From: Halothece sp. PCC 7418
Lineage (GTDB): Bacteria > Cyanobacteriota > Cyanobacteriia > Cyanobacteriales > Rubidibacteraceae
Direction of reading: 5' to 3'
Assembly: GCF_000317635.1 (NCBI RefSeq)
Contig: NC_019779.1
Coordinates: 744,001 to 808,000 of the forward strand
DNA: 64,000 bases
The notes under the pieces were generated by a model, which saw nothing but the letters and a program-made list of their open reading frames with translations, did no database searches and had not been told where the DNA came from. A program made the position numbers and the translations under genes. Of this stretch, positions 1 through 64,000 are shown in pieces; within the stretch, counting starts at the first letter, position 1; every line of letters begins with the position of its first letter.

Positions 1-2
1 AT

Positions 3-368
3 TTAAGCGCGATCGATAATGAACTCTCGAAGCGTCATATTAATCTCGATCCAGGTGGCTATTTTATTATCTATGTTGATCGAGAAGCGGGTTTAATTTG
101 TGCCAAACACTACAGAAACTTAGTTGACGAGGAAGGGTTTGCTTTACACCCTGTTACAGGGGAACGCCTCTCAGCAAAATGCAATAATAATGATATGGTG
201 GCAAGTCATATCTACAAAGGGCGCACCGCGAAAGAATTATGTGTCAAACTCTTTGAAGAAGCAGAGCCCTGTCCCGTCACACAATTTAATCATGCTGCTT
301 ATTTAGGACGGGAGTTTGTGCGTGCCGAAATCGCACTGATACAGGGCAGTGAATACATTCAAGACTAA
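3..368 (+). CDS. DUF4346 domain protein, C-terminal part
   Basis: Only the last 121 codons are in the window; the gene begins before base 1. The visible part contains GGYFIIYVDRE near the start and PVTQFNHAAYLGREFVRAE near the end, which I recognise as the conserved DUF4346 tail found in cyanobacterial proteins, often behind a dihydropteroate-synthase-like domain. The biochemical role of the tail is not known to me. Its TAA stop (366-368) overlaps by two bases the stop of the convergent psb32-like gene, so both genes end on the same few bases. No terminator is visible between them. The family call is from memory of the motif; function is not inferred. Confidence 0.7.
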   Translation, partial: LSAIDNELSKRHINLDPGGYFIIYVDREAGLICAKHYRNLVDEEGFALHPVTGERLSAKCNNNDMVASHIYKGRTAKELCVKLFEEAEPCPVTQFNHAAYLGREFVRAEIALIQGSEYIQD

Positions 369-1093
369 TCGGTCAACAAGACATAAGCAAAATAGGTTGC
401 CATCGGGATGACAGTGGCAGCGACTAATAAGCCAATCACCCAAACGGTGGAACTTTCCGTGTCAGTATCTTCTGCTTTCGTGAAAGTCCCTTCCACGCGG
501 ATATTGTCTTGTTCTTCTGGTGGACCAGGATCTGGTTCACCCGCTAAAACCGCCCCTAAGCGGTTACTCGCGTTCAAAAAAGCCAGATTATACTTATTAT
601 CCTCGCGAATGGGAACACCGATTGTATCTTGGACTACACTTGTGGCAATTTCTGGGGGAAGCCGATCTTTGAGTGCTTCACCAACCCGAATCGTGGCATT
701 ATTGGTAATGGTATCGAAGACTAATAGGACTTTATCTTGCTTTTCTTCTGCGGTGGGATACCATTGACTAAACAACTCATCCGCAAAACTATCAACGGTT
801 TCCCCGTAGTTTAAGCGTCGAATAACGACTAACTTGACATCAGCGCCCGTGCTATCTTCAATGTCTTGGAGGATTTGATTGAGTTTACTTTCATTAGTCC
901 GACTGACCACCTCCGCTTGATCCACGACCCAAGTTGATGTCTCTTCACTGACATCAGGGATATCGCGAGGACTGGTCGCTGCTTGGACAGGAAGTGCTGT
1001 CATCAAAAAGAGAAAACAAGGAATCAGTAAAACCAATAACAGCGTTTGATAATGTTTGAGTTTTGTTGCAGTTTGTTGCAAAAGATGTGACAT
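365..1093 (-). CDS. psb32: TPM-domain thylakoid protein, Psb32-like
   Basis: The product has 242 residues. A hydrophobic N-terminal segment ending in PVQA looks like a signal peptide. The following TPM (DUF477) domain contains VDQAEVVSRTNESKLNQIL and KVLLVFDT, and a C-terminal hydrophobic segment (WVIGLLVAATVIPMATYFAY) should anchor it. In cyanobacteria and plants this architecture matches Psb32/TLP18.3-type proteins, which act in photosystem II repair on the lumenal side. I place the start at 1093 (MSHLLQQ). A longer frame reaching 1153 reads into the left end of the adjacent insertion element and is not credible. The element inserted about 30 bp upstream of the ATG, so the native promoter was probably separated from the gene. 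Family assignment is firm, exact role inferred. Confidence 0.8.
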   Translation of the reverse strand: MSHLLQQTATKLKHYQTLLLVLLIPCFLFLMTALPVQAATSPRDIPDVSEETSTWVVDQAEVVSRTNESKLNQILQDIEDSTGADVKLVVIRRLNYGETVDSFADELFSQWYPTAEEKQDKVLLVFDTITNNATIRVGEALKDRLPPEIATSVVQDTIGVPIREDNKYNLAFLNASNRLGAVLAGEPDPGPPEEQDNIRVEGTFTKAEDTDTESSTVWVIGLLVAATVIPMATYFAYVLLTD

Positions 1094-1217
1094 AACCTTA
1101 ATTTTTGCAGGTAATAATGGCAATTTATCTCGATGTGATGAGAAGACCCCCATTATACCGTCAGGTTAATGGGGGATGAATCGTCACCCAAACAAATAGA
1201 AGTGCGGTAGCACAACC

Positions 1218-1352
1218 TTAGACAGAAAACTTTAAGCAACGGATAAACTCTCTAAGAATGTCCGTCTTGGTTCTACCTGTCTTTTTAGCATACCTTTCTA
1301 AAATCCTCATTTCCGATTCTTCGATTCTAAGATTTAGTTGAGTCTTAGCCAT
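1218..1352 (-). CDS. Small ribbon-helix-helix protein of the IS element
   Basis: The ORF encodes 44 residues, starting MAKTQLNLRIEESEMRIL and continuing with KKTGRTKTDILREFI. This strand-helix-helix pattern is typical of the CopG/Arc DNA-binding fold. It lies divergent from tnpB, inside the same element; the two start codons are 47 bp apart, so a dimer bound there could control both genes. The identical ORF is present in the second copy, and a diverged truncated relative lies at 7737-7850. The fold is inferred from the pattern; regulation of tnpB or of transposition is a guess. Confidence 0.65.
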   Translation of the reverse strand: MAKTQLNLRIEESEMRILERYAKKTGRTKTDILREFIRCLKFSV

Positions 1353-1399
1353 GTTGTAAATAAATATGATATATTTTAATCAGTATAGCCTAGTTAATT

Positions 1400-2910
1400 A
1401 TGCTTGCCTCATATCAGTTCAAATTGAAACCAAAACTCTCTCAAGTAGCTGTAATGGAGCAGTGGATCAATATGCTTCGCGCTCATTACAACTTTTGCTT
1501 GAGAGACAGAATTGAAAGTTACGAACAAGTTAGATCACCTAAACTAGGTAACTATTCAGATTTAACGACTCAAGGTGAGTGCTGTCCTTTAACTTGCTCG
1601 GTTTCTAAAAATTCTAACTTAGGATATCCCTACAAAGCTAATGGGAAGAAACGAAATGCTTACGAGCAACAATCTTCGGAGTTAAGTATTCTTAAAAAAG
1701 CTCGTCCTTGGTATGCTGAAATCCACTCCACAATTCTACAACAAAACTTAAAGAGACTAGAAGTAGCTTTTAAGAACTTTTTTTGAAGGGAGAGGATATC
1801 CCAAGTTCAAGACCAAGCAAAAGTTTAAGAGTTTTAACTATCCTCCCAACCAAGTCCAAGTCAAGGGAAATAAAATCTACTTACCTAAAATCGGGTGGAT
1901 GAGATTCTTTCAGTCTCGTCCTTTTCCTGAAGGATTTTCTCTAAGGAGTGTAACTGTAAGAAAAAAGCAGATGGTTGGTATGTTTCCATTGGATTGGAAA
2001 ACAAAGATGTACCTGAAGGTGCGCTTTCCGATGCGGAACCAAGTTCCGCTCGGGTCGCACCTCAATCTTCTCCAAAAACATTGATGAGATAAATTCAGTA
2101 GTGGGAGGAGATTTAGGTTCAAATAAACTATTAGCCTTAAGTAATGGGGAGCAAATAGCGAATCCTCAATTTGAGAAACGATTAGAGCGAACTAAAACCA
2201 TTAGACAAAGAAGAGCGAGTCGGAAAAAGAGAGGCTCTAAAAAACCAGAAAAAAAGCATATCAGAAGTTGGCTCGGTTAGACCAAAAAATTGTTAATCAA
2301 AGAACAGATTACCAATGGAAAGTTGCGCACCAATTAGTAAGATTAGCTGATGTCATTGTTTTAGAAGATTTGAACATTAAAGGGATGATTAAACGATGTC
2401 AACCTAAAAAAGATGAGAATGGGAAATATCTTAAAAAACGGTCAATCTGCCAAGAGAGCATTAAATCGCTTAATCCGAGATTGTGCGTGGGGAGAACTTA
2501 AAATAAAAATACAGTCGGTAGCTGAAAAGTTTGGCTGTCTTGTGGTTGAAGTTAATCCTAAACATACATCTCAACAATGTTCAGCTTGCGGAAAAATTGA
2601 CAAGCAAAATCGGAAAGGAGAAAAGTTTGCTTGTATTGAATGTGGTCATGTTCAGGACGCAGACAATCAGGCTGCGATTAATATCGCAAAGAGAGGAATC
2701 AAACAATTAAATCTTAGTCTGTCTAAGCTACTGGGGGTTACTCAGAAAGTTACGGCTAACTCTGAAGCAACAGGGGACACCAGAAATGGTGGGGAGACAT
2801 CAGTTTCGTTAGAGACTGAGCCTAGCAACCCTAAACAACTTTCGTTGTTTGAGTGGATAGGAGATCAGGTAACTGGTTTCCCAGAATCCCCCACAAAGCG
2901 CGTAGCTTAG
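1400..2910 (+). pseudogene. tnpB: tnpB, frameshifted copy
   Basis: The reading frame corresponds to the intact 502-residue TnpB of copy 2, but six one-base indels break it. They are an extra T in the T7 run at 1778-1784, a missing A in the run at 1961-1966, a missing A near 2080, and extra As at 2239-2244, 2249-2255 and 2433-2438. The net change is +2 bases. I see no substitutions relative to copy 2. Fragments of 128 residues at the front and 165 residues at the back, with the zinc-finger CSACGK and the last RuvC motif, stay open. The pattern is either true slippage decay after a very recent transposition or homopolymer error in the assembly. Confidence 0.88.
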
Positions 2911-2927
2911 TGGGGGAGTATGTCAAG

Positions 2928-3239
2928 TTACATCATATAATGAAAGCAGAACGGAGTTAACGAGTTTTACAGGGAATTAATAAACTTTTTTAACGCTTAC
3001 GCCTGCATCTAAATTTTTATGTCCGTATCTGCGTAAAATATAAACGATTAGTAACTTTTTTCATAGCAGGCTGGTGGAAATCGCAATGATGATGACTGAT
3101 GGCTTGGCGCGATCGCGCAGTTCATTTTCGTTATCTCAAGAATTCAGTGAGGAGATCCTAATCCTCTTCCTGAAATGCGAAATCCGAATCAGCTACGGAA
3201 GAAAAAAGTCACGATGACAAACAACGGGAAAATTTGCCG
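2928..3239 (+). promoter_or_regulatory. psaL upstream region
   Basis: There is no convincing gene in these 312 bp. The stretch runs from the right end of the insertion element to the psaL start and is AT-rich at first (ATAATAAAC-like stretches around 2985, ATAAACGATTAG near 3040). A promoter for psaL-psaI must lie here or the element has displaced it. I could not pick a single -35/-10 pair with confidence. An open frame on the + strand from 3175 overlaps the psaL start out of frame and is ignored. Confidence 0.4.
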
Positions 3240-3746
3240 ATGGCGGAAACACAAAATATGCAATACATTCAACCATATAACGACGATGTTTATGTCGGGC
3301 ATCTCTCGACACCGATTTCTGATTCTGGTTTCACTCGCACTTTTATTAATAATCTTCCCGCCTACCGAGAAGGGATTTCTCCCCTCCTACGCGGTTTAGA
3401 AATTGGAATGGCTCACGGCTATTTCCTGGTTGGCCCCTGGACATTACTCGGTCCTTTACGGGATAGCGAAGGCAATGCTTATTTAGGCGGTTTAATTGCA
3501 GCGATCGGGTTAATTTTAATTGCAACTGGTGCGCTTTCTGCTTATGGCTTAACCGCTTTCCCCAGCGATGATTCTAAAGCCCAATATTTTGAAGATCGCG
3601 CCCCTGAAAACCTAAAAACTCGCCAAGGTTGGAGTCAGTTTACGGGTGGCTTTTTTGTCGGTGCAATGGGTGGCGCGTTTGTTGCCTATTTCCTACTAGA
3701 AAACTTCTCGGTTGTTGATAGTATGTTACGAGGAATCGTTAACTAA
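3240..3746 (+). CDS. psaL: Photosystem I reaction center subunit XI
   Basis: The product has 168 residues and begins MAETQNMQYIQPYNDDVYVG. PsaL is the membrane subunit that holds photosystem I trimers (or tetramers) together in thylakoids. The family signatures are NLPAYREGISPLLRGLEIGMAHGY-type sequence after the N-terminal loop, then membrane helices around LGGLIAAIGLILIATGA and FTGGFFVGAMGGAFVAYF. The length is normal for cyanobacteria. I chose the ATG at 3240; a TTG two codons earlier is in frame but less likely. psaI follows 50 bp downstream in the same direction, the usual psaL-psaI order, so the two are probably co-transcribed and end at the terminator near 3934. Confidence 0.95.
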   Translation: MAETQNMQYIQPYNDDVYVGHLSTPISDSGFTRTFINNLPAYREGISPLLRGLEIGMAHGYFLVGPWTLLGPLRDSEGNAYLGGLIAAIGLILIATGALSAYGLTAFPSDDSKAQYFEDRAPENLKTRQGWSQFTGGFFVGAMGGAFVAYFLLENFSVVDSMLRGIVN

Positions 3747-3796
3747 CGATTGCTTAGTTTGTTGCTTTTTGTTGTTGACACAAGGAAAGATTTAAT

Positions 3797-3913
3797 ATGA
3801 CTGGAGAATACGCAGCTTCCTTTTTACCGCTCATTTTAGTTCCTGCTGTTGGCTTATTAATGCCAGCTGTTACGATGGGCTTACTCTTTATTTATATTGA
3901 GTCCGATGCTTAG
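3797..3913 (+). CDS. psaI: Photosystem I reaction center subunit VIII
   Basis: The ORF encodes 38 residues, [19 protein letters not shown] followed by [16 protein letters not shown] and a short acidic tail. One transmembrane helix fills most of the chain. PsaI is a small photosystem I subunit that sits next to PsaL and helps it bind, which matches the gene order. AAGGAA lies 12 bp ahead of the ATG and can serve as the ribosome site. The gene is too short for most ORF callers, but size, composition and position agree with the family. Confidence 0.9.
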
Positions 3914-3933
3914 TTTCGGTTAAAACTTTCATG

Positions 3934-3976
3934 ATTCTCTCCTCTTAGACTTGCGAGTTTAGGGGAGAGAATTTTT
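3934..3976 (+). terminator. Rho-independent terminator after psaL-psaI
   Basis: The arms ATTCTCTCC (3934-3942) and GGAGAGAAT (3964-3972) pair around a 21-nt loop and are followed by a run of five Ts. It lies 20 bp after the psaI stop. Confidence 0.8.
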
Positions 3977-4005
3977 CATGACATGATCTGATCATCGAGG
4001 GCAAT

Positions 4006-4812
4006 CTAAAGCTGAGAGAGTTTCGCTTCATATTCTTCTTGGGTCAAAATCCCGTTATCTCTTGCCTCTTTTAATTTTTGTTTTTTCGAGAGCTTCTCTT
4101 GCACTGATGTTTCAACTGATTGCAATTTTGCCTCGTATTCATCTGCATCTAAAATCCCACTCTCAAAAGCAGCTTGCAACTGATTCGTCTTTTCTTCCAC
4201 TAACAAATCCATTTCCCGTTGATCAATTTTTTCTTCCAATTTTTGCTTCTTGGCTTGGAATTCTTCGCGACTAATAATCTCTTTACTTAATGCTTCTTGT
4301 AACTGATCAATTTCGTCTTTCAGTTCCGTAATCGCTTGCGATCGCGCTTGAGAAGAGGCTTGAGTATTAATACTATCGGAAGCAGCACTGGTGGTATAAC
4401 TCTCACTCACTCGTTTTAAGCTGAGGCTTGTTTGGAGATGATTCATCAAATCTCGTTCTAAAACCAGGGCCCAACTTGCCCCCGCCACACCAGTAAAGAC
4501 AGTAAAACCGCCCGTAAACATTGCAGTAATCCCAGCACCCGTAATATTTCTCACCCATTTTCCAACGCGAGTGTCAATAATAAATTCGCCCGCAGTAGTC
4601 GGCGCGTTTGACCAATAAATATTCACCTTAAACGCTAAATTTGTCCCAAAAACCGTTCTCAGCCAGCTTGTTTTTTGCGCCTGAATTAAATAAACATCTC
4701 CGGTTTGCGTCCCTTCGACTTCATATTCCTTATCTTTGAACCACAAAATCACCTGTCGGTAAACTTTATTCAGTGTATCGGGTTCGATGGCAACAAAGTA
4801 ATGTTTGGTCAT
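4006..4812 (-). CDS. Protein with two C-terminal SHOCT-like segments
   Basis: The product has 268 residues. The first 110 residues form a mixed domain (MTKHYFVAIEPDTLNKVYRQ onward) I do not recognise, followed by a glycine- and alanine-rich hydrophobic stretch (GAGITAMFTGGFTVFTGVAGASWALV). Then come a predicted coiled coil rich in E, K and Q and two SHOCT-like units, FESGILDADEYEAKLQ and RDNGILTQEEYEAKLSQL, the second at the very C-terminus. SHOCT segments are short helical hairpins thought to mediate oligomerisation. Function is unknown. It is monocistronic, convergent with psaI and separated from it by the terminator. The start at 4812 (MTKHYF) is the only reasonable one. Confidence 0.7.
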   Translation of the reverse strand: MTKHYFVAIEPDTLNKVYRQVILWFKDKEYEVEGTQTGDVYLIQAQKTSWLRTVFGTNLAFKVNIYWSNAPTTAGEFIIDTRVGKWVRNITGAGITAMFTGGFTVFTGVAGASWALVLERDLMNHLQTSLSLKRVSESYTTSAASDSINTQASSQARSQAITELKDEIDQLQEALSKEIISREEFQAKKQKLEEKIDQREMDLLVEEKTNQLQAAFESGILDADEYEAKLQSVETSVQEKLSKKQKLKEARDNGILTQEEYEAKLSQL

Positions 4813-4929
4813 AGTTGAATTAGGGCATCACGCCAACACTAGAGCATGAGCTTGAACAGACAAGATTCTTTCGCGATCGGCTCTCTCTAGCTTTAGATTA
4901 ACATGGCAGCTACAGTGACTCTCTCCAAT

Positions 4930-5709
4930 CTAGGGTAGAGGCTGCTGTGTCTTTTGCTGGCGGAGATGCCAAAGGATACTGACTCCCAAAATGATCACTA
5001 AAACGATTCCAGTGACAAAAATGGGTAAAATCTCCCGATGTCGGATCGCGATCGCGCTTAACGCCCAAATCAAAACAGCCGTAAAAGCAACATCCTGATG
5101 GACAAGATTAATCACCAGCGCGATCGCGCCAGCAATACTCATCATAATCACCGTCCAGACTTCTGGCGCAATCCCCCAACCATTCCAATCCATTGCTGTC
5201 AGGGCAACCGCACCATTAACCACCGTCGCCACACTAATCCAAGCGAAATAAATACTAATCGGAATCTCTAAAAACCAGCGTTCCCGCCGTGAAATGCGTC
5301 TTCGATTCACTTCTACATGAGAATACACCCGCATCAGAGATAATAAAATCAGCAACATCACCACAAAAGATTCCACAAACCAGCGCGATTGAAAAACGAA
5401 GATCCAAACCATTTGGGCAACACTAGCGGTGACCAGCCAATAGCTAATGCGCTGTAAAACGGGTTTTTCTTGCTGACTGGGAAGGGCTTGATAAATAGCA
5501 AAACTAAAAAGCCCTAAATAAATCACTCCCCAAATGGCAAACGCATAACGAGCAGGAGTGATTAAAACGTCTGCAAACAACTGATTAGAAATTTCACCAA
5601 GGGTTAAACCACCAATGGGTCTGACATTAGCTAAAACATTCACGCCAAAGGCAGCAACAATCGCGATCATGTTTGACACTTGGCGCACTACATCCTGATT
5701 GACTCTCAT
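4930..5709 (-). CDS. TspO/MBR-like membrane protein
   Basis: The product has 259 residues with about seven hydrophobic helices. It contains the segment YAFAIWGVIYLGL and tryptophan-bearing helices such as VWIFVFQSRWF and IPISIYFAWISVATVVN. These features match the tryptophan-rich sensory protein (TspO-related) family of integral membrane proteins that bind tetrapyrroles in some members. The ligand here is unknown. I start it at 5709 (MRVNQDVV), because the longer frame to 5748 reads into the left end of the second insertion element. That element lies only 9 bp upstream of the ATG, so its insertion removed the native ribosome site and promoter; expression, if any, must start in the element. 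Confidence 0.7.
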   Translation of the reverse strand: MRVNQDVVRQVSNMIAIVAAFGVNVLANVRPIGGLTLGEISNQLFADVLITPARYAFAIWGVIYLGLFSFAIYQALPSQQEKPVLQRISYWLVTASVAQMVWIFVFQSRWFVESFVVMLLILLSLMRVYSHVEVNRRRISRRERWFLEIPISIYFAWISVATVVNGAVALTAMDWNGWGIAPEVWTVIMMSIAGAIALVINLVHQDVAFTAVLIWALSAIAIRHREILPIFVTGIVLVIILGVSILWHLRQQKTQQPLP

Positions 5710-5812
5710 AGTTCGGATTTTATCTCGATGTGATGAGAAGACCCCCATTATACCGTCAGGTTAATGGGGGATGAATCGTCACCCAAACAAATAGAAGTGC
5801 GGTAGCACAACC

Positions 5813-5947
5813 TTAGACAGAAAACTTTAAGCAACGGATAAACTCTCTAAGAATGTCCGTCTTGGTTCTACCTGTCTTTTTAGCATACCTTTCTAAAATC
5901 CTCATTTCCGATTCTTCGATTCTAAGATTTAGTTGAGTCTTAGCCAT
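5813..5947 (-). CDS. Small ribbon-helix-helix protein of the IS element
   Basis: This is the same 44-residue ORF as in copy 1, with identical sequence. It starts 47 bp upstream of and divergent from tnpB. The strand followed by two helices (TQLNLRI, then SEMRILERYAKK and TKTDILREFI) suggests a CopG-like DNA binder. Because copy 2 is otherwise intact, this is the copy most likely to be functional. Two identical copies in the genome segment would act on both elements. Confidence 0.65.
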   Translation of the reverse strand: MAKTQLNLRIEESEMRILERYAKKTGRTKTDILREFIRCLKFSV

Positions 5948-5994
5948 GTTGTAAATAAATATGATATATTTTAATCAGTATAGCCTAGTTAATT

Positions 5995-7503
5995 ATGCTT
6001 GCCTCATATCAGTTCAAATTGAAACCAAAACTCTCTCAAGTAGCTGTAATGGAGCAGTGGATCAATATGCTTCGCGCTCATTACAACTTTTGCTTGAGAG
6101 ACAGAATTGAAAGTTACGAACAAGTTAGATCACCTAAACTAGGTAACTATTCAGATTTAACGACTCAAGGTGAGTGCTGTCCTTTAACTTGCTCGGTTTC
6201 TAAAAATTCTAACTTAGGATATCCCTACAAAGCTAATGGGAAGAAACGAAATGCTTACGAGCAACAATCTTCGGAGTTAAGTATTCTTAAAAAAGCTCGT
6301 CCTTGGTATGCTGAAATCCACTCCACAATTCTACAACAAAACTTAAAGAGACTAGAAGTAGCTTTTAAGAACTTTTTTGAAGGGAGAGGATATCCCAAGT
6401 TCAAGACCAAGCAAAAGTTTAAGAGTTTTAACTATCCTCCCAACCAAGTCCAAGTCAAGGGAAATAAAATCTACTTACCTAAAATCGGGTGGATGAGATT
6501 CTTTCAGTCTCGTCCTTTTCCTGAAGGATTTTCTCTAAGGAGTGTAACTGTAAGAAAAAAAGCAGATGGTTGGTATGTTTCCATTGGATTGGAAAACAAA
6601 GATGTACCTGAAGGTGCGCTTTCCGATGCGGAACCAAGTTCCGCTCGGGTCGCACCTCAATCTTCTCCAAAAACAATTGATGAGATAAATTCAGTAGTGG
6701 GAGGAGATTTAGGTTCAAATAAACTATTAGCCTTAAGTAATGGGGAGCAAATAGCGAATCCTCAATTTGAGAAACGATTAGAGCGAACTAAAACCATTAG
6801 ACAAAGAAGAGCGAGTCGGAAAAAGAGAGGCTCTAAAAACCAGAAAAAAGCATATCAGAAGTTGGCTCGGTTAGACCAAAAAATTGTTAATCAAAGAACA
6901 GATTACCAATGGAAAGTTGCGCACCAATTAGTAAGATTAGCTGATGTCATTGTTTTAGAAGATTTGAACATTAAAGGGATGATTAAACGATGTCAACCTA
7001 AAAAAGATGAGAATGGGAAATATCTTAAAAACGGTCAATCTGCCAAGAGAGCATTAAATCGCTTAATCCGAGATTGTGCGTGGGGAGAACTTAAAATAAA
7101 AATACAGTCGGTAGCTGAAAAGTTTGGCTGTCTTGTGGTTGAAGTTAATCCTAAACATACATCTCAACAATGTTCAGCTTGCGGAAAAATTGACAAGCAA
7201 AATCGGAAAGGAGAAAAGTTTGCTTGTATTGAATGTGGTCATGTTCAGGACGCAGACAATCAGGCTGCGATTAATATCGCAAAGAGAGGAATCAAACAAT
7301 TAAATCTTAGTCTGTCTAAGCTACTGGGGGTTACTCAGAAAGTTACGGCTAACTCTGAAGCAACAGGGGACACCAGAAATGGTGGGGAGACATCAGTTTC
7401 GTTAGAGACTGAGCCTAGCAACCCTAAACAACTTTCGTTGTTTGAGTGGATAGGAGATCAGGTAACTGGTTTCCCAGAATCCCCCACAAAGCGCGTAGCT
7501 TAG
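5995..7503 (+). CDS. tnpB: RNA-guided endonuclease TnpB (IS1341 type)
   Basis: The product has 502 residues. TnpB proteins are RuvC-like nucleases guided by an RNA from the transposon right end and are the relatives of Cas12. The RuvC motifs are visible: VVGGDLGSNKLLAL (Asp), DVIVLEDLNIKGM (Glu) and DADNQAAINIAKRG (Asp). Between the last two lies a four-cysteine zinc ribbon (CSACGK...CIECG). After the nuclease core there is a tail of about 70 residues (LLGVTQKVTANSEATGD onward) that runs into the right-end hairpin, so coding sequence and probable guide-RNA scaffold overlap. All catalytic residues are present. The copy has no Y1 transposase partner. The start at 5995 (MLASYQFKLKPKLSQ) matches the usual TnpB N-terminus. 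Confidence 0.93.
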   Translation: MLASYQFKLKPKLSQVAVMEQWINMLRAHYNFCLRDRIESYEQVRSPKLGNYSDLTTQGECCPLTCSVSKNSNLGYPYKANGKKRNAYEQQSSELSILKKARPWYAEIHSTILQQNLKRLEVAFKNFFEGRGYPKFKTKQKFKSFNYPPNQVQVKGNKIYLPKIGWMRFFQSRPFPEGFSLRSVTVRKKADGWYVSIGLENKDVPEGALSDAEPSSARVAPQSSPKTIDEINSVVGGDLGSNKLLALSNGEQIANPQFEKRLERTKTIRQRRASRKKRGSKNQKKAYQKLARLDQKIVNQRTDYQWKVAHQLVRLADVIVLEDLNIKGMIKRCQPKKDENGKYLKNGQSAKRALNRLIRDCAWGELKIKIQSVAEKFGCLVVEVNPKHTSQQCSACGKIDKQNRKGEKFACIECGHVQDADNQAAINIAKRGIKQLNLSLSKLLGVTQKVTANSEATGDTRNGGETSVSLETEPSNPKQLSLFEWIGDQVTGFPESPTKRVA

Positions 7504-7520
7504 TGGGGGAGTATGTCAAG

Positions 7521-7853
7521 AACAAATATCCAGCCTACTCCTTTAGATATCACAAGGAGTTACAGAAGTCTCCGCACGCACCAACTTGCTTTAGCCGTTG
7601 GATATAAGGCGGTGAGTTGAAGGCTTCGATAGCCTGAAAACGAACAAACCCTATCAATGACTTTTTTGATCCTCTACACAGAATCAGTCAGAGAGCCATC
7701 CGTTTTTAACGGATGGATGAATGGCAAGCAAGGACTTTAGTCCTCTGTGTCTAGAGATTTAATGTAGTCTCTTAAAATTTCTGCCATAGATAAATTTTTT
7801 CTTGTGGCAACTCTTTTTAGAATATCATATTGTGGAAAACCGACAAGCACGGT
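7521..7853. mobile_element. Debris of a second IS200/IS605-type element next to CRISPR array 1
   Basis: The region has no complete gene. It contains a hairpin with arms CCATCCGTT (7696-7704) and AACGGATGG (7708-7716), in the same relation to a ribbon-helix-helix ORF as the left end of the intact element. The remnant of that ORF lies at 7737-7850 and touches the terminal CRISPR repeat. The rest (7521-7690) is unassigned; it includes GGCGGTGAGTTGAAGG, which resembles right-end sequences of such elements. I infer that an older relative landed in the distal end of array 1 and was later broken. Confidence 0.55.
7737..7850 (-). pseudogene. Truncated ribbon-helix-helix ORF
   Basis: Reading from 7850 the frame gives VGFPQYDILKRVATRKN followed by LSMAEILRDYIKSLDTED and a stop. 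It aligns by pattern with the second half of the 44-residue ribbon-helix-helix protein at 5813-5947 (ILERYAKKTGRT, then KTDILREFI) but is diverged in sequence. The N-terminal strand is missing, and an in-frame stop lies in the CRISPR repeat just upstream. It belonged to another member of the IS family and was cut where the array now begins. Confidence 0.5.
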
Positions 7854-10744
7854 GTTTCAATCCCTAGGAAGGGATTAGGTTTATTGAAACCATTTAGCAT
7901 CATAAGCCTGCTTGGTCAGATGATAGTTTCAATCCCTAGGAAGGGATTAGGTTTATTGAAACGAAGGAAATCCTGACCACACCGATCGCGATATCTCTGT
8001 TTCAATCCCTAGGAAGGGATTAGGTTTATTGAAACAAGTGAAGAATTTAACTCACTTAAGGAGTCAATGTTTCAATCCCTAGGAAGGGATTAGGTTTATT
8101 GAAACTTCTACCAGTTGTGGCTCTTTTTCTTTATAAGCGTTTCAATCCCTAGGAAGGGATTAGGTTTATTGAAACTTCTTATCAAAAATAGAAATACTCT
8201 CGCAGTGTATCCAAGTTTCAATCCCTAGGAAGGGATTAGGTTTATTGAAACTAAACGGATACACATACACAGTGGACATCGAGTTCATCGTTTCAATCCC
8301 TAGGAAGGGATTAGGTTTATTGAAACTGGTGAGGGTTTATGATCATCCTTATGCCAAGAAAAGTTTCAATCCCTAGGAAGGGATTAGGTTTATTGAAACA
8401 CTGTTATGGGTGAATCTCGCCGAAAACCAAGACGGAGTTTCAATCCCTAGGAAGGGATTAGGTTTATTGAAACCAATCGTCAAAACAGTGATGGCAGTAA
8501 TTCGGAAGTTTCAATCCCTAGGAAGGGATTAGGTTTATTGAAACTGGCTATTAATCTCTCTGTAGAACAACGTCAAACGATTCAAGTATTAGTTTCAATC
8601 CCTAGGAAGGGATTAGGTTTATTGAAACGATTTTATCCTTTTTTTTGCTATAGTTCCGCTTTTTCGTTTCAATCCCTAGGAAGGGATTAGGTTTATTGAA
8701 ACCTAGCGGTAGCTGCTACCACCTCATCTGCTACCAGTGTTTCAATCCCTAGGAAGGGATTAGGTTTATTGAAACCTTTTCCGTGCGGTTACTCAGGTTG
8801 TCAGCAAAGGTTTCAATCCCTAGGAAGGGATTAGGTTTATTGAAACTCGGCGGTATGGAGGGTGTAAGAATTTGAGATGCAGCCAGCAAAGGTTTCAATC
8901 CCTAGGAAGGGATTAGGTTTATTGAAACTCGAGAGTACCGAGAAGGAATATTTCAGTAAGAGAGAGAGGTTTCAATCCCTAGGAAGGGATTAGGTTTATT
9001 GAAACCTGAGAAGCAATAATCCTGCCACCATATCAGACAAGTTTCAATCCCTAGGAAGGGATTAGGTTTATTGAAACATTAATCCGATGGAGTAACTGCC
9101 ATCTGGATATTCGGTTTCAATCCCTAGGAAGGGATTAGGTTTATTGAAACAATACCTACCAGTTACTACCAACTGGTATCATATTAGGTTTCAATCCCTA
9201 GGAAGGGATTAGGTTTATTGAAACTGGACACAACTACCAAAACTCCCCCAAGTCAACGTTTCAATCCCTAGGAAGGGATTAGGTTTATTGAAACATCAGG
9301 CTTAGGGGGCAAAGTGGCTCTAAGGAATAGTTTCAATCCCTAGGAAGGGATTAGGTTTATTGAAACTTTTCTTTTAGGCTTTTCTTTAATCCGATTCAAG
9401 TTTCAATCCCTAGGAAGGGATTAGGTTTATTGAAACCCCCAACTGGAAACTAACGGAGGCACATTTGATCCGATTCAAGTTTCAATCCCTAGGAAGGGAT
9501 TAGGTTTATTGAAACATGGCAATGAGGTAGCAGGTGGTAGCTATGAGGATGTTTCAATCCCTAGGAAGGGATTAGGTTTATTGAAACCCCTTCCGTCCCC
9601 CCAAAGGGGGGAAACGGATTTTCCGTTTCAATCCCTAGGAAGGGATTAGGTTTATTGAAACTTCCCTCACAGTATGCTTCTACCAGTTGCTGAAGGTTTC
9701 AATCCCTAGGAAGGGATTAGGTTTATTGAAACTCCAGAAAATTTGATATGAGACGAATAGCTCTTACGTTTCAATCCCTAGGAAGGGATTAGGTTTATTG
9801 AAACTAGCCAAATCTCCCTCGGGGATTCAAATCCATTGGAGTTTCAATCCCTAGGAAGGGATTAGGTTTATTGAAACCATCAATAAGATTAGTTATAAAG
9901 TTATTGAATCCAACGTTTCAATCCCTAGGAAGGGATTAGGTTTATTGAAACTGATGTTTTCTATGATAAAGATTACGTCATTAATGTTTCAATCCCTAGG
10001 AAGGGATTAGGTTTATTGAAACATCTGTGTCTTTGTTCTTTACGCATTGTTAATTCGTTTCAATCCCTAGGAAGGGATTAGGTTTATTGAAACATGGCAA
10101 GTAAAAGTTATTGGGAAAGGAAGTAAAGGTTTCAATCCCTAGGAAGGGATTAGGTTTATTGAAACCTTTGATATCCTCGGGGATATCTTCTTCTTTAGAT
10201 GGGGTTTCAATCCCTAGGAAGGGATTAGGTTTATTGAAACTGATATGGCTAGAATCCTTTCCACATCTAGCTAAAATTTTGTTTCAATCCCTAGGAAGGG
10301 ATTAGGTTTATTGAAACGTAATTTTTCGGCTAGCTGCACAGCTTCTGATTGTTTCAATCCCTAGGAAGGGATTAGGTTTATTGAAACACAGCAAAAGAAG
10401 CACCGCCCAAAGTAGTAGCCCCAGCGTTTCAATCCCTAGGAAGGGATTAGGTTTATTGAAACAATTAAAACAAACTAAGCAAGGGCGTTTAATTCAGTTT
10501 CAATCCCTAGGAAGGGATTAGGTTTATTGAAACCGTAAAAGGGCAAGCTAAGCCTGATAAAAATGAGTTTCAATCCCTAGGAAGGGATTAGGTTTATTGA
10601 AACAAATCTTATTAAAAAAGGCATCTGCATACTCATGTTTCAATCCCTAGGAAGGGATTAGGTTTATTGAAACTAACGGAAACACAGTCCTTTTGTGGCG
10701 TGCTTTCGTTTCAATCCCTAGGAAGGGATTAGGTTTATTGAAAC
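7854..10744 (-). CRISPR. CRISPR array 1, 40 repeats
   Basis: I count 40 copies of a 37-nt repeat and 39 spacers of 33-47 nt. On the - strand the repeat begins GTTTCAATAAACC and ends AGGGATTGAAAC, with an internal palindrome AATCCCT/AGGGATT that can form the Cas6 hairpin and leave an 8-nt ATTGAAAC tag. The leader is at the right end (10745-10986), so the array is read leftward and the newest spacers are on the right. All repeats appear identical, including the leader-distal one, which is usually degenerate. That end abuts insertion-element debris, so older spacers may have been lost. Two adjacent spacer pairs show shared 5' ends with an over-long newer spacer (see findings). Confidence 0.98.
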
Positions 10745-10986
10745 CGCAGGCCTTGAGAACCCTTGTCATATTGAGTTTTCAAAGTCCAGTTGCGCGAATC
10801 TAAGATAATCATAGCAAATGCGATCAGAAAAAACAACCCCAAATCGCTAAAACCCTTACCCTGACAGGTGCGCGAATGGTTTTTGCTTTGTAAAAGCTCA
10901 ACCCCAGATTCAATAGGCATTGTAGCTAATGCGGAATCAGTTCACATTACACAGCACCCCCGTCGCGCAATTCTCTAAGCAAAGAA
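10745..10986 (-). promoter_or_regulatory. Leader of CRISPR array 1
   Basis: Read on the - strand, this segment matches the leader of array 2 in two blocks. The repeat-proximal block of about 125 nt is nearly identical and includes GGTTTTAGCGATTTGGGG, CTATGATTAT and GGACTTTGAAAACT, ending CAAGGCCTGCG at the first repeat. The distal block of about 50 nt includes GCGACGGGGGTGCTGTG. The roughly 60 nt between them differ. Beyond the distal block the match continues into TTCTTTGCTTAG, which is the 3' end of cas2 in the other copy. The array promoter is probably in the proximal block. Confidence 0.9.
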
Positions 10987-11281
10987 TTTAACGGACTTCA
11001 TTTCCAAGCGTATCATCAATTACCGTTTCCAGAGTTCAGAGCTAAAGTTTTAACTTTTTTTTCTAAGTCTGCGGAAACTCTGAGTGATCTCTTATCATGG
11101 AGGCTAACTAATCACGAGTATTTATAGATTGATCTAAATAAATCATCGTGAAAAATCTCATCTATAACATGAATTGCAGAATTTGGAGAGGTCTCATCAG
11201 CCTAGATTTAGGTGTTTCAGATTCATTCAGCAGATTAGGTATCTTTTTCCAGCCCAAAAAGTCCGATGACAGTAGAAGATC

Positions 11282-13516
11282 ATGACTCCAGAACATAAGA
11301 TTAAAATTGCTCTTGCTTGGTGTCTCAGATGGGGAGACAAAATTGAGCCAGCAGTTGAGTTAGCAGCCTTAAAACAGATGCGAAGGGGGATGATGCAAGA
11401 AAAGCCCGACGACATCCCAGCTTCCTTACAGCCGACATTAGACTTAGTGGATGCTTTGCAAGGGATTCCTGATGAGAATCCCCCTGAAACGTTAACGGAA
11501 ATTAGAGAGCAATATCCTCAACTCTGGCATAACAAAACACCGATTGGTTTGATTTATGGTGGGGCAACTAAAATTAAAGGCTATGTTTTCTCCTCCCCGA
11601 ATTTAACAGAAATTCGCGGTGCATCAGCCATTTTAGATCGGATTAATTTAGTTGATTTTCCCGCTTTCTTTAATCAGAATGAGGAAGGGTCAGAAAAAGA
11701 CTTTTATCGTGCGCGATCGTGGCTGGGAAAAACAGAAAACTATCCGCAACTGCTTGATGTCTTGATTCCAGAATTAATCATTTATTCCACAGGCGGAAAT
11801 ATCCTTGCCTTTTGTCCTGCTGCGTATGTGGATGATTTAGCCAATGCTATTGAAAAGCGTTATACAACAGAAACCTTAACGGCAAATAGTTGCGCTGTTG
11901 GGGATACCTTTCGCTTGTTAGAACTCCGTTTTGGTTTATTACAAACCCCTCCCGAAAATACCCTTTGGCTCAATTGGTATCAGCAATATTATCACGATCC
12001 AATTATTGAGAGTTATTACGGAAAAGTTGACGAGAAAACTGATCTCAAACAAAATTTTTATAACCGCAAAAGTTTTAATGAGTTAGTGGGGAAACTAACC
12101 AGTTTGTTTAATCAACGACGGAGTGGAAATCGGCACGAAACTCGTCCTAGTCGTTGTTATCCGCCTATGTTAGAAACCCATCCTTATTTAGTTCGAGATA
12201 GCAGCGATCGCGCTTCCGCAATGACTCAAGTGACGACATTAGCCAGCGAGCCTTATTTTTCCGAACCAACCGCCCGAAAATATGTCACTGGACAACAGGC
12301 TAAACGTGATAATTCTAACCTAGAATGGTATGACAAATTAGGTTTAGATTGGCAACCTGGAGAAGTGGAAAGTTGGGTCAAAAAGTTTGAAACATTTTTA
12401 GAAAGGAGTGATTATTTTCAAAGTTATTATCAAGATTGTAATCCTGATGAGATTACTGAAGCCCGAAATTTAGAAGAAATTGCCAACGCGAGTAATGACT
12501 TTATTTCTTTTATTTACGCCGATGGCAATAATATGGGCAGATATATTCAAAAAATCCGCACCCCAGAAGCCTATCAACAATTCAGCAATGATATTTTTGA
12601 AGCCACGGAACAATCGGTTTATTACGCCCTAGCGCAACATTTAAGCCCGCATCAACTGGGAACACTGAAGAAACCAGAATCAAAATATCGGGCAGAAAAA
12701 TGGGTGCATCCCTTTGAAATTATTACCATTGGTGGTGATGATGTTTTACTCATTGTTCCTGCTAATAAAGCATTAGAAATTGCGAAAACTATTGGGGAAA
12801 AGCTTGAAGAAATTCTAGTCAAAAAAGGTCGCTACACTATCGAACCTGATCCTAACTCTGTTTCAGCACACCGCTATTCCCCAGAGGCTGCAACCCCTTC
12901 TCAATGTGAATTAAGTATGTCCATTGGAGTGTTAACCCTTGGTTATAAAACGCCGATTTACTACGCGCAAAACCTAGCCAATCAGCTATTAAAATTAGCC
13001 AAAAAACGGGCTAAGGATTTGAAACAGCATTATCACTATTATGGCGGAACCGTTGATATTCTTGCCTTAAAATCGGTCAACATGATTTCCTCGAATATCC
13101 CAGACTTTCGAGACAATGCGCTGCAAACTCAAGATCAAAAACGACACTTGTACGCAACGCCTTATACCCTGCATGAATTAGGCGGACTCATTGCCACCAT
13201 TCAAGCCTTTCAAAAAGCAGAGTTCCCCCGTTCTCAACTCTATCAAATTCGTTCTTTTTTAGCCCAAGGAAAAAAGATTTCAATGCTGAATTACCGCTAT
13301 TTTGCTGTGCGCTTATCAGAACAAAACAATCAACAGCTTCTGAGAGACAAGTTTGAACAGCCTTGGTGTCAAGCCAAAACTAATAATGGCAATTTAGCCC
13401 CTTGGATGTTTGATAGTCAGCAAGGAATTTATGAAACTATTTGGAATGATTTGATTGATTTTTATCCCTTTGTTCAATCAGTGCAACCGTCTTCTTTATC
13501 TACATCAAAGTTATGA
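11282..13516 (+). CDS. cas10: Type III Cas10 without an evident HD domain
   Basis: The product has 744 residues. Cas10 is the large subunit of type III effector complexes and makes cyclic oligoadenylate when target RNA is bound. Two Palm regions are visible: the first around FIYADGNNMGRYIQK and the second with an intact GGDD at residues 484-487 (IITIGGDDVLLIVP), so cyclase activity is expected. The N-terminus begins MTPEHKIKIALAWCLRWGD and leads directly into GLIYGGATKIKGYVF; I see no HD nuclease motif, and an in-frame stop lies just upstream of the ATG. DNase activity is therefore not expected. The stop overlaps the next ATG (ATGA), so it is first in a tight operon. Subtype III-D is inferred from the neighbours csx10 and csx19. 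Confidence 0.9.
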   Translation: MTPEHKIKIALAWCLRWGDKIEPAVELAALKQMRRGMMQEKPDDIPASLQPTLDLVDALQGIPDENPPETLTEIREQYPQLWHNKTPIGLIYGGATKIKGYVFSSPNLTEIRGASAILDRINLVDFPAFFNQNEEGSEKDFYRARSWLGKTENYPQLLDVLIPELIIYSTGGNILAFCPAAYVDDLANAIEKRYTTETLTANSCAVGDTFRLLELRFGLLQTPPENTLWLNWYQQYYHDPIIESYYGKVDEKTDLKQNFYNRKSFNELVGKLTSLFNQRRSGNRHETRPSRCYPPMLETHPYLVRDSSDRASAMTQVTTLASEPYFSEPTARKYVTGQQAKRDNSNLEWYDKLGLDWQPGEVESWVKKFETFLERSDYFQSYYQDCNPDEITEARNLEEIANASNDFISFIYADGNNMGRYIQKIRTPEAYQQFSNDIFEATEQSVYYALAQHLSPHQLGTLKKPESKYRAEKWVHPFEIITIGGDDVLLIVPANKALEIAKTIGEKLEEILVKKGRYTIEPDPNSVSAHRYSPEAATPSQCELSMSIGVLTLGYKTPIYYAQNLANQLLKLAKKRAKDLKQHYHYYGGTVDILALKSVNMISSNIPDFRDNALQTQDQKRHLYATPYTLHELGGLIATIQAFQKAEFPRSQLYQIRSFLAQGKKISMLNYRYFAVRLSEQNNQQLLRDKFEQPWCQAKTNNGNLAPWMFDSQQGIYETIWNDLIDFYPFVQSVQPSSLSTSKL

Positions 13517-14172
13517 TTAGCCTGCAACAATTACCTGCCATTCCTGTTGACATTCTATCGGTAACAGCGACTCTTGAAACTGCCCTTTGTGTGGGTAGTG
13601 GCGGATCATCTGGTTCCCTTGCGGATCAACCAATTGTTCGCACCGCAGCAGGGAAATTATATATTCCAGCCTCACAATTGAAAGGTAGAGTTCGCCATGA
13701 ATGTGAGAAATTAGCGAGAGGGTTAGAGTGGTCGATTTGTCATCCTCCTGATCCCAATTTAATGTGTCCTCAAAATGGGGGAGACTCTCATTGTTTAATT
13801 TGTCAATTATTTGGCAATCCCACAGTTTCCTCAAAAATTATTTTTGATGATTTAGTGTGCGAGACAGACTTACAATTACTTGAAACTATTCGTCCTGGAG
13901 TCACAATTAATCGTCGCCGTGGGGTAAGTGAAGATCAGAAATTGTACTTTTTAGAAACTTCACCGATGAATACGGAACTGGAATTTAAGGGAGAGATTAC
14001 TTTTCTCTCTGATTGTTCGGAAGCTGGAAAAATTTTAGTTCTGAGTGCCCTCAAACAGATTGCTGCTTTAGGAGGAAGTAAATCAACTGGACTGGGTTGG
14101 TTGCGTTGGAAAACAGGAGAACTGGCGATAACTGATGAGGCTTGGGAAAAGTTAATTTTTCGGGAGAATTAA
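13513..14172 (+). CDS. Cas7-like RAMP protein (Csm3-like), type III-D
   Basis: The product has 219 residues. It shows the RAMP pattern: a first strand PVDILSVTATLETALCVGSG, the LYIPASQLKGRVRHECEKLA segment typical of Cas7 proteins, a cysteine cluster CPQNGGDSHCLICQLFGNP that should bind zinc, and the glycine-rich loop LGGSKSTGLGWLRW near the C-terminus. Cas7-like subunits form the backbone that holds crRNA and cut target RNA. It overlaps cas10 by 4 bp and is followed two bases after its stop by csx10. It is one of at least four Cas7-like genes in this operon, as in III-D complexes built from different Cas7 subunits. Confidence 0.85.
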   Translation: MISLQQLPAIPVDILSVTATLETALCVGSGGSSGSLADQPIVRTAAGKLYIPASQLKGRVRHECEKLARGLEWSICHPPDPNLMCPQNGGDSHCLICQLFGNPTVSSKIIFDDLVCETDLQLLETIRPGVTINRRRGVSEDQKLYFLETSPMNTELEFKGEITFLSDCSEAGKILVLSALKQIAALGGSKSTGLGWLRWKTGELAITDEAWEKLIFREN

Positions 14173-14174
14173 CC

Positions 14175-15380
14175 ATGAAAACAATTGTATTAAGAATCAC
14201 TGCAAAATCTCCCCTTGCTATTGGATGCAGGAAAATCGGAATGATTAATGAAGCGGAAGACTATATTCCAGGATCTGTAATTCGAGGCGCGATCGCGCAA
14301 CAAATTTTACAACAAACGGGCTATCAAAACGAAGATTTAAGTCAAAACGGCGGAGACTTTCAACAGCTATTTCTAGACAACACTTGTGCCATTTTTCAGA
14401 ATGCTTATCCTTCTCCAAATCATCAGATCAGTTCAGTGATTCCAGCAACTGCTGTTAGTTCTAAAACCAATCCTGGATTTCACCCTAGAGGAAATGGGGT
14501 TTTTGATACCCTCATGGATCGCTTTTGTGCGGAATTTTACCAACATCCCTATGACCCCAACTGTCCAAAAGATACAGGAAGAGTCGAACCGTTTTCTGGC
14601 TTTTACACCGTCGAAAATGGTAACTACCAAACCCACAGCGTTTCTAAACGACTCCTCATGCGAACGGGGATTAACCGTCGTCGCGGTGTCGCTGAAGAAG
14701 ATATTCTCTACAGTTTGGAAGTGTTGAATGAAACCAGAGGCGAGACTCAGCCTTCTGTGTATCAGGGAAAGATTCTCGTTGGCGATGAAACCCTAACCCA
14801 AGCCATTGCAGACTATATCAATCGTAATCCGCAACGGTTTCGCTTGGGGAGTGCAGCCTCCCGAGGACTGGGAAAAGTTAATATCGAAGCAACAGTGACA
14901 GAAGAAGCATCTTCGGTTTCTTCTCGTCTGCAAAACTTTAATCAAGCCTTACAAACCCGTTGGCAAAAATGGGGAACTTTATTGGGTAACACTTCAAAAC
15001 AATTACAACCCGCTTATTTTACTCTCAACCTACAATCAGAGGTAATTCTAACTGATCAATGGCGCAAAACAACCTTGCTAACACCAGCAATGTTGCAGGA
15101 AGAAACTGGAATTAAAGATGATAGCTTAAAACTCCATACTGCTTATACCAGTTATGATTATCGGTCAGGCTGGAATAGTGCGTGGGGATTGATGAAAGAT
15201 ATGGAATTAGTAACAAATCGAGGAGGAGTTTATTTATTTAGTACCACTCAACCAGACAGTTGGGAACAGGAATTAGAAAACTTAGAAAACAGAGGAATCG
15301 GGGAACGAACTTATGAAGGGTTTGGTCAAGTGCAAATTTGTAGTCCTTTTCATGGAGTGTTTCGGGAGGAAGCAAAATGA
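14175..15380 (+). CDS. csx10: RAMP protein Csx10, type III-D Cas5-like subunit
   Basis: The product has 401 residues. The N-terminus MKTIVLRITAKSPLAIG and the following EAEDYIPGSVIRGAIA fit the Csx10 family, a signature of subtype III-D that occupies the Cas5-like position near the crRNA 5' end. Further family features are LLMRTGINRRRGVAEEDILYSLE, a central glycine-rich SAASRGLGKV loop, and a second RAMP half ending RTYEGFGQVQICSPFHG. I chose ATG 14175 over an upstream in-frame ATG at 14142, which lies inside the preceding gene. The stop overlaps the next start as ATGA. Assignment rests on remembered family motifs and on csx19 in the same operon. Confidence 0.8.
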   Translation: MKTIVLRITAKSPLAIGCRKIGMINEAEDYIPGSVIRGAIAQQILQQTGYQNEDLSQNGGDFQQLFLDNTCAIFQNAYPSPNHQISSVIPATAVSSKTNPGFHPRGNGVFDTLMDRFCAEFYQHPYDPNCPKDTGRVEPFSGFYTVENGNYQTHSVSKRLLMRTGINRRRGVAEEDILYSLEVLNETRGETQPSVYQGKILVGDETLTQAIADYINRNPQRFRLGSAASRGLGKVNIEATVTEEASSVSSRLQNFNQALQTRWQKWGTLLGNTSKQLQPAYFTLNLQSEVILTDQWRKTTLLTPAMLQEETGIKDDSLKLHTAYTSYDYRSGWNSAWGLMKDMELVTNRGGVYLFSTTQPDSWEQELENLENRGIGERTYEGFGQVQICSPFHGVFREEAK

Positions 15381-15793
15381 ACTCAGTGGAAGATCAAAAA
15401 GTTGAATTAACCATACAGGAAAAAATTCGGCAAGCAGAAGATGACCTTGTTATTGCCATTCAAACCGCATTAGATCAGACATCATATGGTAATTTAGAAG
15501 ATTCGCAATTTCGGAATTTAGTGCGGGTCTCTCAAACAACAGATAGTCCAGAAGTGATTAAAAATTTTCTCCGTTATCAAGTGGGGAGAGATACAAAGTG
15601 GGGAAAAGGCAAAGGGTCTCTCGCAGAAAAAATTATTCAAGATATTGATAATAAACTAAAGCAAAATGCAGAAAAGATTGCACAAGAAACAGCCGATGAA
15701 AAACTGAAACCCATTTGGTTAGAATTAATCCGTCGTTATTTGGGATATGGTGCACGTTATTTGAAATATTTGCAAGCTGGATCATCTCAGTGA
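15377..15793 (+). CDS. Putative type III small subunit (Cas11/Csm2-like)
   Basis: The product has 138 residues, is almost entirely helical by composition and is charged (KIRQAEDDLVIAIQTAL and KLKPIWLELIRRYLGYGAR). Size, helicity and position directly after csx10 suit the Cas11 small subunit that lines the target-binding groove of type III complexes. The segment FRNLVRVSQTTDSPEVIKN followed by FLRYQVGRD recalls Csm2-type sequences, but I cannot prove homology by eye. It overlaps csx10 by 4 bp, so translation is probably coupled. It is the last gene before a 129-bp gap. Confidence 0.65.
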   Translation: MNSVEDQKVELTIQEKIRQAEDDLVIAIQTALDQTSYGNLEDSQFRNLVRVSQTTDSPEVIKNFLRYQVGRDTKWGKGKGSLAEKIIQDIDNKLKQNAEKIAQETADEKLKPIWLELIRRYLGYGARYLKYLQAGSSQ

Positions 15794-15922
15794 GGAGGAA
15801 ACTGTGAAAACTACTTGAATCCTCAGTTTACGAGGATATTACTAACTGAAATACCCTCCACAATTGCTGAAAATAATTAATATGTAATCTGTGTCATACA
15901 ACTTATTAAGAGGAGTTAAATC
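15794..15922 (+). promoter_or_regulatory. Gap with hairpin between the two III-D gene clusters
   Basis: ATCCTC and GAGGAT (about 15820-15838) form a small stem, but no T run follows, so it is not a standard terminator. AAGAGGAG lies 7 bp ahead of the CARF gene start. A separate promoter for the CARF gene is possible here. Confidence 0.35.
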
Positions 15923-17071
15923 ATGTATCGCTGTATTATTTCTACTGTTGGAACTAGCCTTCTAACCAACCAAATTGATCGCAATAATCCTTCTGAAAAA
16001 CTGTGGTATTCAAAATTACGAGATATGGCTAACCTAGCTTGGGAACAACTCAGTTTTGAAGTTCAAGAAATTATCAAAACTCTAGAAAAAAGAGCTCAAG
16101 AAAAACTACGAGAGAAAAATTTTGAAAAAATTCGTCGCGCTAGTGCTGAATTAAATGGATTATTTGGTCTTTACGAAAATTTTCTGAGTTACGGAAAGCA
16201 GGATACTCATTTTTTAGTTGCAACTGATACAGCACAAGGAAGAGTCGCTGCTGATTTAGTTAAGAATTTTCTAATAAATGAAGGTATCGTTAATGTAAAT
16301 ACCTATATTCCAACAGGACTAAATACAGCAAGTACGATCCAGTTTTCAGAAGGGATTGATGAGTTGATTGTATGGTTGCAAAAAGAGATTGCGCCTAACT
16401 TTCAAGAAAACTATCGCATCATATTTAACTTAGTAGGTAGCTTTAAAGCCTTGCAAGGATATTTGAATACTATTGGTATGTTTTATGCTCATGAAGTAGT
16501 TTATATTTTTGAGGGGGAAGGATCGGACGTTATTACAATTCCCCGTTTACCAATTCAGGTAGATATTGAAGGATTAAGACCCCATACCCTTCAACTGGTT
16601 TTTATGGATGTAGGAGGAAATGGTTTATCCTCACAAGAAACCCAAGATATTCCCGAAGCCTTAATAGGAGAATGTGACAATCGGAAAATTTTATCTACTT
16701 GGGGACGCTTGGTGTGGAATGAATGCAAAGAAACACTGCTTAGCGGAGAATTGCTTTCATTTCCATGGCTAGAATATGCAGATTCTTTCCGAAGAGATTA
16801 TAAACAAATTCGTCAAACTCAAGAATGCTTTCAACTTCAAGAACAGTTAGCAAGAGTATCTTACTTGTTGAAAGAATCTCAAGGAGATACCAGTGTTCTA
16901 TTTCAAAATCAATCCATTCAATACGATCCTTATGAAGGAACTAAAGGAATTGACCATTTTCGAGTTAGTAAAGGCTGGCGCATTAGCTGTCAGAGAAAAA
17001 ATGGTGGCGGGATTACCTTATATCACTATGGAACTCATGACTACGTTCAAAAGAAAGAACTAAAAGATTAA
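15923..17071 (+). CDS. CARF-domain effector with RelE-like C-terminus (Cami1-like)
   Basis: The product has 382 residues. The N-terminal half is a CARF domain of the APE2256 type: CIISTVGTSLLTN at the start, FLVATDTAQGRVAADLV near residue 105 and IIFNLVGSFKALQGYL near residue 170. Such domains bind cyclic oligoadenylate made by Cas10. A middle helical section is followed by a C-terminal block, residues about 335-382, with DHFRVSKGWRISCQRKN and ITLYHYGTHDYVQ, which reads like the end of a RelE/ParE-fold toxin. CARF-RelE fusions (Cami1) are known ribosome-dependent mRNA interferases activated by type III signalling. I infer the same role; the RelE part needs a structure comparison. It sits between the two clusters of III-D subunits. 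Confidence 0.65.
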   Translation: MYRCIISTVGTSLLTNQIDRNNPSEKLWYSKLRDMANLAWEQLSFEVQEIIKTLEKRAQEKLREKNFEKIRRASAELNGLFGLYENFLSYGKQDTHFLVATDTAQGRVAADLVKNFLINEGIVNVNTYIPTGLNTASTIQFSEGIDELIVWLQKEIAPNFQENYRIIFNLVGSFKALQGYLNTIGMFYAHEVVYIFEGEGSDVITIPRLPIQVDIEGLRPHTLQLVFMDVGGNGLSSQETQDIPEALIGECDNRKILSTWGRLVWNECKETLLSGELLSFPWLEYADSFRRDYKQIRQTQECFQLQEQLARVSYLLKESQGDTSVLFQNQSIQYDPYEGTKGIDHFRVSKGWRISCQRKNGGGITLYHYGTHDYVQKKELKD

Positions 17072-17137
17072 AGGCTATCGTCTTTGACTTATCTGTTATT
17101 CTGATTGTTTTTTACTTTTACTTTGTTATTTATAATT

Positions 17138-17980
17138 ATGTTTGATACTTTTAAAAATCGTCTAGAAATCACAGGTACTCTCAATACGGTTACTGCTTTA
17201 CGCATTAGCGAAGGACGTTCCACTGAACCGATTGGATCAGATTTACCCGTGATGAAAGATGCCTTAAAACGCCCTTTTATTCCAGGGAGTAGTTTTAAGG
17301 GCGCACTACGATCGCGCTTAGAAAGTTTTTTACGAGGTATTTTAGGCGATGATCGCGCCTTAGTGGCTAATCCTGCTGATGCGAATGAGTGGTCGATCAC
17401 TGCTAGTGAAATGAGAGATTTGAAGGAAGAATATCAAAATAATGATCGCGCTTTGACCGATCAAATTCTAGAACAAACTGACCTCATTTCCCATTTATTT
17501 GGTTCTCCTTGGTTAGCCAGTAAATTTCAAGTGCGAGACTTAACGGTGATGCCAGATTATTGGTTTGGACAATATGAAGAAAGAGACGGCGTGTGCATCG
17601 ATCGCGACACCGAAACTGCTTCTGATGGCAAATTATATGACTTTCAAGTGGTTCCCGCAGGCACTCCATTTTTCTTGAAAGCGATTGTTGAAAATGCGGA
17701 ACAATGGGAACTAGGATTATTAATGTTAGGGTTACATCAATTTGAAACCGAACAAATCCCTTTAGGAGGTGCGCGATCGCGCGGTTTAGGAATTGTCAGA
17801 TTAGATATTGAAAAAATGAACTGGTTTGACTCAGAAAATAATCCCAGTAAACTCTTAGAGTATCTTCAAAAGCAAATTCAATATGATGAAAGTATCTATG
17901 AAAATGCTCACCCATATCAAGAGGAGTGGGTGAACAAATTAATTGAACATCTCAACCAGAAAATAGCCCAAAAAGTCTAA
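17138..17980 (+). CDS. csx7: Type III RAMP protein Csx7
   Basis: The product has 280 residues. The N-terminus MFDTFKNRLEITGTL and the phrase RPFIPGSSFKGALRSRLESF agree with the Csx7 RAMP family found in type III operons. The middle holds LISHLFGSPWLASKFQVRDL and a DGVCIDRDTETASDG segment, and the glycine-rich loop is PLGGARSRGLGIVRLD. I start at 17138 rather than 17105, because the upstream extension (MFFTFTLLFII) is a hydrophobic read-through of AT-rich leader. It should be a backbone subunit of the III-D complex. The spacing of 66 bp from the CARF gene allows one transcript. A palindrome GTGGGTAATGCCCAC follows the stop at about 17990. Confidence 0.85.
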   Translation: MFDTFKNRLEITGTLNTVTALRISEGRSTEPIGSDLPVMKDALKRPFIPGSSFKGALRSRLESFLRGILGDDRALVANPADANEWSITASEMRDLKEEYQNNDRALTDQILEQTDLISHLFGSPWLASKFQVRDLTVMPDYWFGQYEERDGVCIDRDTETASDGKLYDFQVVPAGTPFFLKAIVENAEQWELGLLMLGLHQFETEQIPLGGARSRGLGIVRLDIEKMNWFDSENNPSKLLEYLQKQIQYDESIYENAHPYQEEWVNKLIEHLNQKIAQKV

Positions 17981-18060
17981 AAAAGTAGGGTGGGTAATGC
18001 CCACCACAATAAAATTTGATAGCTTAATCAAACAGTTAACATCAGGAACACTAAACTAAA

Positions 18061-18681
18061 ATGTCTTTTAGTCAATATAAAAGCCTTGGGCAAACCGTTA
18101 AAGCATTTCAAATCCTCTACACAGAAGCGAATTTTATCCAAGAACTCCCCTTTAATATTCCAGACTATTTCCGAGACGACTTAAACTTAATTCAAGCAGA
18201 CGGAATTATCGATAACTCAGAATCAGCAATTTGTGAAAACTTAATCTATCCCATCTTAAAGGAAGTGTGGAAACAGTATCGTCGCCATTTTCTTCTCTGG
18301 AGTCACCAGTCGTTCAATTATGATGAGAACTTATCGGGGTTTCCTGAATATATTTTAGCCAAACGTTCCCCACTGGGAAAAGTTGTTTTTGACCAACCCT
18401 ATTTTATTTTAGTAGAAGCAAAACAAGATAAATTTGATGAAGGCTGGGGACAATGTCTCGCCGAAATGATTACCGCCCAACGGTTAAATCACGACTCACA
18501 ACTGATTATTTATGGCATTGTTTCTAATGGCAAAATCTGGCAGTTTGCGAAATTAGCTGGGGAAACATTCACTCAGAATAAAAACTTTTACAACATTCAA
18601 GAATTAGATCAACTCTTTGCTGTCATCAACTATATTTTTAAGCAATGCGAAACTCAATTAGAAAATCTAGTGACAACCTAA
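18061..18681 (+). CDS. PD-(D/E)XK-like predicted nuclease inside the III-D operon
   Basis: The product has 206 residues. I see a restriction-endonuclease-like core: ENLIYPILKEVWKQYRRH, then GFPEYILAKRSPLG, then YFILVEAKQDKFDEGWGQ. The order of an acidic residue after a turn, then a strand ending in E-A-K, then a helix with QCLAEMITAQ, is the common arrangement of PD-(D/E)XK proteins in cyanobacteria. It is not a standard Cas protein. It lies between csx7 and another Cas7-like gene and is transcribed with them, 9 bp before the next start, which suggests a functional link. Possible roles are DNA or RNA cleavage in place of the missing Cas10 HD domain, but that is speculation. Catalytic competence cannot be judged by eye. 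Confidence 0.6.
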   Translation: MSFSQYKSLGQTVKAFQILYTEANFIQELPFNIPDYFRDDLNLIQADGIIDNSESAICENLIYPILKEVWKQYRRHFLLWSHQSFNYDENLSGFPEYILAKRSPLGKVVFDQPYFILVEAKQDKFDEGWGQCLAEMITAQRLNHDSQLIIYGIVSNGKIWQFAKLAGETFTQNKNFYNIQELDQLFAVINYIFKQCETQLENLVTT

Positions 18682-18690
18682 GATAATCCC

Positions 18691-19656
18691 ATGCACAAAC
18701 GATACTTAAACCATTGCACCATTGAATTGACTCTTAAACCCGAAACTCCTCTCTTAATAAAGTCTGGGAAAGAGGGTGCTGATCCGACAAAACCCGATAT
18801 GGAATTTATCGAAACCAATCATCAGGGAAAACGAACCATTTATCTTCCAGGAAGTAGCTTAAAAGGGGCAATTCGCGCTCATTCAGAACGGATTATACGA
18901 ACAATAGGCGAGGAAAGAAAACCAGAGAATGATTATCGACTATGGGCAAATGATCCGATTCATGATAACTATGAATATTTAGAAAAAGTAAAAGGAAATA
19001 GCAAAACAATCTATAAAAAATCGTCATTTACTGAACAAATATTTGGCAATACTTATGTTGCCAGTCGGTTTAGAATTGAAGATGCTTATCCTGTTGAAGA
19101 AATCCCCATTCGCATCGAAGAACGCAATGGCGTTGCGATTGATCGCGTTTTTGGTTCTGTTGCATTTAGTCCCTTTAATTATCAAGTTTGCACCGAAGGC
19201 GAATTTAAAACCAAAATTCACTTAAAGAATTTTACCCTACCTCAATTAGGACTGATCGGGTTAGTTTTAAGAGACTTAAATGAAGGCTGGTTTAGTCTTG
19301 GTTTTGGAAAATCTCGCGGTTTAGGAGAAGTTAGCGTTAAACTCAAGCAAGGGATGATCACATATCCTAGTTGCATTGTAGAAAATAACCAAATGCACTT
19401 CTTTGGTCGCGATCAAACCTGGTCATTAAATCAGTTATTAGGAGTGAGCGCATTTTTATCTCCGAAAGAAAGTCAGGAATATGGGTTTCCTGAAGCTAAA
19501 ACAGAACAAGTCGAGATTCCGATTCGAGGAGAAGCAATGGACTTAAACTTTGGTGTAAAACTAACCTTTTCGGGTGAAGAAGCTGTTAAAACTTTGTTGA
19601 TGCGGGCTGTAACCGCTTGGAAGCGATTTGTAGAACCTCAAAGGAGTAAAACCTAA
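18691..19656 (+). CDS. Cas7-like RAMP protein, type III-D
   Basis: The product has 321 residues. RAMP features are the first strand CTIELTLKPETPLLIKSG, the TIYLPGSSLKGAIRAHSERI helix segment, FTEQIFGNTYVASRFRIEDA, and the glycine-rich loop FGKSRGLGEVSVKLK. After the RAMP fold there is an extension of about 80 residues (from SCIVENNQMHFFGRD) of unknown role. It is expected to be a crRNA-binding backbone subunit. csx19 follows two bases after the stop. No zinc-binding cysteine cluster is present, unlike the other two Cas7-like genes of the operon. Confidence 0.8.
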   Translation: MHKRYLNHCTIELTLKPETPLLIKSGKEGADPTKPDMEFIETNHQGKRTIYLPGSSLKGAIRAHSERIIRTIGEERKPENDYRLWANDPIHDNYEYLEKVKGNSKTIYKKSSFTEQIFGNTYVASRFRIEDAYPVEEIPIRIEERNGVAIDRVFGSVAFSPFNYQVCTEGEFKTKIHLKNFTLPQLGLIGLVLRDLNEGWFSLGFGKSRGLGEVSVKLKQGMITYPSCIVENNQMHFFGRDQTWSLNQLLGVSAFLSPKESQEYGFPEAKTEQVEIPIRGEAMDLNFGVKLTFSGEEAVKTLLMRAVTAWKRFVEPQRSKT

Positions 19657-19658
19657 CT

Positions 19659-20090
19659 ATGATGTCTGCATTTGTTGGGACAAAAGCCTGTCAAGAAACA
19701 GAACTAAAAACACTATTAACCCAACTAGAAACAGAGAACAGTTATTATTTTCTACGTTGGACTCATCAAGTCAGTGGGTTTATTCAGACATTACCCAATC
19801 CTGATTCTATTCCGCCAGAAGGACAACTCTTTGATCAAGAAAAAGAACTTCGTTGGCAATGGAAAAGCAATCAGTTTAAGCTATTGTTATTGAGTCGAAC
19901 TGATTTCAGTACAGAATTTTTACCTCTTAAGGGAAACTGGCAAATTCGGGAATTAAACGCAGTATTGCGGGCAAATGAAACTCGCTTTCCCAATAAAATT
20001 AAAGGAGAAAAACCAGATAATCTTACCCAACGTTATTTTCTTGATGCAGAAACAGCAACCATTCATTTTATCGCCTTGACTTTGATCTAA
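19659..20090 (+). CDS. csx19: Csx19 family protein, type III-D
   Basis: The product has 143 residues. The phrases YYFLRWTHQVSGFIQTL, then PPEGQLFDQEKELRWQW, and the later YFLDAETATIHFIALTLI match my memory of the Csx19 family, a small accessory subunit that marks subtype III-D loci. Its molecular function is not settled. Either ATG at 19659 or the next codon at 19662 could start it. It sits between two Cas7-like genes with almost no spacing upstream and 77 bp downstream. The downstream gap holds a dispersed palindromic repeat. Confidence 0.7.
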   Translation: MMSAFVGTKACQETELKTLLTQLETENSYYFLRWTHQVSGFIQTLPNPDSIPPEGQLFDQEKELRWQWKSNQFKLLLLSRTDFSTEFLPLKGNWQIRELNAVLRANETRFPNKIKGEKPDNLTQRYFLDAETATIHFIALTLI

Positions 20091-20091
20091 A

Positions 20092-20125
20092 TTCCCCCCT
20101 TTCAAAGGGGGTTTAGGGGGGATAA
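20092..20125. repeat. Dispersed palindromic repeat (CCCCCCTTT..AAAGGGGG type)
   Basis: TTCCCCCCTTTCAAAGGGGG is followed by TTTAGGGGGGA. The same C-tract/G-tract family occurs within cas3 (42282-42359), in the LD-carboxypeptidase gene near 57060 and, in a weaker form, near 21938. It lies between csx19 and the next gene and could act as a transcript hairpin. Confidence 0.75.
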
Positions 20126-20167
20126 AATATAACCAGACTTTTACAAATCGTATTAAAAAAAATAATC

Positions 20168-21205
20168 ATGAACCGTCCAAAACAACCCAATTCTCCGAAA
20201 CCTTACCAACTGGTTTCTCTCCCTTCCCAATCCCCGAATCGCAAGCAACCCGTAGGACATAAAAAGTTAAGAGATGACCGATTTCATGGTCGCATTTCTC
20301 TCCGTTTAAACGTCAAAACCAGTAGTTTTATTGCTTCTGGTGTGGTTGCAATGGGGAGTGATTTATCCTCGCAAACCCGTAATCTCCCTCTGGTTAAATT
20401 AGCCGTCGAATCGAATAATCAGTTAGTGATTCCAGGAAGTTCTCTCAAAGGAACAATTCGTGCGACTTACGAAGCCATGACACGCAGTTGTTTATGTAAT
20501 CATAGAGGAAAAAGAAACAACAATAAAATTCCAAAATATTATCAAGAATGTGAGTATAAAAAGAATGAAAAAAACATTAGCCAACTCTGTCCAGCTTGCC
20601 AAGTTTTCGGCGCAATGGGATGGCAAGGATTACTCTGGTTTCAAGATGCAATTCTAACAGAAATTCCCACACAAAAGGTAACAACAGGCTCTATGCCATC
20701 ATTATATTCTCCCTCTGATAAAAGATCAGCGTACTACAAAGATGGAAAATATGCAGGACGTAAGTTTTATTATCATGCGAAGGAAGTGGTAGAGGAAAAA
20801 GAATCAAGAGGGATTCCCGTTCAAAACATTACTCAAAATTCTATTTTTACCACTAAAATACGTTTCTGTAACCTCAAGCAAGAAGAGTTAGGAACTTTAT
20901 TTACGGTTCTGGGATATAATAAAAACTATCCTTTTGCCCTCAAAATTGGCGGTGGTAAGCCGATAGGGATGGGGACTTTAACGACAGAAATTATCGAAAT
21001 GGATTGTCCTGAAAATGTGCGCGATCGCTGCTTATCTTATACTCCCACTTCTGAACCCTTAACGGGAGATGCTCTAGAAAATTTTATCACGGAAGCGATT
21101 CAGAAAGCCCATCAAACAAAGCTGATTCAACAGCAACAACTGCAAGAATTACAACAAGTCCTTACCTATCCTACTGACAGAGAAGCGCCATCAGGAATGT
21201 ATTAA
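20168..21205 (+). CDS. Cas7-like RAMP protein with zinc cluster, type III-D
   Basis: The product has 345 residues. A basic, proline-rich tail of about 35 residues precedes the RAMP fold, which starts near FHGRISLRLNVKTSSFIASG. The core helix motif is LVIPGSSLKGTIRATYEAM. A cysteine group follows (CLCNHRG, then CEYKK, then LCPACQVFGAMGWQG), probably a zinc knuckle as in other type III Cas7 proteins. The glycine-rich segment is ALKIGGGKPIGMGTL. The last 45 residues are rich in glutamine (LIQQQQLQELQQVL) and probably helical. It should be a backbone or terminal subunit. The next gene starts two bases after its stop. Confidence 0.8.
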   Translation: MNRPKQPNSPKPYQLVSLPSQSPNRKQPVGHKKLRDDRFHGRISLRLNVKTSSFIASGVVAMGSDLSSQTRNLPLVKLAVESNNQLVIPGSSLKGTIRATYEAMTRSCLCNHRGKRNNNKIPKYYQECEYKKNEKNISQLCPACQVFGAMGWQGLLWFQDAILTEIPTQKVTTGSMPSLYSPSDKRSAYYKDGKYAGRKFYYHAKEVVEEKESRGIPVQNITQNSIFTTKIRFCNLKQEELGTLFTVLGYNKNYPFALKIGGGKPIGMGTLTTEIIEMDCPENVRDRCLSYTPTSEPLTGDALENFITEAIQKAHQTKLIQQQQLQELQQVLTYPTDREAPSGMY

Positions 21206-21207
21206 TT

Positions 21208-21851
21208 ATGGAGACAACAATTCAAGAAACAGTTAGCTTAAGTGATCATGAATGGGATATTGCCCACGCGATCGCGCGAGATTTGGTTTCAGAAAAAACT
21301 GATCACAATGAGGTCAAAAAAATCCTCGAATATCTCCGTAAATTTAAATCTAAACCGAAGTTAGGAGAAAGTTTTTTTCAATATCTAAAAACCCTTGCAA
21401 AGAAAGCAGATCAATTTGGACATAGCAAGCAAACTCCAATTTATTACCGCGCCATAGAAACTACCTGTAATAAGCATCTCATAGATTATCAAGATCAGCC
21501 TCAATTGATGTTAGAAATTCTCGGTTGGACGACTCGGCTGATGCGATATTATAAAAAAACGTCATTGGAAGAATTGCAAGCTATCAATGAATCAAAACAA
21601 TCAGAACGTCAAGCAGAAATTGAACAGGCTTCTGCTTCTCTAGAATTTAAGGAAGGACAAATAATAGAAGCAACTGTTGTCGGCTTTAACAAAGGGAATA
21701 AAGTCACCTATGAAATTACAGCAACGACACAAAGGTTAGCCCAAAAAGAACCCAAAAAATTAAATTATTATCAGAAGGACAAAAAGTTAACGTGGAAATT
21801 ACTCGCTTAGAAGAGGGAAAAATCAAAAAAATTAAATGTGTTAACCCTTAA
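21208..21851 (+). pseudogene. III-D operon protein with one-base frameshift near the C-terminus
   Basis: As written, the frame ends at 21810 after 200 residues. The sequence after an A6 run at 21754-21759 makes sense only in the -1 frame: there it reads LLSEGQKVNVEITRLEEGK and KIKKIKCVNP up to a TAA at 21849-21851. One additional A in the run would join this to EGQIIEATVVGFNKGNKVTY and give a continuous protein of about 214 residues. The C-terminal 60 residues then look like a small beta-barrel RNA-binding (S1/OB-like) domain. The N-terminal 130 residues are helical and not recognised. The break could be a real mutation, a slippage-controlled frameshift or a homopolymer error. It directly follows the last Cas7-like gene. 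Confidence 0.6.
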
Positions 21852-22273
21852 AATCATTTCGATTCATTCCGATGAGAATTAATTCATAGTCAAATCACTA
21901 AAACCTGTATTAACGGATAGCTGTGAATGAAACGACCCCGCCTTAGAAAGGGTGGCGAAGGGGGGTTAATTTACAATTCTTATGGAATTGCGATATGTAA
22001 TTGGAAACATTTATTTAATTAAATTTACAATTGATTTAAATTTTACCGTATCAATCAAGACAAGGAAAGCAAAATCCTCTCTCTGATTAAACTCCAGCTA
22101 ATCCTCCCCATCGGTCAAATTCACCTTTCATCACGGGATTTCTTGCAATTGTCCGTATATTTTGTAAGTATAAACAGTGGGCATTCGTCACTGAGAGAGA
22201 TTACAGTTATAGATATGGACGAAAAAAACACCACACGCCACCCCGTAGTCTTAAACAATGCGAGATCTCTATC
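21852..22273 (+). promoter_or_regulatory. cas6-cas4-cas1-cas2 upstream region
   Basis: There is no gene in these 422 bp. The start has a weak member of the C/G-tract repeat family (21938-21970). The middle is very AT-rich (around 22000-22045). Two sites of the form YTRTCCGTWWW occur: CTATCCGTTAA on the - strand at 21910-21921 and TTGTCCGTATAT at 22149-22160. The same motif occurs twice upstream of the WYL regulator gene at 43587 and 43659. I infer a shared operator. A separate promoter for the processing and adaptation genes is likely here. Confidence 0.5.
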
Positions 22274-23089
22274 ATGCCTTATAGCTTGATTCTAAACCTC
22301 ACCCCAATTTCTCCGATTTCTCCGAATTATCTCTGTGGACGGCATCTTCATGCTTTATTTCTAACCCTTGTTAGTAAAGTGGATCAAGATTTAGGGGATC
22401 GTCTTCATTCTTCTCAATCCAACAAACCTTTTACCCTATCTCCCTTACAACTGAATTATCCCAAACGTTACTCGCATCAATTGCAGTGGGAACATAAAAC
22501 TGCAATCAAAAAAGGAACTCCCTGCTGGTGGCGTATTTCTCTGTTAGATGATGAGTTATTTAGTCAACTCACCCAACTTTGGTTAAATCTCAATACTCAA
22601 CAATCTTGGCATCTTGGATCAGCAGATTTAAACATTAATAGTATTCAAGGAACATCCCATTCTCAACAGCCGTGGGGAAACAGTTGTTTATATCCTGAAC
22701 TTTATGAGGACGCGAGTGAAACGGAAACTACCTTTAAGTTTACTTTGGCAACCCCCGTGTCCTTTCGTCAAGGAAAACAAGATACCGCCCTTCCCACAGC
22801 AGAATTAGTTTTTAATAGCCTTTGGAAACGCTGGAATAAATACAGTGGAATTGAATTTTCTCAACTTCCCCTTGACCAGATCTTCCCTAGTTATTTTAAT
22901 ATCAAAACGGTCATTATATCTGATTCTCGCAGTAAATTAATTGGCTGTGTCGGCGAAATTAGTTATCGCGTCTTTGGAGACATTGATCCCCTACAGATTA
23001 AACAATTAAATACCCTTGCTGACTTTGCCCTTTACTCAGGAATTGGCAGAAAAAATACCATGGGCTTCGGTATGATTAGGAGGATTTAA
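22274..23089 (+). CDS. cas6: CRISPR pre-crRNA endoribonuclease Cas6
   Basis: The product has 271 residues. Cas6 cuts the array transcript at the base of the repeat hairpin. The two-RAMP architecture is visible, with an early GRHLHALFLTLVSKV helix carrying a candidate catalytic histidine, and the C-terminal glycine-rich loop YSGIGRKNTMGFGMIRR, the hallmark of the family. It is the only Cas6 in the window, so it probably matures RNA from both arrays, which share one repeat, and supplies both effector types. It is followed 4 bp later by cas4. The preceding 420-bp gap suggests transcription independent of the III-D operon. Confidence 0.88.
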   Translation: MPYSLILNLTPISPISPNYLCGRHLHALFLTLVSKVDQDLGDRLHSSQSNKPFTLSPLQLNYPKRYSHQLQWEHKTAIKKGTPCWWRISLLDDELFSQLTQLWLNLNTQQSWHLGSADLNINSIQGTSHSQQPWGNSCLYPELYEDASETETTFKFTLATPVSFRQGKQDTALPTAELVFNSLWKRWNKYSGIEFSQLPLDQIFPSYFNIKTVIISDSRSKLIGCVGEISYRVFGDIDPLQIKQLNTLADFALYSGIGRKNTMGFGMIRRI

Positions 23090-23093
23090 AACC

Positions 23094-23681
23094 ATGTCTG
23101 ATTATATTTCCATTGCATCCTTAAACCAATATAGTTATTGTCCTCATCGCTGGTGGCGGATGAGTTGTGCTGGAGATTTTGTCGATAATGAATATACGAT
23201 CGAAGGAACATCTCTTCATGATCGCGTTCATAATTTATCGGAAGCAATTGACCAAGAAATTTATCAAGTTCGCGCTATTTGGTTAAAGTCAGAAACCTAT
23301 CAACTGATTGGAAAAGCAGACCTCATCGAATCTAATTCTGGAGAGATTTATCCCGTAGAATATAAGCGCGGAAAACGAGGAGAATGGGATAACGATGAAC
23401 TGCAAGTTTGCGCCCAAGCACTATGTCTCGAAGAAATGACCAAACAAAACATTAGTATCGGCTATCTTTATTATGCCAGTTCCCATCGCCGTCAAGAAGT
23501 TTCCTTAGATTCAACGCTTCGGAAAATGACCCTTGACACCATTGAAGCCATTCAAACCCAACTCGAAAAAGGAACAAGACCGCAAGCTGTTTATAGTCCT
23601 CGTTGTAAAGGCTGTAGTCTTTATTCTCATTGTCTCCCCCAAGCAGCAAAAAAAGTCAACAAATATCAAGAGGAATTCTAA
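23094..23681 (+). CDS. cas4: CRISPR adaptation nuclease Cas4
   Basis: The product has 195 residues. Cas4 trims new spacers and helps select those next to a PAM. The four cysteines for the Fe-S cluster are present: C16 in YSYCPHRWW, and C171, C174 and C180 in RCKGCSLYSHC. The nuclease core shows GTSLHDRVH, LIGKADLIES and YPVEYKRGKRG (the D and E-x-K residues). Cas4 goes with type I, not usually with type III, so the cas6-cas4-cas1-cas2 block most likely belongs by origin to the type I-D system across array 2. cas1 begins two bases after the stop. Confidence 0.93.
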   Translation: MSDYISIASLNQYSYCPHRWWRMSCAGDFVDNEYTIEGTSLHDRVHNLSEAIDQEIYQVRAIWLKSETYQLIGKADLIESNSGEIYPVEYKRGKRGEWDNDELQVCAQALCLEEMTKQNISIGYLYYASSHRRQEVSLDSTLRKMTLDTIEAIQTQLEKGTRPQAVYSPRCKGCSLYSHCLPQAAKKVNKYQEEF

Positions 23682-23683
23682 TT

Positions 23684-24688
23684 ATGGGAACCGCTTACAT
23701 TACTCAAGAAGACGCATTTATTGGCAAAACCGACGAACGGTTAACCGTTAAAGCCGATCAGAAAAAACTCCTTGATGTTCCTCTCTTAAAACTAGAAGGA
23801 ATCGTCATTCTCGGGCGTGCTACGATTTCTCCCATGGTCGTGAATGAGTTATTACAGCGTCATATTCCCTTAACCTTTCTCACTCATACTGGACGTTATT
23901 TAGGTCGTCTTGAACCCGAATTTACGAAAAATATTTTTGTACGAAAAGCGCAATGGTCAGCAGCAGAAAATACCCCGCAAGCGATTCATTTAGTGCAAAG
24001 TTTTGTTCGCGGAAAACTGAAAAATTATCGTCACCTTTTACAGCGTAGAGTTAGAGACTCCTCTCAACTCAACTTCGATCAAGAAATTCTCCATCTAGAA
24101 CAAGCGATTAAGCCCATTGCAAACACGGAAAATATTGATAGTTTAAGAGGATTAGAAGGGAGAGGAAGTGCTGTTTATTTTGGCACATTCCAACAACTGA
24201 TCACCAACTCTGAATTTACTTTTCAAGCCCGCCGTCGTCGCCCTCCCACTGATCCGATTAATTCTTTACTGAGTTTAGGCTATTCCCTGTTGCGCCATGA
24301 TATTCAAAGCGCAGTTAATATTGTCGGGTTTGATCCGTATTTAGGTTATCTTCATGTCGAACACTATGGAAGACCTGCTTTAGCATTAGATTTAATGGAA
24401 GAATTCCGTCCTTTAGTAGTTGATGCGCTTGTCTTAAAAATGATCAATAAGCAACAATTAGCGGTAGATGATTTTGAAACTGAACCGATTAGTAAGGCAG
24501 TTTCTTTAACGAAAGAAGGCTTAAAAACTTTCCTGCGGTCTTATGAAGAGAAAAAGCAGTCATCCTTTAAGCATCCAGTTCTCAAACGGAAGTGTACTTA
24601 TCAAGAAGCCTTTGAAATTCAAGCACGGTTAGTTGCTAAATATTTGATGGGAGAAACCGACAAATACCCACCACTCCTTATCAAGTAA
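23684..24688 (+). CDS. cas1: CRISPR integrase Cas1
   Basis: The product has 334 residues. Cas1 forms the integrase with Cas2 that inserts spacers at the leader end. The metal ligands are in place: E158 in LRGLEGRGSAVYFG, H224 in GYLHVEHYGRPALALD, and the acidic group D236-E240 in LDLMEEFRPLVVD. No reverse transcriptase is fused to it. I start at ATG 23684; the upstream frame to 23630 overlaps cas4. The arrays themselves show that this integrase has been active (158 spacers) and hint that it sometimes chooses the spacer-side site about one helical turn too far in. Confidence 0.96.
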   Translation: MGTAYITQEDAFIGKTDERLTVKADQKKLLDVPLLKLEGIVILGRATISPMVVNELLQRHIPLTFLTHTGRYLGRLEPEFTKNIFVRKAQWSAAENTPQAIHLVQSFVRGKLKNYRHLLQRRVRDSSQLNFDQEILHLEQAIKPIANTENIDSLRGLEGRGSAVYFGTFQQLITNSEFTFQARRRRPPTDPINSLLSLGYSLLRHDIQSAVNIVGFDPYLGYLHVEHYGRPALALDLMEEFRPLVVDALVLKMINKQQLAVDDFETEPISKAVSLTKEGLKTFLRSYEEKKQSSFKHPVLKRKCTYQEAFEIQARLVAKYLMGETDKYPPLLIK

Positions 24689-24717
24689 GGATGACGAAGG
24701 ACTAATGACTAAAAACT

Positions 24718-24990
24718 ATGTATGTTGTCATTTGTTACGATATCTCTGACGATAAACGTCGCACCAAAATCCATAAGATCCTGAAATCTTACGGACAGTG
24801 GATGCAATACAGCATCTTTGAATGTGAATTAACTAAAGCCCAATACGCGAAGTTGCGCGATCGGTTGAGTAAACTGATTAAAGCCGAAACCGATAGCATT
24901 CGTTTCTATTTCCTCTGTCAGTGTTGTCAGGGGAAAGTGGAACGCATTGGCGGGGAGGAATTGCGGGATAATACAATTTTCTTTGCTTAG
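24718..24990 (+). CDS. cas2: CRISPR adaptation protein Cas2
   Basis: The product has 90 residues, begins MYVVICYDISDDKRRTKI and shows the ferredoxin-like fold pattern with the conserved D8. It dimerises between two Cas1 dimers. The gene ends CTTTGCTTAG and the leader of array 2 starts directly after the stop. The last 12 nt of this gene also occur at the outer end of the leader of array 1, showing that the duplicated block included the end of cas2. Confidence 0.96.
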   Translation: MYVVICYDISDDKRRTKIHKILKSYGQWMQYSIFECELTKAQYAKLRDRLSKLIKAETDSIRFYFLCQCCQGKVERIGGEELRDNTIFFA

Positions 24991-25220
24991 AGAATTGCGC
25001 GACGGGGGTGCTGTGTAATGTGAACTGATTCCGCATTAGCGCGATCGCGCTTTCACTCTGGCTTTCAGCCTCGACTCGCCCCTAACCTATCGCGCACCTG
25101 TCACAGTAACGGTTTTAGCGATTTGGGGTTGTTTTTTCTGATCGCATTTGCTATGATTATTTCAGATTCGCGCAACTGGACTTTGAAAACTAAATATGAC
25201 AACGGTTCTCAAGGCCTGCG
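24991..25220 (+). promoter_or_regulatory. Leader of CRISPR array 2
   Basis: The leader is 230 bp between the cas2 stop and the first repeat. It is homologous to the leader of array 1 in inverted orientation, with two conserved blocks (distal about 50 nt, proximal about 125 nt) and a different middle that here contains GCGATCGC and TTCACTCTGGCTTTCAGCC. The proximal block should hold the array promoter and the integrase docking site. Confidence 0.9.
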
Positions 25221-28200
25221 GTTTCAATAAACCTAATCCCTTCCTAGGGATTGAAACTAACATCTTGAATCTTAAGAGATGGTTTCTTACGTTTCAATAA
25301 ACCTAATCCCTTCCTAGGGATTGAAACTCAACCCACGAAGATAGCGAAATTGAGAAATTAAATGTTTCAATAAACCTAATCCCTTCCTAGGGATTGAAAC
25401 TCAATTGGTCGAGATGATTCTCTAAATACTCCCCTAGTTTCAATAAACCTAATCCCTTCCTAGGGATTGAAACTTGCCTTTTATCTTATCAGAAATCCCG
25501 ATATTTGTTTCAATAAACCTAATCCCTTCCTAGGGATTGAAACATCCCATGATTAAGAAAGCAGTTAGAGATGGGAATTTGTTTCAATAAACCTAATCCC
25601 TTCCTAGGGATTGAAACAAATAGAGAAAAACAATACAGAGGAGAATAATAATGTTTCAATAAACCTAATCCCTTCCTAGGGATTGAAACTAGAATCTTGC
25701 CATAAAGTGAAAGCGACAATAGGAGTTTCAATAAACCTAATCCCTTCCTAGGGATTGAAACTCGCGCTGCAAAGTGTGAATGTGGTGGTGGAATGAATGG
25801 TTTCAATAAACCTAATCCCTTCCTAGGGATTGAAACTTCAGATAGCCAGTTTTCGCAGCCTACCGCATCCATGTTTCAATAAACCTAATCCCTTCCTAGG
25901 GATTGAAACTCTACCAGTGTGCTACCATTTTCTACCTGATTTAATGTTTCAATAAACCTAATCCCTTCCTAGGGATTGAAACACATGATCCTTAAAAACA
26001 TAGGCTGATAATCTCCAATGTTTCAATAAACCTAATCCCTTCCTAGGGATTGAAACCCTACATATTTAAGGAAAATTAATGGATAAACAGGTTTCAATAA
26101 ACCTAATCCCTTCCTAGGGATTGAAACGGATTTCTTGTAAGAGATTGTTTACCTCTGGGTCTTGAGAGTTTCAATAAACCTAATCCCTTCCTAGGGATTG
26201 AAACGTAGCAGTAAAAAAGACAGAAATTAAGCAACTGGTAGTTTCAATAAACCTAATCCCTTCCTAGGGATTGAAACTTTAATGCTCTAGTAGATTCTGA
26301 ACGGTTAATGGGGTTTCAATAAACCTAATCCCTTCCTAGGGATTGAAACATTTTCTATCAATTGAAAGTCACCCTCATCGCTAGTTTCAATAAACCTAAT
26401 CCCTTCCTAGGGATTGAAACGCGATGTTGACCTTCTAGTCAATGATAGCACGACTGTTTCAATAAACCTAATCCCTTCCTAGGGATTGAAACATCTTCAA
26501 ATCATTAAGAAATCAGCTTCCAATTATGTTTCAATAAACCTAATCCCTTCCTAGGGATTGAAACGAATTAGGAAGCTCTATTCTACCATGGCTCTACAAT
26601 TTTGTTTCAATAAACCTAATCCCTTCCTAGGGATTGAAACTCAATTGGTCGAGATGATTCTCTAAATACTCCCCTGTTTCAATAAACCTAATCCCTTCCT
26701 AGGGATTGAAACCTCTTTGGCTTGACTGGTGGATGAACAACCGCGAGTTTCAATAAACCTAATCCCTTCCTAGGGATTGAAACAAAAGAATTAATATTTA
26801 TCCCTCCAGGAGAGTTTTGTTTCAATAAACCTAATCCCTTCCTAGGGATTGAAACAAACTGGAGACTATGCAGCGCGTAACTTCGCAGCTTATCGTGTTT
26901 CAATAAACCTAATCCCTTCCTAGGGATTGAAACAGCATAAAGCCCCAGCGCCAATCTTGCCTGCTTCGTTTCAATAAACCTAATCCCTTCCTAGGGATTG
27001 AAACGTTGATGATTTGAATCTAGAAAAGTATGGGCAGTGTTTCAATAAACCTAATCCCTTCCTAGGGATTGAAACTATTATTCGGGTTTTCTGACATAAT
27101 TTCCCTCAAAAGTTTCAATAAACCTAATCCCTTCCTAGGGATTGAAACTCTTCACAATGTTTATCCCTCTCTGGGTCTTCCCCAACGACGTTTCAATAAA
27201 CCTAATCCCTTCCTAGGGATTGAAACATATTTATAAATGTGATTAAGAAATCACACAAAGTTTCAATAAACCTAATCCCTTCCTAGGGATTGAAACTTAT
27301 CTTTACTGGGTTTTATTGTCTTGAGAACCGTGTTTCAATAAACCTAATCCCTTCCTAGGGATTGAAACATAAACATTCCTTAGCTGAAAAATACAAGATA
27401 ACCAGTTTCAATAAACCTAATCCCTTCCTAGGGATTGAAACTCAGACTATCACTGATGGCGGTATGTTCAATCCGGTTTCAATAAACCTAATCCCTTCCT
27501 AGGGATTGAAACTTCCTGAGTACAAAGCAGGAAGAAAGGAGAAGCCCGAGTTTCAATAAACCTAATCCCTTCCTAGGGATTGAAACTTTCATCGAGGAGT
27601 AAATGAGTTTCCCTAGATAACGAAGTTTCAATAAACCTAATCCCTTCCTAGGGATTGAAACAACGGTATTTTTGGTTTGAAGCGTTCTTTGAGCGAGTTT
27701 CAATAAACCTAATCCCTTCCTAGGGATTGAAACCTCCTGCATTCTTCGGTAATCTTCAACCACATCGGCAACAGTTTCAATAAACCTAATCCCTTCCTAG
27801 GGATTGAAACGGGATTAAGAATGCACGAAGCATTAAATCTAACGTGTTTCAATAAACCTAATCCCTTCCTAGGGATTGAAACTTGCATCTTTGATTGAAT
27901 TAAACATTTTTCAATGTTTCAATAAACCTAATCCCTTCCTAGGGATTGAAACATAGGATTGATTTTCGATTAACTCATCAACAGAATGCGTTTCAATAAA
28001 CCTAATCCCTTCCTAGGGATTGAAACATGACTATGAGGGAATTTTAGCCATGAGTAAAGAATGTTTCAATAAACCTAATCCCTTCCTAGGGATTGAAACT
28101 AATTTAATTAAAGAACAAATTATTTCAGGATTGTTTCAATAAACCTAATCCCTTCCTAGGGATTGAAACTTATCATATTTACATGATGATGAACCATTAA

Positions 28201-31200
28201 TTGTTTCAATAAACCTAATCCCTTCCTAGGGATTGAAACCGAAATTGTATGGTACACACTCGATTGATAGTGAATTTCGGGTTTCAATAAACCTAATCCC
28301 TTCCTAGGGATTGAAACAAAGCAAAACTTGGGAACGATTATTCTAAAGTATTGTTTCAATAAACCTAATCCCTTCCTAGGGATTGAAACGTTCTATAAGA
28401 ATTTTCCCCTGTTTCGTAATAAGACAGTGTTTCAATAAACCTAATCCCTTCCTAGGGATTGAAACGCGCATACATCAAGAAACTGGTCTCGATTGATTTT
28501 GTTTCAATAAACCTAATCCCTTCCTAGGGATTGAAACCCAGTCGTCGCAATAATTTCAGCCCCAGAAAAAACATCAGTTTCAATAAACCTAATCCCTTCC
28601 TAGGGATTGAAACTGCATATAAAGTCAGTTTTCTGTTATTGCCATTCGTTTCAATAAACCTAATCCCTTCCTAGGGATTGAAACTCCCTTCATCCCATTC
28701 AAACTCAAGCATCAGCCTCTACAGTTTCAATAAACCTAATCCCTTCCTAGGGATTGAAACATTAGTGCTGCCATTAGTGGTTGTGGGCAAATTCAGTTTC
28801 AATAAACCTAATCCCTTCCTAGGGATTGAAACTCCTTTTGGTATAAAGGAGAGTATAATGAATTCATGTTTCAATAAACCTAATCCCTTCCTAGGGATTG
28901 AAACAATGATATGGTCACTAGTATTGGCACTATTACCACGTTTCAATAAACCTAATCCCTTCCTAGGGATTGAAACAAATCACAATATACTACTGGCACA
29001 ATAGTTAATTCTTCTAAAGAGTTTCAATAAACCTAATCCCTTCCTAGGGATTGAAACAAATCACAATGAATCAGGCAATTGTAAAAGCTAATGTTTCAAT
29101 AAACCTAATCCCTTCCTAGGGATTGAAACTGGAAAATAATCAATTCCACCAATGATAAACGAAGTTTCAATAAACCTAATCCCTTCCTAGGGATTGAAAC
29201 TAATTCAATCAAAGACGCTAAACTTGCGATTCAAAAGTTTCAATAAACCTAATCCCTTCCTAGGGATTGAAACTAGCAATTATTTTGTGAGAGAAAAATT
29301 GCCACAATAGTTTCAATAAACCTAATCCCTTCCTAGGGATTGAAACTCTACATGAGCCACATTCTCTGTTTTTCCTTTATGGTTTCAATAAACCTAATCC
29401 CTTCCTAGGGATTGAAACTTTGTAAACTTCATTAACTTGTCGATCAGTGTATCGTTTCAATAAACCTAATCCCTTCCTAGGGATTGAAACATACTTATAA
29501 AACGCATCGTTTATAACACAGTTTCAATAAACCTAATCCCTTCCTAGGGATTGAAACTTCCCATATTTCCCGCAAAAAGACACAAATGTTTGTTTCAATA
29601 AACCTAATCCCTTCCTAGGGATTGAAACGATGTGAATCATTTTTATTCCTTAAATCATATTTGAAGTTTCAATAAACCTAATCCCTTCCTAGGGATTGAA
29701 ACTGGGTATATTTCAGCACCAGCACCTGATGAAAAGTTTCAATAAACCTAATCCCTTCCTAGGGATTGAAACTCTTTTGTGTATATCAATATTTTTTGAT
29801 ATGGCTGGTTTCAATAAACCTAATCCCTTCCTAGGGATTGAAACAAAATTCGGTGTGCTCCTAGTAAAATCTCAACTGCAGTTTCAATAAACCTAATCCC
29901 TTCCTAGGGATTGAAACTTGATAATCCCAATTAACAGGGGGATTATAGGAGGGTTTCAATAAACCTAATCCCTTCCTAGGGATTGAAACACTAATTATGA
30001 CACAAAATAATCAACAGAATAAAAGGTTTCAATAAACCTAATCCCTTCCTAGGGATTGAAACCGCGATGCTGGAACGCCAGACTATACCAATTTTTGGTT
30101 TCAATAAACCTAATCCCTTCCTAGGGATTGAAACTAATAAATCATTTAACATTTCTACAGAAACCGCAGGTTTCAATAAACCTAATCCCTTCCTAGGGAT
30201 TGAAACTAAGATTCTTGTTTTTTTAAATATTCGTCAATCGTTTCAATAAACCTAATCCCTTCCTAGGGATTGAAACTCTTTAGAATCTGAAATTCATGCT
30301 ACAGATAAAGTGTTTCAATAAACCTAATCCCTTCCTAGGGATTGAAACCTCTGTGTCTGTTGTAATAATGCCATATACTTTTTCCCAGTTTCAATAAACC
30401 TAATCCCTTCCTAGGGATTGAAACTGAAATGAATGATTGGTTAGGATTATTGCCTTGGGGTTTCAATAAACCTAATCCCTTCCTAGGGATTGAAACCTTC
30501 AACGGGCTTCCCGTGAGCCACAATCGCAAAAAGTTTCAATAAACCTAATCCCTTCCTAGGGATTGAAACTGCGTGGTCGTAAATCCCATTGAAAAGAGCA
30601 TTTCTCGGTTTCAATAAACCTAATCCCTTCCTAGGGATTGAAACTTAATTTTCCAAACGCCCCGACAATACAATTGTCGTTTCAATAAACCTAATCCCTT
30701 CCTAGGGATTGAAACCTTAAAATACTCAAAATTCATACAACGAGGGAAGTGTTTCAATAAACCTAATCCCTTCCTAGGGATTGAAACACAACAGAACAAA
30801 ATAATGACGGTAGCACCAAAAGTTTCAATAAACCTAATCCCTTCCTAGGGATTGAAACTTAATTATTGATTATTTTTTTCATAAAAATCAATAGTTTCAA
30901 TAAACCTAATCCCTTCCTAGGGATTGAAACGATTTTTTGTTGGTTCTAAATAAGATAATCTTAAGTTTCAATAAACCTAATCCCTTCCTAGGGATTGAAA
31001 CCTAATTTTACTTTTGTTTTACCTTCGCTAAGCAGTTTCAATAAACCTAATCCCTTCCTAGGGATTGAAACTTAACATCTTCTAAAAGACCATCATGATA
31101 ATTTTGTTTCAATAAACCTAATCCCTTCCTAGGGATTGAAACCAAATAATTGTACTAATTGATCTCGATTTGGCTTATGTTTCAATAAACCTAATCCCTT

Positions 31201-33947
31201 CCTAGGGATTGAAACAATTGGATATCATGGAGCTTGCCGTTTCATGTTTCAATAAACCTAATCCCTTCCTAGGGATTGAAACTACAGGCATTACGCGGAA
31301 TTCCTCTTTGTTTTCCGCGTTTCAATAAACCTAATCCCTTCCTAGGGATTGAAACAGGCTCATGAGACGCTTTATGTGTACGAGTGGAACAATGTTTCAA
31401 TAAACCTAATCCCTTCCTAGGGATTGAAACCCTGTTGTTAAATCAGATGACTCATCCGAACAAGGTATTGTTTCAATAAACCTAATCCCTTCCTAGGGAT
31501 TGAAACTTCAATTGAAATTGTTTTTTTAATTTCAACGGAGATTGCAGGTTTCAATAAACCTAATCCCTTCCTAGGGATTGAAACATTAAGGTGCCCTTCT
31601 TTTAATTCGGAGTATAGTAGTTTCAATAAACCTAATCCCTTCCTAGGGATTGAAACTAGGATGAAACCGCAATCTTCGGGTAAGTTGAGATCTTTGGTTT
31701 CAATAAACCTAATCCCTTCCTAGGGATTGAAACGTTTTAGATTGCGGTTCGGTGAAGAAAGGTGGTTCGTTTCAATAAACCTAATCCCTTCCTAGGGATT
31801 GAAACCAAAGAAGTTGACAAACTTCTAGACCGCTGGGTTCGTTTCAATAAACCTAATCCCTTCCTAGGGATTGAAACAGATAACTATGCTGTCTATCACG
31901 AATTGAACTCTAGTTGTTTCAATAAACCTAATCCCTTCCTAGGGATTGAAACCCCAAATCCTCAATTATTATTCCATCGTATTCTTGGTTTCAATAAACC
32001 TAATCCCTTCCTAGGGATTGAAACTAAGCAATGATGATGGAGATGGGAAATTTTTAAACAGAGTTTCAATAAACCTAATCCCTTCCTAGGGATTGAAACC
32101 CAAACCACATAAGGATGGGATGATTAATGTTGTCATAAGTTTCAATAAACCTAATCCCTTCCTAGGGATTGAAACTTTTTCAATGCTAAATGTCCTGAAG
32201 CTCGTCCTCCAAGTTTCAATAAACCTAATCCCTTCCTAGGGATTGAAACTCATAACCGAGCGCAGAAAATAAATCTAACATGATAGTTTCAATAAACCTA
32301 ATCCCTTCCTAGGGATTGAAACGGGAGATATTTTAGGTTTGATTACATCATATTTAATGAAAAGTTTCAATAAACCTAATCCCTTCCTAGGGATTGAAAC
32401 ATAAAATCAGTTGTGCAATGAGATGGGAAAGATGGTTTCAATAAACCTAATCCCTTCCTAGGGATTGAAACTTGGCTGCTTCCTCATAGGATAAGGAATA
32501 CCCGATGTTTCAATAAACCTAATCCCTTCCTAGGGATTGAAACACATTGAAAAGATAGCATAAGAAAGAATCTCCTTACTGTTTCAATAAACCTAATCCC
32601 TTCCTAGGGATTGAAACAATCTTAACGTAGTGCCCTTCTTCTGTGGTGACGTAATGTTTCAATAAACCTAATCCCTTCCTAGGGATTGAAACTGATGATG
32701 TTTTTTTCTTGCTCTGTCATTGGTCTGTTTCAATAAACCTAATCCCTTCCTAGGGATTGAAACTGATTTGCGAATATATATCGAATATTCATCGCTATCA
32801 ATCTCGTTTCAATAAACCTAATCCCTTCCTAGGGATTGAAACTTTCTTGCATGGGATGTGTTTCCTTTTTGTTTGTTGGTTTCAATAAACCTAATCCCTT
32901 CCTAGGGATTGAAACAGATTGAAAGTTACCAGCTACAAGGAATTATTCTGTTGTTTCAATAAACCTAATCCCTTCCTAGGGATTGAAACCTCAGAGGCTA
33001 CAGTGAGGAATCCGAGTTGCATATCAGTTTCAATAAACCTAATCCCTTCCTAGGGATTGAAACATCACACTACGGCTTAGACATTTTGAAGGCTAAAGCG
33101 GGTTTCAATAAACCTAATCCCTTCCTAGGGATTGAAACTTCTTGGCCTTCTACCTCTATGCCTAGGTAGCAGTTTCAATAAACCTAATCCCTTCCTAGGG
33201 ATTGAAACAACTCTGAATAGAGCTTTGGAGACCCTTTACGAGGGTACCAGTGTTTCAATAAACCTAATCCCTTCCTAGGGATTGAAACTTCTGCACGGTC
33301 AATGCGTGGGCGGGGTGACCCAAGTTTCAATAAACCTAATCCCTTCCTAGGGATTGAAACGCCCAATCCTTATTGTAATGTGTAGGGAAGAATTGTTTCA
33401 ATAAACCTAATCCCTTCCTAGGGATTGAAACTGTAGGAGAAAAGAAAAAAGCCCGACTCGTTAAAGCGTTTCAATAAACCTAATCCCTTCCTAGGGATTG
33501 AAACTAAAATCCTATATAGAATTAAAACTTCTATCTTAATTGTTTCAATAAACCTAATCCCTTCCTAGGGATTGAAACCCATTTATTGTGAGGGTTTCTT
33601 CGTTCCTCCAGATAGCCGAGTTTCAATAAACCTAATCCCTTCCTAGGGATTGAAACTGTGGTATATGTTTCTTTGAGCGCGATCGTTTAATCCCTAGTTT
33701 CAATAAACCTAATCCCTTCCTAGGGATTGAAACTCATATTGGAGGCGCACCTTATACGCATCCCCAGGTTTCAATAAACCTAATCCCTTCCTAGGGATTG
33801 AAACACAAGGGAATTAGCACCCACAGCACCCGCCGAACAGTTTCAATAAACCTAATCCCTTCCTAGGGATTGAAACATCTGGGATTCCCTCCACATCAAC
33901 TCCTAAATCTGTTTCAATAAACCTAATCCCTTCCTAGGGATTGAAAC
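25221..33947 (+). CRISPR. CRISPR array 2, 120 repeats
   Basis: I count 120 repeats of 37 nt and 119 spacers of 30-44 nt. The repeat is the same as in array 1, here on the + strand: GTTTCAATAAACC at the start, AATCCCTTCCTAGGGATT as the hairpin and ATTGAAAC as the tag. The leader lies on the left, so the oldest spacers are near 33.9 kb. Repeats look identical throughout, including the last. Spacers 3 (25401-25436) and 20 (26641-26675) are the same sequence apart from one final A. Spacers 52 and 53 (28977-29020, 29058-29092) share their first 10 nt. Array 2 runs into the convergent type I-D operon, whose last gene ends 46 bp beyond the final repeat. Confidence 0.98.
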
Positions 33948-33993
33948 AACAGGTGATGACGGTAGCGCGATCGCGCATCTCTTAAATCCTACA

Positions 33994-34734
33994 TTATCCA
34001 AACTGGTAAGCCATATTGATAGGAAGTTTAAGGGAAGAATCGTTAGTAAAAGTATAGTAATCCCCTCGTAAATTCACATTACAAATCAAACTCACAGGTG
34101 GCATATTGACGACATCGTAGCTAATTACCTGATTGGTAAACATGACATCGAGTGGGTTGAGAGGATGAGGATAAGTAAAGGTTTGATTGCTGTATTTTTT
34201 AGCAACAGATAATTCTTCTAAAAAGAGTTCTGCTTTACTCATCCATTTTCCTAAACGAATAAACTTGGGAAGTCGCCATTGCCATTTTTGAGAAGTGGTT
34301 TCCTTTTGCAAAGATTGTTCAGAAATGATGTAGCATTCAAAAATACTTTCAGGTGTAATTTCTTTGGTGCGTCCATAGCTGGGGATATTTTTCTGCGTCT
34401 TTTGCATTTCCACATGATAGCGGTTATCAGCATATTTCCAAGTATTTAACACCGTGGCGTGAGAAACGGGATAAGCAGGAGTGACATAAATTTCTTGTTG
34501 ATTTAAGGGGGTAAGATGTTGTTCATATTGCGGAATTTGTTCTGAACAAAAGTAACGATAACTTTCTTCTTTGGAAACGGTTGTTCCGTAAGTTTCACTA
34601 TCTACAAAGCCTAAAGCATAAGTGAGGGCATAATTATGTAAAATGGGTTCGGTTTCGTAGAGTCGTCCGAGTTCTCTAGTGGCAAAATAGAGGCTGTCTT
34701 GGAGTTCAATTTGACAGCGATAGATGTGGGTCAT
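33994..34734 (-). CDS. csc1: Type I-D Cascade subunit Cas5 (Csc1)
   Basis: The product has 246 residues and begins MTHIYRCQIELQDSLYFATR. The order, with csc2 and cas10d upstream, and the N-terminal phrase with RELGRLYETEPILHNYALTY mark Csc1, the Cas5-type subunit that binds the crRNA 5' handle in type I-D Cascade. The start at 34734 is preferred to an upstream in-frame site at 34779, which only adds sequence of the intergenic leader. It is the last gene of the I-D operon and faces the distal end of array 2. In typical I-D loci cas6 would follow directly; here array 2 intervenes and cas6 is on the other strand about 11 kb away. Confidence 0.88.
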   Translation of the reverse strand: MTHIYRCQIELQDSLYFATRELGRLYETEPILHNYALTYALGFVDSETYGTTVSKEESYRYFCSEQIPQYEQHLTPLNQQEIYVTPAYPVSHATVLNTWKYADNRYHVEMQKTQKNIPSYGRTKEITPESIFECYIISEQSLQKETTSQKWQWRLPKFIRLGKWMSKAELFLEELSVAKKYSNQTFTYPHPLNPLDVMFTNQVISYDVVNMPPVSLICNVNLRGDYYTFTNDSSLKLPINMAYQFG

Positions 34735-34811
34735 GATTCTACCTTGATTCAAAATGAATTGATAATTTTGTAAGGACAAATTGTGATTTGCCCCTACATT
34801 TTGTTTACTGG

Positions 34812-35825
34812 TTATGATTTCTTGGCAGAAGATTTACTCTTTTTCCCAATATGTTTTTCGGCGTAGGTTTTCGCTTCTGCGTCTGCTTGTTGGAGGATAG
34901 ACATAATCCCTTCTGCGGTTTTTGTGAGGGCTTTTACTTCTTTCAATAGGGGGGTAAATTGCTCACCAATAAAATCGGTATGGACAATAAATTCATCTTC
35001 CATCAGGGCTTGAATTGCGTTAGTTGCTTCGTCACAAATTGTTTTTTCTTCGAGCGGATCAAGAGAGTTTAAAACCTCTTCAGGAAGGCGATCATAAATC
35101 GCTTGTGTCCAGCGCAAATTACTAACAATTTCACCATCTGCAAAAACAACCCCTAACAGTTCATTTCTCACTCGTCCTGTGCGCGTGGTTTGTGCGCCAT
35201 AATGACGGGTACGGAGGATGTTATTGAACACATAAAGAAAACTCGCTTCAGTGGGGTCTTTTAGGGTGACAATGCTGGGGAAAAAGACTTGCGGACGAAT
35301 ATGATCTTGTTGGTTGATGCGACTGGTCACTTCTCCTGGTTTAGATCCAGGTTCTCCTTTTGAGGACATGGTACCGTTTTCATAAGGGGCGTTGAGGGTA
35401 AAGGTTTCATGAGATTGATCAAAGGGAGTGATGGAATAAGCGGTATCCACAACCACTTTTGATTTCTCTGAACCAGAATCACCAATAGCGAAACCATAGA
35501 TAATACAGTCGGGGTTATCCATTCCAAAATTGACATTATATTCACATTCTTCGGCGGTGATGAGGTTATACTGACGGAGAAGTTCTCTTCCCACAAGACG
35601 TTCTGGGGTAGATTGTTTCCGTTTAAAAAGAGAAAGACGACTGATCGGGTTTGGGTTATTAATTCCAGCGCGAACACGGGCTTTATTTAGTTCGCCATCA
35701 GTTTGGAAAAGAGGATAAGATTCGGTGATGCGAAGGGTGAGAAAGTGGACGTATTTTCCCATGGGTTTATAGGGAATTTCGGTGTGGAAGTGTTTAGTAG
35801 AGTTGATCGTTTTTAGTAAAGACAT
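34812..35825 (-). CDS. csc2: Type I-D Cascade backbone subunit Cas7 (Csc2)
   Basis: The product has 337 residues. It forms the crRNA-coating backbone of I-D Cascade. Family features are TLRITESYPLFQTDGELNKA near the N-terminus, a cysteine-containing EECEYNVNFGMDNPDCIIYG segment, and FVFADG-like VVFADGEIVSNLRW after an ARHYGAQTTRTGRVRNEL-type stretch. The C-terminal tail is lysine- and serine-rich (KKSKSSAKKS). It is separated from csc1 by 77 bp and from cas10d by about 100 bp of tandem heptamer repeats. Recognition rests on these motifs and on operon context. Confidence 0.88.
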   Translation of the reverse strand: MSLLKTINSTKHFHTEIPYKPMGKYVHFLTLRITESYPLFQTDGELNKARVRAGINNPNPISRLSLFKRKQSTPERLVGRELLRQYNLITAEECEYNVNFGMDNPDCIIYGFAIGDSGSEKSKVVVDTAYSITPFDQSHETFTLNAPYENGTMSSKGEPGSKPGEVTSRINQQDHIRPQVFFPSIVTLKDPTEASFLYVFNNILRTRHYGAQTTRTGRVRNELLGVVFADGEIVSNLRWTQAIYDRLPEEVLNSLDPLEEKTICDEATNAIQALMEDEFIVHTDFIGEQFTPLLKEVKALTKTAEGIMSILQQADAEAKTYAEKHIGKKSKSSAKKS

Positions 35826-35831
35826 GGGTTC

Positions 35832-35940
35832 TCCTTTTTGTTATTTGTTATTCGTTATTTGGGGAACAGGAAACAGGGAATAAGCAATTGGTAACTGGTA
35901 ACTGGTAACTGGTAACTGGTCACTGGTCACTGGTCACTGT
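35832..35940. repeat. Tandem heptamer repeats between cas10d and csc2
   Basis: GTTATTT-type units near 35838-35862 are followed by about four GGTAACT and three GGTCACT units from 35889. Short tandem heptamers of this kind are common between cyanobacterial genes; similar ones occur near 47570 and 52303. The last units form the 3' end of cas10d. Confidence 0.8.
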
Positions 35941-38900
35941 TTTCTTTGTCTTGTTCCAGGCGATACAGAAATTCACAGGTATCTTTGAGAAGGTTTAATT
36001 GTCGTCCTGCAAGACGGGCGCGATCGCGCGAGAAACTCTTTTCAAAGACTTCTTCCACAAAATAACGGGCGAAGTCTAAAACCGCTTGACGTTCCTTTTC
36101 TCGTTGAGAAATTACCCAGCGTCCCTCTGCGGTGGAAGCGCGAACTCTGTCCATTAACTTGTTCACTTCTGCTGCGACAACTGCGACTAAAGTTTCTCCT
36201 GTGAAGACACTGTTATCTGCTTTCAAGATTGTGTCTGAAGCAACTTCTATGGGTTTCAAGATGGCGTTGGCTTTCGGGTTATACATTTTATTGGCGCGAT
36301 AGAAACGACGAAACAGTCGCGTTAGTTCTTTGGGATGATTCATGGGTGATTTGGTATCATTCACAGTGAGTTTCTCCGATTGATATGTGACATAAGGATC
36401 AAAACAAGGATAAAGGTGGTAAGTGTAAAGACGAATCCTCGCTAGACTAGGACTTTCTACGTCTTTCCCCCGTGTCCATCGTTTGAGGTAAGAAAAGACA
36501 TAGAGAGGACTGGTTTCTAAGTCGGTGGCGAGTTCGCTGAGTTTTCCCCAGTTGGGGGTATAGCCTGATTTACTGCGTTTCGGGTTAACATCGAGATGAA
36601 TGGTGTAAGCTGCGGTGAGGGCGTTTAAGGGAGAGGGATGATTGTCCCAACCGTTTACAATGGCATCAAGGCGAACGCGATCGCGCTTTGTCAGAACTCT
36701 TAACGCTTGCGGAGGACTGTCTAAAAACACAGTTTCTTCAAACTCCGCGCCATCGGTATAAGGGGGAATGGGAGATTCCGAAACAACAGTTTTTACGTCT
36801 AAAATAAGAGGGAAGGTGAACGCTAACCAGGCTGGCATTACCCAAGATTCGGTATCGGTGGGATCGCGTCCTGGGGGAAGGGCGATAAAGTAGAAGGTTA
36901 GGGGTTTATCATCGGGATAGGACAGTTTGAAGGTACGGTCTTTTTCTGTGTCTAAGGTTTCGTCAATGAGGAAACTATCGACATTTTGATAGGAAGCGCG
37001 ATCAAAGTTTGCTTTCAAATCATCATCAATGAAATGTTTACGGATAGTGGTATCAAAGCGGGTTTGGGCGATATTGGTGTAGGCTTTTTGGAGGAAGTTA
37101 TTCGTCTCAGGGGTAAAGTAATAAGTGGGATAGAAATAGAGATAGCGATACTTTCCATCCTCAAACCGTTTCCCCACCGCTTGCGTTTGGTTCATCAAGA
37201 TTTGTCGTAACATCATCTCTGTCCCTGCAATACTGGAGATATTGCGTTTCGCGTTCGATCCGCCTAACATTTGTTTATTGGTGTAAACTTGTGGCGTGAA
37301 TAAGACAGCAGACTCCATCTGTTCACTGACAGAATAGGGAGAATGCGAGATGGAACAAATCAGTTGACGACCGCGCCCAGATTTTTTAGCCTTGTTGTAA
37401 TGGTCTAACTCTTGGCGAAAGATATCCGTTTCAGAAACAGTCGTTTCTTGCGGTAACATCACCACCCGACTTACCCAGTCACGAACATCATCCCACCCGT
37501 CTGGAATCTGATATTGTTCCACAATGGGTTTAATCTGTTTATGAACAAAGTTAATCAGCGTTTCCCCAATGTCTCGGATATCTTCTGGAGCAATGCCTGG
37601 GTTATGCTGGATGTATCGGGAGGCGAGATAATACCAATCATAGGGAACACCACCTGTATTTCCTTTGCGTTTGTGTTCTTTCAGGGTTTCGTTAATGCGT
37701 TGAATTTCTCGAATTACAGGGATATCTGTTTCTAGTTCCCAAAATTTAGCAATTTCTAGGATTAAATTAAGGTCTGGCGGTTTCGGAAGCGTCTTATCTT
37801 GCTTACAAGCCGTTTTAATATGATCAAGCGTTTCTCCCCAAATCTTGCGAGTGATGACATCCCCAAACTCTGCGAGTTGGTCAATGCGAATATCATCTTC
37901 AAACTGAAAGTTATAATCTGAAGAAAGAATCCCTTGCTGTTGATAGCTGACAAGGTTATCACTTCGCTTTTTCGCTGATGATGCTTTTCCATCTCTGAGG
38001 ATGCGTAAAGTTGCATCAAGGGCGACTTCCATCAAGGCTTTTTCATCGAAGAAGAGATCATAATATTCGGCGTATTTCATCCCTTTTCCGTCTCTCCCAA
38101 ACCCTGTTTGTTTTGCTTGGAGTTGACTGCGACAGAGAGATTTAATCGTTTCTACGACACGCTGCGGTAAGGTTTCAGGGGAAATAGAAGGCGTTTCTCG
38201 TTCGCATAAATAAATCACCCCTGTGGGAAGATAAAGTAAGGGTTCATAACCTGCTTCTGTGTGTGCTTCCATGACTGCATTGTTGACGACATTGGTTAAA
38301 ACGCCTCGGTTTTCTGCGATGCTGTGATAGGTGAGGTTTAACTGTCCGTCGCTGAGGGTGTGTAAAATGTCGGTTAAGGATTGTTTGGTCGCATCTTGGG
38401 GATGTTTGATGATAGATGCAAATCGATCGCCGAGACAGGTAAGATCAGATAAACACTCAATCGTTTGGTCGCGCAGTTCAGGCTGTAAATTATTCTCAGA
38501 TAAGTTCAGATTGGTGTCATTGCGTCGCTGGGTATTGTAAGCAATGTATAGTAAATCATCGCGATAGGTTTCCCACTGCTGGGGAGAGTCGGGAAACAGG
38601 AATTGATCTAACCCTAATGTAGGAACTAAGATGTTAAAGATTTCTCGATGTTGCGCGATCGCGCAGTCTTTACGAATATCTTGTTCAATGTCTGCTTGAA
38701 TGCGTTTATAGTCTTCTGGTATTTCAGGGAATAAACGATAGTCAAACTTTTCAAAATCATGGAGAATCAGAGAAGCAATTCCGATCCTTCTTTCAGTTTC
38801 TTTGACATATCGTTTTGTGTTTGTGTTTAACTTAGCGAGTCGTTTCTGAATCAAGTTAGCAGGGAATAAGCCATTGAGTAAATGTGTATTTAAAGACTGA

Positions 38901-39238
38901 TCAGCAGCGTTATCCCGACGAACTCTTTTCTTTCCTTGTGCTAAACGTTTCGCGTCGATTTGTTCAAAAAAGTTTCCGCCTTTAGCTGTTACACCGATTG
39001 CATACTGGAGAAGATTGGGTAAGACATATTCGCTAAAATCAATCATAACGCGATCGTCTGGATTTTGTTGCGCGATCGCGCTTTGTAGCAGTTTTAGCGT
39101 CAATAGCTTTGGGGAAGAATCTTCAGAGACTTCTGTTTCTTCCTCATCCGATAAACCTAAATATTCTAGGGAACTAGAATCGAGATCAAGTTCTAATTCT
39201 TCATCAAATAAATTTAATTGTGAATCTTGATTAGTCAT
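35927..39238 (-). CDS. csc3: Type I-D large subunit Cas10d (Csc3) with HD domain
   Basis: The product has 1,103 residues. Cas10d is the large subunit of type I-D Cascade and carries the HD nuclease that in other type I systems sits on Cas3. After an acidic N-terminal tail, the HD domain shows H119 in LNTHLLNG and H160-D161 in SLILHDFEKFDYR. I find no GGDD, so cyclic oligoadenylate synthesis is not expected. The region PTGVIYLCERE lies in the middle and the C-terminal third is helical. The gene overlaps the end of hepT by 8 bp, so its translation is tied to that toxin gene. The length is normal for cyanobacterial Cas10d. Confidence 0.9.
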   Translation of the reverse strand: MTNQDSQLNLFDEELELDLDSSSLEYLGLSDEEETEVSEDSSPKLLTLKLLQSAIAQQNPDDRVMIDFSEYVLPNLLQYAIGVTAKGGNFFEQIDAKRLAQGKKRVRRDNAADQSLNTHLLNGLFPANLIQKRLAKLNTNTKRYVKETERRIGIASLILHDFEKFDYRLFPEIPEDYKRIQADIEQDIRKDCAIAQHREIFNILVPTLGLDQFLFPDSPQQWETYRDDLLYIAYNTQRRNDTNLNLSENNLQPELRDQTIECLSDLTCLGDRFASIIKHPQDATKQSLTDILHTLSDGQLNLTYHSIAENRGVLTNVVNNAVMEAHTEAGYEPLLYLPTGVIYLCERETPSISPETLPQRVVETIKSLCRSQLQAKQTGFGRDGKGMKYAEYYDLFFDEKALMEVALDATLRILRDGKASSAKKRSDNLVSYQQQGILSSDYNFQFEDDIRIDQLAEFGDVITRKIWGETLDHIKTACKQDKTLPKPPDLNLILEIAKFWELETDIPVIREIQRINETLKEHKRKGNTGGVPYDWYYLASRYIQHNPGIAPEDIRDIGETLINFVHKQIKPIVEQYQIPDGWDDVRDWVSRVVMLPQETTVSETDIFRQELDHYNKAKKSGRGRQLICSISHSPYSVSEQMESAVLFTPQVYTNKQMLGGSNAKRNISSIAGTEMMLRQILMNQTQAVGKRFEDGKYRYLYFYPTYYFTPETNNFLQKAYTNIAQTRFDTTIRKHFIDDDLKANFDRASYQNVDSFLIDETLDTEKDRTFKLSYPDDKPLTFYFIALPPGRDPTDTESWVMPAWLAFTFPLILDVKTVVSESPIPPYTDGAEFEETVFLDSPPQALRVLTKRDRVRLDAIVNGWDNHPSPLNALTAAYTIHLDVNPKRSKSGYTPNWGKLSELATDLETSPLYVFSYLKRWTRGKDVESPSLARIRLYTYHLYPCFDPYVTYQSEKLTVNDTKSPMNHPKELTRLFRRFYRANKMYNPKANAILKPIEVASDTILKADNSVFTGETLVAVVAAEVNKLMDRVRASTAEGRWVISQREKERQAVLDFARYFVEEVFEKSFSRDRARLAGRQLNLLKDTCEFLYRLEQDKENSDQ

Positions 39239-39683
39239 TTTCTTCCTCTAATTGATCAATATAATCGAGAATTTCGCGCATATAAACGGGATAGTATTTT
39301 AAGCACTTCTCAATCGCTAAAAAGACTTGATAATTTTCAATATCTAGATACAAATGAACTAAGATATTTCTCATTCCTGCTGCATTGGCTAAGGTTTTCC
39401 CTGTTTCTTTTGTTAAGATATCGTGCGCGATCGCGTTTAGAAAATACTCTTTATTTGTCAACTCATGCTTGCTGGTAATCAATCCTAATTTTGCAAACAA
39501 ATACTTGTTAATATCTAAGGCTGCTTCCGTACAAAGTTGCACCAGTCTTTCAGTGACCAGTTGAGTATCAAAATTATTCTGATACTCTTCAAATGTCAAC
39601 GACTCAAACTGCTTAAGACGCTGAAGATACTTCCGAATCGCTTGTAACCGTGCTAAGATAACTTCTGGTTCGATCTGACTCAT
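39231..39683 (-). CDS. hepT: HEPN-domain toxin HepT
   Basis: The product has 150 residues, all helical. The HEPN RNase motif is R105-N-x3-H110 followed by Y112 (GMRNILVHLYLDI), as in HepT toxins, which cut tRNA or other RNA and are silenced by AMPylation of the motif tyrosine. The gene overlaps the upstream antitoxin gene by 4 bp (ATGA) and the downstream cas10d by 8 bp. It is therefore embedded in the type I-D operon, which is not the standard gene order. It could stabilise the operon by addiction or add an abortive arm; both are inference. Confidence 0.88.
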   Translation of the reverse strand: MSQIEPEVILARLQAIRKYLQRLKQFESLTFEEYQNNFDTQLVTERLVQLCTEAALDINKYLFAKLGLITSKHELTNKEYFLNAIAHDILTKETGKTLANAAGMRNILVHLYLDIENYQVFLAIEKCLKYYPVYMREILDYIDQLEEEND

Positions 39684-40099
39684 GCGTTTTGTAAGAACTC
39701 TTCAATTTCTCGTCGCATCACTTGACGCAGGGATTTTAATTCTTCTTGATTCATGAAATTTTCAGTCTTAAACTGTTCAAAGAGTCCAGTTTCCTGTTCA
39801 TAGATTAATTGACCATCACGGGCGACATAATGAGCAATTAACGGAGAACAGTGGTTGAGATTAATCACATCGATCGCGTCACTAGAAATCTCAAACGCAT
39901 TTGCTAAAACATCATAAATTTTCAACCAATTCCAACCTTTCAACTGTTCTTTTTCTAACTTTTCATCATAGAGTACAGCAAAATCCCAATCGCTCTTTTT
40001 ATGGGCTTCTCCTCTCCCTCTAGAACCAAAAATAACTAGCATTTTCAGATAAGTAACTTGCGGAATAAATGGAGAAAATTGTTTTGATAAGTGATTCAT
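39680..40099 (-). CDS. mntA: Minimal nucleotidyltransferase antitoxin MntA
   Basis: The product has 139 residues. The nucleotidyltransferase motif is GSRGRG (25-30) followed by SDWDF with D37 and D39, the standard GSx10DxD arrangement. MntA antitoxins transfer AMP to the HEPN toxin. It overlaps hepT by ATGA, the usual arrangement of this pair. Upstream are 389 bp without a clear gene on the same strand, so the pair may have its own promoter in addition to read-through from cas3. A truncated second MntA-like gene lies upstream of cas3 at 43322-43501. Confidence 0.88.
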   Translation of the reverse strand: MNHLSKQFSPFIPQVTYLKMLVIFGSRGRGEAHKKSDWDFAVLYDEKLEKEQLKGWNWLKIYDVLANAFEISSDAIDVINLNHCSPLIAHYVARDGQLIYEQETGLFEQFKTENFMNQEELKSLRQVMRREIEEFLQNA

Positions 40100-40488
40100 A
40101 TTTTCTACTTCTTTATATCTTTGTGGTTTTTCTGAATTTTGTCAGGTGGGCGAGGCAACCCCTACGATCTTGCTGATGAATTATTCATTGGCTTGAACTT
40201 GCAGAAAGTAACTGAGGAAAAGAAGTGGGAAGCAAAGAATCAAGAATTTGCTTATGGTTTCAGTATGGAAGAAAAGAGACTGAACTAGCCAAACTTGGGA
40301 GTTCGAGACTACCTATTTCTGTGCTTAATACTGATAGCTTTTCTAGTGCTTCCCAACTTCTTACAATTACCTAAGCAGGTAGGATGAATTAAGCGAAAAA
40401 TTAATTTTATGCAATCGCCCTTCTGGTAGAGTTTCCGCAAATTAGGTTTAACGTTTAATTAGAATGATCTACCTACTGGGTGTGTTAA
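40100..40488. other. Intergenic region with an unassigned coding fragment
   Basis: No complete gene is supported. On the + strand, against the operon, one open stretch ends at 40286-40288 and reads GGRGNPYDLADELFIGLNLQ followed by KVTEEKKWEAKNQEFAYGF. It lacks a good start and looks like the tail of a decayed gene I do not recognise. The rest is AT-rich and could contain a promoter for mntA-hepT-cas10d. Confidence 0.4.
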
Positions 40489-40737
40489 CTAAGATGAAAC
40501 TACACTTGCAGATTTTGATTTATAGGAAACTTTCAGAGATTTAAAATAAGAGGGTGACAAGCGATATTCAAACTGGTTATGACCAACTTGGCGCTTTTCA
40601 ATGGGATAACCTTTATTTCGTCCTTCATGAATGGTGTGACCAAATCGCCAAGTAATTTTACTCAGTTCTTTACTGGTATGCCATTCTCCATCTCCAAGAA
40701 GGTTCAGTAACTTCTGAAGGTTTGTTTCGCGTTTCAT
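40489..40737 (-). CDS. Small winged-helix-like protein
   Basis: The product has 82 residues. The sequence LQKLLNLLGDGEWHTSKELS followed by KITWRFGHTIHEGRNKGYPIEK fits a winged helix-turn-helix: a helix, a recognition helix after 'WHTSKEL', and a wing ending EYRLSP. An AAGGAGGT-like site lies just upstream of the start (reading GGAGGTATAACC). It is in the same direction as cas3 and mntA and may be a local regulator. No Cas family is recognised. A DNA-binding role is inferred from the fold pattern only. Confidence 0.65.
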   Translation of the reverse strand: MKRETNLQKLLNLLGDGEWHTSKELSKITWRFGHTIHEGRNKGYPIEKRQVGHNQFEYRLSPSYFKSLKVSYKSKSASVVSS

Positions 40738-40863
40738 CGGGGTTATACCTCCTTAATAACTGTGAATAGATTAACTCTAGTTTGTGCGATATCTGATCGT
40801 CAACTGTTTTTGGCAATAAATTAAGCCTTAGAACTATTCAACGCTCTAGAATTATTCAACATT

Positions 40864-41016
40864 CTAAATTCGTGATAGACTTTTGCTAATGGCTTTAGTA
40901 ATTTTCTCTAATCCCTTCTGAGGGATTGAAAAGAATAGTTCTGTGGCTACTGCTGGTAGCTGTTCCTTTTCAACTAAAGCCAAATCCCTATGAGGGATAG
41001 CAATTAAGCGATCCAT
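40864..41016 (-). CDS. Possible 50-residue protein overlapping the cas3 end
   Basis: The ATG at 41016 has a strong ribosome site (GGAGGAG five bases upstream) that lies within the last codons of cas3, and the frame overlaps the cas3 stop. The predicted chain begins MDRLIAIPHRDLALVEKEQ and contains FFSIPQKGLEKITKAISK. The two IP..(R/K) segments are encoded by palindromes resembling the CRISPR repeat hairpin, so the sequence may be an RNA element rather than, or as well as, a protein gene. The spacing and coupling to cas3 favour translation. I know no homologue. Confidence 0.4.
   Translation of the reverse strand: MDRLIAIPHRDLALVEKEQLPAVATELFFSIPQKGLEKITKAISKSLSRI
40909..40998. repeat. Two degenerate CRISPR-repeat-like palindromes in the I-D operon
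   Basis: Positions 40909-40932 read TAATCCCTTCTGAGGG then ATTGAAAA. This matches the last 24 nt of the array repeat with three mismatches, keeping the hairpin and seven of eight tag bases. About 50 bp on, AATCCCTATGAGGGAT (40983-40998) repeats only the hairpin. The orientation is that of array 2. The spacing is close to one repeat-spacer unit. Confidence 0.6.
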
Positions 41017-43250
41017 GATTCTCCTCCTTGTGTTTGTAAGCGAAACGCAAGGGTATCCACCAGTAAAGCTGACTGACCCAGCGCGATCGCGTAAGGAGAG
41101 GTAGAATCATGTAAACTGGTCTCATCACTGATGGGATACAGTTGAAAGTGCATGGGTAACTGGAGACGTTGACGCACTTCTGTTACAGGACGCGGTAAGA
41201 TATAGCAGACTAACGGCTGTTGTCTTAACCGTCGATTGAGTTGTACAATCCAAGGGTTATCAGGTTGCCAGACAGAGATTCGTGTTAAAACTTGCACTTG
41301 CCACGCATCGGCTTTGGTTTTTAAGTTTCCCCCATAAGTAAACCGCCAGTTGAGACGTTCTTCGCGATACCCTCTTAATTTCAAAAACGCGATACAATGC
41401 TTAAAGCGTCCTTTGGGAATCGGCTGTTGTAAGCGCTGACTGGTTTCTTGCAGCGATCGCGCAAATCCTGCTTCTGTCCACATCTCCACGTCTAAGTTGC
41501 TGAGAATCCCTGGTAAGTCGTAGGTCTTAAATCGTTCGGTTTCTAGCGTTTCTGTAAGGTCATACAAGCCACATTGCAACGGACTTGATCCCCGAAACTT
41601 GATCGCTTCTTCCGCGATGGGATTATTCTTCTTTCCCGACTGTTCTTCCCATTGTTTCTTCCAAGCATACATACGACCATTAACTTTTTTCAGGCTAATA
41701 TCAAACACTTGTTCACAGTCTTGTTGTAGCTTTTGACAACTATCAGGATAGTTTCTAACAATATTGGGATGTTTTAAGTCGTAGTACAACTTAACGGACT
41801 GGACTGCACCCCAACGTTTGTAGTATCCTTGAAAATTATTAATCTGGCGATAATTCTCTCGAATGGCTTCATTAAACTGAGGACGGTCGTAACGCTGGTT
41901 AACCTGTAGCGGTGGCGATGTCGTTTCAAACAATCGTTCGACTAAGAATTTCGGAACAAGCGCATAAGCAGTAAACTGATCAAAAGGGATCGTTTCTCCA
42001 TTACGCTGAAAAGAGTCATGACGACCCAGACGACCTAAACGTTGAATAAAGTTTCCCGCATCCGACGATTCAAAGATAAGGAAATTAATTTTAAAATCAA
42101 CGCCAATATCAATGGTACTCGTCCCAAAAACTAAATCGGTTTCTAGGGAAGCAAGTTTCGTTTGTTGACCCGATAATCCTGTATTTTCGCCAACCGTTAA
42201 ACCATAGGGATGAAATAATTCCTGAAAGATGGGAACAAGTCGTTTCACCGCAGCGATCGAGTTAAGAATAATCGCACCTTTCAAGAGGCTTCTTTCCCCC
42301 CCTTTCCAAGGGGGGTTAGGGGGGATTCTTTCCCCTTTCAAAGGGGGGCTAGGGGGGATAATAAATCGATCAAGGATCAACTCTTTATTTTCTTTCAACC
42401 AAGTTTCCGACGCACTAAACGCAGACTCAAGGGGAATAAACTCTAAAGAAATCTCTCTAGAAACTTGTCGCCAGTGTTGACTGTGTAATTTTTCGCTTTC
42501 TGCTTTCGTTGTTGGAAACTGATATTTCTTCGCTTGAATCGGATCAATGTGTTGATAAGTAAACTGGGCTTTTTCTAATTTTTCAATCAGTTGTTCATCT
42601 GGCGTTGCGGAGAGAAACAGAAATTTTTTATTCCGATTTGTACGGCGGATCAATAACATGGTATTAATTATGCTGGCGATTTGTGGCGCGGAGAAAACAT
42701 GAAACTCATCAAAAATAAAGAAGTCAAAGTTTTTATCAATACGATTCCACAATTTATCAGGATTATCGTAAGGAGATAGGTAGGCGTTTCTGTGAAGATA
42801 ATGAAGCAGATCAGGATTGGTAATTAATATGTCTGAATTTTTACTTCTAGATTCGATCGCGCTGGCTTTTTTAAGATTCTCTTGTTCTGCATAGAGTTCT
42901 AATTCTGCACTACTGAGACGATTCACTCTCGGTTCTAATTCGGGCTGAAACAAGTTAATATAGTTTTGGATTTGAATTTCTTGATCACGGGCTAATTCAT
43001 TGGTTGGATAAAGCGCAATTGCATTTTTCTCATCTTGTAATGTGGATAAAAAAGCAGCTAAACTTTTGCCATCACCCGTCATAGCAGTGTTAATGATAAC
43101 ATCAATTTCAGGATTTCGGAGTGCATTTAAGGTTTCCAATTGATGCCAGACTAAATTCCAATTCTGTGGTAACTTAACCGTATTAGGTATTTCTGTAACA
43201 GGAGAAGAGTAAATGGGGTTCAGTATTATGTGATAAGGCTGAGGACTCAT
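41004..43250 (-). CDS. cas3: Type I-D helicase Cas3'
   Basis: The product has 748 residues. It is the superfamily 2 helicase recruited by I-D Cascade; the HD nuclease is absent here, as expected, because Cas10d carries it. Motifs are Walker A TAMTGDGKS (55-63), DEFH (181-184), LSATPD (213-218) and QRLGRLGR in the second RecA domain. Residues about 298-323 (PPSPPLKGERIPPNPPWKGG) are encoded by a dispersed palindromic repeat inserted in frame between the two RecA domains. The start overlaps the stop of a small upstream fragment. It heads the I-D operon, divergent from the WYL regulator gene about 420 bp away. Confidence 0.92.
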   Translation of the reverse strand: MSPQPYHIILNPIYSSPVTEIPNTVKLPQNWNLVWHQLETLNALRNPEIDVIINTAMTGDGKSLAAFLSTLQDEKNAIALYPTNELARDQEIQIQNYINLFQPELEPRVNRLSSAELELYAEQENLKKASAIESRSKNSDILITNPDLLHYLHRNAYLSPYDNPDKLWNRIDKNFDFFIFDEFHVFSAPQIASIINTMLLIRRTNRNKKFLFLSATPDEQLIEKLEKAQFTYQHIDPIQAKKYQFPTTKAESEKLHSQHWRQVSREISLEFIPLESAFSASETWLKENKELILDRFIIPPSPPLKGERIPPNPPWKGGERSLLKGAIILNSIAAVKRLVPIFQELFHPYGLTVGENTGLSGQQTKLASLETDLVFGTSTIDIGVDFKINFLIFESSDAGNFIQRLGRLGRHDSFQRNGETIPFDQFTAYALVPKFLVERLFETTSPPLQVNQRYDRPQFNEAIRENYRQINNFQGYYKRWGAVQSVKLYYDLKHPNIVRNYPDSCQKLQQDCEQVFDISLKKVNGRMYAWKKQWEEQSGKKNNPIAEEAIKFRGSSPLQCGLYDLTETLETERFKTYDLPGILSNLDVEMWTEAGFARSLQETSQRLQQPIPKGRFKHCIAFLKLRGYREERLNWRFTYGGNLKTKADAWQVQVLTRISVWQPDNPWIVQLNRRLRQQPLVCYILPRPVTEVRQRLQLPMHFQLYPISDETSLHDSTSPYAIALGQSALLVDTLAFRLQTQGGESWIA
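42282..42359. repeat. Dispersed palindromic repeat inserted in frame in cas3
   Basis: Two C-tract/G-tract palindromes follow one another: TTTCCCCCCTTTCCAAGGGG and the similar TTTCCCCTTTCAAAGGGGGG, each ended by TTAGGGGGGA or CTAGGGGGGA. They add 26 residues to Cas3 without breaking the frame. The unit matches the copy at 20092-20125. Confidence 0.85.
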
Positions 43251-43321
43251 GATAATTCTAATTCTGAGAGGATTTGATTAATTTTTTGCTTGAGATTAGG
43301 TATTTCTTCTTGTGTAATCTT

Positions 43322-43501
43322 TCATAATTTTATAGCTTCCTTTAACACTCGATCTTTAATACGTTCCTTAAGTCCAGTTACTGTAACTACATCAACTTTT
43401 TTTCCCAGTAAATCCTCTAAATCATGAATCAGACGAACAGGAAACCAAGGACTGAAGTTTTTACCTAAATCAACTAACAAGAAGTTCGAGAGAGTGTTCA
43501 T
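43322..43501 (-). pseudogene. Truncated second MntA-like nucleotidyltransferase
   Basis: The frame from 43501 gives 59 residues: FLLVDLGKNFSPWFPVRLIH followed by DLEDLLGKKVDVVTVTGLKE and KDRVLKEAIKL. This is the C-terminal half of an MNT nucleotidyltransferase. The catalytic GSxxRG and SDxD part is missing, so it cannot be active. The stop (TTATGA) overlaps an ATG that opens MKDYTRRNT and then stops, which looks like the first codons of a lost hepT. I infer a decayed MntA-HepT pair directly upstream of cas3, in addition to the intact pair downstream. Confidence 0.6.
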
Positions 43502-43586
43502 TGGCGGTAATTTTGTTATTCATCATTGTTACCCAAGATGTTCTATTATCTGGATACTACTTTAGGAGAAAGCTAACGGGATTATT

Positions 43587-43670
43587 CTATCCGTAAACTA
43601 AGCATAGTTTGATCTTAATCCTCCACTATGGAGAATGTCAATCAAATATACAGTAATTTTATCCGTATTT
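43587..43670 (+). promoter_or_regulatory. Candidate operator region of the WYL gene and cas3
   Basis: CTATCCGTAAAC (43587-43598) and TTATCCGTATTT (43659-43670) are two copies of a motif that also occurs twice upstream of cas6. The second copy ends one base before the WYL start codon and takes the place of a ribosome binding site. This would suit autoregulation; it is inferred from sequence only. Confidence 0.45.
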
Positions 43671-43671
43671 T

Positions 43672-44520
43672 ATGACTCGTAAAGGTCAATCAATTACACT
43701 ATCGGTATCAGACGCAGAAAAGCAGCAGTTACAGGCATTAGCAGAAACCTTTAACTGTAAATGGGGCGATAAACCCAATATTTCCCGATTAATTAGCGCG
43801 ATCGCGCAGAATCAACTGCAAATTCTCTATAACACTAATTGGTCACAAGAGCGGATCACAGCCCTGAATGCAGCCCGCAAAGCCCTCATCGATCAAGGCG
43901 AAATTGCGAAAGCCCAAGAAATTGCCAGTCTTTTAGTAGCTCGTAGTGAACTTTCTAATCCCATACGGGCGGAAATTGAGCAGTTTCTAGCCCGACCCCA
44001 GCCCACTTGGCGCAAGAAGATTGAGGAGTTCATTGAGCAACAACAACCGTTTCGCTTGACATATCAAGATGCACAGGAACGTCTGTTAACTTTTAATATT
44101 TTATACGGACAAATAATACATATCGAAAAGCGGGACTATTTAGTTGGCTACTGTCAAGAGTCGGAACACAGTAATGAAATTGAACCCTTACGTCATAACT
44201 TGAGCTTACGATTTGATCGCGTTGATGAAGCAGGGGTTAGCGCCATTAATCAGCCTTGGGCGCAAGATTTAGCAAGGGTTTCTGTAACGTTCGAGTTATA
44301 TGGACAACTGGCGTTTCGATACGAAGCAAAAGAGAATGATGTCTTTATTGGCGAGTTAGAAGGGGAATCACGGCGTGTAGTGCGGAAAATTTTTAGTACC
44401 TTTTGGTTTTTCCGTGAGATTGCTCAATACTGGGAACAGTGTGAAGTCATTGAACCGCAAAGTGTGCGCGATCGCGTGGTGGAAAAAATCAGACAACTGA
44501 CCCAACTCTATGATGTCTAA
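43672..44520 (+). CDS. WYL-domain transcription regulator
   Basis: The product has 282 residues. The N-terminus (MTRKGQSITLSVSDAEKQQL followed by a helix and NISRLISAIAQNQ) looks like a ribbon-helix-helix DNA-binding segment. A helical linker is followed by the WYL domain from about residue 120 (PFRLTYQDAQERLLTFNILY), with the YLVGYCQES strand and LRFDRVDE. A final part has RRVVRKIFSTFWFFREIAQY. A WYL protein of this kind is reported as a repressor of the type I-D locus in Synechocystis, and this gene sits divergently upstream of cas3, so the same role is likely. No Shine-Dalgarno sequence is visible; a repeated TCCGTA motif occupies that place. Confidence 0.82.
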   Translation: MTRKGQSITLSVSDAEKQQLQALAETFNCKWGDKPNISRLISAIAQNQLQILYNTNWSQERITALNAARKALIDQGEIAKAQEIASLLVARSELSNPIRAEIEQFLARPQPTWRKKIEEFIEQQQPFRLTYQDAQERLLTFNILYGQIIHIEKRDYLVGYCQESEHSNEIEPLRHNLSLRFDRVDEAGVSAINQPWAQDLARVSVTFELYGQLAFRYEAKENDVFIGELEGESRRVVRKIFSTFWFFREIAQYWEQCEVIEPQSVRDRVVEKIRQLTQLYDV

Positions 44521-44527
44521 ACCGCAC

Positions 44528-44555
44528 AAAAAAAAGCCCCCTCCAAGAGAGGGCT
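44528..44555 (-). terminator. Rho-independent terminator of psbA
   Basis: On the - strand AGCCCTCTCTTGGAGGGGGCT forms a hairpin followed by eight Ts. It lies 24 bp after the psbA stop. The convergent WYL gene ends 7 bp away and may also use the hairpin. Confidence 0.85.
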
Positions 44556-44578
44556 CATCAGTTACCAAATGAGAGGAG

Positions 44579-45676
44579 TTAACTGTTAATATCTGGTGCT
44601 TCCATTGCAACAGGCATCGGTTCACCCGCAGCTAAGTCATAAGGGAAGTTGTGAGCGTTCATTTCGTGGGTCACTTCTAAGCCAATGTTGGCGCGATTGA
44701 GAATATCTGCCCAAGTGTTAATGACGCGACCTTGGCTATCTAAAACAGATTGGTTAAAGTTAAAGCCATTCAGATTAAACGCCATTGTTCCCACAGCAAG
44801 GGCTGCAAACCAAATGCCGATTACGGGCCAAGCAGCAATGAAGAAGTGAATACTACGGCTATTGTGGAAACCAGAACCACGGAATAAGACACGACCCAGA
44901 TAACCTTCATGTCCAGCTAAGAGGTTATAAGTGGCTTCTTGTTGTCCAAACTTGTAACCGCTATTTTGGCTTTCTAGTTCGGTCGTTTCGCGAATAATGC
45001 TAGAGGTGACAAGAGAACCGTGTAAAGAACTTAAAAACGCACCGCCAAAGACACCAGCAACAGCCAGCATATGGAAGGGGTGCATGAGGATATTATGCTC
45101 AGCTTGGAAGTTGAACATGAAATTAAATGTTCCCGAAATTCCTAAAGGCATTCCTTCAGAGAAGCTACCTTGTCCAATGGGATAAATCAAGAAAACGGCG
45201 GTGGCTGCTGCAACCGGTGCGGAGAAAGCAACCGAAATCCAAGGGCGCATTCCCAGACGATAACTTAATTCCCAAAGTCGTCCTAAATAAGCCCAAACGC
45301 CAATGAGAAAGTGAAAGATAATCAGTTGGTAAGGACCGCCGTTATAGAGCCATTCACTGACCGAAGAGGCTTCCCATAAGGGATAAAAGTGAAGTCCGAT
45401 CGCTGCTGAAGTGGGAACAACACCTGCCGTAATCAGATTATTGCCATCAAGTAATGATCCAATCACGGGCTCTCTGATGCCTAAAAGATCCACTGGTGGC
45501 GCAGCAACAAACGCGATCGCAAAAACAATACTGGCGGTTAACAGCGTTGGAATCATTAATAAGCCAAACCAGCCAATATAAATACGATTATTTGTGCTCG
45601 TGACCCAATTACAGAACTTCTCCCATAATTGTCCCGTTCTCAACTCACGAGTCGGTTGCTGGATAAAATTAGTCAT
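44579..45676 (-). CDS. psbA: Divergent photosystem II D1 protein
   Basis: The product has 365 residues against the usual 360, with a longer N-terminus and one extra residue in GHEGYLG. D1 binds the primary donor, the quinone QB and most of the Mn4CaO5 cluster. The segments [18 protein letters not shown] and [17 protein letters not shown] and the Tyr-Z region [11 protein letters not shown] are present. Among the Mn ligands, E189, H332, E333, H337, D342 and A344 (standard numbering) are kept in AEHNIL and [14 protein letters not shown], but D170 is glutamate (GSFSEGMP). Many otherwise fixed positions differ, for example [20 protein letters not shown]. It is thus not the standard D1; it may be a special-condition or 'rogue-like' isoform. 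It is monocistronic, with its own promoter and terminator. Confidence 0.93.
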
Positions 45677-45700
45677 AAGTCCTATACCTCCTTACGCTCT

Positions 45701-45747
45701 CATGTAAGGTACAGTTTCATTATAACTTACATGACCATGTAGTTGAA
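45701..45747 (-). promoter_or_regulatory. psbA promoter with overlapping dyad
   Basis: On the - strand a perfect TATAAT lies at 45724-45719, with a weak -35 (TTCAAC) 17 bp upstream. The 8-bp arms CATGTAAG (45701-45708) and CTTACATG (45726-45733) flank it symmetrically, 17 bp apart. AAGGAGGT lies 9 bp before the psbA ATG. The dyad is positioned like an operator or the start of a 5' hairpin. Confidence 0.65.
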
Positions 45748-45897
45748 TAAAGAATTGACAAAATTTCCTAATTTTCCTAAATTTATGTAAATTCTAGGCG
45801 ATCTGTATTCCTTGAATATGCTTAAGGTGCTCCTCAGTATTGATTTCTCTGATAAAGTTATGTCTGTGTAGCTTAAAACTTCTAGAGGAAAAAGTCT

Positions 45898-46494
45898 ATG
45901 AATTGGCACAAACTACGACAACTTCTCATTGTATTTATTGCTGGTATTTTCTTTTTTGTCACCACCGCTTGCAGCGCTCCTTCTGTTAGCGAAACTCCAG
46001 ACAATGAGCAAGCCCCAGATGTTCCTGCTGAGTTAAGTCCAGAAGGAGAAAGTGAAACCACTGAAGAATCTGCTGCTATGGAAGAAGAAGCGGTAGAAGA
46101 AGAATCTGCTGCTGCTGAAGAGGAAATGGTAGAAGAAGAATCTGCTGCTGCTGAAGAGGAAATGGTAGAAGAAGAATCTGCTGCTGCTGAAGAGGAAATG
46201 GTAGAAGAAGAATCTGCTGCTGCTGAAGAAGAAGCGGTAGAAGAAGAATCTGCTGCTGCTGAAGAGGAAGCGGTAGAAGAAGAATCTGCTACTGCTGAAG
46301 AGGAAATGGTAGAAGAAGAATCTGCTACTGCTGAAGAGGAAGCGGTAGAAGAAGAATCTGCTACTGCTGAAGAGGAAATGGTAGAAGAAGAATCTGCTAC
46401 TGCTGAAGAGGAAATGGTAGAAGAAGAATCTGCTACTGCTGAAGAGGAAGAAACTCAAGATGCAGCTAGCATCAGTCACCTAATTCATGTTTAG
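45898..46494 (+). CDS. Acidic lipoprotein with 12-residue tandem repeats
   Basis: The product has 198 residues. A hydrophobic signal segment (LLIVFIAGIFFF) ends in VTTAC with the lipobox cysteine at residue 25, so it should be a membrane-anchored lipoprotein. Residues 57-184 consist of almost 11 copies of ESA(A/T)AEEE(M/A)VEE, an extremely acidic low-complexity rod. The short tail is AASISHLIHV. The repeat number may vary between strains, because the DNA units are nearly identical. No enzymatic domain is visible. It is monocistronic and divergent from psbA. A frame on the opposite strand is only the mirror of the repeat. Confidence 0.8.
   Translation: MNWHKLRQLLIVFIAGIFFFVTTACSAPSVSETPDNEQAPDVPAELSPEGESETTEESAAMEEEAVEEESAAAEEEMVEEESAAAEEEMVEEESAAAEEEMVEEESAAAEEEAVEEESAAAEEEAVEEESATAEEEMVEEESATAEEEAVEEESATAEEEMVEEESATAEEEMVEEESATAEEEETQDAASISHLIHV
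46066..46449 (+). repeat. 36-bp tandem repeat, about 10.7 units
   Basis: The units begin GAATCTGCT and contain GAAGAGGAA and GTAGAAGAA. They differ at two places only: GCT/ACT in the third codon and ATG/GCG near the end. The two variants are arranged in blocks, which indicates local duplication of single units. Confidence 0.95.
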
Positions 46495-46536
46495 GGATTT
46501 AAGTTGCGTTATTTAATTGAGAGGTTGTAAATTTTT

Positions 46537-47121
46537 ATGGTTAAAACAGCTTCAACCATGTTGGACTTGGGGACAAAAGCCCCAGACTTTAGCTTACCCG
46601 ATACAGTTTCTGGAAAAACGATTTCTCTGGATACCTTTGCCGAGAAAAAAGGCTTGTTGGTGATGTTTATTTGTCAGCATTGTCCTTTTGTCAAGCATAT
46701 TCAGTCTGAGTTAGCCCGTATCGGTAAGGATTATATGGAACAAGGACTGGGTATTATTGCCATTAGTGCGAATAGTGTTGAAACCCATCCTGATGATGCA
46801 CCAGAAAACCTAAAAGCAATGGCGGAAGCAGAGGGATTTAATTTTCCCTTCTGTTATGACGAAACCCAAGAAGTCGCTAAGGCTTATACCGCAGCTTGTA
46901 CTCCAGACTTTTTCCTGTTTGACAGCGATCGCGCACTCGTTTATCGCGGACAGCTTGACGACAGTCGTCCTGGTAATGATAAACCCGTTAACGGCAAAGA
47001 TCTACGGGCTGCGATTGAAAAAGTTTTGGCAGATGAACCGATAAGCCCAGAACAACAGCCTAGTATCGGCTGCAATATCAAATGGAAACCAGGGAATGAA
47101 CCCCCCTATTTTCAAAGCTAA
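46537..47121 (+). CDS. Thioredoxin-fold peroxiredoxin-like protein
   Basis: The product has 194 residues of the AhpC/TSA-like redoxin family. It opens with LGTKAPDFSLPDTVSGKTIS, then FICQHCPFVKHIQSEL with a CxxC pair near residues 47-50, then GIIAISANSVETHPDDAPEN and TPDFFLFDSDRALVYRGQLDD. Proteins of this type in cyanobacteria are annotated as thioredoxin family proteins and probably reduce thiols or peroxides; the substrate is unknown. The start at 46537 agrees with the family N-terminus. It ends before a strong hairpin at 47138-47174. Confidence 0.82.
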   Translation: MVKTASTMLDLGTKAPDFSLPDTVSGKTISLDTFAEKKGLLVMFICQHCPFVKHIQSELARIGKDYMEQGLGIIAISANSVETHPDDAPENLKAMAEAEGFNFPFCYDETQEVAKAYTAACTPDFFLFDSDRALVYRGQLDDSRPGNDKPVNGKDLRAAIEKVLADEPISPEQQPSIGCNIKWKPGNEPPYFQS

Positions 47122-47137
47122 ATGATATAGCAGCAAC

Positions 47138-47174
47138 CAGTGACCAGTAACCACTCAAGGATGGCTGGTCACTG
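47138..47174. terminator. Hairpin between convergent genes
   Basis: CAGTGACCAG (47138-47147) and CTGGTCACTG (47165-47174) are perfect inverted arms with a 17-nt loop. No long T run follows, so the terminator role is probable rather than certain. Confidence 0.55.
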
Positions 47175-47181
47175 TTAGTCT

Positions 47182-47562
47182 TTAAAAGATATTGTCTAAA
47201 TCCAGTGCTTGTGACCCTCCTTCTTGGAGTTTCTGGAGTAATTTACTTAACTGCGACCAAACTAAACGCCCCGTTAAAGCACTTAAAGGAAGCGCGATCG
47301 CGCTGGAAATTGCCCAATTATTAATAACAATTTGTAAGCCACCGCCTAAAAAGGCAAAAACTCCGCCACAAATCCCTAAAAAGGGAACAAATAGGGCTAA
47401 GGTTTGTACCGATTGGACTTGAGTTTGAGATTGATCCGACCCGTACCATTCTTGAACATTTTGTTTTAAGACTTTTTCAAAAGCACTCCCGCAACTAACA
47501 CTAATGAGAATGCCAAATAGGAGAAGTAAATAGGGGGGTTCAGCAAAAAGAGCAGAATACAT
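47182..47562 (-). CDS. Conserved membrane protein of unknown function
   Basis: The product has 126 residues. The first hydrophobic helix is YLLLLFGILISVSCG. The second region (LALFVPFLGICGGVFAFLGG) and third (ISSAIALPLSALTGRLVW) are also membrane-spanning by composition. The C-terminus is short and acidic (ALDLDNIF). I do not recognise a family with a known role. It lies 58 bp downstream of the ABC1 kinase gene on the same strand, across a stretch of TTATTTG heptamers, and may be co-transcribed with it. Confidence 0.6.
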   Translation of the reverse strand: MYSALFAEPPYLLLLFGILISVSCGSAFEKVLKQNVQEWYGSDQSQTQVQSVQTLALFVPFLGICGGVFAFLGGGLQIVINNWAISSAIALPLSALTGRLVWSQLSKLLQKLQEGGSQALDLDNIF

Positions 47563-47620
47563 TGTTTATAGGTTATTTGTTATTTGTTATTTGTTCTTCG
47601 TGAGAGTAAGAACTTTTGTT

Positions 47621-49306
47621 TCAAGGACGAATCGCTTTCAGGGCTGCGACTTCTTCCAGTGAGAGTTCTCGCAAACTACTTAAAGCAACATCAAATAATT
47701 TAGCAGGTTTTAGATCTTCTTTCACTAAATTCCAAAGCCGTTGCACTTGTTCAGTTTGCAGTTGTTCATCTTCAGTTAAGGCGAGTAACAGTTGTCTGCG
47801 TAGATAGTTTCCTTCCTCAGAAAGCAGATATTGTAAGCCTAAACGGGCGGTAGGGAGTAAGTCGAAATTTTCATCATTGGTTCGCGCGATCGCGATCATA
47901 TTTTCTAACCGTTGCCATTGGAATTTCCCATCTTTAAATAAGACTTCAATTAACCGCCGACGCATTTCTGGAGACTCTCCTCGCAGCAGGCGTTGAGCAA
48001 CATAAGGATAAGCAACCTCTACAATTTTAAAGTCTGGATCAAGGGTTAATGCGAGTCCTTCTTGAGTAATTAAAGAGCGAATAATTAAAGCAAACTTGGC
48101 AGGAACTCGGAACGGATATTCATACATTAATTCCGAGAATTGATCGGTAATCGTTTTGAAATTAAAGTTTTTAACACTTTCCCCCATTGCATTCCCTAAA
48201 ACCTGTTCTAAAGCAGGTAAAATGGGTTCAATTTCTGTATCAGGAGCAAGAAAACCTAAAAAGATAAAATCTTCCGCTAGGCGTTCATAATCTTTATTTA
48301 ACAAGTGAACAACGGAACTGGCGATGGTTTCTTTGGTTTGCTCTTCTAACTGATCCATCATGCCAAAATCAATATAAGCCATGCGTCCATCTGGCATCGC
48401 AAATAAGTTTCCAGGGTGAGGATCGGCGTGGAAGAAACCGTGTTCTAATAATTGTCTGAGTCCCGCGACAACGCCGATTTCTACTAAATCATTTTCTTCT
48501 AAATTAGCTGCTTGAATTTTACTGGTATCGGTTAATTTAAACCCATTAATCCATTCCAAGGTGAGAACACAATAGCTGGTATAGTCCCAATAAATTTTAG
48601 GAACTTTAACACTAGATTCATTTTGAAAATTTAGGGCAAATTTCTCAGCATTTTGCCCTTCGTTAATATAATCAATTTCTTCAAATAATTTTGTTCCAAA
48701 CTCATCTATAATTAAAGTTAAATCATGTCCTAAATTAAGAGGGAGGAAGGATTTAATTTTACTCAAGCCCCAACGCATGATGTATAAATCAAGGGTGAGA
48801 ATCGGCTCTAAATTCGGACGTTGCACTTTCACCGCTACTTCTTCCCCAGAATAGAGGACAGCCCGATAAACTTGTCCTAGACTAGCAGCAGCAATCGGTT
48901 GCGGGGAAATTTCCCGATAGACCTGTTTAATGGGACGTTGTAACTCTTGTTCAATAATTTGGAACGCGATCGCGCTATCAAAAGGAGGAAGCTGATCTTG
49001 TAACTTGGTTAACTCTTCAAGAAAGTCTTTCCGTACCAAATCAGGACGAGTGGATAACGCCTGTCCCACTTTAATATAAGTCGGACCGAGATGGGTTAAT
49101 AATTCTCGTAACTCTCGCGCTCGTTTATACTTATTTTTTTCTTCAACCTTGCGCCATTGATCCAGCTTTAAACGAAGGAAAAACCCGCCTAAAACCCAAA
49201 CAAGGACTAAAAGTCGTCGCATAACCAGAAAAGGAGATTGACGGTATTCTTGCGCGATCCTTTCTGCGTCGTAACGCGGTCTGGTTTGTTTTTGCATAAA
49301 TTTCAT
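47621..49306 (-). CDS. ABC1/UbiB (AarF) family atypical kinase
   Basis: The product has 561 residues. The ABC1 family KxGQ motif appears in YIKVGQALSTRPDLV, the alanine-rich nucleotide loop in AAASLGQVYRA, the VAIK-like lysine in EVAVKVQRPNLE, and the catalytic part in HADPHPGNLF and YIDFGMMDQL. Members in cyanobacteria and plastids act on prenylquinone and tocopherol metabolism and photoprotection. The exact member cannot be decided from this sequence. Positions 1 and 4 are both methionine; either may start the protein. The 387 bp upstream are free of genes. Confidence 0.88.
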   Translation of the reverse strand: MKFMQKQTRPRYDAERIAQEYRQSPFLVMRRLLVLVWVLGGFFLRLKLDQWRKVEEKNKYKRARELRELLTHLGPTYIKVGQALSTRPDLVRKDFLEELTKLQDQLPPFDSAIAFQIIEQELQRPIKQVYREISPQPIAAASLGQVYRAVLYSGEEVAVKVQRPNLEPILTLDLYIMRWGLSKIKSFLPLNLGHDLTLIIDEFGTKLFEEIDYINEGQNAEKFALNFQNESSVKVPKIYWDYTSYCVLTLEWINGFKLTDTSKIQAANLEENDLVEIGVVAGLRQLLEHGFFHADPHPGNLFAMPDGRMAYIDFGMMDQLEEQTKETIASSVVHLLNKDYERLAEDFIFLGFLAPDTEIEPILPALEQVLGNAMGESVKNFNFKTITDQFSELMYEYPFRVPAKFALIIRSLITQEGLALTLDPDFKIVEVAYPYVAQRLLRGESPEMRRRLIEVLFKDGKFQWQRLENMIAIARTNDENFDLLPTARLGLQYLLSEEGNYLRRQLLLALTEDEQLQTEQVQRLWNLVKEDLKPAKLFDVALSSLRELSLEEVAALKAIRP

Positions 49307-49693
49307 TGTTAAATTTTACTACACCGCCGAGGGCGTGTCATTGCCGTTTAGATGAATCTAGATTATTAAACTGCAAGATATCTTAATATTTCTATCATCG
49401 CAAAGTTAGCGATTGATTGCAACTGATATTCAATCCCCCCGATGCCAAGCCGGGTCGTTTCATGCTTTTGAAATCAACTCGCCTGTGGGGAGATGGGGAG
49501 ATCGGGGGGTGGGAGAGATTTCATGACTTTTTTTCTGATTCATTAGTCAAAAAGTCAGAAAAAAGCATCGATTCAACCCCTCAAAACGCTTTCAGGACTT
49601 GTCCTGTCAATTTAAGGGGGAGAATGAAGCAGCCCTGCCCGATGCCAAGGCACCGGGGAGAACCACTTGGGGAAAAGCAAGGATGCTAACCGA
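49307..49693. other. Gene-free region with repeated and paired G/C-rich segments
   Basis: I see no credible gene. CGATGCCAAG occurs twice (about 49440 and 49640), each time followed by a GGC or CCGGG segment. GACTTTTTTTCTGATTC and its near-complement GTCAAAAAGTCAGAAAAAA (about 49525-49565) can pair. GGGGAGATGGGGAGATCGGG lies near 49488. The region looks like a structured RNA or a decayed mobile element. An open frame across it on the + strand has no coding character. Confidence 0.4.
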
Positions 49694-50218
49694 TTAACCG
49701 ACTGCTTTCACACATTGTTCAACCAGTGCTTTCACGCTGTCCACATCTTTCCAGCCTAAGATTTCGGTTTCTTTCTTCTCTAGACGTTTGTAAGTGCCAA
49801 AAAATTCAGAAATTTCGTCTAAACGATGAGGTGCAATCTGTTGCAGAGAGGACACTTCTTGGAAGCGGGGATCTTTGTCAGGAACACAAAGCAGTTTTTC
49901 ATCGCGATCGCCATCATCAATCATTTCTAACATTCCAATGGGACGGGCGGTAATGACACAACCTGGGAAAGTGGGTTGATCCATGATGACAATGCCATCA
50001 AGGGGATCGCCATCATCCGCCAGTGTATTGGGAATGAATCCGTAATCATAGGGATATTGAACCGAAGAATAGAGAACGCGATCGAGCGCGAAGGCATTTA
50101 AGTCTTTATCAAATTCGTATTTATTTTTACTACCACCAGGAATTTCAATCAGAATATTAACTAAACCGGGTTTGGGTTGCGCGGGAATTTTTGCTAAATC
50201 CAAGGGTTTTCTCCTCAA
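49694..50218 (-). CDS. ppa: Inorganic pyrophosphatase
   Basis: The product has 174 residues, the normal length for the soluble family I enzyme. It hydrolyses PPi to phosphate in the cytoplasm and pulls biosynthetic reactions forward. The signature around the metal-binding aspartates is [14 protein letters not shown], preceded by [12 protein letters not shown] and followed by [17 protein letters not shown]. It begins [18 protein letters not shown]. It is probably transcribed alone; the next upstream gene on the strand starts about 80 bp away. Confidence 0.95.
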
Positions 50219-50299
50219 ATAATGACAACTATGCTTTCAGCAGGGATAGAAAACTACCCCTACCAAGGGTTTAATCTTACCGTGGCTGTTGACCAAAAT

Positions 50300-51121
50300 T
50301 TAACAGGAATCGGCTAATAACCAAAAGCCAGTATCAGTCATTCCTGAGTTATCGGGTTGGATGAGAAGAAAGTGCAGTCCGTTGCTGTTTTGTTTCCGTT
50401 GTTGAAATTTTTCTGCAGCTTTTGCCACTTCTGGATCTTCAAAAGTAATAATCACCCAGCGATCGCGCAACCCTGCTTCTAAGACTAACCCCCCAGACTC
50501 ACCAACGGCGGTCGGAATATATTCAATCGCCATCGGTTCGGTCTCAGCAAACCATTGTGCTAGTTGCCAAGACTGTCGCCCACCATAGATAATAATTCCT
50601 GGAATGAGAGTGGTTGACCCCAGATTCAGTTGAAAGGGACTTAATTCTGGCGGAATTTCCCGAAACGGAATCGGACGTTCGGGGAGGCGATATTCAATTT
50701 CCTCAGCATTGAGACTGGCAAATTGCCATTGTTCTCCCCAAATTTCTTCTGGTAAGGGCTGTGGTGGCGGAGATTCCACTTTAACTCTTTCTTCCCCACC
50801 GCGATCGCGCAAGACTTGTCTTAAAAAGGGGGTATGTCGCGTTCCTTCCACACTAATTTCTAGTTTGTCTCCCGCTAACTGCAATAACTGTAACGATTCG
50901 GGGCGAAAAACTTTGATTTTCTCTGGAAACGATCCTTGCGCGATCGCCCTTAAATGAGTGATTAACCAATCCACCGTTGCTTCTGCTTGGAAACAAGATT
51001 GAGTTTTGACGGTTTTCTCAACTTCATCACAAACCACCAGTTCCCACACTGATTCCTGACTTGCATTCGCTTGGGGAAGTCGGTAGAAATCGACTTGCCA
51101 GCAGGATTTGCCTTCACTCAT
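50300..51121 (-). CDS. Tab2/Atab2-like RNA-binding protein
   Basis: The product has 273 residues. The N-terminal WQVDFYRLPQANAS...VWELVVCDE and the C-terminal LHFLLIQPDNSGMTDTGFW match the Tab2 (DUF1092) family, known in algae and plants for activating translation of photosystem I (psaB) and other photosystem mRNAs. A family WVIITFEDPEVAKAAEKF segment is present. The cyanobacterial role is presumably similar but is not established from this sequence. It lies between ppa and a region with a strong terminator. Confidence 0.8.
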   Translation of the reverse strand: MSEGKSCWQVDFYRLPQANASQESVWELVVCDEVEKTVKTQSCFQAEATVDWLITHLRAIAQGSFPEKIKVFRPESLQLLQLAGDKLEISVEGTRHTPFLRQVLRDRGGEERVKVESPPPQPLPEEIWGEQWQFASLNAEEIEYRLPERPIPFREIPPELSPFQLNLGSTTLIPGIIIYGGRQSWQLAQWFAETEPMAIEYIPTAVGESGGLVLEAGLRDRWVIITFEDPEVAKAAEKFQQRKQNSNGLHFLLIQPDNSGMTDTGFWLLADSC

Positions 51122-51206
51122 TGCTAAGTCTGACTAAAGTTCAGCCTACATTTTAACGATCATTTCAGGAAATAGCAGGAAATAGCTCTCTTAATATACA
51201 ATTCAC

Positions 51207-51337
51207 AAAAAAAACCAGCCCAGGAGGCTGGCTTGTCTAGCTTGCTGCGTTGGGAGGAGAAAACCTAAGTTGCACCAAGACCGCCTGACGCTGCTGTTCG
51301 TCTCAGTTCAGGAGATGGGACAATTTGGTTCTACTAC
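51207..51337 (-). ncRNA. Candidate small RNA with promoter and terminator
   Basis: On the - strand, TTGCAA (51370-51365) and TAAACT (51347-51342) are spaced 17 bp apart. About 110 bp later the hairpin CCAGCC/GGCTGG (51215-51231) is followed by eight Ts. The predicted transcript of about 130 nt has no ORF of note and contains paired segments. It is not one of the structured RNAs I can identify. Alternatively the terminator simply ends aroE transcription. Confidence 0.45.
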
Positions 51338-51450
51338 AAGTAGTTTAACAATCATCGTAAAGTTTTGCAAACTTTTTTTACGATTTTTGGGAAAAAGGTA
51401 GCGAAAATCACGAAATAGTGCATTAGTTGACTGATCGAGATTGGTCAATG

Positions 51451-52302
51451 TTATTTGTTTAAGGCTGAGCGCATGATTTCCACGGGAATGGGCTGTTGTA
51501 ACCAGATTTCTAAGGCTGCTGCTCCTTGTTGAATCAGCATTTCTAAACCATCAAAAGTAACTGCATTTGCATTATCTTGGGCAAGTTGCAGTAAGCGCGT
51601 CGGGCGTGGGGTATAAATTAAGTCATACGCGATCGCGCAGTTGGGTAATTCCTTTAAGATCTCTCTTTCCACAGGAGACGCATCTGCATCAGGGGACATT
51701 CCAATCGGCGTGGTATTCACTAAAAGCTGAGTTTGCGATACTAAATGGGGTAACTCTTCCCACAGATAGGTTTTTATGGCAGCAGAAACCCCTGTATTTG
51801 CCCAACTGCTTTTAAATTGCTCTAATTTTTCTTGATTTCGTCCCACAACCGCAATTTCTGAACAGCCTAACTTCGCACAACCGACAATCACCGCACGGGC
51901 TGCACCGCCATTTCCCAGAATCACGGGAGTTATATTTGACCAATCTTGATCCAAAGATTTTAAGGGAGCGATAAAACCATCAACATCGGTGTTTGTGCCT
52001 TCCCAGCCTGCTTCGGTACGCCAAACGGTGTTCACTGCACCCACTTGTTGCGCTTCTGGGGTAATGCGATTGAGGTAAGGAATAATGGCTTGTTTATGGG
52101 GAATGGTGGCATTAAATCCAACTAAATCAATGGCAGTAAATCCTGCTAAAGCTCGTTCTAAATCCCCTTTTTTGACAGGTAAGGGGAGATAAACATAATC
52201 TAACCCCAGATGATTTAAGACGGCATTGTGCATCACTGGCGATAAGGAATGTTCCACGGGATCGCCAATCACTCCTAACAGTTTTGTTTTTCCTGTAATC
52301 AT
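51451..52302 (-). CDS. aroE: Shikimate dehydrogenase
   Basis: The product has 283 residues. It reduces 3-dehydroshikimate to shikimate with NADPH in aromatic amino acid synthesis. The substrate motif GDPVEHSLSPVMHN, the catalytic lysine region NATIPHKQAIIPYL, and the NADP-binding loop ILGNGGAARAVIVG are all present, with NTDVDGF and the final GLEMLIQQGAAALE. The gene has its own short upstream region with heptamer repeats (GGTCATT and AGTCATT units at 52310-52340). Confidence 0.95.
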   Translation of the reverse strand: MITGKTKLLGVIGDPVEHSLSPVMHNAVLNHLGLDYVYLPLPVKKGDLERALAGFTAIDLVGFNATIPHKQAIIPYLNRITPEAQQVGAVNTVWRTEAGWEGTNTDVDGFIAPLKSLDQDWSNITPVILGNGGAARAVIVGCAKLGCSEIAVVGRNQEKLEQFKSSWANTGVSAAIKTYLWEELPHLVSQTQLLVNTTPIGMSPDADASPVEREILKELPNCAIAYDLIYTPRPTRLLQLAQDNANAVTFDGLEMLIQQGAAALEIWLQQPIPVEIMRSALNK

Positions 52303-52387
52303 ATTATTTGGTCATTAGTCATTGGTCATTAGTCCTTAGTTATTAAATAACAAAGGACAAGGGACAAAAAACAATTGCTGTTACCAT

Positions 52388-52698
52388 TAAATCACGGGTT
52401 TAAAGCCCCTCCCTTTAGGGAGTTCTTGTGTTAATATAGGAAAACGCTGGAAAGGTATTCAACCAGTCTAAAAACCTTGATCTCTCGCCGAGATTAAACC
52501 AATCAACAATAAGTTTTGATTGTCTAAAAGTACCCAAGGGCATTGGGGAACTGCCTCGTGCATAGGAAACGACTGGGGAGACTCCCACCTCTGTTGATTC
52601 AGGGAAACTTAAATCAGTAAGTGGTGTCGCTGAACCAGTAATTCGGAATCTGTGAAGACCGAAGAATCACCGTCCTTCTAGGGCGGTGAGTATGTCAA
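52388..52698. mobile_element. ORF-less structured element with IS200/IS605-like ends
   Basis: The unit of about 310 bp has a left hairpin CTCCCTTTAGGGAG (52409-52422) and a right hairpin CACCG...CGGTG (52668-52688) followed by AGTATGTCAA, the same right-end tail as the two tnpB elements. The interior is rich in short stems, for example TTCGG...CCGAA at about 52642-52662 and GGGGAGACTCCC near 52575. It has no coding capacity. It resembles HEARO/omega-RNA-like elements left after loss of the nuclease gene. The right end overlaps the gyrA stop codon. Confidence 0.6.
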
Positions 52699-55181
52699 AT
52701 TTCAACAATCGGAATGACTTGGGTAATCGTTTCTTCGGCTTTCAGGTTGACAGCGCGATCGCCCACGCCATCTTTCCCCCAGATAGCAACGTCTTTCATC
52801 GTTAAGGAGAAGACCCGCCCTTGATCGCTTAACAGTTTGACGACCTTGGTTTCAGTTTCTGCTGCAACCATTCCCACAACGCGATCGCTGATGCTGGTAA
52901 ATTGAAGACATTGTGTGCCAATATCGTTACGACTTCCGCGCCGAATGGTACTCACAGGGATGCGTTTGGCATAACCCAGTTGTGAGACGAGCAGAATAGA
53001 GGCTTCTCCTGATAGCGAGACACAGCCGACGGCTTCTTCTTGTTGACGTAAACGGGTGGCGAGGTTTCCTTGGGCGGTTCGTCCCATTTGTGGGATTTGT
53101 TGATCATTGACGAGAAAACGGAGAATCCGACCACCAGAGGTCGCAAGGAGGAAATTTTGATCTTCTGTGGTCAAACATAAATCAACAACGCGATCGCGCT
53201 CTTTTAATTTCACTAAACTCAATCCCCGATTACCAATACTCGCAATATCAGCAGTAGCCAACCGCTTAATCCGTCCTTGTTGGGTTAGCAAAATAACATC
53301 TTTTTCTGGAAGAGGGAGGTGAGACAAAGGCGTTTCTTCGGTTTTGGCGGGAATCCCCTGTAAGACTTTGTTGAGAGATGTATTTTGTTTTTGATACATC
53401 GGGGGAATACTCTCAGTTTTCAGGCTGTAGGCTTTTCCAGCATCGGTAATCGTGATTAAAGATTGCTCTGTATGCAACGGACTACGGAAAACAACAAAAT
53501 CCTTATTTTTATTCCCTTTTTCGTTTGTTGCTTCTGGTGTCCAATAAACACTTCCTTGTCGCGTAATTTCTAAAATTGCCGAGTCTGGGGGTGCAGTTGG
53601 CGGTTTGGCCACAGGTGCAGCGTCTCCTTGATTCCCTTTCGCTTTGGACTTAGAAGGAGAGGGTGAGGTTTCTGTTGTTGATGGGGAAATAATGCGCGTC
53701 CGTCGTTCGTTTCCATAGCGTTTTTTCAGCGATCGCAGTTCTTTTTTCAGGGCTTTTAATAACTCATGGCGATCGGATAACAGGGTGTCGAGATGGGTAA
53801 TTTCTTCTCGCAAATCATTGACTTCTGCTTCTAACTTTTGGCGTTCTAATCCCGTCAAACGGCGCATTGGCATCGCGAGAATGGAGTCCCCTTGTTCCTC
53901 ACTAATCCCTAACTGTACCTGTAATTGGGCTTTCGCGGTACTGCCATCAGGTGCATTCCGCAGAATATCAATCACAGCATCAAGATGATTTAATGCAGCC
54001 AGTAACCCTTCCGCAATGTGTAACCGTTTCCGCGCTACTTCTAACTGATGGGTATATTGGCGAGTGAGCGTTTCTTCCCGAAAGGATAAGAAATTCTCCA
54101 ATAATTCCCGCAAGGACAACTGACAAGGCTTATTATTCACCAACGCCAACATAATTGTCCCAAAATTGGATTGCAGCGCAGTCTGGTGATACAGTTGCCC
54201 CAAAACATGATCGGGAGAAGCATCTCGTTTTAATTCAATAACCACTCGCACTCCAGTGCGGTCACTTTCATCCCTAATATCTGCAATGCCTTCGATCCGT
54301 CCCGCATTCACTAACTCAGCAACTTTTTCAATCCATCCCGCTTTATTCACCTGAAAGGGAAACTCAGTGACTACCAGTGCAGTCCGATCGCGCTTCCGTT
54401 TGCCAAGATTAAGATGTTCCACATTCACCACACCACGCACCCGAATCGTTCCCCGACCCGTGCGATACGCATCCCGAATCCCTTCCCCATCAATAATTTC
54501 GCCCCCAGTGGGGAAATCAGGACCTGGAATTAACTCCCATAACTTCTCATCAGGTAAATCAGGCTTATCAATGAGTTTAATTAACCCATCTACCACTTCC
54601 CCTAAGTTGTGCGGGGGAATATTGGTCGCCATCCCCACTGCAATTCCTGAACAGCCGTTAAGCAATAGAAGGGGTAATTGTGCTGGGAGGACAACCGGTT
54701 CTTGTTGAGAATTATCAAAGTTATCAACAAAATCAACCGTTGCTTCACCAATATTACTGAGGAGAGAATCATGGGCGATCGCGGCGAGACGGGTTTCCGT
54801 GTAACGCATCGCAGCAGGGGGATCATTATCCAACGAGCCAAAATTGCCATGTCCCGACAACAGAGGATAACGGGAAGAAAACTCTTGCACCATCCGCACC
54901 AGCGCATCGTACACCGCTTGGTCGCCATGAGGGTGATATTTCCCGAGAACATCCCCCACCACACGGGCGCATTTGCGAAAGGGACGATCGGGCGTTAATC
55001 CTAACTCGTGCATTGCATACAGAATGCGTCGATGAACAGGCTTTAAACCGTCCCGCACATCGGGGAGGGCGCGTCCCACAATGACACTCATGGCATATTC
55101 AAGATAGGACTGTTCCATTTCTGTATGGAGTGCAGTGGGGATAATTTGATTACCACCAATAAGATTTAACTGTTTTGCCAT
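52695..55181 (-). CDS. gyrA: DNA gyrase subunit A
   Basis: The product has 828 residues. It is the DNA-cleaving subunit of the supercoiling topoisomerase. The breakage-reunion domain shows [38 protein letters not shown] and the catalytic tyrosine in [11 protein letters not shown]. Pinwheel repeats fill the C-terminal part, including [14 protein letters not shown] proline-, serine- and lysine-rich insert ([20 protein letters not shown]) separates the domains. The stop TGA (52697-52695) lies in the tail of an IS-like element, so the last residues after VIPIVEI may have been changed by that insertion. A ParC-like paralogue is a less likely reading. Confidence 0.92.
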
Positions 55182-55217
55182 TCCCGTTACCTATGCTGCT
55201 GTTGGAGAGACTGTTAT

Positions 55218-56126
55218 TTACTGTTGATCAGGTGCGTTGATTTGTAAACGACTTAAGGTTGCTTCCATCACTGGTGAGGCAAAAAAGTCTTCGGTATCTG
55301 CAAGTAACTTTTCTCCCCAGAGATTTTCTTCTAAGAATTCGAGGTTAGCATACCGACTGTCTGAACTGAGAGCGTTTTTTCCCAGCGCGATCGCTTCTTG
55401 GCGCTTTCCTTGGTGATAAAGGGCGACCGCGATCGCGAGTTTGGGTTCGGTTGCATTCTCTGCGATTTCTGCTGCCATGCGCCATTTTTCAACAGCAGCA
55501 TTGAGTTTACCCTGTTCGTATTCAATTAAGCCAATATTATTGATAGCGGGCCAAAACCCTTCTTCTAAGTTTGCTGCTTTTTCATAAGACGCGATCGCGC
55601 TGTCATATTCACTGGTTTTCAGATAAGCATTCCCAATATCAAATAAGGCTTCTGGCGAGTCGGGCTTCAAATTTAACCCTGCTTTTAACTCCTGAATCGC
55701 TTGTTCATAATTCCCTTGTTGAAAATAGGCTGACCCCAGAGTAAATAGCACTTGTGGCTCTTCTGGCGCAAGTGCATGGGCTTTTTGCAACGCCATCAGG
55801 GCTTGATCGAGGTTTTCGTTTCTCGCTTCTAGAGTGCCCAAAATGAACCAAGGTTGATAAGCCTCTGGTGCGAGTTGTGTGGCTACTTTTGCGCGGGCTA
55901 ATGCAGCATCATATTGTTGAAACCGTACCAACTGTGCTGCATCTTGAGCAAGGGCTAACCCCTGTTCTTCTAAATTTTCAAAATCTGGTTCTAATGTGTG
56001 TGGGAGTAAGGCTTGGGCGTGAGATGCAGGGACAGCCAGACCCCACATCCCCGCGCAAGCCACCAGAGAAATTAACCAATTGTGCTTTAACCCCATAGCG
56101 CCTCTTGCTTTAAGCGTTGTTGTCAC
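55218..56126 (-). CDS. TPR-repeat protein, probably exported
   Basis: The product has 302 residues. After a basic start, the segment WLISLVACAGMWGLAVPASHA is a signal peptide with an AxA cleavage site. From residue 60 to 250 there are about five to six tetratricopeptide repeats (for example YQPWFILGTLEARNENLDQA and AYFQQGNYEQAIQELKAG). Such proteins serve as assembly scaffolds in the periplasm or thylakoid lumen; the partner is unknown. It begins 37 bp before gyrA on the same strand and may be co-transcribed. M11 (MGLKHNW) is an alternative start giving a tighter signal peptide. Confidence 0.8.
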   Translation of the reverse strand: MTTTLKARGAMGLKHNWLISLVACAGMWGLAVPASHAQALLPHTLEPDFENLEEQGLALAQDAAQLVRFQQYDAALARAKVATQLAPEAYQPWFILGTLEARNENLDQALMALQKAHALAPEEPQVLFTLGSAYFQQGNYEQAIQELKAGLNLKPDSPEALFDIGNAYLKTSEYDSAIASYEKAANLEEGFWPAINNIGLIEYEQGKLNAAVEKWRMAAEIAENATEPKLAIAVALYHQGKRQEAIALGKNALSSDSRYANLEFLEENLWGEKLLADTEDFFASPVMEATLSRLQINAPDQQ

Positions 56127-56168
56127 TCTTGTCTTAAGATAGTTCAGGACACCGATATTTTTTCAACG

Positions 56169-56645
56169 ATGACCATAACCATCAAGTTAACTCAAGATAG
56201 CATTGATCGTTTAGACTTATCACCTGTTCAAACGCAACTGGACTCAATTTTAAGTAGTGGAAGCCTAACCGAATACGAACAACAATTTCAATTTGAGATT
56301 GATTATCCGCGAGACCCCACAGATCCTCGGGAACTTTCGGAGATTCCAGAAATTCGGCTTTGGTTTTTACGGCTAGACACGGTTTATCCTTGGTTTATCT
56401 TCTTTCTCGACTGGCGTAATGGCGAGTTAGCCCGTTATACTGCCATGTTAGTTCCCCACCAGTTTAGTCGCGCCGAAGGGATTCAATTTAACCCCGAAGC
56501 CTTAGAAATTTTTGTAATGAGAAAAGTTTTTGTGCTCTACGATTGGCTACAAGCGCAACAAATTTCAGGTTATGGGCGCATTATTTCTTTTAGTCAGATG
56601 TTGGGCTATGAGGTAGATGAATCGTTCTTCAAAAGTGTCACTTAG
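56169..56645 (+). CDS. CRR6-like NDH-1 maturation factor
   Basis: The product has 158 residues. The sequence EYEQQFQFEIDYPRDPTDP and IRLWFLRLDTVYPWFIFFLD fit the CRR6 family, which in plants and cyanobacteria assists maturation of the NdhI subunit of the photosynthetic NDH-1 complex. The C-terminus has MRKVFVLYDWLQAQQISGYG. It is divergent from the TPR gene with 42 bp between start codons, so the two promoters must overlap. Confidence 0.8.
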   Translation: MTITIKLTQDSIDRLDLSPVQTQLDSILSSGSLTEYEQQFQFEIDYPRDPTDPRELSEIPEIRLWFLRLDTVYPWFIFFLDWRNGELARYTAMLVPHQFSRAEGIQFNPEALEIFVMRKVFVLYDWLQAQQISGYGRIISFSQMLGYEVDESFFKSVT

Positions 56646-56665
56646 AATTAAAGATGCCAACGGTC

Positions 56666-57550
56666 TTACCCCCCCATCTTCATATCTCCGCGATCGCCAT
56701 CTAACAGCATCACTTCTCCCACGGGTAAAGCAGCATTTGCCCCATCATGTCCAAAGGGTAAATTAGAAACAATAGGACAATTTAAATCCGCAGCGCGATC
56801 GCGCAATACTTCCTCAACACTCCAACTGACAGTTTCGGCGGGGGCTTGACAACGACTAAACCGCCCTAACGCCAACCCGCCAATTTTGTCCAAGACACCC
56901 GATAATCGCCATTGTGTGAGCATTCTGTCAATGCGATATGGAGCTTCGGTTACATCTTCTAAAGCCAGAATCACCCCTTCTAAACAAGGTTGTAATGGTG
57001 TTCCCAACAAATGCGTCGCAACGGTTAAGTTAGCAGGGAGTAACCTTCCGCTAACCCTTCCACCGCCCCAACCTTTACCTTTTAAGGGGGGAAGTTCTTG
57101 TCCTTCGAGATAACCAAACAAACGTTCAATCGACCAATGGGGTTCTTCTCCTAAAGTTGTCAAAACTGGACCATGTAACCCCATAATCCCTTGCTGGTAA
57201 AGACTCCATAGCAACGCTGTCACATCTGAGAAACCGATTAACCACTTTGGGGTTACAGACATTTCCCAAGACCATTGTTCCAGTAAGCGCATACTGCCAT
57301 AGCCCCCACGACTGCAAAGAATCGCTTTATAATCTGGGTTCGTCCATGCTTCATGCAATGTATAACGGCGGTGTTCGTCGCTTCCAGCAAGGTAACTGTT
57401 CCTTTCGTGGGGAGAAATTAATTCCACGTGATACCGACTGCGCCAAATGGCTAACCCTTTCTCAAATTGTTCTTTTTCTTTTAAGGCCCCACTAGGAGAA
57501 ATAACGGCAACAGTGTCATTGGGTTGAAGGCAAGGAGGAGATAAAAGCAT
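56666..57550 (-). CDS. LD-carboxypeptidase (peptidase S66 family)
   Basis: The product has 294 residues when started at ATG 57550. Enzymes of this family remove the terminal D-alanine from murein tetrapeptides, or confer microcin C resistance in the MccF branch. The catalytic serine is in IGFSDVTALLW, the glutamate region in LALEDVTEAPYRIDRML, and the histidine in LPFGHDGANAALPVG. Residues around LPPLKGKGWGGGRVSG are encoded by a degenerate copy of the dispersed C/G-tract repeat that also interrupts cas3. It ends before the convergent crr6-like gene. Confidence 0.85.
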   Translation of the reverse strand: MLLSPPCLQPNDTVAVISPSGALKEKEQFEKGLAIWRSRYHVELISPHERNSYLAGSDEHRRYTLHEAWTNPDYKAILCSRGGYGSMRLLEQWSWEMSVTPKWLIGFSDVTALLWSLYQQGIMGLHGPVLTTLGEEPHWSIERLFGYLEGQELPPLKGKGWGGGRVSGRLLPANLTVATHLLGTPLQPCLEGVILALEDVTEAPYRIDRMLTQWRLSGVLDKIGGLALGRFSRCQAPAETVSWSVEEVLRDRAADLNCPIVSNLPFGHDGANAALPVGEVMLLDGDRGDMKMGG

Positions 57551-57562
57551 GATCAAACTTCA

Positions 57563-58663
57563 TCAATACACGGGTAGGGTAAAGTGGAAACAACTGCCCC
57601 GATTCGCATCGCTATCCACCCAAATTTGTCCATAATGGGCGCGTACCACTTGGCGACACAAAGAAAGCCCCAAACCATACCCTTCCTTGGCTTCATCCCG
57701 TTTTAAGCGCACATGACCTTCAAAAATTTGTTCTCGTTGCTCTGGCGGAATCCCAGGACCATCATCACAAACTGTTACCTGAATTTTCTGGGAGGTGCGA
57801 TGGAGAATGGAAACCTTAATTGTTCCTTCATCAGGGGTGTATTTAACAGCATTATCCAGTAAATTAACCCAAACCTGTCGAATTAATTCTTGATCGGCAT
57901 GAGCATCAGGAACATCTTGGGGTAAGTCTTTTTTTAGCTGTAATGATTTGCGAGCAAATGTCTCTTCAAATTGCTCTAAAATATCATTGCCAAGGGTCTG
58001 CAAGTTGAGTTTTTGGGGATGGATTTGCAACTCAGCATTTTTCCCCCGCGCCGTTTGCAAAATGTCGGTAATCATCCGATTCATAATGCGAAACTGAGTC
58101 TGGGCTTGCTTGAAAATTTGTTTTTTAATTTTTTCCACTCGCTGGGGATCAGGGTTTTGGTCAGTTAATTCTAAAGTTTCCATCGCAATGGAAGCAGCAG
58201 TGAGAGGATTACGCAAATCATGCGCTAACATCGCTAGCACTTGATCTTTAAATTTAATTTGTTCGTTGAGTTCTTGATTTTCTTGCTTGAGACGAAAAAT
58301 TTCATCAGAAAGCCGAATTAACTCTGTCGAATAGGTAACTGACTCATTGGTGGATGAAGCATCTTCTGCTTCCTCTGATGATTCTTGTTGTGCACTTTCC
58401 ACCCAAGACGGCCATGATTGTTCCAGTTGGGCAACTAGGTTAGTTCCTGCGATGGTTTGGCGAGGAGTGGGTGTAATTTTGACTAATGCGGGGGTTGCGA
58501 CTAAGCGAAAATGCTCAGCTAAATGGGGCTGCTCCGCAACATTAATCATTTGTAATTCAAAGGGATAGTCATCTTTGAGAGCTTGGAGGTAGCTTTTTAT
58601 TCCTTGGATATGCTCTTGAGAGCTCGATCGCTCATCAATGAACAAGAGTAGCTGTAGTGGCAC
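57563..58663 (-). CDS. sasA: Circadian histidine kinase SasA
   Basis: The product has 366 residues. Residues 1-90 are a KaiB-like thioredoxin fold (MPLQLLLFIDERSSSQEHIQ...) that binds KaiC. An acidic serine-rich linker and coiled coil follow. Then comes the kinase: phosphorylated H148 in LAMLAHDLRNPLTA, N box NLLDNAVKYTP, G1 DDGPGIP, and G2 GYGLGLSLC. SasA senses KaiC and phosphorylates RpaA to drive rhythmic transcription. The gene lies 12 bp upstream of the LD-carboxypeptidase start, suggesting co-transcription. Confidence 0.93.
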   Translation of the reverse strand: MPLQLLLFIDERSSSQEHIQGIKSYLQALKDDYPFELQMINVAEQPHLAEHFRLVATPALVKITPTPRQTIAGTNLVAQLEQSWPSWVESAQQESSEEAEDASSTNESVTYSTELIRLSDEIFRLKQENQELNEQIKFKDQVLAMLAHDLRNPLTAASIAMETLELTDQNPDPQRVEKIKKQIFKQAQTQFRIMNRMITDILQTARGKNAELQIHPQKLNLQTLGNDILEQFEETFARKSLQLKKDLPQDVPDAHADQELIRQVWVNLLDNAVKYTPDEGTIKVSILHRTSQKIQVTVCDDGPGIPPEQREQIFEGHVRLKRDEAKEGYGLGLSLCRQVVRAHYGQIWVDSDANRGSCFHFTLPVY

Positions 58664-58868
58664 TATCTTTTATCTATCCTCTTCATGCGTATTAGAAGTC
58701 GATTGCTCTTGACAACCTAGCCCTAAGATATCAACTTTAAGCAAAATTTAGCAGAAGGGTTGAGAATCCTACCTTGCGGTTAGTGATCAGAAAAACAGGG
58801 AAGAAACTCTTGCTGGTCGTTTGGGGAAGCCTCACCCAGATCGCAGCGTGCGATTGGGCGGATGTGAT

Positions 58869-59039
58869 TTAGGAGATGGTAAATGTAACTAATAATAAAC
58901 CCCCAATCAATAACAGGGAGAGACCCCCCATGATGATATAATTGCGTTTTTGCTTTTTATTGGGGGCATCGGCAACATACATTTTTGGCTGTACGGCAAA
59001 ATTATTGAGGCGACCGCCATCTTCTTCGGTATATGGCAT
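58869..59039 (-). CDS. psb34: Small light-harvesting-like protein, Psb34-like
   Basis: The product has 56 residues: MPYTEEDGGRLNNFAVQPKM, then YVADAPNKKQKRNYIIMG and a single membrane helix LSLLLIGGLLLVTFTIS. It matches the ssl1498/Psb34 family, a single-helix protein attached to photosystem II assembly intermediates near CP47. I start at 59039; the longer frame to 59135 adds a basic stretch encoded by the AT-rich leader. It is monocistronic. Confidence 0.8.
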   Translation of the reverse strand: MPYTEEDGGRLNNFAVQPKMYVADAPNKKQKRNYIIMGGLSLLLIGGLLLVTFTIS

Positions 59040-59245
59040 ACTAAAATCCTTATTTTTTATACTGCGTTGCCATATATTAGTAAATTGTGCTGGTTTAGTT
59101 AAGTATTTTTTCCGTTTTTTTACATTTCTTTGCATTTTCTGGAATCAGCATTCGTGACCAAACCAATCAGAAAAAATAGTCCAGATGGCTTTCCTCTGAC
59201 CACTTAAAATAGAAACAGTCGTTATTTGGACTCGCCTCTTTAATT

Positions 59246-59506
59246 ATGATTAGTCTAGAGCAAGTAGAAACCATGATCAAAAACCAACTCCCCGATGCAG
59301 AAGTGAAAGTGCAAGATTTAACGGGTGGGGGCGATCATTTAGAAGCGATCGTGATTTCCTCGGAGTTTGAGGGGAAAACACGGGTTAAACAACATCAAAT
59401 GGTGTATGGGGCTTTACAAGAGGCAATGGCCTCAGAAGCCATTCATGCTCTCGCGCTGAAAACTTACACTCCGACAGCTTGGCAACAAGCAAGTCAAACG
59501 GTTTAA
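59246..59506 (+). CDS. BolA family protein
   Basis: The product has 86 residues with the BolA pattern: [35 protein letters not shown], then [20 protein letters not shown]. BolA proteins bind Fe-S clusters together with monothiol glutaredoxins. The conserved histidine is in KQHQMVYG. The Grx4-type glutaredoxin gene begins 39 bp downstream on the same strand, the expected partner, so the two probably form an operon for iron-sulfur handling. Confidence 0.9.
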
Positions 59507-59545
59507 AAGTTATTGTGTACTTAAACTGAAAATATAGAATTGACT

Positions 59546-59869
59546 ATGGCACCCGAAGTTAAACAACGGATCGAAGATTTAGTTAATAGCAACAAAGTTT
59601 TTGTTTTCATGAAGGGAACGAAGTTAATGCCCCAGTGTGGCTTTTCTAATAATGTCGTGCAAATCTTAAACGTGATGGGCGTTCCCTATGAAACTTATGA
59701 TGTTTTAGATGATCCTGAAGTTCGTCAAGGGATTAAAGAATATTCCAATTGGCCAACCATCCCGCAAGTTTACTTAAATGGAGAGTTTGTGGGCGGTTGT
59801 GACATTATGATTGAACTGTATCAAAATAATGAGTTACAGCAAATGCTAGAGGTTGCCCTTGCCTCTTAA
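59546..59869 (+). CDS. grxD: Monothiol glutaredoxin (Grx4/GrxD type)
   Basis: The product has 107 residues. The CGFS active site appears in [14 protein letters not shown], with KGTKLMPQ before it and [20 protein letters not shown] after it for glutathione binding. Monothiol glutaredoxins of this class carry a [2Fe-2S] cluster with glutathione and pass it on, often with BolA, which is encoded just upstream. The start is the ATG at 59546; a TTG two codons earlier is not needed. A hairpin at 59904-59938 ends the operon. Confidence 0.94.
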
Positions 59870-59903
59870 ATCAGTGTAATCAAACACAATAAGCACCCCG
59901 AGT

Positions 59904-59938
59904 AACTAGTGATTCCGATCTAGGATCAATCACTAGTT
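59904..59938. terminator. Bidirectional hairpin terminator
   Basis: AACTAGTGATT (59904-59914) pairs perfectly with AATCACTAGTT (59928-59938). It lies between grxD and the convergent DUF6761 gene, 34 bp and 22 bp from their stops. Confidence 0.7.
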
Positions 59939-59960
59939 GCTGCTTAGGTGAGAAAAAACG

Positions 59961-60203
59961 CTAGTAGAAATCAGGCTCAGGCAAAACCGCTTCAAAGTTA
60001 GAGCGATCGCGCAAAAACCTGAGGGCTTCTTCTTCTAAACGATTTAACTGATAAGGTTCGAGAACATTAGCTGAGCGCAAACCAGCGAGGTAACCATCAA
60101 CATAGAGTCGCAGTTCATTAAAGCGATAACCGCGATGCCAATAATCAACCATCGCATCTGTTAAATGTTGGTAGTAACGAACGGCTGTAGAATCTTGAAG
60201 CAT
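59961..60203 (-). CDS. Cyanobacterial DUF6761-type small protein
   Basis: The product has 80 residues, mostly helical: YYQHLTDAMVDYWHRGYRFN followed by ELRLYVDGYLAGLRSANVLE and ending PEPDFY. I recall this as a small family restricted to cyanobacteria (DUF6761); no function is known to me. It is downstream of gap2 on the same strand, separated by the gap2 terminator, so it probably has its own promoter in the 60204-60261 stretch. Confidence 0.65.
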   Translation of the reverse strand: MLQDSTAVRYYQHLTDAMVDYWHRGYRFNELRLYVDGYLAGLRSANVLEPYQLNRLEEEALRFLRDRSNFEAVLPEPDFY

Positions 60204-60261
60204 GGCTATAAATGAACATCATGATCGGGTAGTACCCCCATCTTAAGCCAAAACCCCTAAT

Positions 60262-60287
60262 AAAAACCGTGAGGAAACTCCCCACGG
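60262..60287 (-). terminator. Rho-independent terminator of gap2
   Basis: On the - strand CCGTGGGGAGTTTCCTCACGG folds into a hairpin and is followed by five Ts. It lies about 30 bp after the gap2 stop. Confidence 0.8.
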
Positions 60288-60316
60288 CGGATTAAATTTC
60301 TAAAAATTGCTTCGGG

Positions 60317-61333
60317 TTAGGATTTCCATTTTTGAGCAACCACTTCCGCGAGATCAACAACGCGCTGAGAGTACCCCCATTCATTGTCGTACCAAGCAAT
60401 TACTTTTACAAAGTCGCCATTCATGACCATCGTTAAACTACCATCCACAATGGAGGAAGCATCATTCCCCTGATAATCCGAGGAAACAAGGGGTAATTCG
60501 GTGTATTCAATAATCCCTTTCATTGAGCTATTGGCAGCTTCATGGACGACTTCATTCACTTGTTCTGCAATTGTGGGTTTTTCCACTTGAGCCACAAAGT
60601 CAACCACAGAAACGTTTGGGGTGGGAACTCGCATCGCAATCCCGCTTAATTTTCCTTGTAACTCGGGAATCACAAGAGCGACTGCTTTGGCTGCACCAGT
60701 GCTGGTGGGAACAATATTCACGGCTGCTGCTCTTGCCCGACGGAGATCACGGTGGCTAGCATCGAGAATACGTTGGTCTCCTGTATAACTGTGGGTTGTG
60801 GTCATCATCCCTTTGACAATCCCAAAGTGTTCATGGAGCACTTTCACCACAGGTGCAAGACAATTAGTGGTACAGCTAGCATTACTAACAACATTGTGTT
60901 TGTCATGGTCATATTCTTCATGATTCACACCAACCACATAAGTCCCAACATTGCCACCCTTACCAGGGGCAGTAATGAGGACTTTCTTTGCCCCTGCTGC
61001 AATGTGTTGTGAGGCTTTTTCTTCGGACGTAAAAACCCCAGTCGATTCAATAACAAGGTCAATATTCCAAGAATCCCAAGGTAAATTTAAGGGATTCCGA
61101 TCAGAGCAACACTTGATGGTTTTTCCGTTAACTGTGATGCTATCTTCGTCATGGGTAATCTCTGCTTTCAGATTCCCTAACATCGAGTCGTATTTCAGTA
61201 AATGAGCATTGGTTTTCGGGTCGGAGGTATCGTTGAGACCAACGACTTCTAAGCCAGTATTTTCCCGTTCTAACCAGCAACGTAAAAAGTTGCGTCCAAT
61301 GCGTCCGAATCCGTTAATGGCTACTCTAATCAC
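60317..61333 (-). CDS. gap2: Glyceraldehyde-3-phosphate dehydrogenase, Gap2 type
   Basis: The product has 338 residues. The NAD(P)-binding start is [20 protein letters not shown] and the catalytic cysteine is in [15 protein letters not shown]. The phrases [20 protein letters not shown] and [16 protein letters not shown] are typical of cyanobacterial and plastid Gap2, the form that works in the Calvin cycle with NADPH and is controlled by CP12. The stretch [17 protein letters not shown] is at the C-terminus. It is followed by a clear terminator. Confidence 0.95.
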
Positions 61334-61782
61334 TCTCTATTCGCCCCCTTGATGAAGCTCGATAACATTAATTTATTCTTAACGACACTGATCATACCGT
61401 AAAGTCTGCACCAGACGAAAGATAACGATCATTAGTTTTTATGCACTACCCTCATGAGGTGTGTCAACTGTTATCTCCTGGAAAAAAAATTAGTTTAAAC
61501 TTGACAATGTACTCAGTTTTTGTTTATATCTGAGTCGGAATTCTGGAAGAAAAATTAAGGGATAACCAAACCGGTAAACCCCCTAGGTGTAGCTGCGGAT
61601 CAAAGAAAACATAATGATTGTTCATCAACGGCTTAAGCGAGCTTAAGTGCAGTGGTGATAGGCTGCCTACTGATTTTTCTGATGGGTCATGGATGATGAG
61701 TTAGAAACTGAAGATTCCAGTTCAATAACTCAAAGATGGTGTTTAATCAAAAAGATATGTACTTGGGTGTGGTGGAAGTTTA
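61334..61782 (+). other. Intergenic region between divergent gap2 and murC
   Basis: There is no gene in 449 bp. A good + strand promoter is present: TTGACA at 61501-61506, 17 bp, then TTATAT at 61524-61529, giving a murC 5' leader of about 245 nt. ACCCTCATGAGGTGT at about 61447 is a small palindrome. The leader has GCTTAAGCGAGCTTAAG (about 61630), a short direct repeat. A cis-acting control element is possible; I recognise no riboswitch. Confidence 0.5.
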
Positions 61783-63225
61783 ATGAGTGGTTTAAATTCA
61801 GTTGATTTTAAGGGAAAGCCCTTTCATTTTATTGGCATTGGTGGAATTGGAATGTCAGCATTAGCCTACATTCTCGCTAAGCGGGAAATTCCCATTACAG
61901 GCTCAGATTTACGTTCGAGCGCAATTACAGAGCGTTTAAAGGTCGTGGGAGCGCATATTTTTTCGTCTCAGGAGGGAAGAAATTTAGATTATTTTTTCTC
62001 CGCTCAATCTCAAAATCTGGTGTCCACAGATGATCAAGACTGCTTACCGCAGGTGATTTGCTCAACCGCGATTCATCCTGATAATAGTGAATATCAAGCT
62101 GCTTTGGCAAGGGGCTGCCCAATTTTTCATCGCTCTGATGTGCTTGCTGGGTTAGTCGCGGAATATGAAAGCATTGCGGTGGCGGGAACACATGGCAAGA
62201 CAACCACGAGTAGTTTACTGGGTTATGTTTTGTTAGAGGCTGGGATTGATCCGACTGTGGTGGTGGGAGGAGAAGTGGCTGCTTGGGAAGGGAATGCTCG
62301 GGTTGGCGAAGGGCGTTATTTAGTGGCGGAAGCGGATGAATCGGATGGGTCTTTGGTGAAATTAAAGCCCGCGATCGGTATCGTTACCAATATTGAATTA
62401 GATCATCCTGACCATTATCAGAGTTTATCAGCCGTGGTGGATATTTTTCAAACCTTTGCTGAACAAACTGAAACATTAATTGGATGTATTGATTGTGAAA
62501 CGGTACGGGAGACTTTACAACCTGATATTAGTTATAGCTTAGATTGTAATCAAGGAGCAGATTATACAGTAACGGATATTACTTATCATGGACAGGGGGC
62601 AAAAGCCACTGTTTGGGAACAGGGGAAAGCACTGGGTGAGCTCAACTTAAAGTTATTGGGTTGTCATAATTTGAGTAATGCTTTGGCGGTGATAGCAGCA
62701 GCGAGAAAAATTGGGATTGAGTTTGAGGTTATCGCCAGCGCGATCGCGCAATTTACTGGGGCAAAACGACGCTTTGAAATCTATGGCGAAGAAAATGGCA
62801 TTCTCTTTGTAGATGATTACGCCCATCATCCCAGCGAACTGCTTGCAACCCTTGCTGGGGCAAAATTACGAGTTGAAAGTCAACAAGCCCAACGTCTGGT
62901 TGCCATTTTTCAACCCCATCGCTACAGTCGCACCGCTGCGTTTTTGCAAGAATTTGCCACTGCTTTTAAGTCAGCAGACTTAGTGGTGTTAACGGATGTT
63001 TATAGTGCTGGAGAAAGTCCCACTGATATCAATGGGGAACAATTAGCCCAACTGATGACTCAATATCATTCAGATGTAATTTATCATCAAGATTTATCTT
63101 CTCTCTCCAATCGCTTAAGAGACATTTTACGTCCTGGGGATATTGCGCTTTTTCTCGGTGCAGGAAATCTGAATCAAATTATCCCCGAAACGATGACCTG
63201 TGTAACGGAAAAAAAAGCAGCATGA
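61783..63225 (+). CDS. murC: UDP-N-acetylmuramate--L-alanine ligase
   Basis: The product has 480 residues. MurC adds the first amino acid to UDP-MurNAc in peptidoglycan synthesis. The Rossmann start GIGGIGMSALAYILAKR, the ATP loop VAGTHGKTTTSSLLGYVL, the EADESDGSL segment and the DDYAHHPSELLATLAG motif are all in place. The stop overlaps the murB start (ATGA), so the two genes are translationally coupled, the usual cyanobacterial pair. Confidence 0.96.
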   Translation: MSGLNSVDFKGKPFHFIGIGGIGMSALAYILAKREIPITGSDLRSSAITERLKVVGAHIFSSQEGRNLDYFFSAQSQNLVSTDDQDCLPQVICSTAIHPDNSEYQAALARGCPIFHRSDVLAGLVAEYESIAVAGTHGKTTTSSLLGYVLLEAGIDPTVVVGGEVAAWEGNARVGEGRYLVAEADESDGSLVKLKPAIGIVTNIELDHPDHYQSLSAVVDIFQTFAEQTETLIGCIDCETVRETLQPDISYSLDCNQGADYTVTDITYHGQGAKATVWEQGKALGELNLKLLGCHNLSNALAVIAAARKIGIEFEVIASAIAQFTGAKRRFEIYGEENGILFVDDYAHHPSELLATLAGAKLRVESQQAQRLVAIFQPHRYSRTAAFLQEFATAFKSADLVVLTDVYSAGESPTDINGEQLAQLMTQYHSDVIYHQDLSSLSNRLRDILRPGDIALFLGAGNLNQIIPETMTCVTEKKAA

Positions 63226-64000
63226 CACTCTATATTCCCGATACGAACTGCATTTTACAATCTCAAGTTGATCTTGCCCCTCATACCTCATTGCGAGTGG
63301 GAGGAAAAGCCCAATGGTATGTTGCTCCTAAAGACAGTGAGCAGTTACAAGCCAGTTTGCTGTGGGCGCAAGAAGAACAATTACCCATTACCTTTTTAGG
63401 CGGTGGGTCGAATTTACTGATCAGCGATCGCGGTTTATCTGGTTTAATTATTAGCGCCCGTCATTTCCGCAACTTAACCATAGACGAAGATAACGCAACT
63501 ATAACAGCAGCAGCAGGACTGCCTTTAGCAACTGTTGCTTGGAAAGCAGCTAAACGGGGTTGGAGTGGCTTAGAATGGGCTGTCGGAATCCCCGGTACGG
63601 TTGGCGGTTCAGTGGTGATGAATGCAGGGGCGCATGGGGCTTGCATGGGCGATGCACTCTTAGAAATTATTGTCGCAACTGCAGAAGGTAAACTGGAACG
63701 TCTCACTCCTGCTGATTTGGAATTTCGTTATCGCACCTCAAACTTACAAAATCGTCCGCGTTGGGTAATGGAAGCAACGTTTCAACTCCAACCTGGGTAT
63801 TCCCGAGAAACCATTACCGAGCAAACGAGAGCCAATCTTAATCAAAGACGGAGCAGTCAACCTTATGATAAGCCCAGTTGCGGTAGCGTTTTCCGTAATC
63901 CGAAAGAGCAAGCAGCAGGTTGGTTAATTGAACAAGCTGGCTTAAAAGGATATCAGGTTGGAGGCGCACAAGTGGCGCATCGCCATGCTAATTTTATCCT
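63222..64000 (+). CDS. murB: UDP-N-acetylenolpyruvoylglucosamine reductase, 5' part
   Basis: The first 259 codons are visible; the gene continues beyond the window. MurB is the FAD enzyme that reduces enolpyruvyl-UDP-GlcNAc to UDP-MurNAc. Motifs are TSLRVGGKAQWYV, PITFLGGGSNLLISDRG, AVGIPGTVGGSVVMNAGAHG, the EFRYRTSNLQ segment and KPSCGSVFRNP with the catalytic serine, followed by AGWLIEQAGLKGYQVGGAQV. It overlaps murC by 4 bp. Confidence 0.95.
   Translation, partial: MTLYIPDTNCILQSQVDLAPHTSLRVGGKAQWYVAPKDSEQLQASLLWAQEEQLPITFLGGGSNLLISDRGLSGLIISARHFRNLTIDEDNATITAAAGLPLATVAWKAAKRGWSGLEWAVGIPGTVGGSVVMNAGAHGACMGDALLEIIVATAEGKLERLTPADLEFRYRTSNLQNRPRWVMEATFQLQPGYSRETITEQTRANLNQRRSSQPYDKPSCGSVFRNPKEQAAGWLIEQAGLKGYQVGGAQVAHRHANFI

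Follow-up and report, generated by a model that had tools for sequence, protein, structure and literature searches.

Partial duplication of the previous spacer in CRISPR arrays of Halothece sp. PCC 7418 and related loci points to out-of-register spacer insertion

CRISPR arrays and cas genes at the locus

The window analyzed here is a 64,000-nt stretch of Halothece sp. PCC 7418 (contig NC_019779.1, positions 744,001-808,000 of the forward strand), and all coordinates below are window positions. It carries two CRISPR arrays with a common 37-nt repeat, GTTTCAATAAACCTAATCCCTTCCTAGGGATTGAAAC. CRISPR array 2 (25221-33947, forward strand) consists of 120 identical 37-nt repeats and 119 spacers, and CRISPR array 1 (7854-10744, reverse strand) of 40 identical repeats of the sequence found in array 2 and 39 spacers. 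With up to 3 mismatches allowed, the whole genome contained 120 + 40 copies of this repeat, indicating that no third array is built on it. The leader of array 2 (24980-25220, forward strand, outer limits approximate) and that of array 1 (about 10745-10986, reverse strand) are block-wise homologous, and since these homologous leaders adjoin spacer 1 in both arrays, low-numbered spacers are the newer ones. Spacers 3 (25401-25436, 36 nt) and 20 (26641-26675, 35 nt) of array 2 have the same sequence and probably represent one protospacer acquired twice with one end fixed.

The adaptation genes lie on the forward strand and comprise cas4 (23094-23681; PADLOC Cas4d, 6e-82; NCBIfam TIGR00372 above cut-off), cas1 (23630-24688) and cas2 (24718-24990; PADLOC Cas2d, 1e-41; TIGR01573), with cas6 (Cas6d) at 22274-23089 on the same strand. 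The cas1 product is an I-D type integrase (NCBIfam TIGR04093 cas1_CYANO, 439 bits, cut-off 385), for which PADLOC scores the Cas1c model slightly higher than the Cas1d model, and its gene probably starts later than the listed ORF, at about 23687. The type I-D effector genes cas5d, cas7d, cas10d and cas3d, with smaller ORFs between them, occupy 33994-43250 on the reverse strand. With a Cas1 of the I-D (CYANO) family, and with Cas4, Cas2 and the I-D effector genes close by, we assigned the adaptation module to type I-D.

The forward strand also carries, at 11282-21810, a type III-D effector module that includes genes for CARF-RelE and Csx21. The III-D and I-D modules (11282-24990 and 33994-43250) are accompanied by one Cas4-Cas1-Cas2 set and two identical-repeat arrays, and on this basis the two effectors may share one memory. 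Near array 1, a 502-aa ORF (5995-7503) encodes a TnpB-family RNA-guided nuclease (NF040570 above cut-off; PADLOC Cas12u/Cas12f models).

Shared starts of adjacent spacers in the window

Spacer 52 of array 2 (28977-29020) is the longest of that array at 44 nt, and its older neighbour, spacer 53 (29058-29092, forward strand), has 35 nt. The initial annotation had noticed that both begin with the same 10 nt and had read this as the trace of an insertion on the spacer side about 10 nt inside the spacer that was then the first. Comparison within array 2 bore out the observation: the two spacers have identical first 10 nt, AAATCACAAT, and then diverge. The duplicated unit consists of a repeat and these 10 nt. 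Its left copy covers 28940-28986 on the forward strand (repeat 28940-28976 plus AAATCACAAT) and its right copy 29021-29067 (repeat 29021-29057 followed by the opening 10 nt of spacer 53). Between them lies what would be the new spacer proper (28987-29020, nt 11-44 of spacer 52), whose 34 nt are a normal length for the array; the sequence comparison suggests a border at nt 10/11. The number of spacer pairs on which the annotation had based its estimate, about 158, needs correction to 156 actual adjacent pairs in both arrays (118 + 38). Its judgement that chance identity of 10 nt is very unlikely holds, as about 0.001 such cases are expected in 156 adjacent pairs from the rate among non-adjacent pairs of the survey described below (2/266,243 for at least 10 nt).

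The initial annotation named this one case, and array 1 adds two more. Spacer 18 (A1-18; 9437-9478, reverse strand, 42 nt) has 11 leading nt in common with spacer 19 (9367-9399), of which 8-9 nt may be the true duplication and the rest a chance match. Spacer 26 (8847-8891, reverse strand, 45 nt) has 8 leading nt in common with spacer 27 (8776-8809). When each of the 158 spacers was compared with every other (12,403 pairs), with the whole-spacer re-acquisition of spacers 3 and 20 in array 2 set aside, just these 3 pairs had 8 or more leading nt in common. Each consists of adjacent spacers, of which the one nearer the leader is long (44 nt for spacer 52 of array 2, 42 and 45 nt for spacers 18 and 26 of array 1).

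Survey of related arrays

We then collected arrays beside related Cas1 genes. A Cas1 search of 388 genomes from the class gave 122 genomes with a match at 1e-60, and stretches around 90 matches were taken; a second search of 388 genomes from the order gave at least 188 with a match at 1e-90, and stretches were taken for 60 of the 79 chosen. The genome collection contributed a further 80 loci out of 106, and the set comprised 276 sequences in all. Arrays of at least 4 repeats were detected by a script anchored to 37-nt repeats (the 37-nt consensus was already found in 183 of 198 tandem arrays before anchoring) and oriented by the conserved repeat end. Removal of 15 tandem arrays that were unoriented or non-CRISPR, and of arrays having at least 30% of their spacers in common with a kept array (253 to 177), left 177 arrays with 7,228 spacers, the window included. 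Identical pairs, pairs with at least 25 nt in common at either end and adjacent pairs repeated from another array were also left out. Among the 156 arrays of 8 or more spacers, the last two repeats had more mismatches than the first two in 67 and fewer in 9, and this decay at the distal end supports the orientation.

At least 8 leading nt were common to 16 of 7,032 adjacent pairs, against 0.26 expected from non-adjacent pairs (10/266,243). The newer spacer had at least 42 nt in 15 of these 16, although only 194 adjacent pairs have a newer spacer of that length. Where the older spacer had at least 42 nt, 0 of 195 such pairs had 7 or more leading nt in common, and shared 3' ends showed no excess among adjacent pairs of the 177 arrays. 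The 15 cases are spread over 12 loci with 12 different repeats, namely the window and eleven related loci. In every case the flanking repeats show zero mismatches, and the remainders after removal of the shared start are 31-38 nt, which are ordinary spacer lengths. The misfit among the 16 is pair 33/34 of locus L222 (14 nt shared; 36 and 35 nt), which looks like two spacers from related protospacers. Below the threshold, pair 39/40 of locus L139 (6 nt shared, newer spacer 45 nt) may be a further case.

Without the window, the count was 12 of 6,876 pairs, compared with 3 of 156 in the window alone (Fisher p 0.004), but this apparent excess carries a selection bias, the window having been picked for this very feature. 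Duplication accounts for 15 of the 200 long spacers (at least 42 nt), and 185 lack it. As comparators, 10 plasmid regions (16 CRISPR arrays of mixed types, 307 spacers; two non-CRISPR tandem repeats dropped) yielded one pair sharing 7 nt and zero pairs sharing 8 nt or more, though just about 0.6 would be expected from these 307 spacers.

Protospacers and pre-insertion arrays

A phage BLAST search with array 2 (25258-33200) and array 1 returned 4 weak matches, none covering the three long spacers. Eight of the 15 long spacers were each represented by an exact 19-mer in a scan of viral contigs, with 0 matches for every one. The plasmid BLAST search with array 2 (25258-33200 only) returned 5 records at 70-76% identity, which are probably repeats of other arrays, and no usable protospacer. 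In 6 genomes of the genus, a scan for the 34-nt remainder of spacer 52 that tolerated up to 3 mismatches recovered its own site alone. Five relatives in the genus offered no pre-insertion array: at the same tolerance, the repeat is absent from four of them and occurs once in the fifth. Likewise, the older spacer of any of the 15 cases without its newer neighbour was absent from all surveyed loci.

Proposed insertion mechanism and step size

Spacer insertion involves two joinings, at the leader-repeat and repeat-spacer borders, after which repair copies the repeat between them, as described in a review (PMC10212523). For spacer 52, Cas1-Cas2 would have joined the new fragment properly at the leader-repeat border, and the second joining would have landed past the repeat end, about 10 nt into what was then the first spacer (today's spacer 53). 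Filling of the gaps would then copy the repeat plus 10 nt, and the copied 10 nt would precede the new 34-nt spacer. In general form, a second joining x nt into the first spacer would copy the repeat plus x, and x foreign nt would lead the new spacer. This model predicts adjacency, direction, sharing at the start only and excess length, and all four were found; no rival considered below predicts all of them. The insertion slip proposed in the initial annotation is supported by the adjacency, the long newer spacer, the sharing at the spacer start only, the normal remainder and the recurrence of the pattern with 12 different repeats. The phenomenon is real, and we class it as a naturally occurring form of an integration error already known. 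We consider it highly probable that spacer 52 arose by an out-of-register insertion, with the leader-side joining correct and the spacer-side joining about 10 nt too deep.

The shared lengths were 8 nt in three cases, 10 nt in three, 11 nt in eight and 13 nt in one, with 11 of the 15 at 10-11 nt. Since chance can extend a shared stretch, we also weighed the 15 cases by ordinary spacer lengths, which gave 9.65 for steps of 10-11 nt, 3.0 for 8 nt and 1.3 for 9 nt. The remainders of A1-18 and of spacer 63 of locus L056 are 31 nt, unless the match is partly due to chance. Steps of 5, 6 and 7 nt were seen in 8, 2 and 2 adjacent pairs against 7.8, 2.1 and 0.8 expected, with no clear excess, and no adjacent pair shared 15 to 24 nt (pairs with 25 nt or more having been dropped beforehand).

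Under this model the spacer-side cuts would lie 8-11 nt too far, mostly by one helical turn. Since 10-11 nt is about one turn of B-DNA, the preferred step suggests a second active site meeting the same helix face one turn on. Three of the 15 cases are at 8 nt, short of a full helical turn, so a one-turn rule would not be strict.

Two further loci touch on the model. In locus L265, spacer 28 (48 nt, 11 nt shared) has its nt 14-48 recurring reversed in spacer 20 (36 nt). The ends of spacer 20 fall within 2 nt of the borders predicted for spacer 28, which is consistent with the model. The two appear to be one fragment captured twice in opposite orientations, once with an 11-nt extra start. In the array of locus L089 (176 spacers), at repeats 64-66, a 36-nt insert is enclosed by the two copies of a 99-bp direct duplication (repeat, spacer and 27 nt of the following repeat), and one repeat is cut to 27 nt and flanked by two copies of one spacer. 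There the second joining would have occurred inside the second repeat, 10 nt before its end. We lean, by a little, towards the view that unmodified I-D integrases err in quanta, with a spacer-side jump of about one turn (+10-11 nt), including the landing in the second repeat of L089. If this is true, natural arrays are a readable record of the Cas1-Cas2 ruler stepping along DNA, and about 0.2% of memories bear a foreign first turn that blunts them.

The guide RNA from spacer 52 would bear 10 nt of spacer 53 right after the handle. In type I guides, the handle-adjacent start is the seed and the PAM side. With the wrong first 10 nt in the seed, guide 52 would probably be poor for I-D interference.

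Alternative explanations

The strongest rival accepts the same insertion error and has the second cut drawn by a chance site-like sequence instead of a whole-turn slip of the ruler. In its favour, the aberrant type II-A attack hit a guanine 8 bases into the spacer (PMC6895254), and type V-A Cas1 alone used several spacer-side sites with a common 4-nt motif (PMC13034035). A purine follows the shared stretch in 12 of our 15 cases, among which no clear sequence motif was found at the slip site. Against it, the older spacers do not begin more like the repeat end than other spacers do (2.5 against 2.75 of 11 positions identical), and the lengths bunch at 10-11 nt (11/15) rather than spread. We regard this version as a possible though less favoured account of where the cut falls.

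Gene conversion, or copying between neighbouring repeats, might instead have overrun by 10 nt and overwritten the start of a spacer, as identical repeats could recombine and whole-unit duplications are present in some surveyed arrays. Such copying does not predict a longer newer spacer or any preference for 10-11 nt, and it would also hit non-adjacent pairs and spacer 3' ends, neither of which was found, making it very improbable. Similarly improbable is that related protospacers with the same PAM-proximal sequence gave both spacers. Near-identical re-acquisitions do occur, as in spacers 3 and 20 of array 2, and pair 33/34 of L222 may be such a case, but in the 15 cases the likeness ends abruptly after 8-13 nt and goes with extra length in the leader-proximal member alone.

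Chance identity of unrelated spacers does produce matches among non-adjacent pairs (10 of at least 8 nt, 2 of them of at least 10) and could explain any single pair, but it is statistically refuted for the whole set and is the least probable reading of all, given the 3 adjacent cases in the window and the 15 in the wider set, always with a long newer spacer, against a mean of 0.22 and a maximum of 3 such cases in 2,000 shuffles of spacer order within arrays.

Comparison with known systems and significance

In Streptococcus thermophilus type II-A with mutated repeats, attack 8 bases inside the spacer, with 'partial duplication of the spacer', was observed in vitro and in vivo (Kim et al. 2019, PMC6895254). 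The cases described here resemble that system in that the attack would fall inside the first spacer, with the leader-side site used first and the second site set by a ruler, and the 8-nt class recalls the 8-base attack of the mutated repeats (PMC6895254). They differ from it in having intact repeats, a type I-D Cas1, an error fixed in natural arrays and a step of mostly 10-11 nt. For wild-type type II-A, the aberrant attack was reported to be absent (PMC6895254). Rulers are also known in types I-B and I-E, where the distance from a repeat motif sets the spacer-side cut and altered repeats move it (refs 52 and 56 cited in PMC6895254). Those experiments used engineered repeats, and we found no natural record of such slips described with them. 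In type V-A, the spacer-side sites loosen when Cas2 is omitted (PMC13034035).

Adaptation in Synechocystis type I-D uses Cas4, Cas1 and Cas2, as the set in the window would, and the commonest spacer has 35 nt (review PMC10212523). We found no mention there of duplication of the start of the previous spacer, and the one Synechocystis array that we analyzed beside its I-D Cas1 (16 spacers) showed no partial duplication. In the open-access literature, with subscription papers mostly outside the scope, we found no report of natural arrays with partial spacer duplication. The error is documented here in natural arrays whose repeats are intact; its laboratory form in mutated type II-A repeats was already known (PMC6895254).

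How Cas1-Cas2 sets the distance between the insertion sites, and hence the constant repeat length, is only partly understood. Natural errors of unmodified systems give a rate (15/7,032 pairs), a direction and a step size, and comparing the starts of adjacent spacers is an easy sequence-based check for any large array collection. The slip would account for some abnormally long spacers (15/200) and predicts guides with a wrong seed; when spacers are matched to viruses, these long spacers should be compared without their first 8-11 nt.

Other possible insertion irregularities

Three other forms of slip were considered and set aside. For leader-side slips, in which the end of a spacer would equal the end of the leader, the matches in the first set (133 arrays) were at most 5 nt, except for spacer 1 of locus L120, whose final 16 nt match the final 16 nt of the leader and which is possibly a leader-side mis-insertion. 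For slips of one nt, identity of the first base was 0.2845 at lag 1 against 0.263-0.276 at lags 2-10, yet the newer spacers concerned were not longer. For inward slips that shorten the repeat, 2 of 6,874 internal repeats diverged at the 3' end only and 5 at the 5' end only (3 of these 5 being first repeats), and just the repeat in L089 was clear.

A second class of error was seen at the other end of the spacer. In 15 of 7,228 spacers, none of them in the window, the 3' end is identical to the opening 6-11 nt of the array's own repeat, against about 1.8 expected from the repeat starts of other arrays. Examples are spacer 40 of locus L129, spacer 17 of L241, spacers 49 and 55 of L107 and spacer 4 of L166. 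These spacers also tend to be long, 11 of the 15 having at least 40 nt compared with 7.9% of all spacers. Simple target-site duplication does not explain this class; speculatively, a fragment was perhaps nicked out after half-site joining and reinserted.
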